From a virus, in IMG/VR virus record IMGVR_UViG_3300006789_000066, positions 1 through 37,317 of that record: a DNA stretch of 37,317 nt. One strand, given 5' to 3'. The notes under the pieces were generated by a model that saw only the letters and a list, made by a program, of their open reading frames with translations, was not told the DNA's origin and made no database searches. The position numbers and the translations under genes are program-made. Positions 1 to 37,317 of this stretch are shown here, one piece after another; position 1 is the stretch's first letter; each line of letters opens with the position of its first letter.

Positions 1-58
1 ATTCTTCAGATACAAGATACCTGTTATAACCTTCTTGTATAGCGTGATCGAACTTCAT
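1..58 (-). CDS. 5' end of a late gene, cut by the window edge
   Basis: Only the first 19 codons are visible (MKFDHAIQEG then YNRYLVSEE), reading leftward off the window. The start is the ATG at 58. It is supported by a late-promoter motif AATAAATA on the same strand at 65-72, ending six bases before the ATG, the same geometry as the other late genes here. The product cannot be named from so little sequence. The motif overlaps the stop codon of the upstream gene (68-691), so this gene could be read from its own late promoter and also by read-through. Confidence 0.6.
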   Translation of the reverse strand, partial: MKFDHAIQEGYNRYLVSEE

Positions 59-64
59 TTTATA

Positions 65-72
65 TATTTATT
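65..72 (-). promoter_or_regulatory. Late promoter motif AATAAATA
   Basis: The minus strand reads AATAAATA, six bases before the ATG at 58. It matches the NATAAATA late-promoter motif described for marine T4-like phages (T4 itself uses TATAAATA, read by gp55). Gene 55 is in this window. It overlaps the TAA of the preceding gene. Confidence 0.6.
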
Positions 73-691
73 TGAAAATCAATTGTTTTGTCCTGATATT
101 ATTAAAATATTCACTAGACAAAAAATTTAATTCATATTTAGTAGCAAATTTTTTAACTTTTTCGAATGTAAAATTTTCTATTTTAAATTTAGATAGTGTA
201 GAATTAATTTTTAAGACCGTACCTCTAGCTCTTCCATCGTTGGACTTAACCAGCTCTTTAAAATAAGGTAAACTTCTCATTGATATAACCACCTTTATAG
301 GTAAAACACTTCTCATCTTCAATAATAATTTTGTAAGAATGTCTAGATATTGTTTTTCATTAACATAGTTTAATATTTCGCTTTCATATAACTGGGTATT
401 ATTAAAATAAACAATTATTTTGTTATTGGAGTTAATTCTATTAATAAAATCAACAGTACCTTTAATTGAATGATGAAAAAATAATTTTTTTATATCTTTG
501 TTTTGAAATCCTCTTTCTTTAAACACATCCATTAATTGATTTTGATGTATATCATCTAATAACTCTTTGTCAAACTTTTTATGAATGTCTTGAAAGTCGA
601 TAAGAGTTATATTGTATTGTGAAAGAGTAAATCTCACTCTTAAATTATAGATTAGTAAGACTAATAATTCAACTCTTTTTAATTCTACCAA
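68..691 (-). CDS. Conserved-looking hypothetical protein, 207 aa
   Basis: I do not recognise this protein. It is a mixed alpha/beta, lysine-rich, soluble-looking sequence with alternating hydrophobic strands (for example IIVYF near residue 92 and IKVVIS near 132) and a motif around NDGRARGTV near residue 151. No signal peptide, membrane segment or P-loop is visible. Its start overlaps the end of the GIY-YIG gene by 23 bases, so the two are probably translated from one message. The preceding start region has no obvious Shine-Dalgarno. The neighbouring genes on this strand have late promoters, so late expression is likely. A virion or packaging role would be a guess. Confidence 0.7.
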   Translation of the reverse strand: MVELKRVELLVLLIYNLRVRFTLSQYNITLIDFQDIHKKFDKELLDDIHQNQLMDVFKERGFQNKDIKKLFFHHSIKGTVDFINRINSNNKIIVYFNNTQLYESEILNYVNEKQYLDILTKLLLKMRSVLPIKVVISMRSLPYFKELVKSNDGRARGTVLKINSTLSKFKIENFTFEKVKKFATKYELNFLSSEYFNNIRTKQLIFK

Positions 692-1082
692 GTCTTAGGT
701 TTATAATACCATTGTAATAATCTTCTTTTAAAAGAACATCATGATCAAATTGCATTTTAGCTTCATAATATGCTAATTCACTTTTACTATTACAAAATCT
801 AATAATTTCGAATGAAAATTTATCTTTTCCTAATACTTCTATGTCACTGTTTAACTTATCAGAAGAACCTGTATATGATTTCCAATCTGTTTCTTTAACT
901 ACATGTCTTTTGTTTTTCTTACCCTTAAGAGGAGGACGTTTGAGAATTGTAGTTGCTTGTTTCTTACCGATGTATTTTCTTCCGTTAGTTGTATTTGTGA
1001 TTAGGTAAATAAAACCGTAGAACGTGTCGGGTATCTCTTTCTCTTCGAGATTATAAGTCCAATGACCGTAGTTATCCACCAA
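669..1082 (-). CDS. GIY-YIG domain protein, putative endonuclease
   Basis: 137 aa. The GIY-YIG core is visible near the N-terminus: YGFIYLITN at about 22-30 followed by NGRKYIGKK at about 33-41, then a conserved-looking KETDWKSYTGS segment and a C-terminal YYEAKMQF helix with the acidic residue expected of the fold. Proteins of this length and layout recur in marine T4-like phages near the uvsY/uvsW region and are annotated as putative endonucleases. It looks like a resident phage gene, not a homing intruder, because no gene is interrupted. The start is TTG at 1082 (or the next codon, GTG at 1079), five bases after the upstream stop, so translation is probably coupled to the poly-lysine gene. 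Confidence 0.8.
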   Translation of the reverse strand: MVDNYGHWTYNLEEKEIPDTFYGFIYLITNTTNGRKYIGKKQATTILKRPPLKGKKNKRHVVKETDWKSYTGSSDKLNSDIEVLGKDKFSFEIIRFCNSKSELAYYEAKMQFDHDVLLKEDYYNGIINLRLGRIKKS

Positions 1083-1087
1083 ATAAT

Positions 1088-1333
1088 TTATTTCTTTTTG
1101 GATTTTGTTCTACTCTTTTTCTTTTTCTTCTTTTTCTTCTTTTTCGATACACCGGATCTTCTTTCCATTGCACCTAGAGCAAAAGGTCGTCTAGCATCAC
1201 CAGGAGCATATAAACCTGGACCAGAAAAATGTGATTGATCCCAACTCCCCAACACACCACCAGAGCCAGCGACATTACCACCATCTTCTTCTGATAATAA
1301 AGCTCTTAAAAATGCGTTTTTGTAGATTGACAT
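1088..1333 (-). CDS. Small protein with a poly-lysine C-terminal tail
   Basis: 81 aa. A glycine-rich N-terminal half (GGNVAGSGGVLGS near residue 18) is followed by about 19 residues that are nearly all lysine or arginine (SKKK...SRTKSKKK). I do not recognise the family. The tail is encoded by a homopurine run of AAAAAGAAG-type repeats at about 1090-1146, a place where polymerase slippage could change tail length. A basic tail suggests binding to nucleic acid or to an acidic partner. The strand and neighbours suggest late expression, but no good NATAAATA lies directly upstream. The start ATG (1331-1333) overlaps the -35 box of the divergent uvsY promoter. Confidence 0.65.
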   Translation of the reverse strand: MSIYKNAFLRALLSEEDGGNVAGSGGVLGSWDQSHFSGPGLYAPGDARRPFALGAMERRSGVSKKKKKKKKKKSRTKSKKK

Positions 1334-1355
1334 TAGCTGTTTTAAGTAATAATAT
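1327..1355 (+). promoter_or_regulatory. Sigma70-like promoter of uvsY
   Basis: TTGACA (1327-1332), a 17-base spacer and TAATAT (1350-1355), then seven bases to the uvsY ATG. The -35 lies on the start codon of the divergent gene at 1333. The predicted transcript would begin at or within a few bases of the ATG. Confidence 0.6.
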
Positions 1356-1362
1356 TTAATAG

Positions 1363-1761
1363 ATGTCTGATATTATACAAAATTATCAAAAAGAACTTAA
1401 TGAGCACTTGGTAATAGATGAATTCACTTTAAAAGACGTGCAATTACAACTTCCCGGTAGGAGACATATATGGGTTGGTAGATTAATGAGACATAAACAT
1501 GAAGTTAATCAGTTAAAAAAGAAAAAGACAGAAAATCTTGCTGATTTAACAAGAAAGATACAAGAACAAAGTAATGTACGTTTATCTACACCAGCTGCTG
1601 AAAAAGTCGCTGAAAATACGGAACAAATAAAGAAAATAAATAGTGATCTACTTGAGCATTATTTGGTAATCGAATATCTTGAAAAAGTAGAAAAAATTAT
1701 GAGTTCTATTGGCTTTGATATAAGGAATATCATAGAAATACAAAAATTAGAGACACAATGA
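1363..1761 (+). CDS. uvsY: UvsY-like recombination mediator
   Basis: 132 aa, close to T4 UvsY (137 aa). UvsY helps load the UvsX recombinase onto gp32-coated single-stranded DNA during phage recombination-dependent replication. The protein is all-helical and basic in the middle (HKHEVNQLKKKK near residue 45) and ends in IEYLEKVEKIMSSIGFDIRN, which matches the conserved C-terminal helix of UvsY in marine T4-like phages (a pattern of the type YLE..I..I..RGF.I.N.I). UvsX, UvsW, gp46/47, gp41 and gp32 are all in the same window, which fits. The stop overlaps the next start by four bases (ATGA), so a sugar-metabolism gene is co-translated with it. Confidence 0.82.
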   Translation: MSDIIQNYQKELNEHLVIDEFTLKDVQLQLPGRRHIWVGRLMRHKHEVNQLKKKKTENLADLTRKIQEQSNVRLSTPAAEKVAENTEQIKKINSDLLEHYLVIEYLEKVEKIMSSIGFDIRNIIEIQKLETQ

Positions 1762-2240
1762 TAGATATTAGGCTTATTTTATTTGATATCGATGGTGTAT
1801 TAACAGATGGTAAAGCTGCTTATAATAGCAAAGGTGAAGTTATATCGAAATCATACAATCAAAAAGATATAACTGCTTTAAGAAGGTTTCATGCCGAGTT
1901 AGGTATAACTATTGCTTTATTTTCTGGTAGTTTAGACATAAACCCAGCATTTGCCGAAAGAAGAAAGTTTGCATTTCATCATGTATCGCATAGAAATGGT
2001 GAAAATAAGAGTCAAAAATTAAACGATATTTGTTTTGATTATAATACTCCTGCATCGCAAGTAGCATTTGTTGGAGATGACATACAAGATTTGGAAATTA
2101 TGAAACGTGTTGGTTATGCTTTTTGTCCTGAAGATGCTATTGATGAAATAAAAAAAATATCTTGCATATTACCCGTTAAAGGTGGTGACGGTGTTAGTTC
2201 TCACCTATTTGAATATATTAGTAATACATATAAATCATAA
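1758..2240 (+). CDS. HAD-family phosphatase, KdsC-like
   Basis: 160 aa, the size of KDO-8-phosphate phosphatase (KdsC) and of the phosphatase part of acylneuraminate cytidylyltransferases. HAD motif I is FDIDGVLTDG (residues about 9-18, nucleophile Asp in DxD), motif II is the Ser in ALFSG (about 53-57), motif III is a Lys near residue 84, and motif IV is FVGDDIQD (about 109-116). The C2-cap-less layout and the VLTDG sequence are typical of the KdsC subgroup. It probably removes phosphate from a sugar phosphate in the cytoplasm. It is followed after three bases by a sugar nucleotidyltransferase, suggesting a short sugar-activation pathway. The exact sugar cannot be read from sequence. Confidence 0.85.
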   Translation: MIDIRLILFDIDGVLTDGKAAYNSKGEVISKSYNQKDITALRRFHAELGITIALFSGSLDINPAFAERRKFAFHHVSHRNGENKSQKLNDICFDYNTPASQVAFVGDDIQDLEIMKRVGYAFCPEDAIDEIKKISCILPVKGGDGVSSHLFEYISNTYKS

Positions 2241-2243
2241 AGA

Positions 2244-2960
2244 ATGAACGTAGTTATTCCAATGGCTGGTAAATCGTCGGCTTTTAAAGAAGCTGGAATT
2301 GATATACCAAAACCTTTTATTGATATAAAAGGAAAAACAATGGTACAAAGAGCGTATGAAAGTATAGGTATAGACGCGAACTACTATTTTATTGTTTTAA
2401 AAGAACATGATAAAAAATACCATGCATATGACGTAATAAGTGAGTTTTGTCCAGAGGCAAAAATACTTTTTGTAGATGAAGTAACAAGTGGACCGGCTGA
2501 GACATTATTTGTTTCCAAAAAATTTATTCCTAATGACCAACCGTTGATTCAAACAAACGTGGATCAAGTATTAGATTGGGAACCAGATAGATTTATAAAA
2601 TTTATTGAAGATGAAGACCCAGATAGTGCTGTTGTAACATTATATACGGTAGATCCTCATTATAGTTTCATTGTTCCTGATCAAAACAACAACGGGGTGG
2701 TACTTAAAGAAAAAGAAGTACACTCATGTCACGGATTAATTGGTACCCATTATTGGAAAAAAGCAGATCTTTTCTTTAGTTCGTTTTTAGGAGCTAAAAC
2801 AAAAGGCTATAAGTACAATGATGAGATTTATGTGTCTTTAACCTTTAATGATTTACTGGATAGAGGTCATAATGTTAAAAACTATTGCCTAAAACAACAT
2901 GAAATACAGCATGTTATAGGAAGTCCAGATGAATTATCGATATATGAAAGGCAACTTTGA
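2244..2960 (+). CDS. Sugar-phosphate nucleotidyltransferase
   Basis: 238 aa, Rossmann-like GT-A/NTP_transferase fold. The N-terminal signature MNVVIPMAGKSSAF followed by DIPKPFIDIKGK (lysine that contacts the sugar phosphate) is the nucleotide-binding loop of enzymes that join NTP and sugar-1-phosphate. A NVDQVLDW segment near residue 110 supplies the metal-binding Asp. Typical lengths for the family are 230-260 aa. It lies between a HAD phosphatase and a putative glycosyltransferase, so it probably makes the nucleotide sugar that the third gene uses. No Shine-Dalgarno is visible. Translation is probably coupled to the preceding gene across three bases. Confidence 0.85.
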   Translation: MNVVIPMAGKSSAFKEAGIDIPKPFIDIKGKTMVQRAYESIGIDANYYFIVLKEHDKKYHAYDVISEFCPEAKILFVDEVTSGPAETLFVSKKFIPNDQPLIQTNVDQVLDWEPDRFIKFIEDEDPDSAVVTLYTVDPHYSFIVPDQNNNGVVLKEKEVHSCHGLIGTHYWKKADLFFSSFLGAKTKGYKYNDEIYVSLTFNDLLDRGHNVKNYCLKQHEIQHVIGSPDELSIYERQL

Positions 2961-3753
2961 TTGTACAATATTAGTTTTAAGTTCTGATTTTTATCAGCCT
3001 ATCTTAAAGATTTGGGATTTCTATCATCAAAAAAATTGGAAATGTCCTTATGACGTTATTACTGTTAGTAACAAAAAAAAGTACGAAAGCAAAAATATAG
3101 AATGTATAGTTACCGGTGTTCCTTGGGACGAAAATGCAAGCCATTTTAAACCAATGGTGCTTGAAGGTCTTAAAAAGGTAAAAACAAAATATGTACTTTT
3201 TATGGTGGAAGATCAAATTATTGTTAACAGAGTGGAGAATGATAACATATACCATGCATTAAACTTTATGGAAAACAATGATATTACCAAATTACGTTGT
3301 TTATCAATGCCAGAACCAGATTTACCACTTGAAGGAGACCCACAAGGACCTATAAATGATGAAAATTTTGGAACAATTTCAAAAGATAATGAATATAGAA
3401 ATTCTTTGCAAGCAGCAATATGGAATAAAGATAGATTTATTGAACTACTAAACAGCAAAGATGAAGATTTTTCAGGTTGGATATTAGAAACTGATAAAGA
3501 TTTCAGGGAATACTCCAAAAAATGGAAATATGTAGCTTGTAGACAAGGAAAAGGTGGTACTTTGTTATCAAGAAACGAAGGACAAACAGATTCTCCATTA
3601 ATTCAATATGTAGAATTGGTAAGATGGGGTAAGTTAGATCATATTTACTATGATTACTTTATGGATATGTTCAAAAAAGACAAAATCGACATATCTTCTA
3701 AGGAATACGAACCTTTTGGTGGTAATTTAACCAAAGAAGAACTTCCACAATAG
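2929..3753 (+). CDS. Putative glycosyltransferase, GT-A-like
   Basis: 274 aa (or 269 aa if the ATG at 2944 is used). The start overlaps the nucleotidyltransferase by 17-32 bases. No family is certain. The N-terminal part alternates strands and helices (CTILVLSSDFY, then YDVITVSN), and YVLFMVEDQII near residue 88 looks like the strand plus acidic metal/nucleotide-binding motif of a GT-A glycosyltransferase. A later SRNEGQTDSPL segment may contact an acceptor. It has no signal peptide or membrane helix, so it should be cytoplasmic. Its position as third gene after a phosphatase and an activating nucleotidyltransferase is the main support for a sugar-transfer role. Confidence 0.6.
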   Translation: MNYRYMKGNFDCTILVLSSDFYQPILKIWDFYHQKNWKCPYDVITVSNKKKYESKNIECIVTGVPWDENASHFKPMVLEGLKKVKTKYVLFMVEDQIIVNRVENDNIYHALNFMENNDITKLRCLSMPEPDLPLEGDPQGPINDENFGTISKDNEYRNSLQAAIWNKDRFIELLNSKDEDFSGWILETDKDFREYSKKWKYVACRQGKGGTLLSRNEGQTDSPLIQYVELVRWGKLDHIYYDYFMDMFKKDKIDISSKEYEPFGGNLTKEELPQ

Positions 3754-3761
3754 ATTAAATA
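3754..3761 (+). promoter_or_regulatory. Possible variant late promoter ATTAAATA
   Basis: ATTAAATA ends six bases before the ATG at 3768. It differs from NATAAATA at one position, and the same variant at a similar distance precedes the paralogous gene at 4110. No -35 is visible. This is a weak call. Confidence 0.3.
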
Positions 3762-3767
3762 AGAGTC

Positions 3768-4076
3768 ATGAATACTATTAGAAGGGTTGGCGTATGGTCC
3801 TGTGCAAAAGTATACGCAGTATGTGGGTTACTAACAGGAGGCCTTTTAGGAGGTATAGTAATTTTACTTACTTTAATCGGGGGAGCTTCTGGTCTTTCAT
3901 CTGAGTTAACAGGGATGGATGCTGGAGCAGGTATTGCAGGTGCTCTAATGGCAACAGGATTTATGATTGTTGCCTATGGTATCGGTGGTTTGGTAATTGG
4001 TGTTTTCACAGCCTTATTTGGTAATTTAGCTCTTAAATTATGCGGTGGGTTGGAATTAACTATCGATGCTCCTTAA
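3768..4076 (+). CDS. Small integral membrane protein (paralogue 1)
   Basis: 102 aa. It starts with VGVWSCAKVYAVCGLLTGGL, a first hydrophobic helix (about 10-38). A glycine/alanine-rich second hydrophobic stretch (about 52-92) ends in GGLELTID. This VGV-SxAKI start with a closing GGxEhxh motif is seen in small bacterial membrane proteins of unknown function, loosely similar to DUF3566-type proteins. The next gene (4110) is clearly its paralogue. Expected in the inner membrane, function unknown. It follows the sugar cassette by 14 bases and may have its own near-late promoter. Confidence 0.75.
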   Translation: MNTIRRVGVWSCAKVYAVCGLLTGGLLGGIVILLTLIGGASGLSSELTGMDAGAGIAGALMATGFMIVAYGIGGLVIGVFTALFGNLALKLCGGLELTIDAP

Positions 4077-4094
4077 GAAAAATAGGGAGTTTCC

Positions 4095-4102
4095 ATTAAA
4101 TA
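4095..4102 (+). promoter_or_regulatory. Possible variant late promoter ATTAAATA
   Basis: ATTAAATA ends seven bases before the ATG at 4110. It is the same one-mismatch form of NATAAATA as at 3754-3761. Weak call. Confidence 0.3.
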
Positions 4103-4109
4103 TATAGCA

Positions 4110-4400
4110 ATGAAAAAACTACATAAAGTCGGGGTATTGTCCTTAGCAAACATTCTTGCGTTGCTCGGGGCATTGACAGGAGCAATTAAGGTCGCGGTTT
4201 TTCCAGTATTAGCTTTAGTAGCTGGTGGTGGTTTAGGTGATCTTGATGCTGCAATAAACACAATCGGGGAATCCGTTACAGCAAACATCAAAGATGTTAT
4301 TTCATTTGCTGTTGCAGGGTGGCTCGGTGGAGCAGTTTATGGATATCTCATAAACATAGTATTGGGTTGGCGTAATGGATTAGATGTAGAAGTTAAGTAA
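4110..4400 (+). CDS. Small integral membrane protein (paralogue 2)
   Basis: 96 aa. The start HKVGVLSLANILALLGALTG matches the opening of the preceding gene, and the end WRNGLDVEV matches its closing motif, so the two arose by tandem duplication. Two to three hydrophobic segments (about 8-42 and 62-85) predict an inner-membrane protein. The middle loops have diverged strongly. Function unknown. The stop overlaps the end of the convergent gene (4393-4692) by eight bases, and an intrinsic terminator for this strand lies 36 bases downstream, inside that gene. Confidence 0.75.
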   Translation: MKKLHKVGVLSLANILALLGALTGAIKVAVFPVLALVAGGGLGDLDAAINTIGESVTANIKDVISFAVAGWLGGAVYGYLINIVLGWRNGLDVEVK

Positions 4401-4692
4401 CTTTATCAATTATTTGATGGACGTTATCCCAAGACACCCTGTCTATTATTAGGCAGGGTCGTTTTTTCTCAGTAACCGAAATTCTATAACCATACACTTC
4501 TTCATGTGGACATACTATTTCATTTATAAAATCCCACAAGTGGGTTCTTTTTAACCAGTGAAAATACATGTCTTTGTTTTCTCTTTTAGCTTCCAATATA
4601 AATTCTTGCTGTGAAACTAACAGTAGTGCTCTTAGAGCACCGCTTTCGGAAGGCGGTTCAACTATCCCTTCGAAAAATATAAAGGGTACCAT
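4393..4692 (-). CDS. Hypothetical late protein, 99 aa
   Basis: I do not recognise this protein. It starts with VPFIFFEGIVEPP, has an amphipathic QQEFILEAKRENKDMYFHW segment and ends RVSWDNVHQIIDKVT. There is no membrane helix or signal peptide. It stands alone on the minus strand directly behind a perfect NATAAATA motif (GATAAATA, 4698-4705) five bases before its ATG, so it is almost certainly a gp55-dependent late gene and perhaps a minor virion or assembly protein. Its 3' end contains the terminator of the convergent plus-strand operon. Confidence 0.7.
   Translation of the reverse strand: MVPFIFFEGIVEPPSESGALRALLLVSQQEFILEAKRENKDMYFHWLKRTHLWDFINEIVCPHEEVYGYRISVTEKKRPCLIIDRVSWDNVHQIIDKVT
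4436..4467 (+). terminator. Intrinsic terminator of the 1363-4400 operon
   Basis: ACCCTGTC (4436-4443), loop TATTATTA, then GGCAGGGT (4452-4459), an 8-bp stem with one G-T pair, followed by C G and six Ts. It lies 36 bases after the plus-strand stop at 4400 and is embedded in the coding sequence of the opposite-strand gene 4393-4692. Confidence 0.75.
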
Positions 4693-4697
4693 TTAAT

Positions 4698-4705
4698 TAT
4701 TTATC
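4698..4705 (-). promoter_or_regulatory. Late promoter motif GATAAATA
   Basis: The minus strand reads GATAAATA, five bases before the ATG at 4692. It directly abuts the -35 box (4706-4711) of the divergent uvsW promoter, so polymerase bound for one direction should hinder the other. Confidence 0.65.
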
Positions 4706-4733
4706 TTGAAAAAACAGGTTATTCTGATATAAT
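4706..4733 (+). promoter_or_regulatory. Sigma70-like promoter of uvsW
   Basis: TTGAAA (4706-4711), 16-base spacer, TATAAT (4728-4733), then seven bases to ATG. The predicted start of transcription falls on or next to the start codon, so the message is probably leaderless. Confidence 0.75.
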
Positions 4734-4740
4734 TATATCA
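4725..4740. promoter_or_regulatory. 16-bp perfect palindrome over the uvsW -10
   Basis: TGATATAATTATATCA is its own reverse complement. It covers the -10 box and ends one base before the uvsW ATG. It could be an operator, or a chance AT-rich palindrome; about one of this length is expected by chance in a window this size and composition. Confidence 0.35.
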
Positions 4741-6177
4741 ATGGCCAAATTTGATTACGATAAACGTAAACGCCAAGCTATAATAAAATCTGAAAATCTA
4801 AACTTTATAAGAGAACATTTCTCTTTTGAGAACGAAGGTGCACGATTTGCAAGAAGGTACGGTAGATATATGCCTGCAAGAACATATGTTATTACACCAG
4901 CAGGTAAATATGAAGTTGGTCTTACAGCTAATATTATAAAGTTTATTAAAAAAGAATTTCCTAATGAAAAAATACAATTAGAAAAGCCACTCCTAGAAGC
5001 AATTAAACCAAATATAAGTTTTGAAGAAGCAAAGCTAAGTTTAGAACTGAGGGATTATCAAACTGAAATTGTAAATGAGTGTTTAGACAAAGGTCGTGGT
5101 GTGGTAATGTTAGCAACTGCAGGGGGCAAAACATTAACCATGGCAAGTATGCTTGAACAGATATATCAAAAATCAAAACAAGATACATGGAAAGCTCTTA
5201 TTATTGTTCCTGACTTAGGACTAGTAAATCAAACGTTTGATGACTTTACCAAATATGAATGCACTTTTTCTTTTGGTAAATGGACCGGAAATATACCCGT
5301 TGACATGACTAAAAATGTTATAGTTGCTAATTTAGGTATTTTACAAAGTGATAAAACCGATTTAGAATGGATACAGTATATAGACGTTTTAGTGATAGAC
5401 GAATGTCATAAAGTAAGACGGTCAAATAAAGTAAACAAAATAATAAAAAGTATACAAACGGAAAACAAATTTGGTTTTACAGGTACGCTTCCTGATAACA
5501 ATGCTGATCAATGGAATATTATAGGTAAAATAGGTCCTGTAATATATCAGAAAAAAAGTTATGAATTAAGAGTAGAACATTATGTAACTAATGCAGTAGC
5601 TCAAGTAGTAAAACTTCATTACAAAAAACAACCCAACTATGCAATAGATATTTCTGAACCTGGCGAGCGTTATCGACAAGAGTTTGAATTTTTGTTTGAA
5701 AATAAATTTAGAAATGGTATAATTAAAAAGTTATCAACAGGTGTTAAAAATAATTCACTTATATTAGTAGATTACATTAAACACGGTGAAGCACTTTTTG
5801 AAGAATTAAATAAAAATGATCAAGGAAAGAAAATATATTTTATAAGAGGTGAAGTAGATGTTGAAGAACGTGATAAAGTTAAAAGACTCATTGAGCGGGA
5901 TAATAATATTATTTGTATTGCTATTAGCAGGATTTTCTCAACTGGCATTAGCATTAATAATCTTCATTACATTATCTTTGCTAGCGGTGGTAAAGCAAAA
6001 ATTAAAATCCTTCAGTCAATTGGTCGTGGGCTTCGTTTGCACGAAAGCAAAAACAAATTAGTTATAGTTGATATTGCTGACCAGTTAAGGTATGGTCAAG
6101 CTCATTCTGATAAGAGAATAGATCTTTATACAGAGGAAAATATTAACGTTAAAATAAGCGACTTTTACGAGAAATAA
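4741..6177 (+). CDS. uvsW: UvsW-like superfamily 2 DNA helicase
   Basis: 478 aa (T4 UvsW is about 500 aa). UvsW unwinds branched recombination intermediates and R-loops and helps switch T4 replication from origin-dependent to recombination-dependent mode. Visible helicase motifs: the Q-like LRDYQ segment at about 103-107, Walker A ATAGGKT at about 125-131, Walker B DECH at about 219-222 in VIDECHKV, motif III FTGTLP near 247, and motif VI SIGRGLRLHESK near 425. The first about 95 residues form the N-terminal DNA-binding domain. It has its own promoter and is followed by gene 55, as in other marine T4-like phages. Confidence 0.93.
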   Translation: MAKFDYDKRKRQAIIKSENLNFIREHFSFENEGARFARRYGRYMPARTYVITPAGKYEVGLTANIIKFIKKEFPNEKIQLEKPLLEAIKPNISFEEAKLSLELRDYQTEIVNECLDKGRGVVMLATAGGKTLTMASMLEQIYQKSKQDTWKALIIVPDLGLVNQTFDDFTKYECTFSFGKWTGNIPVDMTKNVIVANLGILQSDKTDLEWIQYIDVLVIDECHKVRRSNKVNKIIKSIQTENKFGFTGTLPDNNADQWNIIGKIGPVIYQKKSYELRVEHYVTNAVAQVVKLHYKKQPNYAIDISEPGERYRQEFEFLFENKFRNGIIKKLSTGVKNNSLILVDYIKHGEALFEELNKNDQGKKIYFIRGEVDVEERDKVKRLIERDNNIICIAISRIFSTGISINNLHYIIFASGGKAKIKILQSIGRGLRLHESKNKLVIVDIADQLRYGQAHSDKRIDLYTEENINVKISDFYEK

Positions 6178-6182
6178 ACTAG

Positions 6183-6210
6183 TTGAACTTGTACAAAACT
6201 ATAATATAAT
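6183..6210 (+). promoter_or_regulatory. Sigma70-like promoter of gene 55
   Basis: TTGAAC (6183-6188), 16-base spacer, TATAAT (6205-6210), then 11 bases to the ATG at 6222. A second TATAAT-like hexamer overlaps at 6200-6205. Confidence 0.7.
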
Positions 6211-6221
6211 GATACTTAGCC

Positions 6222-6704
6222 ATGCAAGCAAAAAAGCCTAAAAATGGAGTAAAAATTAAACCAAAGAGTAAAGAACATTATGTTAACTCAAAAGAATTTA
6301 AAGAAGCAATTGCAAAGTATTATACTACCGATGTTTGTAGTGAAGAATTAGGTGAAATGATTACAAAAATTGCTCATGGCTTGAGTTATGCACCGAACTT
6401 TATCAATTATTCATATAAAGATGAAATGATTGGTGATGCAGTAGTAAAAATGTTTACTGCTCTCTTTAATAAAAAGTTCAATTTAGATGCAACAGATTCT
6501 AATGGTAAGAAATACAACCCTTTTTCTTACTTTACAACTATTGCCTTCCATGCATTCATTAACAGGATTAAAAAAGAAAAACGTCACCACGAAGCTCTCA
6601 ATGAATATAAAGAGAGAGTCTACGAGGAAGCTTTAAATTCAGGCGACGAAGCTGAACAAAAGGTGTATGTTAAACCTGTTAGTGAGGATGATATATTCGA
6701 TTAA
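6222..6704 (+). CDS. 55: gp55 late-transcription sigma factor
   Basis: 160 aa (T4 gp55 is 185 aa). gp55 replaces the host sigma factor on core RNA polymerase and recognises the late-promoter -10 element. The C-terminal half shows the family's conserved block: PNFINYSYKDEMIGDAV near residues 58-74 and NPFSYFTTIAFHAFINRI near 101-118, followed by a basic KKEKRHH segment. These are the helices that bind the -10 DNA and the polymerase. The N-terminal about 25 residues are lysine-rich. Its presence explains the NATAAATA elements before the minus-strand genes. The partner coactivator gp33 is not clearly identifiable in the window, and the sliding clamp gp45, which also activates late transcription in T4, is at 30165. 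Confidence 0.9.
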   Translation: MQAKKPKNGVKIKPKSKEHYVNSKEFKEAIAKYYTTDVCSEELGEMITKIAHGLSYAPNFINYSYKDEMIGDAVVKMFTALFNKKFNLDATDSNGKKYNPFSYFTTIAFHAFINRIKKEKRHHEALNEYKERVYEEALNSGDEAEQKVYVKPVSEDDIFD

Positions 6705-7817
6705 TTATCCTACTGTACCTTGAGCTGTTACCTTCAAATTAGCAAGACTCCAACCGCCACCGTCACCACATAAGGTACCATGACCGCAATCTCCACCACT
6801 ATCTTTATACCAATGTGGTTCGTTAATTCCAGGAGACCAATCACCATGATAAGAAGGTGTAAACCACCAACCAACTTCCATAGCGTCTTTCAACTTACTC
6901 ATATCTAATGTATCACTACCAGGGTAAGCTGGTTCGTTCATATCAAATACGACGGCACTCTTTGAACCTTGTGATAAGGTAATGGTCATATTTGTATAAT
7001 CAGCATTAAAGACTACTTCCATATGAAATGAACCTTGATTCGGGTCAATTATATCAACTAAATCATGTACACCAGCTGTACCAGCTGCGGCTTGCATTTC
7101 ATCCCATTCCCAGCAAGGTGTATCAGCTGCTTGGGTAAATGAAACTTCATATCTTTGAGGTCCCTGTTTAGCATCTGCTAAATGCAAAGTGTGCTGAAAC
7201 ATTTTTTGACCATTTGTTTCAATAAAGTCGATTTCATTACAAAACGGGCATGGGTAGCCTGGGTCGCCTGGTTTAGGTTCAAATTCAGCATCACAATAGT
7301 TACCATTTCCTTTAGGTTGTGTGGCACTAGTAACTGCATAAAAAGCTGCATTCAACCAGTCACCTGTAAAATCACCCCGTTGCTTTAAAGCTGTTAAGTC
7401 AATATCAGCTTCTATTTTAGAAATGTTTTTATACCCTACTTTAGAACAAGCTCTTCCTGCTTTTACGTTTCCTGCAGTACCAAAACTAACTCCACCTGTT
7501 TGCACTACCGGATCAGCACCACAATTATTGTAATCAACATCAAATTCTACATCGTATTCTTGATCATCAGAATCGACTGCTTCTTCCTTTTCATCTTGAG
7601 GAAAATAACCAACCCAATAAACATAAGCTTTAGCATTAGGATCTTTAGAATCTGTTTCAAAATCAATTCCATCACCGGCAACGTCTCTAATCCAAATCTG
7701 ACCAGGGCCAAATAAAGTTGCGTTTACAGATGTCGTATTGACTCCCCAACCTTCGGTTAAAGGCAAATGGGCTAAATTATTCTTAAATTCGATGCTTTGA
7801 CTTACATGTTCTTCCAT
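6705..7817 (-). CDS. Late protein resembling clan GH-B glycoside hydrolases (GH7/GH16 fold)
   Basis: 370 aa. The motif CNEIDFIETNG (E195, D197, E200) fits the ExDxxE catalytic motif shared by GH7 and GH16 enzymes, in which the first Glu is the nucleophile and the last the acid/base. Further GH7-like context includes LNAAFYAV (155-162) and NYCDAEF (173-179) upstream, and a C-terminal GGWSLANLKVTAQGT resembling the last strand of the jelly roll. There are nine to ten cysteines, many in the second half, and no signal peptide. A late motif CATAAATA lies eight bases before the start. I infer a virion-associated polysaccharide-binding or -cleaving protein; loss of catalysis (lectin use) remains possible. 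Confidence 0.7.
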   Translation of the reverse strand: MEEHVSQSIEFKNNLAHLPLTEGWGVNTTSVNATLFGPGQIWIRDVAGDGIDFETDSKDPNAKAYVYWVGYFPQDEKEEAVDSDDQEYDVEFDVDYNNCGADPVVQTGGVSFGTAGNVKAGRACSKVGYKNISKIEADIDLTALKQRGDFTGDWLNAAFYAVTSATQPKGNGNYCDAEFEPKPGDPGYPCPFCNEIDFIETNGQKMFQHTLHLADAKQGPQRYEVSFTQAADTPCWEWDEMQAAAGTAGVHDLVDIIDPNQGSFHMEVVFNADYTNMTITLSQGSKSAVVFDMNEPAYPGSDTLDMSKLKDAMEVGWWFTPSYHGDWSPGINEPHWYKDSGGDCGHGTLCGDGGGWSLANLKVTAQGTVG

Positions 7818-7818
7818 A

Positions 7819-7842
7819 GTAAGAGTATTTATGCTCTCTTAC
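7819..7842 (-). promoter_or_regulatory. Late promoter CATAAATA inside an inverted repeat
   Basis: CATAAATA (7826-7833, minus strand) ends eight bases before the ATG at 7817. It is framed by a perfect 7-bp inverted repeat GTAAGAG/CTCTTAC (7819-7825 and 7836-7842). The repeat sits between the stop of the upstream gene (7845) and this start and could form a hairpin in the upstream gene's message. Confidence 0.6.
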
Positions 7843-7844
7843 CG

Positions 7845-8852
7845 TTACGCGTAGTTCTTGAACTCATCCCATACTTTATAGAAACACTTAATATGTGATC
7901 TATCTTCGTCTCCAAAATCTACCCAACTAGGATCTCCTTTAATATCATGGTTCCATTCCTGGAATTCTAAACAAAATTGCTTTCTTAAAACGTGATATGC
8001 AGAAAGTATTATCTCTTCTGTAAAGAAATCAGTTTCTGGTGGTTTAGACTTACATAATAACAATAAAGCTTTTTCATAAAATTTAAAAAATTCTTCAAAT
8101 TCGGATGGGTGTATACCCATAATACCACCTATTACCTGTTCACTTATACAACTATCTTCTTCTGATAGTCCATACTCTTTTTGTAGAAATTTTTGTAGCA
8201 AAGTTACATGGCTGGCATTATACCATAAATTGCCGTGCTTAACACCAATATATTTGTGTTCATCAATAAGATTGTTTATACCTTTTCCTATATCAGGTGT
8301 GTACATATTTTTCTCATTATATGGATAGTAAACTTTTTTGTTGAAGAAGTTATTAATTTCGACGCCACCCATACTTCTTGGGTTTAGTCCCCAGTGAGTT
8401 ATACCAGAATCAACCCAAAGAAAATTATCTGTATCATACGGGTTATCATCTGCCACTTCTTTAACCCAATACATTTTTCTATGACATAATATTTCACATC
8501 TTGCATGAAAGAAACCTGGTTCGTCTGGATTATCTTTTTGTCTTTCTTTAGTCTCTTTTTCTTGCCATTTAATTGTTCTTTTTCTATGAGTACCTATCTG
8601 TTTTTTAAATTTAAAATCACCTATCTCGCTTACTACAAGTTTATGCTTATTAGGGTGTTCTATATACTCAAGATAGTCGAAATATTTTTTAAGTTTTGGA
8701 TAACCTCTTTTATCGCAATATACAACCGTGGGTAGATTAAAATTATATATATTTTGAAAAGACGAGAAATAATATTGTTCTTGCCAACACCTACCTCCGA
8801 ACTCTCCTTCTCTTTCACCGTAATATATTGCTGTAACAAGTGTTGTACTCAT
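7845..8852 (-). CDS. HtrL/YibB-family glycosyltransferase-like protein
   Basis: 335 aa. The start TLVTAIYYGEREGEFGGR, the YYFSSFQNIYNFNLPTVVYCD segment (about 27-47) and ILCHRKMYWVKEV...NPYDTDNFLWVDSGITHWG (about 121-155) are the pattern of the HtrL/YibB family, whose members lie in LPS and surface-sugar gene clusters and are thought to be GT-A-like transferases. The acidic WVDSG motif is the likely metal site. No signal peptide. A TATAAT hexamer (8861-8866, minus) stands eight bases before its ATG, but there is no matching -35 and no NATAAATA, so timing is unclear. It is divergent from gene 47 and followed by the late GH-like gene. Confidence 0.75.
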   Translation of the reverse strand: MSTTLVTAIYYGEREGEFGGRCWQEQYYFSSFQNIYNFNLPTVVYCDKRGYPKLKKYFDYLEYIEHPNKHKLVVSEIGDFKFKKQIGTHRKRTIKWQEKETKERQKDNPDEPGFFHARCEILCHRKMYWVKEVADDNPYDTDNFLWVDSGITHWGLNPRSMGGVEINNFFNKKVYYPYNEKNMYTPDIGKGINNLIDEHKYIGVKHGNLWYNASHVTLLQKFLQKEYGLSEEDSCISEQVIGGIMGIHPSEFEEFFKFYEKALLLLCKSKPPETDFFTEEIILSAYHVLRKQFCLEFQEWNHDIKGDPSWVDFGDEDRSHIKCFYKVWDEFKNYA

Positions 8853-8870
8853 TTGTAATTATTATATCAT
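8843..8870 (+). promoter_or_regulatory. Sigma70-like promoter of gene 47
   Basis: TTGTAC (8843-8848), 16-base spacer, TATCAT (8865-8870), then seven bases to the GTG at 8878. The same TTGTAC -35 precedes gene 45, and the same TATCAT -10 precedes gene 41. The -35 overlaps the start codon of the divergent gene. Confidence 0.6.
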
Positions 8871-8877
8871 ATTTACA

Positions 8878-9939
8878 GTGAGCTCTGTAGATTTCAAACA
8901 ACCTAAAATCTGTTGTATTTCAGATATTCATTTAGGTGTACATCAAAACAACAGTAGTTGGCATAAGATACTTTTAGATTGGGCAAATTGGCTCAACGGA
9001 GAACTTCAAAAAAGAAAAATAAAAGACATAATGATATGTGGAGACCTATTTCATTATAGGGACGAAATTGCCGTTAACAGTCTTCATGTTGCTAATGAAT
9101 TTTTTGATATTCTTCAATCGTATAACATTGTTCTAATAACAGGTAACCATGATTGTTATTATAAAGACAATAGTCTTGTTAACTCTTTATCTATCTTAAA
9201 AGGTAGACCCAACTTAAACATAATAGATGAGTACTGTAATCAAACTCTTTTTGATAAAGACGTTACTTTTTGTCCATGGGGTACAAAAATAAGCGATATT
9301 AAACCTAACAGTGATATTATATTTGGACATTTCGAGTTATTAGACTTTAAAATGAACAATTTTAAGGTTTGTGATCATGGTGATTCACCTCAACAAATAT
9401 TACAAAAAGGAAGCAAGGTTATTACAGGTCATTTTCACTTACGTGATAAACGAAAATATAAAAATGGTGAAATTTTATACTTAGGAAACCCTTTTGAAAT
9501 GGATTTTGGTGATGCTGGTAGTACAAAAGGGTGGTATGAACTAGATTTTAATACTTTAGAAACAACATTTCATTTAAACAATATATCCCCAAAACATATT
9601 AAACTACCCTTAAGTGAACTTATAAAGCATGATGGTATAACAGATGAATTAAAGAGCACCGTTAAGGGTAATATTATTAAATTAGTGGTGGACAAAAATA
9701 TACAAGCCGACGATTTGGATATAATAATGGTTTGTTTGAATAACCTTAAACCTTTTACGATTAACGTTGATTACGAAATTAATTTTAATAAGTTTTCTGT
9801 AGAAGGTGAAGTAGAATACGAATATTCGGGTGTCGACTATGAAACAGCTATCACCGATTTTGTTAGCATGTTAGATATTAACAATAAGAAAGACGTTATA
9901 CAGTATACAATAGATTTATATAAATCATGCAAGGAATAG
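8878..9939 (+). CDS. 47: gp47 recombination nuclease subunit (SbcD/Mre11-like)
   Basis: 353 aa (T4 gp47 is 339 aa). It is a calcineurin-like phosphoesterase that with gp46 resects DNA ends for recombination-dependent replication. Metal-binding motifs are visible in order: SDIHLG (about 15-20), GDLFHYRDE (about 59-67), GNHDC (about 97-101), IIFGHFEL (about 142-149) and TGHFHLRDK (about 182-190), followed by the GNPFEMDFGD segment typical of phage gp47. The start is GTG, chosen because the promoter ends seven bases upstream. The last codons overlap the next gene by 13 bases. Confidence 0.92.
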   Translation: MSSVDFKQPKICCISDIHLGVHQNNSSWHKILLDWANWLNGELQKRKIKDIMICGDLFHYRDEIAVNSLHVANEFFDILQSYNIVLITGNHDCYYKDNSLVNSLSILKGRPNLNIIDEYCNQTLFDKDVTFCPWGTKISDIKPNSDIIFGHFELLDFKMNNFKVCDHGDSPQQILQKGSKVITGHFHLRDKRKYKNGEILYLGNPFEMDFGDAGSTKGWYELDFNTLETTFHLNNISPKHIKLPLSELIKHDGITDELKSTVKGNIIKLVVDKNIQADDLDIIMVCLNNLKPFTINVDYEINFNKFSVEGEVEYEYSGVDYETAITDFVSMLDINNKKDVIQYTIDLYKSCKE

Positions 9940-10691
9940 GTATAGTATTATTTACATTAGGTGGTAAAAACCTTAAGAGAGCCATGCGTGGCTTGACAGA
10001 GTTTTTAGATAACACCGTTATTGTTAATGACGGTAAAAAGGAATCAATAGACGAAAGCAAAGTAAAGAAATATATCAAACCTGCTTTTGTAAAATATCCA
10101 TCTGCTTGTTATAATTTGGGTATTAGAGAACTTCTCAAAGACGAATCAATAGAACATATTTTTATAGTTCATGATACCATCGAAGTTATTGACGATACGT
10201 TGTTTCAAGACTATATTGATGTAGCAAACAAAACAAATTTAAAAACTCTTTATTTTTGTTCACCTTCTGATGATCCTAGAGGTACTTTCGATAATGAAAG
10301 ACTAAAAATCAATATTGGCAAAGACAAAGAAATCACCCTTAACATGGGAACGTCGGGTGACTTGGTTTATATTCATAAAGACGTCTTTAAAAAGGTGGGG
10401 TTCTTTGATGAAAGATTTAGAGCTGCTGTAGAATGGTCTGATTTCTGTTATAGGGTTTCACAAAAAAATCTTTCTACACCCTTTCTTTGGTTCCCTCATT
10501 TAGACTGGGCTAGATCTAAGATGATTGTTTCAGATAATGCAGAAATGTATTCAGACAGCGTGGAAGATAGAATAATAAGAGGGTTAAAACTATTCCATAT
10601 GAAGTATAAATGTCAGATTAGTGAATTAATTGATACATACTCTAAAAAAGACGTTATTAATAAACTAAAAAACAAAACTAGATCTTCTTAG
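9927..10691 (+). CDS. GT2-like glycosyltransferase
   Basis: 254 aa, lying between gene 47 and gene 46. The sequence IEHIFIVHDTIEVIDDTLF (about 72-90) has the strand plus acidic motif where GT-A enzymes bind metal and nucleotide sugar, and GFFDERFRAAVEWSDFCYRV (about 152-171) is the typical GT2 second half, the E-W-SDF segment corresponding to the catalytic-base (ED/EW..D) motif. It has no membrane helix. The start overlaps gp47 by 13 bases, so it is co-translated with the nuclease subunit, which places it in the early/middle transcription programme. Substrate unknown. Confidence 0.7.
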   Translation: MQGIGIVLFTLGGKNLKRAMRGLTEFLDNTVIVNDGKKESIDESKVKKYIKPAFVKYPSACYNLGIRELLKDESIEHIFIVHDTIEVIDDTLFQDYIDVANKTNLKTLYFCSPSDDPRGTFDNERLKINIGKDKEITLNMGTSGDLVYIHKDVFKKVGFFDERFRAAVEWSDFCYRVSQKNLSTPFLWFPHLDWARSKMIVSDNAEMYSDSVEDRIIRGLKLFHMKYKCQISELIDTYSKKDVINKLKNKTRSS

Positions 10692-10700
10692 TATTTTGTT

Positions 10701-10706
10701 TATAAT
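10701..10706 (+). promoter_or_regulatory. -10 element of gene 46
   Basis: TATAAT, eight bases before the gene 46 ATG. The hexamer 16 bases upstream (TAGATC) is a poor -35, so this may be weak or activator-dependent. Confidence 0.35.
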
Positions 10707-10714
10707 TAAATCTA

Positions 10715-12535
10715 ATGAAGCAAATCTTCTTCGAAGAAGTCTCTATTCAAAACTTTCTTTCTGTTGGTAACGATCCAGTAAAAGTCCAATTTAACCGTGG
10801 ATTTAATATTATCACTGGTTCCAACAAGGATAAAGAAGATAGGCGTAACGGTGTCGGTAAAAGTACAATTGCAGATTCAATTAATTTTGCTGTCTTTGGT
10901 TCAACGTTAAGAGAATTAAAGAAAGAACTCATTCAGAACAACTTAACTAACGAAACTTGTTCTGTTACTTTAACTTTTAAAGTTGTTACACCTCAAGATA
11001 CAAATAGTTATACCATAAGTCGTACTATTTCACCATCTAAATGTTACATTTACAAAAATGAACAAGATATAACAAGAGACTCCATTATAAACACCAACGA
11101 ATATATTAAAGAACTTATCAATTGTTCAGAAGATGTTTTTCAAAACTGTGTAATCATGACAGTTAACAATACTGTACCATTCATGGCAAAGAAAAAAGTC
11201 GAAAAAAGAAAATTTATTGAAGGTATTTTTAATTTAGAAATTTTTAGTAACATGATTTCTAATCTTCGTAACGACTATAATGAAACTAAAAAGGATTTTG
11301 ATATAGAATCTACACGATATGATGAAAATAGTAGTACGCTGGATAACTTTAAACAACAAAGACAAAATTTGCTTGGAGAACGAAATCAAAAAGTAACAAA
11401 ATATAAAAATAGACAAGAAGATAATAAAAGAGCTCTTCTAGATATTAAAAGCAAAATAAAAACTATTGAAAGAGACGCTATCGAACAGAATGAAGAGCTA
11501 ATTGTTAAAATAGAAAATAAAATTAAGGGTTTAGACGCACAAAGAGCTGATAAACAAACCCGTATTGGTAGAATTGCAGGACTTAAATCACAAGTAGAAG
11601 ATATGTTATCTAAAATAGGTACCGATAAAGATACTTGCCCCACATGTCTTCGTGAAATAGACGAAAAACATATTGATCATATAAACAATGAAAAGAAAGC
11701 TATTGAAGATAAAATTTCTGGCTATGAAAAAGAAATAATCGAAGTAAAAGAACAAATTACCGAGATTTCTGAATTAGAAAATAAGCTTACAAGCGGTATA
11801 CATAAGATTAGAAATAAAATAAAAACTATCAATAATGATATGTCTGATCAAAAAGTATTGAAACAAAAAGCTAAACAACTTTTAGAATGGCAACAACAAT
11901 TAAAACTCGATATTAAAGAGTTAAAAACAGGGGACAGTAATTTAGATGATATAATAGACGAATATATTGGTAAAGTTAAAGAAATAAAAACCAAACTTGA
12001 TAGTGTAAAAAGAAAAATCAATATGCTTGATGTTGTAAAGTATGTTGTATCAGAAGAAGGGGTTAAATCATACATTGTCAAAAAAATACTAACTGTCTTT
12101 AATCAAAAGCTAGCTTATTATTTGAAAAAAATGGATAGTAATTGTGTTTGCATTTTTAATGAATATTTTGAAGAACAAATAATAAACGAAAAGAATAAAA
12201 TTTGTTCATATTTTAATTTTTCTGGAGCTGAAAGAAAAAATATTGATTTGGCTTGCTTATTTGCTTTTATGGATATAAGAAGGCTTCAAGGTGATGTTGC
12301 TTTTAATTTTAGTATGTATGACGAGCTTTTTGATAGTAGTTTAGATGAGAAAGGAGTCGATTTAGTTACTACTATATTAAGAGAACGTGTAGAAAAGTAT
12401 AATGAATGTGTATATGTTATTAGTCATAGAAAAGAGAGCGTTAAAGCTGCTACAGGGGAGGTTATTTACTTGGAAAAGACAAATGGTATAACCCGAAAAG
12501 TAGAATATCGAGAAATTGATAAAGATTTAGAGTAA
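10715..12535 (+). CDS. 46: gp46 recombination nuclease ATPase (SbcC/Rad50-like)
   Basis: 606 aa (T4 gp46 is 560 aa). ABC-type ATPase that drives gp47. Order of features: N-terminal Walker A RRNGVGKST (about 43-51), a long coiled coil (about 185-470) interrupted by the zinc hook CPTC (about 308-311 in DTCPTCLREID), then the ABC signature in NFSGAERKNIDLA (about 503-515) and Walker B/D-loop MYDELFDSSLDEKG (about 536-549), with a final His switch in VISHR. All catalytic elements are present, so it is intact. It is separated from gene 47 by the GT2-like gene, an insertion relative to the usual adjacent pair. Confidence 0.93.
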   Translation: MKQIFFEEVSIQNFLSVGNDPVKVQFNRGFNIITGSNKDKEDRRNGVGKSTIADSINFAVFGSTLRELKKELIQNNLTNETCSVTLTFKVVTPQDTNSYTISRTISPSKCYIYKNEQDITRDSIINTNEYIKELINCSEDVFQNCVIMTVNNTVPFMAKKKVEKRKFIEGIFNLEIFSNMISNLRNDYNETKKDFDIESTRYDENSSTLDNFKQQRQNLLGERNQKVTKYKNRQEDNKRALLDIKSKIKTIERDAIEQNEELIVKIENKIKGLDAQRADKQTRIGRIAGLKSQVEDMLSKIGTDKDTCPTCLREIDEKHIDHINNEKKAIEDKISGYEKEIIEVKEQITEISELENKLTSGIHKIRNKIKTINNDMSDQKVLKQKAKQLLEWQQQLKLDIKELKTGDSNLDDIIDEYIGKVKEIKTKLDSVKRKINMLDVVKYVVSEEGVKSYIVKKILTVFNQKLAYYLKKMDSNCVCIFNEYFEEQIINEKNKICSYFNFSGAERKNIDLACLFAFMDIRRLQGDVAFNFSMYDELFDSSLDEKGVDLVTTILRERVEKYNECVYVISHRKESVKAATGEVIYLEKTNGITRKVEYREIDKDLE

Positions 12536-12543
12536 AATAAATA
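12536..12543 (+). promoter_or_regulatory. Late promoter motif AATAAATA on the plus strand
   Basis: AATAAATA starts one base after the gene 46 stop and ends eight bases before the ATG at 12552. It is the only exact NATAAATA so placed on the plus strand inside the replication block, and suggests that the following glycosyltransferase is made late. Confidence 0.5.
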
Positions 12544-12551
12544 CGACAACA

Positions 12552-13799
12552 ATGTTTCAAACCCCCTTTCAAAACTCACCAAGACCTTTTGGATCAGCAA
12601 ACCCTTTTCAAAGTAATTTTACAGTTGGTGGTAAAGCGTTACCTGCTCAAGAACCATCGAAGGTGCCAGATGTAGCTCATGCTGGGCAAATTCCTCGGTT
12701 TATGAATTATGTAGCTGATTATGGTGGGTGTGGGTTTTGGAGAGTACTTTGGCCAGAATATCTATTAAATGCAAGCGGTAAATGCATGGTACATACATCT
12801 ACTTGCATGACGATGGACCCACAACACTATAGGCATTGTAAAGCATTAAAAATACAAAGACAAGCATCTGAAGATCATTATAAATTTACCCAACATTTAA
12901 AAGCAATTGCTGATAAACTGGAATTTAGATTAATTTACGAAATAGATGATATACCATTTAGAGAAGATATACCAGATTATAACAAATATAAATTTGCTTT
13001 TACAGATGATGATATAAGAGAAAATATTCAGAAGATTATGGAGTTATGTGATGAAATGACTGTTACATGTGAATTCATGAAAGATTATTTCACAGATAAA
13101 TTAGGGGGTAAATTACCTATTACAGTTATACCCAACTGCGTACCTAAATTCTGGATGGGTAATTATTACAATAGAGATAAAATTGAAAGAGATTACGAAA
13201 AATATAAACGCAAACCGAGAGTCGTTTGGTCGGGTTCGGGTGCACATATTGACGTTGATCAAAGAGTTAAAGGTAAAGATGATTTCCATCATATAAATGA
13301 TGCAGTAAAGAAAACAATAAATGATTTTCAATGGGTGTTTATGGGAGCAGTACCCCGTGAATTAGTACCTTATGTTGAAAACGGTAAAATAGAATTTCAC
13401 CCTTGGGCTGAACTTTTTAATTATCCAGAAAAAGTTTATACACTAAATGGTAATATGATGATTGCTCCGCTTCAAGATAATAATTTCAACAAATCAAAAA
13501 GTGATTTAAAATATCTTGAAGCTGGTTGTTTTGGCTTGCCTATTGCATGTCAAGATATTTGTACATATAAAAACGCTCCAATCAGATTTAATACCGGGGA
13601 TGAAATGGTTGATCAGATAAAAGCCGTGTTAGGTGACGAAAGACGGTTTATAAAAGAATCCGTCGGTGGTAGAAATTTTGCGGAGTCAAGATTTTTAGAA
13701 AAAGAAGAAAATATTGGAAAGTTTTTCGAGTCATATCAGTTTGCATATGGTTCTCCTCAACGTAAATACCTCAATTCTTTAGATGTTAACAAAGTTTAG
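12552..13799 (+). CDS. GT4-like (GT-B) glycosyltransferase
   Basis: 415 aa. The N-terminal about 45 residues are a Pro/Phe/Asn-rich, low-complexity segment (FQTPFQNSPRPFGSANPFQ). The enzyme part follows: YEIDDIPF (about 129-136), VTCEFMKDYF (about 168-177) and VIPNCVPKFW (about 192-201) match the first Rossmann domain of GT4 enzymes, and RVVWSGSGAH (about 224-233) opens the second. The donor-binding end SDLKYLEAGCFGLPIAC (about 316-332) corresponds to the family's E-x-x-A-x-G-x-P motif. It probably transfers a sugar from a nucleotide donor in the cytoplasm. A late promoter motif at 12536 suggests action on virion or surface at the assembly stage. Confidence 0.75.
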   Translation: MFQTPFQNSPRPFGSANPFQSNFTVGGKALPAQEPSKVPDVAHAGQIPRFMNYVADYGGCGFWRVLWPEYLLNASGKCMVHTSTCMTMDPQHYRHCKALKIQRQASEDHYKFTQHLKAIADKLEFRLIYEIDDIPFREDIPDYNKYKFAFTDDDIRENIQKIMELCDEMTVTCEFMKDYFTDKLGGKLPITVIPNCVPKFWMGNYYNRDKIERDYEKYKRKPRVVWSGSGAHIDVDQRVKGKDDFHHINDAVKKTINDFQWVFMGAVPRELVPYVENGKIEFHPWAELFNYPEKVYTLNGNMMIAPLQDNNFNKSKSDLKYLEAGCFGLPIACQDICTYKNAPIRFNTGDEMVDQIKAVLGDERRFIKESVGGRNFAESRFLEKEENIGKFFESYQFAYGSPQRKYLNSLDVNKV

Positions 13800-13827
13800 T
13801 TGAAACATTCGCAGATTAATCTATAAT
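13800..13827 (+). promoter_or_regulatory. Sigma70-like promoter of gene 43
   Basis: TTGAAA (13800-13805), 16-base spacer, TATAAT (13822-13827), eight bases to the ATG at 13836. Close to consensus, predicting a leaderless polymerase message. Confidence 0.75.
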
Positions 13828-13835
13828 AAATCTGT

Positions 13836-16424
13836 ATGTATAGGAATGTAGTTTACGAGCCGTCATTGGAACAAATGCGATTGTTCACTTGGGATGAAGA
13901 CGGGAATAGAATAGAAGTTTTACAAAGTTACAATCCATATCTTTATGTAGAACCAAAAGATAAGCGGCATTCAAATGCAACATCAATTTTTAAATCACCT
14001 TTACGTAAAATGGTGTTTAAAAGAGAGTCTGAAAGAAGACAATTTATTAGAAATAATAGCATTAAAAGACTTTTTGAAAATTTACCAATTAAACAACAAT
14101 TTTTATTGGACAATTTTTGGCAAGTAAATGAAACAGACGACTTTATTAAACACCCAATTAAGATGTTGTTGTTAGATATTGAGACATATTCACCAGATGG
14201 GTTTCCAAATATAGAAAATGCAAATCATGCAATTAATGTTATTACAGTTTATGATAACTTAGAGAAAAAGTTTTATACTTGGGGTACAAAAGAATATAAT
14301 GGTAAAGGTAGAGATGATGTAAAATACATTTATTGTGAAACTGAAAGGGTATTGTTTGCAAAATTTTTAGATTATCTAGAACAAGATTACCCAGATATAT
14401 TAAGTGGTTGGAACTCTGAGTTCTTTGATATTCCATATATTATTAAACGTTGTGAACGTATTATGGGGGAAGAACAAATGAAAAGACTTTCACCTGTTAA
14501 GAATGTTTATTATAGAAGCTTACAAGGTGCTTTTGGTAGACAACAAATTAGGTGGTATATAGAAGGTATAGCATTGTTAGACTATTTGGATATATATAAA
14601 AAGTTTGCACCTTTGCGTGAATCATATAAGTTGGATGCTATTGGTGAACTTGAATTGAATGAACGAAAGATAGACTTTCAAGGTATGGACCTTGCAACAT
14701 TGTCAGATGTTGATTGGGATAAATTTATTGATTACAACATTCAGGATGTAAACCTACTTGTACGTCTAGAAGAAAAATTACAATACTTAGGACTAATAAG
14801 AATGTTAGCTTATGTTGGGTGTGTAACTTTTGATGCAGCAATGGGTGCGTTATCTGTAATCAATGGTGCATTTTGTATACGTGCAAGACATAAACAACAA
14901 ATAATTCCTACTTTTATTAGGGGTGAAGATACTGGAAAGAATCCTGGTGCATATGTTGGTGAACCTCAACAAGGGTTTCAAAATTACATATTATCTTTTG
15001 ATGCAAATAGTCTATATCCAAATGTGATGATATCTTTGAACTTATCACCCGAAACAAAGATAGGGAAGATATTACAAAAAGACGATAATCAAATTGTTAT
15101 GGAAATGGTAAGCGGTAAGGTAAAAGAATTCACTTATCCAATGTTTGCTAAAATGATAAAAGATTATAAACTTACAATATCAAAAGCAAATGTAGTATTT
15201 CATCAACAAGAAAAGGGAATGGTACCCGAAATTGTAGATTATTATTATCAAAAACGAAAAGTATTTAAAGATGAGTATACTGATCTAAGAAAGAAACATG
15301 CAGTAATGAAAAAAGATGATCCTGACTATGAACAAATTGGGATCGAAGCTCAAAGAGCAGGTACAAAACAGTTAACAGTAAAAATCTTAATTAACTCAAT
15401 ATATGGTTATTTTGGTAACAAGAATGCACCTATTGGTGACGATGATATTGCATCATCTGTTACATTAAGTGGTCAAGCAGTAATTAAACAAAGTAATGTA
15501 ATTATTAGAGATTTTATCAAATTAAAAACAGGGTTAACAGATGAAGATTTAAAAAAGAAAGACCCAATTATTTACAACGATACAGATTCATCTTATGCAT
15601 CAATTGAATTGTTGATTAAGCATTTAGGATTGAACTTTAAAAATGAAAAGGGTGAAGTTCACGACGACATTTACAATATTGAAGATGAATTAGTAGAATA
15701 TCTAAACCAACAAATAATGATATGGGGTAAAAAATCCTTTAATAGTAAAGATTGTAGGTTTGTATTTAAACGTGAATGTATTGGTGAGGTGGGTGTGTTC
15801 TTGCAGAAGAAACGTTATGTGATGAACATACTCGATGATGAAGGTGCTAAGATAAACAAAACAAAATATACTGGGGTAGAGGTAGTAAGAACCACTTTGC
15901 CTAACTCATTAAAACCTCATATGAAAAATGTAATTGAGATAATGCTTAGTACTCAAGATTATCAAAAAACAAATGAAGCTATGAAAATAGTTTATGAAAA
16001 ATTTAAAAGTTTACATATTACTGATATTGCAAGTGTAATGGGATTAAAAGGGTATGAAAAATACGCAGGTCAATGTGAGGGTATGAAGACAGTAAAGGGT
16101 ATGCCGATACATGCAAAAGCAAGCTATTTTTACAATCAATTGGTAAAATTGCATAAACTTGATAAAAAATATGAACTAATTGGTTCAGGAGATAAGGTTA
16201 GATTCTTTTATGTAAAGAAACCAAACAGATATAATGTAGACTCTATAGCATACAAATATGAATGGCCTGTAGAATTTGAAGAATTCTTTAAACCTGATTA
16301 TGATAAGATATATCAAAAGTTAATCTTTGCTCCTATCGAAAGATTTTATAATGCAGTAAATTGGAAGTGTTATTTACCAGGCCAAGCAGTCCAATGTGAT
16401 TTGTTTAGTTTGTTATCCGAATAA
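13836..16424 (+). CDS. 43: gp43 family B DNA polymerase
   Basis: 862 aa (T4 gp43 is 898 aa). Replicative polymerase with 3'-5' proofreading. Exonuclease motifs: LLLDIET near residue 111 (Exo I), SGWNSEFFDIPYI near 190 (Exo II) and YNIQDVNLL near 304 (Exo III). Polymerase motifs: FDANSLYPNVM near 387 (motif A), KILINSIYGYFGN near 514 (motif B) and IYNDTDSSYASI near 577 (motif C). All catalytic aspartates are present. The C-terminus ends in QCDLFSLLSE, plausibly a clamp-interacting tail because T4 gp43 binds gp45 by its C-terminus. It has a near-consensus promoter of its own. Confidence 0.97.
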   Translation: MYRNVVYEPSLEQMRLFTWDEDGNRIEVLQSYNPYLYVEPKDKRHSNATSIFKSPLRKMVFKRESERRQFIRNNSIKRLFENLPIKQQFLLDNFWQVNETDDFIKHPIKMLLLDIETYSPDGFPNIENANHAINVITVYDNLEKKFYTWGTKEYNGKGRDDVKYIYCETERVLFAKFLDYLEQDYPDILSGWNSEFFDIPYIIKRCERIMGEEQMKRLSPVKNVYYRSLQGAFGRQQIRWYIEGIALLDYLDIYKKFAPLRESYKLDAIGELELNERKIDFQGMDLATLSDVDWDKFIDYNIQDVNLLVRLEEKLQYLGLIRMLAYVGCVTFDAAMGALSVINGAFCIRARHKQQIIPTFIRGEDTGKNPGAYVGEPQQGFQNYILSFDANSLYPNVMISLNLSPETKIGKILQKDDNQIVMEMVSGKVKEFTYPMFAKMIKDYKLTISKANVVFHQQEKGMVPEIVDYYYQKRKVFKDEYTDLRKKHAVMKKDDPDYEQIGIEAQRAGTKQLTVKILINSIYGYFGNKNAPIGDDDIASSVTLSGQAVIKQSNVIIRDFIKLKTGLTDEDLKKKDPIIYNDTDSSYASIELLIKHLGLNFKNEKGEVHDDIYNIEDELVEYLNQQIMIWGKKSFNSKDCRFVFKRECIGEVGVFLQKKRYVMNILDDEGAKINKTKYTGVEVVRTTLPNSLKPHMKNVIEIMLSTQDYQKTNEAMKIVYEKFKSLHITDIASVMGLKGYEKYAGQCEGMKTVKGMPIHAKASYFYNQLVKLHKLDKKYELIGSGDKVRFFYVKKPNRYNVDSIAYKYEWPVEFEEFFKPDYDKIYQKLIFAPIERFYNAVNWKCYLPGQAVQCDLFSLLSE

Positions 16425-16428
16425 AAAT

Positions 16429-17460
16429 ATGAGTAAATCTGAAAATAGATTAAAATTAAACGAACTAATGCCAGAATTAGCTGGTGAAGTATCTTCTTTT
16501 TTTGAAGATCTCGAACAAACAAAAACGGTAGACGAAACTATTTTTGTTATGGTACCAAGTTACAGGGATAAAGACCTTGATAATACGTTAACGGATTTAT
16601 ACCAAAAAGCAACCAACCCTGAACTACTAACTGTTTGTGTTTTTGATCAGTCTGAGCATGACGGCTATGTAAATTTTGATAAAACCAATATGCATTATAT
16701 ACATACTAATTATAGAAATGCAAAAGGTATAGGCCATGCAAGAAATATGATTCAAAATTTTTATAACAACGAAACTTATTTTTTGTCTATTGATTCACAT
16801 ATGAGATTTACTCAAGGATGGGATGTAAAGTGTAAACAAATATATAAAACTTTAAAAGACGATAATTGGAATCCTATAGTTACTAATTACTGTAATGAAT
16901 TAGTTTATGATCATGAAATAGACTTATATCCTGATGATGTAAAAGAACAATTTACAAAAATTGATAATTATTATATTAAAAAAGACGAGTTAAGTTATAT
17001 TGACATTAAAAAATACACAGACTATGATGGAAAGAGAGCTCGAAAAACTCCTGAAGATGTAGAAGGTGAATATAGGATGTCAGCTTGGATGTCTTTGCAT
17101 TTTGCATTTACAGAAGGGGTATTTTTAAGAAGGATGGGTTTTGATCCCGATCACTTTTTTTCTGGAGACGAGTATAATATGACACTTAGATCTTTTACTA
17201 ATGGTTATGACTTAATAAGCCCTTATGAACCGATTATGTATCATCATTATCGAAACGATTCATATAGAAATGAACCAGCAAACTATATTGTTGATAATAA
17301 AAAGTGGGCTGATTTAGATTCAAAAGGTATTTTAAAAAATAAACTTTTAACTTCAGGAGAAATCTGCACATGGGGTCTTGGTGATAATAGGGATATAGAT
17401 TCGTTTTTCAAATATATGAGAGATAAATCTGGTAAAAAATTGTCAGTTGATTTAGATTGA
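16429..17460 (+). CDS. GT60-like GlcNAc transferase family protein
   Basis: 343 aa from the ATG at 16429, four bases after the polymerase stop. An upstream GTG at 16396 is in frame but would overlap gene 43 and adds an unlikely leader. The pattern IFVMVPSYRDKDLDNTLTDL (about 37-56), VCVFDQSEHD, RNAKGIGHARNM, YFLSIDSHMRFTQGWD (about 112-127; DxH metal motif) and FFSGDEYNMTLRSFTNGYDL is that of the Skp1-type GlcNAc transferase family (Pfam GlcNAc, CAZy GT60). In eukaryotes these add GlcNAc to hydroxyproline. Bacterial and phage members have unknown acceptors. It is probably cytoplasmic and expressed with the polymerase. Confidence 0.8.
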   Translation: MSKSENRLKLNELMPELAGEVSSFFEDLEQTKTVDETIFVMVPSYRDKDLDNTLTDLYQKATNPELLTVCVFDQSEHDGYVNFDKTNMHYIHTNYRNAKGIGHARNMIQNFYNNETYFLSIDSHMRFTQGWDVKCKQIYKTLKDDNWNPIVTNYCNELVYDHEIDLYPDDVKEQFTKIDNYYIKKDELSYIDIKKYTDYDGKRARKTPEDVEGEYRMSAWMSLHFAFTEGVFLRRMGFDPDHFFSGDEYNMTLRSFTNGYDLISPYEPIMYHHYRNDSYRNEPANYIVDNKKWADLDSKGILKNKLLTSGEICTWGLGDNRDIDSFFKYMRDKSGKKLSVDLD

Positions 17461-17473
17461 GAGTAGATAAAAT
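17447..17473 (+). promoter_or_regulatory. Sigma70-like promoter of the 17480 gene
   Basis: TTGATT (17447-17452), 15-base spacer, TAAAAT (17468-17473), six bases to the ATG at 17480. Confidence 0.5.
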
Positions 17474-17479
17474 ATTGGT

Positions 17480-17839
17480 ATGAATCTTAAGATTTTTGTT
17501 GATCAAGTCGGACGCACGGTGATTGGTGAATTACAAGACGATAGTGATACTACAGTCGTGCTTAAAAATCCATGCACAATCTTTGTGCAACCAAATGAAG
17601 CTGGGCAATTACAGGTACAAACAGTACCTATGTTTTTTAGAGAATTTCTTACCGATAAAGGTAGGGAAGAAGGCACAATTTGGACTTTTAATAAGTCTAC
17701 TATCATTGATAGTGATTGTGCTGAACATCTGGACGATAAGTTGATAAACCAATATAAAGCCATTATTACAAATTTAGGTGCATCAGATGTACCTGAGGAG
17801 GCTGAAGAGGCTGAAGTAGTAAAATTGTTTGACGATTAA
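17480..17839 (+). CDS. Conserved-looking hypothetical protein, 119 aa
   Basis: I cannot assign a function. The first half is beta-rich (KIFVDQVGRTVIGEL, TTVVLKNPCTIFVQP, VPMFFREFL), reminiscent of a small barrel. The VLKNPC...VQTVPM layout resembles short proteins found near uvsX in marine T4-like phages. The last 15 residues are acidic (PEEAEEAEVVKLFDD). There is no signal peptide or membrane helix. It has its own promoter and ends 21 bases before a strong terminator, so it can be a single-gene transcript. Confidence 0.75.
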   Translation: MNLKIFVDQVGRTVIGELQDDSDTTVVLKNPCTIFVQPNEAGQLQVQTVPMFFREFLTDKGREEGTIWTFNKSTIIDSDCAEHLDDKLINQYKAIITNLGASDVPEEAEEAEVVKLFDD

Positions 17840-17860
17840 CAAAAAACATCATGTATTGGT

Positions 17861-17886
17861 AAGCGCCCTTAGGGGCGCTTTTTTTT
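17861..17886 (+). terminator. Intrinsic terminator after the 17480 gene
   Basis: AAGCGCCC, loop TTAG, GGGCGCTT: a perfect 8-bp GC-rich stem (17861-17880) followed by six more Ts. Its twin lies at 18172-18194. Confidence 0.9.
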
Positions 17887-17887
17887 C

Positions 17888-17915
17888 TTGATAATTTAGA
17901 TTCTTATATTATAAT
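17888..17915 (+). promoter_or_regulatory. Sigma70-like promoter of the DUF4282 gene
   Basis: TTGATA (17888-17893), 16-base spacer, TATAAT (17910-17915), seven bases to the ATG at 17923. The -10 overlaps the ATG at 17914, which therefore lies upstream of the transcript start and cannot be the real start codon. Confidence 0.75.
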
Positions 17916-17922
17916 GTCTTCT

Positions 17923-18156
17923 ATGAAAGCATTCTTAAATTATGAGTATATGATTACTCCCGGTGTTCTTAAGATTTTATCTTACATCGGTATGGTGTTA
18001 GCGGTTATTGTTGGTTTGTTTACTGCCTTTACAGCTGATTTATTCGCTGGACTTGGCACAGCAGTTCTTGGACCAATCGTTGTACGTATATATGCAGAAC
18101 TAATGCTCGTCATCTTTGAGATGCATAAAGAGCTAAAGAAGATAGCAGGTAGGTAG
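17923..18156 (+). CDS. DUF4282 small membrane protein
   Basis: 77 aa from the ATG at 17923, chosen over 17914 because the latter is part of the -10 box. The pattern FLNYEYMITPGVLKILSYIG, a hydrophobic helix (about 16-44), and then LGPIVVRIYAELMLVIFEMH (second helix about 45-67) is that of DUF4282, a family of two-helix bacterial inner-membrane proteins of unknown function. The length fits. It is an isolated transcription unit: its own promoter, one gene, and an intrinsic terminator on each side, placed between the gene 43 block and uvsX. That is the layout of an acquired cargo gene, though base composition looks like its neighbours. Confidence 0.85.
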   Translation: MKAFLNYEYMITPGVLKILSYIGMVLAVIVGLFTAFTADLFAGLGTAVLGPIVVRIYAELMLVIFEMHKELKKIAGR

Positions 18157-18171
18157 AAAATAAAAACATAG

Positions 18172-18194
18172 AGCGTCCTTAGGGACGCTTTTTT
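18172..18194 (+). terminator. Intrinsic terminator after the DUF4282 gene
   Basis: AGCGTCC, loop TTAG, GGACGCT: a perfect 7-bp stem (18172-18189) plus five further Ts. Same loop and near-identical stem as the terminator at 17861. Confidence 0.88.
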
Positions 18195-18198
18195 CTTC

Positions 18199-18226
18199 TT
18201 GATGACCGTGGTTCATATTATATAAT
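18199..18226 (+). promoter_or_regulatory. Sigma70-like promoter of uvsX
   Basis: TTGATG (18199-18204), 16-base spacer, TATAAT (18221-18226), six bases to the ATG at 18233. It starts five bases after the preceding terminator's T run. Confidence 0.75.
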
Positions 18227-18232
18227 TCTTGT

Positions 18233-19318
18233 ATGGCAAAAGATCCTATTTCAGATGTATTTTCAAGTTTAGATAAACTTAATCCAGAAGCCACCTATCT
18301 TAGTGAAAATGCTTTATCAAATGTCGACACCTGGTATGATACTGGTTGTTATGCATTGAATGCTATTGTTGGTGGTAGTTGTGTTAAAGGCGGTGTACCA
18401 AAAGGAAGATTAGTTGGTTTTTCAGGACCTTCACAATCAGGCAAAACATATATTATTAATAAGATTTTAGGTAATGCTCAAAAAATGGGATTACACCCTG
18501 TTATATTTGATACCGAATTTGCTGTAGATAAAGATAGTACTGAAGGGGTTGGTCTTGATGCAACAAAGACAAAATATGTTCCAGTTTATACAGTAGAACA
18601 ATGTCGAAATCAGGTAGTGGCTCTTCTAGACAGTATCATTGAAAAGGGGTTACAAGGTAAATTTATTGTTAGTATTGACTCTTTAGGTAATTTAGCATCA
18701 CAAAAAGAAGTAGAAGATGCAGCAAAAGACAAAAGTGCTATGGATATGGGGTTACGAGCTAAACAACTCAAATCTATGATGAGAATTCTTACATATAAAG
18801 CTGGGTTGTCTGGTACCACAATTTTGTTTAGTAACCACACATATGATAATCCTGCCGCTTTAATGCCTACTTTAGTTAAAACAGCATCTGGTGGTAGTGG
18901 ACCACAATATATGGCAAGTGTACTAATACAATTGGCCAATAAAAAAGAAAGACAAGATGCATCTAACGAAGATGATGAAATGTTATCTGAAGCTCGTAAT
19001 TATTCGGGTGCAACATTACGGTTTTTAACCACTAAAAACCGGTTTGTACCACCATTTTTACAAGCTGAAATATATCTTAACTTCCGTACTGGTTTAGATA
19101 GGTACAGTGGCTTAAAAGACATGGCTGTTAATCATGGGATATTAACGCAGACCGGTAGTACTTTTCAAATAGGTATCGAGAGTAAGGACGGAAAACGTAA
19201 ACCGGGAGACAAAATTGGCTACTATAAAAATTGGAAAAAGGATAAAGAACTTTGGGAAAATTTCATCATTCCTGAGTTGGATAAGAAGTTGAAATTAGTG
19301 TATAGCTACGGTAAATAA
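18233..19318 (+). CDS. uvsX: UvsX RecA-like recombinase
   Basis: 361 aa (T4 UvsX is 391 aa). Strand-exchange protein for recombination-dependent replication and repair. Walker A is GPSQSGKT (about 65-72), the catalytic Glu is in FDTEFAVD (about 95-102), and Walker B is FIVSIDSLGNL (about 144-154). DNA-binding loop 1 lies in the KDKSAMDMGLRAKQLK region and loop 2 near TASGGSGPQYMA (about 219-230). The C-terminus KLKLVYSYGK is short. Partners UvsY, gp32 and gp41 are all in the window. It has a near-consensus promoter and is followed after four bases by the carbamoyltransferase, which would be co-transcribed. Confidence 0.94.
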   Translation: MAKDPISDVFSSLDKLNPEATYLSENALSNVDTWYDTGCYALNAIVGGSCVKGGVPKGRLVGFSGPSQSGKTYIINKILGNAQKMGLHPVIFDTEFAVDKDSTEGVGLDATKTKYVPVYTVEQCRNQVVALLDSIIEKGLQGKFIVSIDSLGNLASQKEVEDAAKDKSAMDMGLRAKQLKSMMRILTYKAGLSGTTILFSNHTYDNPAALMPTLVKTASGGSGPQYMASVLIQLANKKERQDASNEDDEMLSEARNYSGATLRFLTTKNRFVPPFLQAEIYLNFRTGLDRYSGLKDMAVNHGILTQTGSTFQIGIESKDGKRKPGDKIGYYKNWKKDKELWENFIIPELDKKLKLVYSYGK

Positions 19319-19322
19319 GGAC

Positions 19323-20927
19323 ATGGCAAATATTGCTATCTACGGTTCGCATAACGGTGCGATTGCTTTAGAAGATAACGGTGAATATTATGTTATTGAA
19401 TTCGAACGGTTCTTTAATATAAAAAATATTGGTTTAGCTCAATATAAGCCGTTAAAATTTAGAGAAGAAGCTGTTTATGCAATCTTACAATACTTGGAGA
19501 AGGAGTTAGGTTATTCAGCTCCTTTTGATAATTTACTTCATATTAATACTGAATGTGTTCACGATGACATAACATATAGTTACAAGGATTTTATTCCTGC
19601 TAAGAATGTACTTGAAGGTTGGCATCATCACGCTCACGCAACTGGGTCGTTTTATCAATCTAATTTTCAAGAAGCTATTATCTTTAGCTTTGATGGTGGT
19701 GGTAATGATGGATTTTTTAATATTTTTACTGCTGATCGAAAGAACGGTGTAACTTATCTCGATAAGACTAACCCAGCTGATAGAACAGATTATGATCACG
19801 ATTTTGGGTTTCCTTATATGTGTTTTGCTCATTTTTGTCCAGATATAAGACAAGAATGGATATCAGACGGTAATTTAGTTTATAGTGGTAAAATAATGGG
19901 GCTGTGTAATTATGGTAAAGTTAATAAAGAATGGTTACCACATTTTAAAAGATTTTATTATTCTAAACCTGATGGCGAAAATTATCTAGCAAAGCTAAAA
20001 GAACACATTACACATAATTGTGGTTTAGTTTTTGATGAAAATAACAGATTACAAAAAGAAGAAAGTTGGGATGTTGCAGCAACTTCTCAAGCTGCCTTTG
20101 AAGAGTGTTTCTTTGAAGTAGTAGATCCATATTTGAAAAAATACGAAGACTTACCTATTATTATAACTGGTGGCTGTGGTCTTAATATTTTGTTAGCTAC
20201 TAAGATTAAAGAAATGTTTCCAAATAGACCAAGCTTTGTAGCACCTAATACAAATGACTGTGGTATAGCTGTTGGTTTGTTAGCTGGGTGGACAAAACCT
20301 GAAAACCCAATTGATATAACATATGGTGGTATGGAGCTTTTAGATAAAAATACATACCCTGCTTGGATTGAAAGTAATTCAGCTAAACCACTCGACTTTA
20401 CAATTGTAGCAAACGAACTAGCTAACGGAAAAATATTTGGTTGTGCTAGAGGTAGGTGCGAACACGGGCCTAGAGCTTTAGGAAATAGATCTATTTTTTG
20501 TAATCCAGCATTCCCAGAAATGAAAGACATTCTCAACTTTAAAGTAAAAAATAGAGAATGGTACAGACCTTTTGCTCCAGTTTGTAAGTTGGAAGATGTA
20601 TCAAAATATTTTGAATGGGAGGGTGAAAGTCGTCATATGCTTTATTGTCCGAAAGTAAGAGATGAATGGAAAGAAAAACTTTCATCAATTGCTCATATTG
20701 ACGGTACTGCAAGAGTACAAACCGTAACAAGAGAACAAAATGAGTTCTTATATGATTTAATTACCGTTTTTGAAGAAACGGCTGGTCATGGAGTTTTACT
20801 AAATACTTCATTTAACATAGCCGGTAAACCTATTTTGAATACTATTTCAGATGCAATGAAAGTCTTAGAATCTACTCAAATGGACTATCTTATTATAGAA
20901 GACTTTTATTATGGTAAGCATTGGTAA
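19323..20927 (+). CDS. Carbamoyltransferase (NodU/CmcH/TobZ family)
   Basis: 534 aa, full length for the family. Enzymes of this type form carbamoyl-adenylate and pass the carbamoyl group to a hydroxyl of a sugar or natural product. N-terminal YrdC-independent kinase-like half: GWHHHAHATGSFYQS (about 99-113) carries the metal-binding histidines, FSFDGGGNDGFF (about 119-130) the phosphate loop, and SGKIMGLCNYG (about 190-200) is conserved. C-terminal half: GCARGRCEHGPRALGNRS (about 373-390), the carbamoyl-transfer site, and GVLLNTSFNIAGKPI (about 491-505). All look intact. It probably decorates a sugar made by the neighbouring glycan genes. AAGGA overlaps the uvsX stop just before its ATG. Confidence 0.93.
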   Translation: MANIAIYGSHNGAIALEDNGEYYVIEFERFFNIKNIGLAQYKPLKFREEAVYAILQYLEKELGYSAPFDNLLHINTECVHDDITYSYKDFIPAKNVLEGWHHHAHATGSFYQSNFQEAIIFSFDGGGNDGFFNIFTADRKNGVTYLDKTNPADRTDYDHDFGFPYMCFAHFCPDIRQEWISDGNLVYSGKIMGLCNYGKVNKEWLPHFKRFYYSKPDGENYLAKLKEHITHNCGLVFDENNRLQKEESWDVAATSQAAFEECFFEVVDPYLKKYEDLPIIITGGCGLNILLATKIKEMFPNRPSFVAPNTNDCGIAVGLLAGWTKPENPIDITYGGMELLDKNTYPAWIESNSAKPLDFTIVANELANGKIFGCARGRCEHGPRALGNRSIFCNPAFPEMKDILNFKVKNREWYRPFAPVCKLEDVSKYFEWEGESRHMLYCPKVRDEWKEKLSSIAHIDGTARVQTVTREQNEFLYDLITVFEETAGHGVLLNTSFNIAGKPILNTISDAMKVLESTQMDYLIIEDFYYGKHW

Positions 20928-20946
20928 TTAATTTATACTATTTTAT

Positions 20947-21735
20947 ATGAATAAAGCTGTAATGATTTTTAGTGGTGGTATGGATAGTGCTGCCATGTTA
21001 AGAATGGCTCAATTTTCATCTGGTGAACTGCATTGTTTAACTTTTGATTATGGTCAGAGGCATAAACGTGAATTAGAATGTTCAAAATTACAAATTGAAC
21101 ACGCTAAGTTAGTTAGTTTTAGTCACAATTTTGAAGATTCAGATGTACAACATAAAATTATAGATATTTCATTTTTAAAAGAAATGTTGACTTCAAGTTC
21201 ACTAACTAATGAAGAAATTGATAATCCTGATGTTAAAGATATGGTTGGTGAAGCACAACCAGTAAGTTATGTACCGTTTAGAAATCAAATGTTTTTATCT
21301 ATGGCTTGTGCATATGCAGAGTCAATTGGTGCTAATACAGTATTTCATGGTGCTACATTAGTAGATAGTTTAGCTGGTTATTGGGATGGAAGTGAAGAGT
21401 TTAGAGAACATTTTCAAACGTTAATATCATTAAACAGAACAAACGAAATAAAATTAGAATGTCCTTTACTTCATATGGATAAAAAAACCATAGTAGAATA
21501 TTGTGCAGGAAGTAGGGTAGATTTAAAGCACACTTATACATGTTATAGTGGTGAAGAAAAATCTGATGCAAGTACACCTAGTAGTGCTTTACGAATAAAA
21601 GGTTTTGCAGAAGCAGGGTTTATCGACCCAATTCCATACAAACAAGATTTAACAGAATATTGGGCAGAAAATAATTGTAAACCGTTTCCTGTTGACGAAG
21701 TGTTCGCTGATAGATACGGAACAAGAGGACCATAA
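20947..21735 (+). CDS. queC: QueC-like PP-loop enzyme lacking the zinc cysteines
   Basis: 262 aa. QueC converts 7-carboxy-7-deazaguanine to preQ0 using ATP and ammonia. The PP-loop FSGGMDSAA (8-16) and YVPFRNQMFLSMACAYAE (108-125) are clear, as is the C-terminal RIKGFAEAGFIDPIPY (216-231). The usual zinc site (one Cys, then CxxCxxC) is gone: only C199 remains and the expected positions read SDASTPSS (206-213). VPGRN is VPFRN and the GVNAVDYSGYPDC region reads GATLVDSLAGYWDG. A changed substrate or an amidating Gat-QueC-like role is possible; a class II glutaminase is encoded at 23004. FolE, QueD, QueE and DpdA are not in the window. Confidence 0.8.
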   Translation: MNKAVMIFSGGMDSAAMLRMAQFSSGELHCLTFDYGQRHKRELECSKLQIEHAKLVSFSHNFEDSDVQHKIIDISFLKEMLTSSSLTNEEIDNPDVKDMVGEAQPVSYVPFRNQMFLSMACAYAESIGANTVFHGATLVDSLAGYWDGSEEFREHFQTLISLNRTNEIKLECPLLHMDKKTIVEYCAGSRVDLKHTYTCYSGEEKSDASTPSSALRIKGFAEAGFIDPIPYKQDLTEYWAENNCKPFPVDEVFADRYGTRGP

Positions 21736-22418
21736 TGCATATATTTGATAAAGAAGAAATAGCAAAAACAGGTTACCCCGACGGTACTGCATATTCATCA
21801 CATAGACCATATTTGGAATATATAGTCGATTTTTTATACGAAAAAAATGGTGGTAAAAAACTTAATATTTTAGAATGTGGTACAGGTCATGGTAGTAGTG
21901 CGTTTTTTAGTGAAATAACAAAAGCAGAAAAAGCTAAAGTTTGGGGAATAGAGTATCACAACGTCGGACCAGATTGTTGGTTTGATACTATGAAAAAAGA
22001 ATATAGTAATGACAATTACAATATTACTTTAGAAGCACAAGGATTGTTTGTTTTTGGAACACCTTATTTTGAAAAGTTAGACGACCATTATGATATAATT
22101 TTTGTAGATACCAGTGCTTATGAAAATAGAGCTAACTGGGTAAAATTTTCGGGTAGTGGTAGAGCTAAGGTTGTTGTTTTGCATGACAGTGAACATATGC
22201 ATAGATTTAAACCTTGGTTATTAGATTTTGTAAATGATGAGTATGATTATGTTTACGATTCGTGGCCTATTCAAAACCCCGGTACTTTATTTGCAAGTAA
22301 TATTGATCTTAAGTGTAATTTAAATTACGAAGGAAGAAAAGATGATATGCCTCATAAAGAGGACCATGAAGAAATAGAACCGACACAATTTGGGTTCCCT
22401 ATTCAGAAACACGTTTAA
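21735..22418 (+). CDS. SAM-dependent methyltransferase-fold protein
   Basis: 227 aa. The loop NILECGTGHGSSAFFSEI (about 44-61) is a class I SAM-binding motif (E/D-x-G-x-G-x-G), VWGIEYHN (about 69-76) ends the second strand with the acidic residue that binds ribose, and DIIFVDTSAYENRANW (about 120-135) followed by VVVLHDSEHMHRF completes the Rossmann core. The substrate is unknown; the IIFVDTSAYE and LHDSEH style suggests small-molecule or sugar methyltransferases. The start shares one base with the QueC-like stop (TAATG), so the two are translationally coupled. The C-terminus overlaps a convergent late gene by four bases. Confidence 0.7.
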   Translation: MHIFDKEEIAKTGYPDGTAYSSHRPYLEYIVDFLYEKNGGKKLNILECGTGHGSSAFFSEITKAEKAKVWGIEYHNVGPDCWFDTMKKEYSNDNYNITLEAQGLFVFGTPYFEKLDDHYDIIFVDTSAYENRANWVKFSGSGRAKVVVLHDSEHMHRFKPWLLDFVNDEYDYVYDSWPIQNPGTLFASNIDLKCNLNYEGRKDDMPHKEDHEEIEPTQFGFPIQKHV

Positions 22419-22966
22419 TAATCTTCAAGATCGGGCTCTGTTTTATCTTCTGCACTAAAATCTTGAAAAGCTTCAATTTCACCTAATTTATCAGGATCGA
22501 CTTCATCCATTTCTGGTTCGTCTTCACCGAAAACTTCATCAAGAAGACCTACCAGGATCATATCTTTTAAGATTTTTTCGACTTCACCCTTATCTTCTAT
22601 TTTAGAAGCAAAATCCATTATTTCTTTGGCTGTAGTTGGCCTAACTTCTACAAAACCAACAATATCTTTTTGTAACCCTCTTAAAGGTGTTTCGTACGCT
22701 TTATCTGCAACTTGAAATTTACGTTGTCCTAAAGCAACCTTACCTTGTGAAGCTTTTTTAAATCTAGTAGCCCTACTTCTTGCTCCACCACCACCTCGAA
22801 TACCCTTTATTCTCATCATCATTTCATAATAAGATTCTTTTCTTTCTTCCCCAGTATCCGGATCGATAACAGTTTTTCTTACTCTGTCTTCAAATTGTTT
22901 TTTTCTTCCTTCTGTTAAAGAATGTTGATAAGATTCTAAAAGAAATACGGTATCCTTATCTTTCAT
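22415..22966 (-). CDS. Hypothetical late protein, 183 aa
   Basis: I do not recognise it. It is a charged, largely helical protein: an N-terminal MKDKDTVFLLESYQHSL helix, a glycine/arginine-rich hinge (IRGGGGARSRATRF, about 55-68), then alternating helices and a very acidic C-terminus (from about 148; EDEPEMDEVDPDK). No membrane or signal sequence. It stands alone on the minus strand with AATAAATA at 22974-22981, seven bases before its ATG, so it is a gp55-dependent late gene. The start resembles those of T4-like virion or assembly proteins (compare the partial gene at position 58), but that is only suggestive. Confidence 0.7.
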   Translation of the reverse strand: MKDKDTVFLLESYQHSLTEGRKKQFEDRVRKTVIDPDTGEERKESYYEMMMRIKGIRGGGGARSRATRFKKASQGKVALGQRKFQVADKAYETPLRGLQKDIVGFVEVRPTTAKEIMDFASKIEDKGEVEKILKDMILVGLLDEVFGEDEPEMDEVDPDKLGEIEAFQDFSAEDKTEPDLEDY

Positions 22967-22967
22967 A

Positions 22968-22995
22968 TTGAATTATTTATTAGATTCTATATAAT
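22968..22995 (+). promoter_or_regulatory. Sigma70-like promoter of the glutamine amidotransferase gene
   Basis: TTGAAT (22968-22973), 16-base spacer, TATAAT (22990-22995), eight bases to the ATG at 23004. The spacer contains the opposite-strand late promoter motif. Confidence 0.72.
22974..22981 (-). promoter_or_regulatory. Late promoter motif AATAAATA inside a divergent promoter
   Basis: AATAAATA on the minus strand, seven bases before the ATG at 22966. It lies wholly inside the -35/-10 spacer of the plus-strand promoter, so the two cannot be occupied at once. Confidence 0.65.
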
Positions 22996-23003
22996 ATAAA
23001 CAA

Positions 23004-23645
23004 ATGTGTGCAATATTTGGTAGTTCGGAGAGACAACGGTTTATTTCTTTATATGAACTTAATAAAGATAGAGGTGGTTATGCATCTACTTTCTGTGGTA
23101 TAAAGGATGGTAAAATTAACGTCTATAAGAACAAACTATTTGATCTAGATAACGTGTACTTAGAAGATTGGGATTATTATCTAGGTCATCATCAAGCACC
23201 AACTAGTAGAGTAAGAAATTATGCTGAAAAAACTTCACACCCATTTAATTATGGTCGGTGGCATGTAGCTCATAATGGTGTATTGACTAATTATAGAGAC
23301 GTAACAGAAGCTAGTGATACAAAGGATATAGATACATCTTACATTCCAGCATATATGGAAGAATTAGACCACTTACCAGTAAAATGGGATGATAAACAAA
23401 TTTTAGAAGAAACATTTACATCATTTAAAGGAACCCATACATGTTGGGTTTGGGATGAAGAAAACAGTACATTGTATTTAACAAAAAATGGAAGTACGTT
23501 GTTTTCAAACAAAACAGAATTTTCATCTGTTAAGTTCGACGGTGGTAAATCATTATTAGATGGATATGTATATAAGATGCACGACGATAAAGCGTTTTTA
23601 GAATTTGTAAAATTTGAAGACAGTAATCCTTTTGCAGTATTCTAA
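23004..23645 (+). CDS. Class II (Ntn) glutamine amidotransferase
   Basis: 213 aa, glutaminase domain only. Cys2 after the initiator Met is the catalytic nucleophile (MCAIFGSS). LGHHQAPTSRVRN (about 60-72) supplies the glutamine-binding Arg, and HPFNYGRWHVAHNGVLTNY (about 78-96) contains the H-N-G motif of the GATase type 2 fold. It frees ammonia from glutamine. There is no fused synthetase domain, so it must pass ammonia to a separate partner. The QueC-like PP-loop enzyme at 20947 is the best candidate in the window. The predicted leaderless start matters here, because Cys2 must be exposed by Met removal. Confidence 0.88.
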   Translation: MCAIFGSSERQRFISLYELNKDRGGYASTFCGIKDGKINVYKNKLFDLDNVYLEDWDYYLGHHQAPTSRVRNYAEKTSHPFNYGRWHVAHNGVLTNYRDVTEASDTKDIDTSYIPAYMEELDHLPVKWDDKQILEETFTSFKGTHTCWVWDEENSTLYLTKNGSTLFSNKTEFSSVKFDGGKSLLDGYVYKMHDDKAFLEFVKFEDSNPFAVF

Positions 23646-23649
23646 TATT

Positions 23650-24225
23650 ATGTCAGATTTATTTGATTACAGAGAGTCGTTAGATGAGAGCAATCGTGGA
23701 ATATACGATTTATTTGAAAAGTATAAACCCGAATCGGGTATCTTTATAGAAACAGGTTGTCATTTAGGTGGTGGTCTAGCAAAAGCTATACATGCTGGAT
23801 TTACTACTTTATATTCCTGTGATATAAACATGGAAAGAGTTGAAGCTTCAATTGAAAAAGTCTCTGAACTTGCTCAATATGGTGCAACCGTAGACCCGTA
23901 TATATACAACTGTCATTCAATATCATTTCTTCTCCAGGTTTTGCCAATTGTAGAAGAAGAAGCTCTATTTTGGTTAGATGCACATGATGAAGGCGGTGGT
24001 GTACCAGTATTAGAAGAATTAGTTCAAATTAAGGAACTATTTAAAAATAGAAAGAGTACAATCATGATTGATGACGTTCCATTGTACCTTAGTCAAGAAG
24101 GTATAGACAAACTTAAAGAAACCATTCGTGAAATTAACGAAGATTATGAATTTGAAACTCTAACAACTAATAAAGGGGGAAATTACGTTATTGTTGCTTC
24201 CATAGTTGAAAAAGAGGAAAAGTAG
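23650..24225 (+). CDS. SAM-methyltransferase-fold protein (second)
   Basis: 191 aa from the ATG at 23650, which follows the amidotransferase stop by four bases. An in-frame TTG at 23614 would overlap that gene and is less likely. The motif SGIFIETGCHLGGGLAKAI (about 29-47) is the SAM-binding loop (E-T-G-x-x-x-G-G), LYSCDIN (about 54-60) ends strand 2 in an acidic residue, and ALFWLDAHDEGGGVPVLEEL (about 103-122) with TIMIDDV (about 136-142) resembles FkbM-like or related sugar/small-molecule methyltransferases. Substrate unknown. A TAATAT hexamer lies two bases before the ATG, too close to be its -10. Probably co-transcribed with the amidotransferase. Confidence 0.68.
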   Translation: MSDLFDYRESLDESNRGIYDLFEKYKPESGIFIETGCHLGGGLAKAIHAGFTTLYSCDINMERVEASIEKVSELAQYGATVDPYIYNCHSISFLLQVLPIVEEEALFWLDAHDEGGGVPVLEELVQIKELFKNRKSTIMIDDVPLYLSQEGIDKLKETIREINEDYEFETLTTNKGGNYVIVASIVEKEEK

Positions 24226-24232
24226 CTATAAT
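24206..24232 (+). promoter_or_regulatory. Sigma70-like promoter of the GME-like gene
   Basis: TTGAAA (24206-24211), 15-base spacer, TATAAT (24227-24232), six bases to the ATG at 24239. It overlaps the end of the preceding coding sequence and fixes the downstream start at 24239. Confidence 0.68.
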
Positions 24233-24238
24233 ACTGAT

Positions 24239-25327
24239 ATGAAGACAGCGTTAGTATGTGGCGCCGGGGGGTTTATTGGTAACCACCTGGTAAATAGACT
24301 TAAAAAAGAAGGTTATTGGGTACGTGGTGTGGATCTTAAGTATCCAGAATTTAAACACTTTTCTTCCCCGAGTAAAACAGCTGCAGACGAATTTGTAACT
24401 ACAGATTTAACTGATCAGCGTGTTGTCGATAGAGTTATAAAAACAGGAGCCTATCATAGCTCTGTACCTTTACAGTACCAAGAACAATTTGACGAAATTT
24501 ATCAATTAGCTGCTGACATGGGTGGTGCTGGTTATATCTTTACAGGTGAACATGATGCAAACGTCATGAGAAACTCAGCTACCATCAATCTCAACGTTCT
24601 CAATTCAGTAAACAAACTAAACCAGTTTGTACAAACGCCATGGTATAACGATTCACGGGTATATGAATATAAACCAAAAACAACAAAGATATTTTACAGT
24701 AGTTCTGCATGTATGTACCCAGAACACAATCAATTAGATCCAGATAACCCTAATTGTGAAGAGTCTTCAGCATACCCTGCTGCACCTGATAGTGAGTATG
24801 GTTGGGAAAAGCTATTTTCAGAAAGATTATATTTAGCCTATCAAAGGAATTATGGTATTCCGTGTGCTATTGCTAGATTTCATAACATATATGGCCCTCA
24901 AGGAACATGGCAAGGTGGGAGAGAAAAAGCTCCTGCAGCTATGTGTAGGAAAGTAGCGTTAGCTAAAGAAGGCGAAGATATTGAAATATGGGGTGATGGT
25001 ACCCAAACACGTTCTTTTTTGTATATTGACGAGTGTATAGAAGGTATAAGAAGATTAATGGAGTCAGATTGGTCCGGACCAGTAAATCTTGGGTCAGACG
25101 AAATGGTGACTATTAATCAGTTGGTGGAAACAGCCGAAACCGTTGCTGGTAAGAAACTCGGAAGAAAACACATCGATGGACCACTAGGTGTAAATGGAAG
25201 AAATAGTGATAATAAACTTATTCAAGAAAAATTGGGTTGGGCTCCTCATTACCCACTTATAAAAGGCATAACTCAAACCTACGATTGGATTTATGATCAA
25301 ATCAACAACGAAGACCCTCAAGGTTGA
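24239..25327 (+). CDS. GDP-mannose 3,5-epimerase-like SDR enzyme
   Basis: 362 aa from the ATG at 24239, six bases after the -10; the longer frame from 24206 would start inside the promoter. Extended SDR fold: NAD loop CGAGGFIGNH (about 7-16), YQLAADMGGAGYI (about 89-101, signature of GME), SSSACMYPE (about 149-157, catalytic Cys), catalytic Y-x-x-x-K in EYGWEKLF, and GTWQGGREKAPAAMCRK (about 216-232), which matches plant and bacterial GME closely. GME turns GDP-D-mannose into GDP-L-galactose or GDP-L-gulose. It is likely to supply a donor to one of the glycosyltransferases in the window. Confidence 0.9.
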   Translation: MKTALVCGAGGFIGNHLVNRLKKEGYWVRGVDLKYPEFKHFSSPSKTAADEFVTTDLTDQRVVDRVIKTGAYHSSVPLQYQEQFDEIYQLAADMGGAGYIFTGEHDANVMRNSATINLNVLNSVNKLNQFVQTPWYNDSRVYEYKPKTTKIFYSSSACMYPEHNQLDPDNPNCEESSAYPAAPDSEYGWEKLFSERLYLAYQRNYGIPCAIARFHNIYGPQGTWQGGREKAPAAMCRKVALAKEGEDIEIWGDGTQTRSFLYIDECIEGIRRLMESDWSGPVNLGSDEMVTINQLVETAETVAGKKLGRKHIDGPLGVNGRNSDNKLIQEKLGWAPHYPLIKGITQTYDWIYDQINNEDPQG

Positions 25328-25351
25328 TGATTTGTAGTCTTAATCTATCAT
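25324..25351 (+). promoter_or_regulatory. Sigma70-like promoter of gene 41
   Basis: TTGATG (25324-25329), 16-base spacer, TATCAT (25346-25351), seven bases to the ATG at 25359. The -35 overlaps the upstream stop codon. Confidence 0.62.
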
Positions 25352-25358
25352 AGTTTAT

Positions 25359-26690
25359 ATGTCTGATAATTCACTGGACTTAGAATACTACGAAAATGTA
25401 GTACTGTATAAGAGTATTACTGATCCAAGATATCTCGGGTCCATAATTGATCATATTCAACCAAGGTATTTCGATAATAAAAATTTTAGGAGCATTATTT
25501 CTATAATAAAAGCCTTTTTTATTAAGAGACAAACAATACCAAGTGCAACAGAAATAGCTTCTTATTGTACTACACCTGAATTAAAAATAGATCTCAAAGA
25601 AACGTTATTAAAAATAGATCAATTAGATAAGACCTTTAACACCGACGAACTTTACAGTAGTACAGAACGATTTTTAAAAGAAAAATCTGTGTTTCATACG
25701 ATGTTAGACGTTGCTGATGACTGTGCTAAAGGTAAAGTCGACCCAACTCTTATATTTGACAAGTTTGAAAAGTGTTGTGGTATTAATTTATCGGTAGATA
25801 TTGGTTTTGACCTATTAGTTGATCATGAAAAGTTAATTGATAGCTTGCAAATTGATGAACCAACAATACCATCAGGGTGGGAATGGGTGGATGATATGTT
25901 AGATGGTGGTTTCTTAGAAAATGGAAGGTCAATCTATGTGTTTGCTGGTGAAACTAACGTAGGTAAGTCTATTTTCTTGGGTAACATAGCAGTAAACATG
26001 GCTAAACAAGGGAAAACCGTGTTAGTTGTGTCACTTGAAATGAGTGAACTAATGTATGCAAAGAGATTAGCTGGTAATTTAACAGGAATAGAAATAAACA
26101 GCTTAAGACATGAAATACCCGAGTTAAGAAACAAATTAGAAAAGGAAGTTACACAAAACCCTTCTGGAAAGATACTTATTAAGGAATTTCCACCAAGTAC
26201 TATAACAGCATCACAGTTAGGGGCGTTTATGCAGAAGATAGAACAAAAAGGCATAAAGATTGATGCTTTAGTTCTCGATTACGTCAATTTAATGCATTCA
26301 CCTATAGGTAATAACAGTTATGAACGTGTAAAATATGCAACAGAACAAGTTAGAGCGTTATCTTACACTCATAACTGCCCTATTATAACAGCAACACAGT
26401 TAAACAGGTCGGGGTACGATACACAAGACCCGGGATTAGATACTATTGGTGAAAGTATGGGGCTTGCTATGACAGCTGATGCCATATTCTCTATTTTTCA
26501 GAACGAAGAAGACAGGGGCTTAGATCAAATAAGGTTGGGTGTAATGAAAAATCGATTTGGTCCAAACTTCGGTGCTACAGAAATGAGTATACACTACCCA
26601 ACGTTAACTATTAGTGATGGTGGTGGTGAAGATCTTGGAGCTGCAACAGCAAACGTGATGGGTGCTATAGAGGCTTTAGCCAATGGTTGA
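25359..26690 (+). CDS. 41: gp41 replicative DNA helicase (DnaB-like)
   Basis: 443 aa (T4 gp41 is 475 aa). Hexameric 5'-3' helicase of the phage replisome, acting with primase gp61 and loader gp59. The N-terminal helical domain (about 1-150) is followed by the RecA-like domain: Walker A AGETNVGKS (about 196-204), VVSLEMSELMYAKRL (about 223-237), Walker B LVLDYVNLMHS (about 306-316) and the sensor TATQLNRSG (about 345-353). A C-terminal NRFGPNFG segment contains the arginine finger region. All motifs look intact. It has its own promoter. Confidence 0.94.
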   Translation: MSDNSLDLEYYENVVLYKSITDPRYLGSIIDHIQPRYFDNKNFRSIISIIKAFFIKRQTIPSATEIASYCTTPELKIDLKETLLKIDQLDKTFNTDELYSSTERFLKEKSVFHTMLDVADDCAKGKVDPTLIFDKFEKCCGINLSVDIGFDLLVDHEKLIDSLQIDEPTIPSGWEWVDDMLDGGFLENGRSIYVFAGETNVGKSIFLGNIAVNMAKQGKTVLVVSLEMSELMYAKRLAGNLTGIEINSLRHEIPELRNKLEKEVTQNPSGKILIKEFPPSTITASQLGAFMQKIEQKGIKIDALVLDYVNLMHSPIGNNSYERVKYATEQVRALSYTHNCPIITATQLNRSGYDTQDPGLDTIGESMGLAMTADAIFSIFQNEEDRGLDQIRLGVMKNRFGPNFGATEMSIHYPTLTISDGGGEDLGAATANVMGAIEALANG

Positions 26691-26714
26691 GTATTCATCC
26701 AAAAATCATAATTA
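26687..26714 (+). promoter_or_regulatory. Probable promoter of the DHH gene
   Basis: TTGAGT (26687-26692), 16-base spacer, TAATTA (26709-26714), five bases to the ATG at 26720. An alternative -10 is CATAAT at 26707-26712 with a short spacer. It overlaps the gene 41 stop and argues for the ATG start over the TTG at 26687. Confidence 0.45.
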
Positions 26715-26719
26715 TCTTA

Positions 26720-27622
26720 ATGAACGGTAAAGATTATGTATTTACTGATTCGGATTTAGACGGTGTTGGTAGTTTACTGGTGCTAAGGTGGCTATTGGGA
26801 AAGGAAGTACCTTTCAAAACCACCACTCATAAGAATTTTAGAGAGGATTTTGTTAATTTTCTCAGTAGAAATAAAATTTCCGAATTTGATACAATCTATA
26901 TATGCGATTTAAATGTTAGTGATCACGGAGATTTACTTAATCATAAAAATATTGTTGTTATTGATCACCATAATGGTAAAGACAATTACAATGAGCATAC
27001 AAAGCCTACTTTAGTATTAGATAGCGACTATACTTCTACTACAAAGTTGGTGTTGAAGCACCTTCTTGACACCGTTCCTAATTGTACCTCTAATTTAAAC
27101 AAACAAAAAGCTAAATTAATTGAATTAGTTGATGATTACGACTGTTATCGTTTAGCTCACAAAGAAAGTCTTGGTTTAAACTTCGTATTATGGAGTTATA
27201 CAGGTAGTAGAGTAGAAAAGTTTATAGATGAATTCTCAGATGGGTTTAGCGAGTTTACTTTACACCAGAAAAATATGATTTCGTTAGCTAATAAAAAGAT
27301 TAAGGACCATATCATTAACGGTGAAGCTTATTCTTTTAATACGAAGATAGATAACAAAGAGTATAAGCTTATTTCTACTGTTTGTTCTTTTCACATTAAC
27401 GAAGTTGCATCTGCTATACTAAAAAGATACAATTCCGATATAGCTTTTGTTATAAACACCAAATCAGGAAGCGTTAGTATAAGAAAACGTGCTGGTGTAC
27501 CTGTAAATTTAAACAAACTAGCAAATAAACTAATAGATGGTGGTGGTCATACTGATTCAGCTGGAGGAAAGCTGACAGAAACATTTTTAAAGTATACCAA
27601 ACTGTTTTCCCTTGAGTCATGA
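26720..27622 (+). CDS. DHH/DHHA1 phosphoesterase (NrnA/RecJ-like)
   Basis: 300 aa from the ATG at 26720; an in-frame TTG at 26687 lies in the promoter and overlaps gene 41. DHH motifs in order: TDSDLDG (9-15), YICDLNV (about 57-63), VVIDHHNG (about 79-86) and VDDYDCY (about 138-144). The DHHA1 domain has GGGH (about 274) in IDGGGHTDSAGG. The length fits small nucleases of the NrnA/pAp-phosphatase type rather than full RecJ. It probably trims short oligonucleotides or acts as a 5'-3' nuclease feeding nucleotides to replication. It sits between the helicase and the gp59/gp32 genes and overlaps the next gene by four bases (ATGA). Confidence 0.85.
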   Translation: MNGKDYVFTDSDLDGVGSLLVLRWLLGKEVPFKTTTHKNFREDFVNFLSRNKISEFDTIYICDLNVSDHGDLLNHKNIVVIDHHNGKDNYNEHTKPTLVLDSDYTSTTKLVLKHLLDTVPNCTSNLNKQKAKLIELVDDYDCYRLAHKESLGLNFVLWSYTGSRVEKFIDEFSDGFSEFTLHQKNMISLANKKIKDHIINGEAYSFNTKIDNKEYKLISTVCSFHINEVASAILKRYNSDIAFVINTKSGSVSIRKRAGVPVNLNKLANKLIDGGGHTDSAGGKLTETFLKYTKLFSLES

Positions 27623-27912
27623 AGTACGAAAATCATAATCCAGTAGAACACACACATAGTAAAGAGATGGCTCATGCGTTTATGGGGTTTTGTTCCTTTG
27701 TATCAATACTCAACAACAAAAAAGTCAATCTTCCTAATATCTTTATATTACTTTTAAAAGATCAGAAGCTTAGAAGCCTATTCAAAGAACAAATTGATAT
27801 AGATACAGACTTTGAAATGGTGAAACTGTTTTTATTTTATGATCCTTCTTTACATAAAAGCAAATATATCATGAAATACATTAATAGCAGTAAAAATAAA
27901 TTGATTCATTAG
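27619..27912 (+). CDS. Small protein of unknown function upstream of the gp59-like gene
   Basis: 97 aa, hydrophilic and helical, with FMGFCSFVSIL (about 21-31) and IFILLLKDQKLRSLF as mildly hydrophobic helices and a basic end. Translation is coupled to the DHH gene (ATGA overlap). In T4 the gene just before 59-32 is 33, the late-transcription coactivator, and the size is comparable (T4 gp33 112 aa). However, I see no recognisable gp33 sequence and no hydrophobic/acidic clamp-binding tail, so this is position only. Function should be considered unknown. Confidence 0.65.
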   Translation: MKYENHNPVEHTHSKEMAHAFMGFCSFVSILNNKKVNLPNIFILLLKDQKLRSLFKEQIDIDTDFEMVKLFLFYDPSLHKSKYIMKYINSSKNKLIH

Positions 27913-27928
27913 TGGAAACGTCTATAAT
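27901..27928 (+). promoter_or_regulatory. Sigma70-like promoter of the gp59-like gene
   Basis: TTGATT (27901-27906), 16-base spacer, TATAAT (27923-27928), six bases to the GTG at 27935. This supports the GTG start and a leaderless message. The -35 overlaps the end of the preceding gene. Confidence 0.72.
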
Positions 27929-27934
27929 TTATTA

Positions 27935-28597
27935 GTGACTGATTTCGAAAAACTAATTTATAATACCCATTTAAAGGTCAGTCGGGTTTCTAAAAATAAA
28001 CCTTATAAATTCAGAAACAATTTCGATAATATAGATGATAACAAGAGATTTTTATGTAAAAAGTTAGCTCATTTTTTTGCAAAACACAATAACATTAATA
28101 TTGACAGGTTCTTTTTAGCTCCTTTCAAGATCTACCAAGATAACCCTACTTTAGATCTAAAATTTTACACTTCTTTAAAGGCATGTAAGCTTTATTTTGA
28201 TTATGTTAACAGTTTGAACAGATCAGAAATAAATTCTAAAGAAAATAAGGAGTTCTTCCTTAATTCCGGGTTGTTTATTACGAAATATTGCAACAAACAT
28301 AAGATTAAATGGGATGATTACATAACTCATAAAGAAAACAAGACCGATACACTAAATTCCTTCTTTTCTCATCTTAAATCAGGAGATGTCTCCGTTTATT
28401 TGCTATATTCCTTTCCAGAATTTTCGAGAGAGTTTAAAAAAGCAGATCGAGAAGTGGTAAACATGATGCTAAAAGATGTAATTGATGATATCAGTTTGTA
28501 TCGAGTAAAATACTACAATATTAAACCAGAATTAAAGGATCATTTTAACAAGATTATAAATCTATGCAAAGAAAAAGTGGATACATTAGTAGATTAA
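27935..28597 (+). CDS. 59: Probable gp59-like helicase loader
   Basis: 220 aa with GTG start; T4 gp59 is 217 aa. gp59 binds fork DNA and gp32 and loads gp41 helicase. The protein is all-helical and basic. The segment DDNKRFLCKKLAHFFAKHN (about 34-52) followed by FFLAPFKIYQDN and a YFDYVNSLN helix resembles the N-terminal domain of gp59 (K-R-x-D-x-Y-F-F-x-K-L pattern). It lies directly upstream of gene 32, the T4 order. Similarity is weak by eye, so size, composition and synteny carry the call. Structure comparison with T4 gp59 would settle it. Confidence 0.55.
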   Translation: MTDFEKLIYNTHLKVSRVSKNKPYKFRNNFDNIDDNKRFLCKKLAHFFAKHNNINIDRFFLAPFKIYQDNPTLDLKFYTSLKACKLYFDYVNSLNRSEINSKENKEFFLNSGLFITKYCNKHKIKWDDYITHKENKTDTLNSFFSHLKSGDVSVYLLYSFPEFSREFKKADREVVNMMLKDVIDDISLYRVKYYNIKPELKDHFNKIINLCKEKVDTLVD

Positions 28598-28605
28598 TAT
28601 ATAAT
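28578..28605 (+). promoter_or_regulatory. Probable promoter of gene 32
   Basis: TGGATA (28578-28583), 16-base spacer, TATAAT (28600-28605). Unlike other promoters here it is 65 bases from the gene start, giving a real 5' leader that would begin at about 28612. Confidence 0.5.
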
Positions 28606-28611
28606 TATGGA

Positions 28612-28631
28612 ATGGCAATTGGTATTGCCAT
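28612..28631 (+). promoter_or_regulatory. Hairpin at the 5' end of the gene 32 leader
   Basis: ATGGCAAT, loop TGGT, ATTGCCAT: a perfect 8-bp stem at the predicted 5' end of the mRNA. It is followed by about 40 bases that are almost only A and T up to the gp32 ATG. T4 gp32 represses its own translation by binding a folded element plus an unstructured A/U-rich region in its leader. This layout fits the same plan. Confidence 0.5.
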
Positions 28632-28653
28632 AGCGAAAAATAACGAACAATAA
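28612..28653 (+). CDS. Possible 13-codon leader peptide upstream of gene 32
   Basis: ATG at 28612 is six bases after the -10, exactly where start codons of the leaderless genes sit. It reads MAIGIAIAKNNEQ and stops at 28651-28653, 17 bases before the gp32 ATG. The hairpin covers its first codons. It may be a regulatory upstream ORF or a coincidence; conservation is the test. Confidence 0.3.
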   Translation: MAIGIAIAKNNEQ

Positions 28654-28670
28654 TAATATTAAAATAAATT

Positions 28671-29543
28671 ATGGCAGATATAAAAAAACTATTCGAAAGT
28701 ATAAAGGCTGAAATGACAAAAGACTCCGGTCAGACAAATCGTTCTCAGTTTTTAAGAACAGAAGTTGGTAATACTTATACAGTGCGACTATTACCTAATG
28801 TGAAGGATGCAAATAAAACATTCTTTCATTATTATACGCACGGGTGGACTTCATTTGCTACCGGTCAATACATTAATCAGATAAGCCCACAGACGTGGGG
28901 TGAGCGTGATCCAATTGGTGAAGCTCGTTATCGTATTACTAAGACCGGTACAGAAGAAGAAAAAGAGAAGGCTAAGACGATATTGCGTCGTGAAAACTGG
29001 ATGGTAAACGTTTACGTTGTAAATGACCCAGTTAACCCAGATAATAACGATACAGTTAAGTTGTTGCGTTTTGGTCGACAGTTACATAAGGTGATTATGG
29101 AAGCTATGCAAGGTGATGAAGCCGAAGAATTAGGCCCACGCATCTTTGATCTCGGTGAAAATGGATGTGATTTTCGTATTAAGGTTGAGAAGCAAGGCGA
29201 CTTTCCTACATACGTATCATCCAAGTTTGGTATGCCTAAAGCAATTCAAGGCATGGATGACAACAAAGCAAAAGAAATCTACGAGAGTATAACTGAGCTT
29301 GAAAGTGTCTTTACTGTAAAAAGTTTTGATGAGCTCAAAGAGACCTTGAACGAGCATTTCTACTGCTTAAGTACAGATGATGTTGCAAATGCCTCTACTA
29401 GTACAACTATTATTGAGAATAAAGCAACTGAAACTTCGACACCTACTGAAAAAAGTGAACCAGTATCAAGCACGACGAACAATGACGATAGCGACGATGA
29501 TGATATTGCTAACTTGCTCAATAGTCTAGAAGACATCAAGTAA
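28671..29543 (+). CDS. 32: gp32 single-stranded DNA-binding protein
   Basis: 290 aa (T4 gp32 is 301 aa). It coats single-stranded DNA and organises replication and recombination proteins. Basic N-terminal region (cooperativity), OB-fold core with ENWMVNVYVVNDPVNP (about 108-123) and LLRFGRQLHKVI (about 130-141), and the highly acidic C-terminal tail DDSDDDDIANLLNSLED that recruits partners. The CxxC-containing zinc site of T4 gp32 is absent: the corresponding part reads ISPQTWGERDPIGEARY and has no cysteines, as in other marine T4-like phages. Preceded by a structured leader; the stop shares a base with the next start (TAATG). Confidence 0.92.
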   Translation: MADIKKLFESIKAEMTKDSGQTNRSQFLRTEVGNTYTVRLLPNVKDANKTFFHYYTHGWTSFATGQYINQISPQTWGERDPIGEARYRITKTGTEEEKEKAKTILRRENWMVNVYVVNDPVNPDNNDTVKLLRFGRQLHKVIMEAMQGDEAEELGPRIFDLGENGCDFRIKVEKQGDFPTYVSSKFGMPKAIQGMDDNKAKEIYESITELESVFTVKSFDELKETLNEHFYCLSTDDVANASTSTTIIENKATETSTPTEKSEPVSSTTNNDDSDDDDIANLLNSLEDIK

Positions 29544-30130
29544 TGGATAAAGGACCTAAATTACCGCCAGGTGAACCGACTAATGCTGATATAAATGTAC
29601 CGCCGGTAAACCATAGCGCTGGTTTAGATCCAGGTTTAGATCCGGGTGCAGGGCAACCTGCCCCGGATGATCCTTATGGTGATGCAATGGCCATAAGGGG
29701 TCTTTTTGGTGCTGTACATAATGATTTGAGTCAACTAAATGAACATCTAGTTGGTGAAGCTTCAGGATTAAAAAGAGCGGACGTAAACAAAGCAAGAATG
29801 GATGCGGACATTCTCAATCTAATGGGACAAAAACCTGCACAGGCCCCACCGCAACAATTTCCACAACAACCAGTACCAGAACAGATACAACAACAATTTC
29901 CTCAACAAGTACAGCCACCGGTACAACAACCTCAGCCTCAAACGCAACCAGGACCCACTTCAGAAGAAAATTTTTACGATCCAAATCAATTAGAATTTGC
30001 TTTTGATAATTCAGCTACTGCACACGACATAAATGATAAATTGTTTTCACTAGAGGAAAAAGTAGCAGCCAATAATAAACTTTTGAAAAAAATTATAAAG
30101 TTATTGGAACAAGATACCAAAAAAAAGTAA
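29543..30130 (+). CDS. Pro/Gln-rich linker protein with C-terminal coiled coil
   Basis: 195 aa, no recognised family. The N-terminus is proline/glycine-rich with a short repeat (LDPGLDPGAG, about 28-37). A helical segment follows (AIRGLFGAVHNDLSQLNEHL, about 50-69), then about 60 residues rich in Pro and Gln (PQQFPQQPVPEQIQQQF and similar, about 97-138), and finally a heptad-like helix (KLFSLEEKVAANNKLLKKII) with a lysine end. It looks like a flexible tether joining two helical parts. It is coupled to gene 32 (TAATG) and precedes gene 45, so a replisome or late-transcription accessory role is possible but unproven. Confidence 0.75.
   Translation: MDKGPKLPPGEPTNADINVPPVNHSAGLDPGLDPGAGQPAPDDPYGDAMAIRGLFGAVHNDLSQLNEHLVGEASGLKRADVNKARMDADILNLMGQKPAQAPPQQFPQQPVPEQIQQQFPQQVQPPVQQPQPQTQPGPTSEENFYDPNQLEFAFDNSATAHDINDKLFSLEEKVAANNKLLKKIIKLLEQDTKKK
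29640..29668 (+). other. Strong GNRA-capped RNA hairpin inside the gene after gp32
   Basis: ATCCGGG, bulged T, GCAGG, loop GCAA, CCTGC, CCCGGAT: 12 base pairs, 10 of them G-C in an AT-rich genome, closed by a GNRA-type tetraloop. It begins about 100 bases after the gp32 stop. No T run follows, so it is not an intrinsic terminator. It might stabilise or mark a processed 3' end of the gp32 message. Confidence 0.5.
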
Positions 30131-30131
30131 G

Positions 30132-30159
30132 TTGTACCTCTAAGTCTAAAGGCTATAAT
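30132..30159 (+). promoter_or_regulatory. Sigma70-like promoter of gene 45
   Basis: TTGTAC (30132-30137), 16-base spacer, TATAAT (30154-30159), five bases to the ATG at 30165. Confidence 0.7.
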
Positions 30160-30164
30160 AAGTT

Positions 30165-30887
30165 ATGGTCATTAATATCAAAGATAAAAACCAATTTATA
30201 GCATCTTATTTGCGTCCAATTAGCGCATTAACCGACGCAGTAATATTAAAAACTAATGACAACAAATTAGAATGTATAGCAAACAACGAGCAGGGGTTAA
30301 TTGTTTATGCATCTTATAAGTTGGATGTGGAATCAGATTTAGTCTTCAACATACCAAATATTAAAAAGTTAGAAAAGATTTTATCGTTTATTGAAGGCGA
30401 TGAAATTGATTTAAACTATAAAGAAAATTCTCTATCTTATAAAGACAAAAAGATGAGATTTAAATATCATTTTCTAGATGATAACATTATTCAAGCTCCT
30501 AAATTAAGCGTGCAGAAAATTATGAGCTTACCTCATGATGTAGAATTTAATATGGACTCATCAAAAATAGGCGAGCTAGCAAAAGGTGCTGCATTTGTTG
30601 CTGAGTCTGAAAAACTTTATATAAACATTTCAGATGGTAAAGTGTTTGCTGAAATAACAGACAGGGCTAATTCATCTGTTGATAGTTATTCAATTTTGAT
30701 TAATGAAAACGCTGCCGATGTAAAGGAAGTTAGCTTTCCAGTTCATTTTGATATAGTAAGACTATTAGGGGCGACAAATCAAATAAGAATTAAAGTAAAG
30801 ATTAATACAGAACAAGGATTAAGTACTTTTGAACTACAAACAGAACAAACATTATTGAAATATGTTGTACCTGGTTTGCAAGTATGA
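30165..30887 (+). CDS. 45: gp45 sliding clamp
   Basis: 240 aa (T4 gp45 is 228 aa). The trimeric ring tethers the polymerase and, in T4, also activates late transcription together with gp33 and gp55. Visible fold: two repeated beta-alpha-beta units, the first beginning INIKDKNQFIASYLRPISAL (about 3-22) with IYASYKLDVESDLVFNIPN as strands, the second ending TFELQTEQTLLKYVVPGLQV. Length and position after gene 32 support the call. Clamp loader genes 44 and 62 are not in the window. The stop overlaps the next start by four bases (ATGA). Confidence 0.87.
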   Translation: MVINIKDKNQFIASYLRPISALTDAVILKTNDNKLECIANNEQGLIVYASYKLDVESDLVFNIPNIKKLEKILSFIEGDEIDLNYKENSLSYKDKKMRFKYHFLDDNIIQAPKLSVQKIMSLPHDVEFNMDSSKIGELAKGAAFVAESEKLYINISDGKVFAEITDRANSSVDSYSILINENAADVKEVSFPVHFDIVRLLGATNQIRIKVKINTEQGLSTFELQTEQTLLKYVVPGLQV

Positions 30888-31216
30888 GGAATAAAATAAA
30901 GACATGTGGTTATTTTAAAAAACGTTTGAAAGATAGCGGGTTTATCGTACTAGATGTCTTTAAAAATTTTAATGACTACGATAAACGTAAGTGGTGCCTT
31001 CTTATTAACCCGGGTGAAGAGTCTATCTTGTGTACTTGTTATGTAAATTATGACAATGACGTGTCTGTAGCGTTTGAATTTAATGATGGTGGGAGAAAAA
31101 TACCAAAAAACTTTTTTATGGCCACACCATCAATGGAATCAATTATTTCCCAACTTATCGTTACATGGGGCGTAAATAATAATAACAAAAGCTCAAATTA
31201 TTATAAAAAACGATGA
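30884..31216 (+). CDS. Hypothetical protein, 110 aa
   Basis: I do not recognise it. It is a basic protein: KKRLKDSGFIVLDVFKNFNDYDKRKWCLLINPGEESILCTCYV in three strands and a helix, then FEFNDGGRKIPKNF and a basic end (NNNNKSSNYYKKR). The layout resembles a small phage regulatory or RNA-binding protein but no motif is diagnostic. It is translationally coupled at both ends (ATGA overlaps with gp45 and with the next gene), so it is made with the clamp. Confidence 0.7.
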   Translation: MRNKIKTCGYFKKRLKDSGFIVLDVFKNFNDYDKRKWCLLINPGEESILCTCYVNYDNDVSVAFEFNDGGRKIPKNFFMATPSMESIISQLIVTWGVNNNNKSSNYYKKR

Positions 31217-31563
31217 GTAAAAAAAGCAAAAACGAAGGACCATCACCCACACCGTTACCAGATGACAATAATATTGACAATTTAACGGAAACCGAAATAA
31301 AAAAAGCTTTTGAATCGTTAGTAAAACGGAAATTTTCTAAAGAACAAAATCAACAAGCAAATAACTACAAAGAACTGGATAGAATACTAAAAGAGTACAT
31401 GGAATGTTGTATTATTTTAGGTTATGACACCAAAGGAAATGGTATTGTAAGAATCATTCACGATAGTCACTTGCAAAACGACGCACTACATCATTTATTA
31501 CAGAAAGTCGTTATTTCACAAGTAGGTCCACCTGGTTTTATGGGTGGTAATTCCTTGGAGTGA
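31213..31563 (+). CDS. Hypothetical protein, 116 aa
   Basis: Unrecognised. Disordered Lys/Pro/Asp-rich N-terminus (about 1-25), a helix TETEIKKAFESLVKRKFSKE (about 26-45), then LDRILKEYMECCIILGYD (about 55-72) and a C-terminal helix HHLLQKVVISQ before a glycine/proline-rich end (GPPGFMGGNS). Third member of the gene 45 transcript, overlapping its upstream neighbour by four bases. There is nothing to indicate enzymatic activity. Confidence 0.7.
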   Translation: MSKKSKNEGPSPTPLPDDNNIDNLTETEIKKAFESLVKRKFSKEQNQQANNYKELDRILKEYMECCIILGYDTKGNGIVRIIHDSHLQNDALHHLLQKVVISQVGPPGFMGGNSLE

Positions 31564-31566
31564 TCT

Positions 31567-31572
31567 TAATAT
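31567..31572 (+). promoter_or_regulatory. Possible -10 of the UER1/RmlD-like gene
   Basis: TAATAT, six bases before the ATG at 31579, the distance seen in the leaderless genes. The hexamer 16 bases upstream (TGGTAA) is a weak -35. Confidence 0.35.
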
Positions 31573-31578
31573 ATTGAT

Positions 31579-32595
31579 ATGGCTAATACAAAAGTCCTCG
31601 TAGTGGGGAAAGGTTTCATCGGACAGCAAATGTCCAATTTTCTTGCAACTGATGACAAATTAGAGGTGCATCAGATAGACAGCTCCCAAGTAAACTACCG
31701 TGATTATAATACCCTTTGCAACTTTTTAGAAGATTTTGCTGAAAACGGTACTCAATTTGACGCATTAATTAATGCTGCCGGCTATACCGGAGAAAAAAAT
31801 GTGGACGACGCTGAAAAAGAAAAAGAATTAGTGTGGTTGCTCAATGCAGTACTACCAACAACTCTTGCTTCAGCCGCTCAAGCGTCTAACATACCATATT
31901 TTTTCAACATTTCATCAGGGTGTATCTTTACGGGTTATACAAAACCAGATCCTTTTGTTGGTTACACAGAAGAAGAAATTCCTAACTTTGGTTTGTTTGA
32001 TGACGATTCATCTTTTTATAGTAAGACAAAGCATGCGGGTGAATTAGCTTTAACTTCTAGTTTTAATTGCTACAATCTTCGAATCAGAATGCCAGTTGGT
32101 GAAATTTATCACAAAAAAAATCTTATTTCAAAGATGCTAAAGTATGATACGATTCTAAATGAAGATAATAGTGCAACATATATGTACGATTTGATGAATT
32201 TTGTATATAATGCTATTTTATCACCACCACCTTTCGGTATCTATAACATTGTAAGTTCAAACGCCTTTAAAGCAAAAGATTTATTTGTAGCATTTAATAA
32301 TAATAAAGAAGAACTTATACAGGAAGGACTATTACCAGAGAATTGGTCGTTAGATAAAATTAAATTCGTTACTGAAAAAGCTTTTTATAAGAAAGGTGTT
32401 ACGGCTGTAAAGAGAAGTAACTGTATCTTGAATAATAATACAGCATCTGATTTAGGTCTTCATGAATTTACAATAGTTGATCACAATTTCTTAGACAAAA
32501 TAGTTAAAGGGTATATAGAAGACAAAAAAGCAAAAGAAGCTGAACCACAAAACGTGGTAGACATTTCAGAAATTAAAAGCAACGAAGACATATGA
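31579..32595 (+). CDS. NDP-4-keto-6-deoxyglucose epimerase/reductase-like (UER1/RmlD type)
   Basis: 338 aa, extended SDR fold. NAD loop VLVVGKGFIGQQM (about 5-17), INAAGYTGEKNVDDAE (about 64-79), ISSGCIFTGY (about 112-121), YTEEEIPNF before the catalytic SFYSKTKHAGE (about 149-159; Y-x-x-x-K), and LRIRMPVGE (about 172-180). These match plant and Mimivirus bifunctional 3,5-epimerase/4-reductases (UER1/NRS-ER) better than plain bacterial RmlD. It would turn the 4-keto-6-deoxy sugar from the next gene into an NDP-L-rhamnose-like product. A Glu/Lys-rich tail (from about 315) is extra. ATGA overlap with the dehydratase gene. Confidence 0.82.
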   Translation: MANTKVLVVGKGFIGQQMSNFLATDDKLEVHQIDSSQVNYRDYNTLCNFLEDFAENGTQFDALINAAGYTGEKNVDDAEKEKELVWLLNAVLPTTLASAAQASNIPYFFNISSGCIFTGYTKPDPFVGYTEEEIPNFGLFDDDSSFYSKTKHAGELALTSSFNCYNLRIRMPVGEIYHKKNLISKMLKYDTILNEDNSATYMYDLMNFVYNAILSPPPFGIYNIVSSNAFKAKDLFVAFNNNKEELIQEGLLPENWSLDKIKFVTEKAFYKKGVTAVKRSNCILNNNTASDLGLHEFTIVDHNFLDKIVKGYIEDKKAKEAEPQNVVDISEIKSNEDI

Positions 32596-33551
32596 CTGTT
32601 TTAGTTACAGGAGGGTACGGTTTTATTGGTCACCACTTGGTAGATCAATTACTAGATAACGGGTATAAAGTTATTGTTTATGACAAACAAACTTATGCAT
32701 GTGATTATGTTTACATAGACCGTGTAAAAAATCAAAAAGCTATACTCGGTGACATTCTAGATGTTAAAAAACTTGAAAGTGTTTTTAGAATACACGAATT
32801 TCATAAAATTTTCCACCTTGCAGCTGAATCTCATGTTGATAATAGTATATCTGATCCGAACGTGTTTGCGCATACAAATGTTATAGGCACGTTGAATATA
32901 TTGAACCTTGCTAAAAAGTACGGAAAGCAAGTGATCCACGTGTCAACCGATGAAGTTTACGGTGCATTACGTAATGATGATAAGAATTGGAATGAAAACC
33001 AACCCTTACAACCAAATTCACCTTACTCATCTACAAAAGCAAGTTCAGATTTAATAGCGCTTTCATATTTTAAGACATATGGATTAGATGTACGTGTAAC
33101 TCGCTGTTGTAATAACTTTGGTACAGGTCAGCATATAGAAAAACTAGTACCAAAATCGATATTGTCTTCGATTAACGATAAAGAAATCTTGCTTTATGGT
33201 GATGGTACCAATAAACGTGAATGGATTCATGCCAAAGATCATGCTGATGCATTAATATTAGTTTCAGAAAAAGGGCAACCTGGAGAAATTTATAATATTG
33301 GTTCGGGGGAAGAGTTTTCCAACAATCAACTTGCCAAAAAAATAATTAAATACACAAATGAAGACTCGGTAATAAGATATATTAACGATAGGCCGGGTCA
33401 TGATTATAGATATGCTTTAAATTTTTCGAAAATTAAACGTCTAGGGTTTAATCCGAAAAGAAGCATAAACAGCAGAAAGGAATGGAATGAAATTATTAAA
33501 TTTTATCAGGAACACTGGAAAACCAAAACCAAGATACCTGTACGCAATTAA
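32592..33551 (+). CDS. NDP-glucose 4,6-dehydratase (RmlB-like)
   Basis: 319 aa, the length of RmlB-type enzymes. NAD loop VTGGYGFIGHH (about 5-15), FHLAAESHVDNSI (about 74-86), the active-site STDEVYG (about 116-122, with the Asp-Glu pair needed for water loss), and NSPYSSTKASSDLI with catalytic Y-x-x-x-K (about 139-152), then RCCNNFGTGQH and RPGHDYRYAL. It converts an NDP-glucose to the 4-keto-6-deoxy sugar. Whether the nucleotide is dTDP or UDP cannot be told by eye. Coupled to the upstream reductase-like gene, so the two encode a complete short pathway. Confidence 0.9.
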   Translation: MTVLVTGGYGFIGHHLVDQLLDNGYKVIVYDKQTYACDYVYIDRVKNQKAILGDILDVKKLESVFRIHEFHKIFHLAAESHVDNSISDPNVFAHTNVIGTLNILNLAKKYGKQVIHVSTDEVYGALRNDDKNWNENQPLQPNSPYSSTKASSDLIALSYFKTYGLDVRVTRCCNNFGTGQHIEKLVPKSILSSINDKEILLYGDGTNKREWIHAKDHADALILVSEKGQPGEIYNIGSGEEFSNNQLAKKIIKYTNEDSVIRYINDRPGHDYRYALNFSKIKRLGFNPKRSINSRKEWNEIIKFYQEHWKTKTKIPVRN

Positions 33552-33759
33552 AAACGGTGACTATGCAGGTCATTTTTGTGCTTATATCTACTCAACTAAT
33601 GAGAAGCACGTGTTTCTAACTGTACCAAACAACCAAAAAATAGAAGTACCATTAAAAGATTTTGAAGATGGAATAGAACAGGGTGTTGTCGACTTTGTAG
33701 AAGTGCTTCCTAAACATGTTTATAAAGTAATTAAAGCTCAATATGATGCAACCAACTGA
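33487..33759 (+). CDS. Small hypothetical protein between dehydratase and sulfotransferase
   Basis: 90 aa if started at the ATG at 33487, which overlaps the dehydratase by 65 bases; no nearer ATG exists, so the true start may be a non-ATG codon closer to 33530. The core YAIKNGDYAGHFCAYIYST...VFLTVPNNQKIEVPLKDF is beta-rich, like a small barrel (KOW/SH3-like), and is followed by a helix EVLPKHVYKVIKAQY. Function unknown. Its stop overlaps the sulfotransferase start by 17 bases, so translation is coupled. Confidence 0.6.
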   Translation: MKLLNFIRNTGKPKPRYLYAIKNGDYAGHFCAYIYSTNEKHVFLTVPNNQKIEVPLKDFEDGIEQGVVDFVEVLPKHVYKVIKAQYDATN

Positions 33760-34438
33760 TTATATCTCTGATATTAAAGCCTTTGATGAAGGATTAAAGC
33801 AAGATGCTAAACGCCCAGAAAATTTTGTGGATAACCAACAAGGTAAAATTTTTGGCATTGGCTTATCAAGGACCGGTACAACTTCCTTACATGAAGCTTT
33901 AAAGATTCTAAATCGGAACCCTATTCACTTCCCACAAAACATAATGGATTTTCTAAATTACGATTCTGCTGTGGATTCTTCCGTTGCATTTTGTTATAAA
34001 TTTTTGGATGTGTATTTTCCTAATGCAAAATTTGTATATACTGTTAGAGATATAGACGGTTGGGTAAAATCTATGTATAACTACTATCAAAAAGTGGTTA
34101 ACCCTCAAACAAACCCGTTTAATGATAAAATAAACAAAATATTTTACGGTAAAACAAAGTTCAATGAAGATAATAACGAAGATTTTAAAAATGGGTACGA
34201 AAAACACCATTTTGATGTTATGTCTTATTTTAAAGATAGGCATAATGACATGTTATTGTTAGATATTATAGGAGGAGACGGCTGGGATAAACTATGCCCG
34301 TTTTTAGGTTGTGATATTCCCGATGTACCTTTTCCAAATATGAACCCTTCCAAAGATATTGACAAAGTTGCAGAATCTCTTAAAATGGACCAACCTCAAA
34401 TTGTGGGTGGCGAACTTATCATTAACGAATTAAGTTGA
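33743..34438 (+). CDS. Sulfotransferase-family protein
   Basis: 231 aa (or 230 from the second ATG). The P-loop-like 5'-phosphosulfate loop GIGLSRTGTTSLHEALK (about 38-54) and the 3'-phosphate motif FVYTVRDIDGWVKSMYNYY (about 94-112; RD..W..S) are those of PAPS-dependent sulfotransferases of the short sulfotransfer type. A later DMLLLDIIGGDGWDKLCPFLG segment matches the family's C-terminal D-x-x-x-GxGWxxLCxFL pattern. It should move sulfate from PAPS to a hydroxyl, here probably on a sugar, as it follows the deoxysugar genes in one coupled transcript. No signal peptide; cytoplasmic. Confidence 0.88.
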   Translation: MMQPTDYISDIKAFDEGLKQDAKRPENFVDNQQGKIFGIGLSRTGTTSLHEALKILNRNPIHFPQNIMDFLNYDSAVDSSVAFCYKFLDVYFPNAKFVYTVRDIDGWVKSMYNYYQKVVNPQTNPFNDKINKIFYGKTKFNEDNNEDFKNGYEKHHFDVMSYFKDRHNDMLLLDIIGGDGWDKLCPFLGCDIPDVPFPNMNPSKDIDKVAESLKMDQPQIVGGELIINELS

Positions 34439-34462
34439 CTTATTCATTAGAGTAGTTAAAAT
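34435..34462 (+). promoter_or_regulatory. Sigma70-like promoter of the 34469 gene and rnh
   Basis: TTGACT (34435-34440), 16-base spacer, TAAAAT (34457-34462), six bases to the ATG at 34469. The -35 contains the sulfotransferase stop. Confidence 0.7.
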
Positions 34463-34468
34463 GATTGT

Positions 34469-34687
34469 ATGGTATCTTTAAGAGATAAAATACTAAAAGC
34501 TAAATCGGATAAAGAAATTGATTCTTTAGTAGAAGAGTTTGAAACGTACGAATATGCTTCAACCAATACGAAAACCAAAGTAAGGCGTGCGGTGAAGCAA
34601 AAGCGTACTGTGCTTTCGGATAAAGGTAGTAAGAAGTCAAAAAAGAAAGACAAGAAAAATGAAAACACTTCTACTAGACGCAAATAA
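34469..34687 (+). CDS. Small lysine-rich protein upstream of rnh
   Basis: 72 aa. A helical, mixed-charge N-terminal half (SLRDKILKAKSDKEIDSLVEEF...) is followed by a strongly basic second half (KVRRAVKQKR and SKKSKKKDKKNE). No family recognised. The basic tail suggests nucleic-acid binding. Its real existence is supported by a well-placed promoter six bases upstream and by its 29-base overlap with the RNase H gene, for which it would act as the translated leader. Confidence 0.65.
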   Translation: MVSLRDKILKAKSDKEIDSLVEEFETYEYASTNTKTKVRRAVKQKRTVLSDKGSKKSKKKDKKNENTSTRRK

Positions 34688-35624
34688 TTTACTTTATCGC
34701 ATTTTTTGGGTTAACAAAAACAAAAAAGACAACGACATTAACATGTCTACGTTGATGTTTTTACGCTCAGTTAAGTCTTATGTAGATAAATTTAGTCCTG
34801 ATCATGTTTATGCTGCTTGGGACAAGAAATTAGCTTATCCATCCACTAATTTTCGTAAGTCGCTTTCAAAAAGCGAGTATAAAGGCAATAGAGATGGTGA
34901 CATTGCTAAAGAAGCTCATAAAAATGATGAAACGTTGAGAGAGCTATTGGATATGTTGGGGATAAAGAGTATCTACCCTAATAGAATGGAAGCTGATGAC
35001 GTGATTAGTTATCTCGTAGACAAACTACCCGGAAAAAAGGTTATTGTTACAGTCGATAAAGATTTATATCAATTAATTGATGAAAACACAATGGTCTTTA
35101 ATCCAATACAAAAGGTTGCTATAACTGATGCTAACTTTGAAATATATACCAAGGGTGTTAGTAGGAAGAATTTTTTAGATTACAAAGCAATTGTTGGAGA
35201 CAATAGCGACAACTTAAAAGGTTTGCATAAAGTTGGTCATAAAAGAGCACTTAACTTAATAGAAAAGTTTAACGGTACAAAAGAGGGTTGGGATAATATT
35301 CTAAACGAGGATAATTACAAAATTTATTCGCATAATATTCAAATGATGGACCTATCTGTAGGTTGGAGATATTATGAAGATGAAGAAGTTGCATATAAGG
35401 ATCAATTAGCAAAAGGCATGCCCCCTTGCGATTCTACTGCATTTTATAAAAAGTGTCAATCTTTAGATCTAGGATCTATTATGAAAAATAAAGATAAGTG
35501 GACAAATACTTTTTTCACTAAGGATGTTTTTCAGGAAGTTGTGGATAAAGTTAACCTATTAAATAATAAATATATAAACAATAGATATGACGAACAGTTA
35601 TCACAGCAGCATGCAAATGGTTAG
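34659..35624 (+). CDS. rnh: RNase H / 5'-3' exonuclease (FEN family)
   Basis: 321 aa (T4 RNase H is 305 aa). It removes RNA primers and adjacent DNA during lagging-strand synthesis. Acidic metal ligands of the FEN fold are visible: D7 in LLDANNLL, D55 in YAAWD, E111/D113/D114 in MEADDVI, D133 and D135 in TVDKDLYQL, and D181 and D184 in VGDNSDNL. They are followed by a helix-hairpin-helix DNA-binding loop GLHKVGHKRAL (188-198). Everything looks intact. It shares a transcript with the basic protein upstream and overlaps the next small gene by 38 bases. Confidence 0.93.
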   Translation: MKTLLLDANNLLYRIFWVNKNKKDNDINMSTLMFLRSVKSYVDKFSPDHVYAAWDKKLAYPSTNFRKSLSKSEYKGNRDGDIAKEAHKNDETLRELLDMLGIKSIYPNRMEADDVISYLVDKLPGKKVIVTVDKDLYQLIDENTMVFNPIQKVAITDANFEIYTKGVSRKNFLDYKAIVGDNSDNLKGLHKVGHKRALNLIEKFNGTKEGWDNILNEDNYKIYSHNIQMMDLSVGWRYYEDEEVAYKDQLAKGMPPCDSTAFYKKCQSLDLGSIMKNKDKWTNTFFTKDVFQEVVDKVNLLNNKYINNRYDEQLSQQHANG

Positions 35625-35787
35625 AGCAATTCCTATTGCTAGCCCAATCTCAGGAGAAACAGTTATGCCACGTCTCCATAAAGTCCAAAGAAACAATAAA
35701 GTATATACAGAAGCTCATTGGATTGATCCGGCTAGTGGTGCCTTTATAAGAAAAGGAATTGTTTCCATTGAAGATGTAGAGAAGTAA
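35587..35787 (+). CDS. Small conserved-looking protein between rnh and primase
   Basis: 66 aa. The middle VRAIPIASPISGETVMPRLHKV and EAHWIDPASGAFIRKGIVSIED form two similar halves (each with a P-x-SG-x motif), giving a small beta-rich protein. Short proteins with the SGE...PR...HW..P.SG.F..KG pattern are seen in T4-like marine phages, but I know of no function. The start ATG lies inside rnh (38-base overlap), with MVRAIPIA (an internal Met at about residue 11) as an alternative start. The promoter of the primase gene lies in its last codons. Confidence 0.6.
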   Translation: MTNSYHSSMQMVRAIPIASPISGETVMPRLHKVQRNNKVYTEAHWIDPASGAFIRKGIVSIEDVEK

Positions 35788-35795
35788 TCTATAAT
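35768..35795 (+). promoter_or_regulatory. Sigma70-like promoter of gene 61
   Basis: TTGAAG (35768-35773), 16-base spacer, TATAAT (35790-35795), ten bases to the GTG at 35806. Confidence 0.68.
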
Positions 35796-35805
35796 CTTTG
35801 GTATA

Positions 35806-36837
35806 GTGTTACCAGAAGCATACATAATTCAAAAGTTTTATCAGTATGCTGGGTCGCCAAAGTATAATCGATTAACGAAAACGTACCAAGGAGGGTGCCC
35901 TATATGCCGAGAAGGCAAATCATGGGGTAGAAAACGTAGATTATTTTATATAGTAAAGGACAATTATTTTCATTGTCACAATTGTGGTCATCATTCAAAC
36001 CCTACAAACTGGATTATAGAAGTATCAGGTAGTACGTATGAAGAACTAATTGAAGAGAGTAAAGACTTTGATATACTACCACCGGAAATAAATGAAACAA
36101 AATTAAATGATACTGTATCAAAAATTCTTAAACAAAAGCTACCAGAAGATAGCATAAACCTTTTCGACAACAATCAGACAAGTTATTTTAAGTCTAACCC
36201 AATAGTACAAACCGCATTAAAATACATTAAGGATAGACATTTAGATAATGCAGTTAATAAACCTAAAAGTCTCTGGTTGTCTTTAAAAGATAAAATTCAT
36301 AAAAATAGACTTATTATACCTTTTTATGATTCAAACAATAAAATAATTCATTATCAAACAAGAACACTACTTAAAAGTGATGATAAGTTTAAACCAAAGT
36401 ATTTGTCTAAAGTAAATAGCGACAAAAGCGTTTTTAATATAAATCAAATTGATGAAAATCATGATAGAATTTATATATTTGAAGGTCCTATTGATTCTTG
36501 TTTTACAGGTAATGGTGTTGCTGTAGCTGGTATTACAGAAAATAGTTCAAAGTTATATACTAAGCTTCAATATGAACAACTTAACAAATTTCCATTTCAT
36601 GAAAGAGTAATTGTACTTGATTCTCAATGGCAGGATTCAGCTTCTAAAAACAAAACAAAATTCTTATTAGATGCAGGGTTATCCGTTTTTATTTGGCCAA
36701 AAACTTTAGGTATAAAATATAAAGACTTTAACGCAATTGCTGTAGATCAAAAAATGAATAAAATACCCGCTACATTTGTGGATATGCACTCGTATAGCGG
36801 GTTAAAAGGAAGAGTTATTTTATCTCAAATAAATTAA
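35806..36837 (+). CDS. 61: gp61 DNA primase
   Basis: 343 aa (T4 gp61 is 342 aa), GTG start set by the promoter ten bases upstream. It makes the RNA primers for lagging-strand synthesis with gp41. The zinc-binding domain is clear: CPIC (31-34) and CHNC (57-60) in YFHCHNCGHHSNPTNWI. The TOPRIM catalytic core includes RIYIFEGPIDSCF (about 219-231, catalytic Glu) and VIVLDSQWQDSAS (about 269-281, the DxD-like part). The stop overlaps a convergent late gene by four bases. Confidence 0.92.
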   Translation: MLPEAYIIQKFYQYAGSPKYNRLTKTYQGGCPICREGKSWGRKRRLFYIVKDNYFHCHNCGHHSNPTNWIIEVSGSTYEELIEESKDFDILPPEINETKLNDTVSKILKQKLPEDSINLFDNNQTSYFKSNPIVQTALKYIKDRHLDNAVNKPKSLWLSLKDKIHKNRLIIPFYDSNNKIIHYQTRTLLKSDDKFKPKYLSKVNSDKSVFNINQIDENHDRIYIFEGPIDSCFTGNGVAVAGITENSSKLYTKLQYEQLNKFPFHERVIVLDSQWQDSASKNKTKFLLDAGLSVFIWPKTLGIKYKDFNAIAVDQKMNKIPATFVDMHSYSGLKGRVILSQIN

Positions 36838-37256
36838 CGTGCTGGACCAGCTCCTGGTCCTGTTTCTACTGTATGTAGATAACCTTTAAGGTTCTCAATT
36901 AAAGAACTTAATTCCATTGCAACTCTAGCAATCTTCTTAGTTTCTGCACCAGCGATTTTATTGAATAAAGTATCACAACTAGCTGCATGTAATAAAGATT
37001 GAACTGAATCAGGTTTCTCACTATTAAGGTAGTTAGTAAATTCTTCCATAGCACCAATGATACCTACCAGTTCTTGGGCTTGTGCTGCATTACTCTGTGC
37101 TGTAACTTCGCCACCGTCTAATGTTGGTGCATCTACGTCATACTCTGACACCTCGGTACCCGGATCCAACTGGGTTTCCATAGCTTCAGTATCTGTTATT
37201 TTTATTGTCTCATCTTGCTCCAATATATGAACAAAGTGTTTGCCAAAAAAGCTCAT
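36834..37256 (-). CDS. Hypothetical late protein, 140 aa
   Basis: Unrecognised. N-terminal MSFFGKHFVHILEQDETI, an acidic middle (about 18-55), a helical C-terminal half (QAQELVGIIGAMEEFTNYL and KKIARVAMELSSLIENL) and a Gly/Pro end (GPGAGPAR). It looks soluble and acidic. A perfect CATAAATA late motif lies five bases before its ATG (37262-37269), so it belongs to the gp55 regulon. Its last codons contain a GC-rich inverted repeat (36844-36860, GGACCAG/CTGGTCC) that could help end the convergent primase transcript, though the T run after it is poor. Confidence 0.7.
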   Translation of the reverse strand: MSFFGKHFVHILEQDETIKITDTEAMETQLDPGTEVSEYDVDAPTLDGGEVTAQSNAAQAQELVGIIGAMEEFTNYLNSEKPDSVQSLLHAASCDTLFNKIAGAETKKIARVAMELSSLIENLKGYLHTVETGPGAGPAR

Positions 37257-37261
37257 GTATA

Positions 37262-37269
37262 TATTTATG
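37262..37269 (-). promoter_or_regulatory. Late promoter motif CATAAATA
   Basis: CATAAATA on the minus strand ends five bases before the ATG at 37256. Confidence 0.65.
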
Positions 37270-37275
37270 CTTTTG

Positions 37276-37283
37276 AATAAATA
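37276..37283 (+). promoter_or_regulatory. Late promoter motif AATAAATA (divergent partner)
   Basis: AATAAATA on the plus strand ends five bases before the ATG at 37289. With 37262-37269 it forms a back-to-back pair of late promoters six bases apart. Confidence 0.62.
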
Positions 37284-37288
37284 TTAAC

Positions 37289-37317
37289 ATGGGTAGTTTA
37301 AAAATTTTAGAAGAAGA
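37289..37317 (+). CDS. 5' end of a late gene, cut by the window edge
   Basis: Nine codons are visible (MGSLKILEE) before the window ends. The ATG is five bases after AATAAATA, so it is a probable late gene. The product cannot be judged. Confidence 0.5.

Follow-up and report, generated by a model that had tools for sequence, protein, structure and literature searches.

The window, by which we mean the whole stretch of DNA analysed (37,317 nt), corresponds to a linear virus record of 37.3 kb and carries a replication set of the T4-like type; the B-family DNA polymerase of this set aligns at ~31% identity with cyanophage and pelagiphage gp43, over as much as 98% of their length. A complete ORF encoding a 370-aa GH7-like protein with an N-terminal beta domain was found on the minus strand (6705..7817, read from 7817 to 6705), and the plus-strand frame of the same interval was full of stops. 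The first-pass annotation, which had named no strand, was right about this ORF and about the features listed for its product: E195, D197, E200, LNAAFYAV, NYCDAEF and many cysteines (eight) were all present in the translation. Homologues in viral contigs showed identities of 100% (L001 and L002), 84% (L003), 80% (L004), 77% (L005) and 72% (L009). Comparison with the L003 homologue gave dN 0.094 against dS 0.79 (dN/dS ~0.12), so the gene is under purifying selection, and on the evidence of its sequence the ORF is a real gene. Upstream on the same strand lies a gene of the HtrL_YibB family (7845..8852, minus strand; PF09612, E = 1e-7). On the other side, a gene for a gp55-type late sigma factor (6222..6704, plus strand; phrog_234, E = 5.4e-29) converges with the GH7-like ORF tail to tail with zero gap, its last base abutting the ORF. 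Inspection of the window by eye also showed many sugar-nucleotide, glycosyltransferase, epimerase and carbamoyltransferase-like genes (1758-3753, 9927-10691, 12552-13799, 16396-17460, 19323-20927, 24206-25327 and 31579-33551), from which it would seem that the phage makes or alters a glycan. A QueC-like gene (7-cyano-7-deazaguanine synthase) and a class II glutamine amidotransferase gene, also read by eye (20947-21735 and 23004-23645), hint at a possible 7-deazaguanine DNA modification in this phage.

The start codon of the GH7-like gene is preceded, at a distance of 16 nt, by CATAAATA (7826..7833, minus strand), a T4-type late promoter -10 element. The T4 late -10 element is TATAAATA, and the octamer that we searched for was [TC]ATAAATA. 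A scan of both strands of the entire window detected only two copies, a strong depletion against the ~14 expected from base composition, and each of them stands 13-16 nt ahead of an ATG on the minus strand (7817 and 37256). The L003 contig contained three copies: the first 16 nt before the GH7-like homologue, the second 17 nt before the start of a different ORF and the third just before an ATG. Because the octamer is rare in the window, stands before minus-strand ATGs in both cases and recurs in L003, and because a gp55-type gene lies convergent with the ORF, the late promoter that had been proposed in front of this gene was borne out. The second copy precedes an ORF at 36834-37256 (minus strand), which is probably late as well since it carries the same element. 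In many early-strand plus genes (e.g. 13836, 18233, 30165 and 35806) we observed a TATAAT-like element ~8-20 nt before the start codon, a spacing that suggests near-leaderless transcripts for them.

Single-sequence searches with the GH7-like protein (Pfam, PHROGs, phmmer against PDB, and tblastn in isolated phages and plasmids) gave no match, an outcome that might by itself have passed for an orphan protein. Relatives were collected with a degenerate DNA pattern for C-x-E-[IM]-D-h-x-E-[TA]-N, which yielded 95 stretches in viral contigs. Of those that were translated, all except one proved to be obvious homologues; most are 280-310 aa long, and the contigs that hold them reach 267 kb. In 84,980 genomes of bacteria and archaea this pattern found 38 stretches, about the level of chance, and only one of them was a true member; the others were near-random or GH16-like. 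The sole cellular member found lies in a contig of a Planctomycetes MAG with ordinary chromosomal neighbours. This homologue (L138:2013-3389, minus strand) is a multidomain protein of 458 aa with a signal-like N-terminus. Similar results were obtained with profile searches, which detected no member of the family in 395 Bacteroidota genomes and one in 392 Planctomycetota genomes, in the same MAG. Members were also seen in very large contigs classed as viral, L183 (524,565 bp) and L164 (303,057 bp), which are either huge phages or misbinned bacterial sequence. The GH7-like family is large, common in uncultivated phages and almost only phage-borne, and it is apparently undescribed.

An alignment of 44 viral relatives (A3) served as the input for an AlphaFold2 model and for a family profile. 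The model of residues 85-370 (6708..7565, minus strand) reached a pLDDT of 91.5 and a pTM of 0.91. When it was compared with PDB structures by Foldseek, the matches included the GH16 carrageenase 9xl7 (E 2e-8) and the GH7 endoglucanase I of T. reesei (EG1, E 4e-8), with VvEG16, H. insolens Cel7B (HiCel7B), Cel7A enzymes, agarases and lichenases among the further ones. The structure prediction and fold search that had been proposed as a check therefore returned a predicted jelly roll of clan GH-B, a fold modelled here and found in GH7 and GH16 alike; a fold unlike that jelly roll, which would have counted against the proposal, did not appear. GH16 entries stood among the top matches, and the TM-scores were moderate (not above 0.55 when normalised to the query), so the fold alone does not tell the two families apart. 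An earlier AlphaFold2 model from only four sequences gave a pLDDT of 47 for the C-terminal domain; its fold matches were discarded, except those of residues 1-73, which we took cautiously.

GH7 and GH16 together make up clan GH-B, in which ExDxxE marks the beta-bulge active site (PMC6827312). The family profile built from A3 was searched against PDB sequences, and the best match was 8pof, annotated as a 'putative glycosyl hydrolase family7' (E = 4.3e-13). Eight of the nine matching chains were GH7, the ninth was a weak unrelated chain, and GH16 chains were absent from these matches. In profile-profile comparison GH7 scored a probability of 97.6 over 168 columns, and the similarity to GH16 was confined to 23 motif columns. 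Since the family had been collected by its catalytic motif, the 11 columns of that motif were masked in the profile tests; the unmasked comparison is biased in favour of GH16, because its GH16 sequences were picked up by the same motif. After masking, 8pof was still matched at E = 2e-8 and the hhalign probability for GH7 was 95.7 over 169 columns, with GH16 falling to 0.2. Reversed sequences gave no score in the masked test. These numbers count against a divergent GH16 enzyme whose resemblance to GH7 would reflect nothing but the shared heritage of clan GH-B. That reading has in its favour the ExDxxE motif of beta-bulge GH16 enzymes (PMC6827312), the existence of bacterial GH16-like proteins with 'CGEIDIMETNG' and the rank of GH16 structures in the fold search; the profile results and the collinearity of the YCDA and D-x-D/NAAxY blocks with GH7 speak against it, and we consider it quite unlikely. 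It was on the masked test that GH16 was rejected. The claim of the first-pass annotation that the protein is closer to GH7 stood as far as the relationship goes, but the Pfam GH7 model (PF00840) is blind to the protein: it matched neither the 370-aa protein nor the 44 members, nor, even at E<=10, six viral records (the window and five others). Because that model recognises none of them, the domain is filed as GH7-related within clan GH-B and not as certified GH7, and from these sequence comparisons the viral family is a GH7-related lineage and not a textbook member.

The catalytic motif E195-I-D197-F-I-E200 (7218..7235, minus strand) corresponds in the GH7 alignment to nucleophile, assisting aspartate and acid/base. 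Its conservation was assessed in relatives gathered with patterns from the C-terminal half of the protein only, which gave 76 loci, 75 of them alignable and 74 reaching the motif. E-x-D-x-x-E was kept in all 74, including variants that the first pattern would miss (ELD, ESN), so the motif is no coincidence. Invariant in these relatives were also the YCD block and a histidine, H212 in the window protein (7182..7184, minus strand), which aligns with the histidine of GH7 'TPHPC'. The tryptophan of 'WQGYSP', aligned to that of GH7 'SLWDD', was present in most members and is replaced by histidine in the clade of the window. As the triad is retained in every relative sampled outside the motif and the histidine and YCD block are invariant, a working retaining hydrolase is predicted as likelier than a lectin. 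The receptor-binding lectin that had been offered as the alternative to an enzyme is disfavoured by the same conservation: lectins are common among ConA-like folds and legume lectins appeared among the weaker Foldseek matches, but a catalytically dead jelly roll would have had to keep three acidic residues and a GH7-aligned histidine in 74 of 74 independently sampled relatives, and we regard it as very improbable.

The C-terminal domain, from residue 85 onward, was common to the first five relatives examined, while their N-termini differed. An 84-residue N-terminal beta segment is shared by the window protein and L003, and L005 and L009 begin with lipoprotein signal peptides. In the window protein this segment comprises a beta domain (residues 1-73; 7599..7817, minus strand), found only in its close relatives, and an acidic linker of low pLDDT that separates the two domains (residues 74-84; 7566..7598, minus strand). 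In the four-sequence AlphaFold2 model, which is of modest confidence, residues 1-73 had a pLDDT of 76-88 over most of their length and of 58 at residues 21-30. Foldseek matched them, in this modest-confidence model, to ~72 residues of the Pam1 tailspike 7eea with a probability of 1.00 but an E-value of ~0.1. When the N-terminal domain was searched alone only the same phages were recovered, and three loci carry it. The usual N-terminus of the family is of another kind: a signal peptide with a lipobox was assigned in 51 of the 69 distinct family rows, a count that mislabels a few rows (e.g. L003), and a plain Sec signal in a few. The window protein lacks a signal peptide. Four further members (L012, L062, L031 and L061) show a basic helix-like N-terminus (MSKLSKFYDRIKKLFRRNKK or MEKIIKIYEQIKKLFG) with no clear signal peptide. 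In the tree the window protein groups with L003 in a single clade (100/99) that lies among the lipoproteins, a position that implies a switch in which the signal peptide was lost, the N-terminal beta domain gained and a late promoter acquired.

Across 91 family loci the most frequent neighbours were nrdA, nrdB (both by Pfam) and glutaredoxin (by eye), and the GH7-like gene often lies between nrdA and nrdB. Given the lipobox majority and these neighbours, the usual form of the family is an exported envelope protein encoded with nucleotide-metabolism genes, and most members seem, from their predicted signals, to be exported to the infected-cell surface. In five loci, including L009:5819-7435, a sulfatase gene (PF00884) lies directly upstream of the GH7-like lipoprotein gene, a neighbourhood that suggests a sulfated glycan substrate in those five phages. 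In 17 loci the family gene adjoins a gene for a second phage lipoprotein (HEGxYAFCGASGAxPTGK...GPSISNLAM), which gave no match in Pfam or PHROGs and is fused to the C-terminus of the GH7-like protein in L038 and L090. This second lipoprotein may be a functional partner of the GH7-like domain. The first-pass annotation had pictured a virion-borne enzyme of a new kind. It is not a one-off but belongs to a large viral family whose members are mostly predicted exported lipoproteins; for the window protein itself, its late promoter, its missing signal peptide and the weak fold match of its N-terminal domain are consistent with a virion location.

We think it probable that the gene encodes a late-expressed, GH7-related retaining beta-glycanase acting on host surface polysaccharide. 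Such a compact clan GH-B enzyme would hydrolyse a beta-linked polysaccharide with retention of configuration, with E195 as the putative nucleophile, D197 as the assisting residue and E200 as the acid/base. In most relatives the signal peptide and lipobox would tether the enzyme to the infected cell's envelope. For the clade of the window, where the signal would have been lost and an N-terminal beta domain and a gp55-type late promoter acquired, these same changes indicate a protein made late that most likely travels on the virion or is set free at lysis. Most simply, the window enzyme would be a surface glycanase that was co-opted to work from the outside, whether on virions or in the lysate. 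The reality of the gene, its fold, the tie to GH7, the conserved triad, the late-promoter setting and the spread of the family are computed results, and catalysis, the glycan target and the place of the protein on virions or in the lysate are inferred from them. Cutting of a host surface glycan (capsule, exopolysaccharide or a cellulose-like matrix) could then ease access to the cell or escape from debris. The sulfatase genes directly upstream in five loci fit work on sulfated glycans, and the planctomycete homologue, part of a multidomain protein whose N-terminus looks like a signal sequence, was counted in favour of a glycanase.

The alternative that deserves most weight keeps the enzyme at the surface of the infected cell, in an auxiliary role such as glycan feeding, superinfection block or prevention of re-adsorption, the window version doing the same or being released at lysis and never being a virion component. 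The majority of the family are predicted lipoproteins, many loci lie in nrdA/nrdB/glutaredoxin clusters and not in structural gene blocks, and the clade of the window is nested among lipoproteins, all of which suits such a role; against it, the window protein is without a signal peptide, its N-terminal domain is weakly tailspike-like and its gene has a late promoter. We give this reading an appreciable but lesser chance of being correct. The homologue in one planctomycete MAG could also be taken to mean that the gene is cargo (a moron), recently acquired from a cellular GH7 and with no role for the phage. The strong purifying selection on the GH7-like gene, the wide and deep viral diversity of the family and its near absence from the sampled genomes (0 of 395 Bacteroidota, 1 of 392 Planctomycetota) speak against this, and it is hardly credible.

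GH7 supplies fungi with their main cellulases, and its known members are mostly eukaryotic. In the literature that we searched, which left most subscription journals beyond its coverage, no description of GH7-type genes in phages was found. What is new is a variant on GH7 that is mostly viral and may stand as a family of its own in clan GH-B. A bolder version would make it a new phage-evolved clan GH-B family, sister to GH7, of envelope-displayed glycanases that share a prokaryotic or viral ancestor with the eukaryotic GH7 enzymes, the window enzyme having been recruited onto the virion; we consider this speculative and rather doubtful. If it were true, GH7 would not be a eukaryotic invention, since the eukaryotic and viral proteins would go back to a common prokaryotic or viral ancestor. 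Spread over many contigs of uncultivated phages and overlooked by both Pfam and PHROGs, such a GH7-related family would open a new supply of compact beta-glycanases, would show phages placing GH7-related enzymes on the infected-cell surface and would supply prokaryotic relatives with which the origin of GH7 could be tested.

Among known systems, the phage domain is most like GH7, especially the compact 321-aa 8pof, with which it shares collinear D-x-D, N-A-A-x-Y, Y-C-D-A, C-x-E-x-D-x-x-E-x-N and T-x-H blocks over ~170 columns and, in the predicted model, the clan GH-B fold. It is shorter than classical GH7, with ~286 aa compared with 320-440 aa in solved GH7 chains, several cysteines are conserved, and the family reads 'EIDxxETNG' where GH7 has 'EMDIWEAN'. 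Unlike GH7 as defined by PF00840, its members are phage-encoded, mostly predicted lipoproteins and outside the Pfam model. With GH16 of the beta-bulge type the domain shares the jelly-roll fold and the ExDxxE motif, and ETNG occurs in some GH16 proteins, but profile similarity outside the motif was not detected. A possible role on host surface glycan is held in common with the tail-borne depolymerases and tailspikes of phages, one of which, the Pam1 tailspike 7eea, has a domain weakly matched by the N-terminal 72 residues of the window protein; unlike these proteins, the family described here has a GH-B jelly roll as its catalytic domain, and its place on the virion is putative. Viral auxiliary carbohydrate-active enzymes, of which the chitosanase of a soil virus is an example (PMC9485262), are likewise phage-encoded glycoside hydrolases that possibly act outside the core phage cycle. 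The soil-virus chitosanase belongs to a different family, whereas the GH7-related proteins are numerous, come from diverse phages and recur in the neighbourhood of nrd genes.
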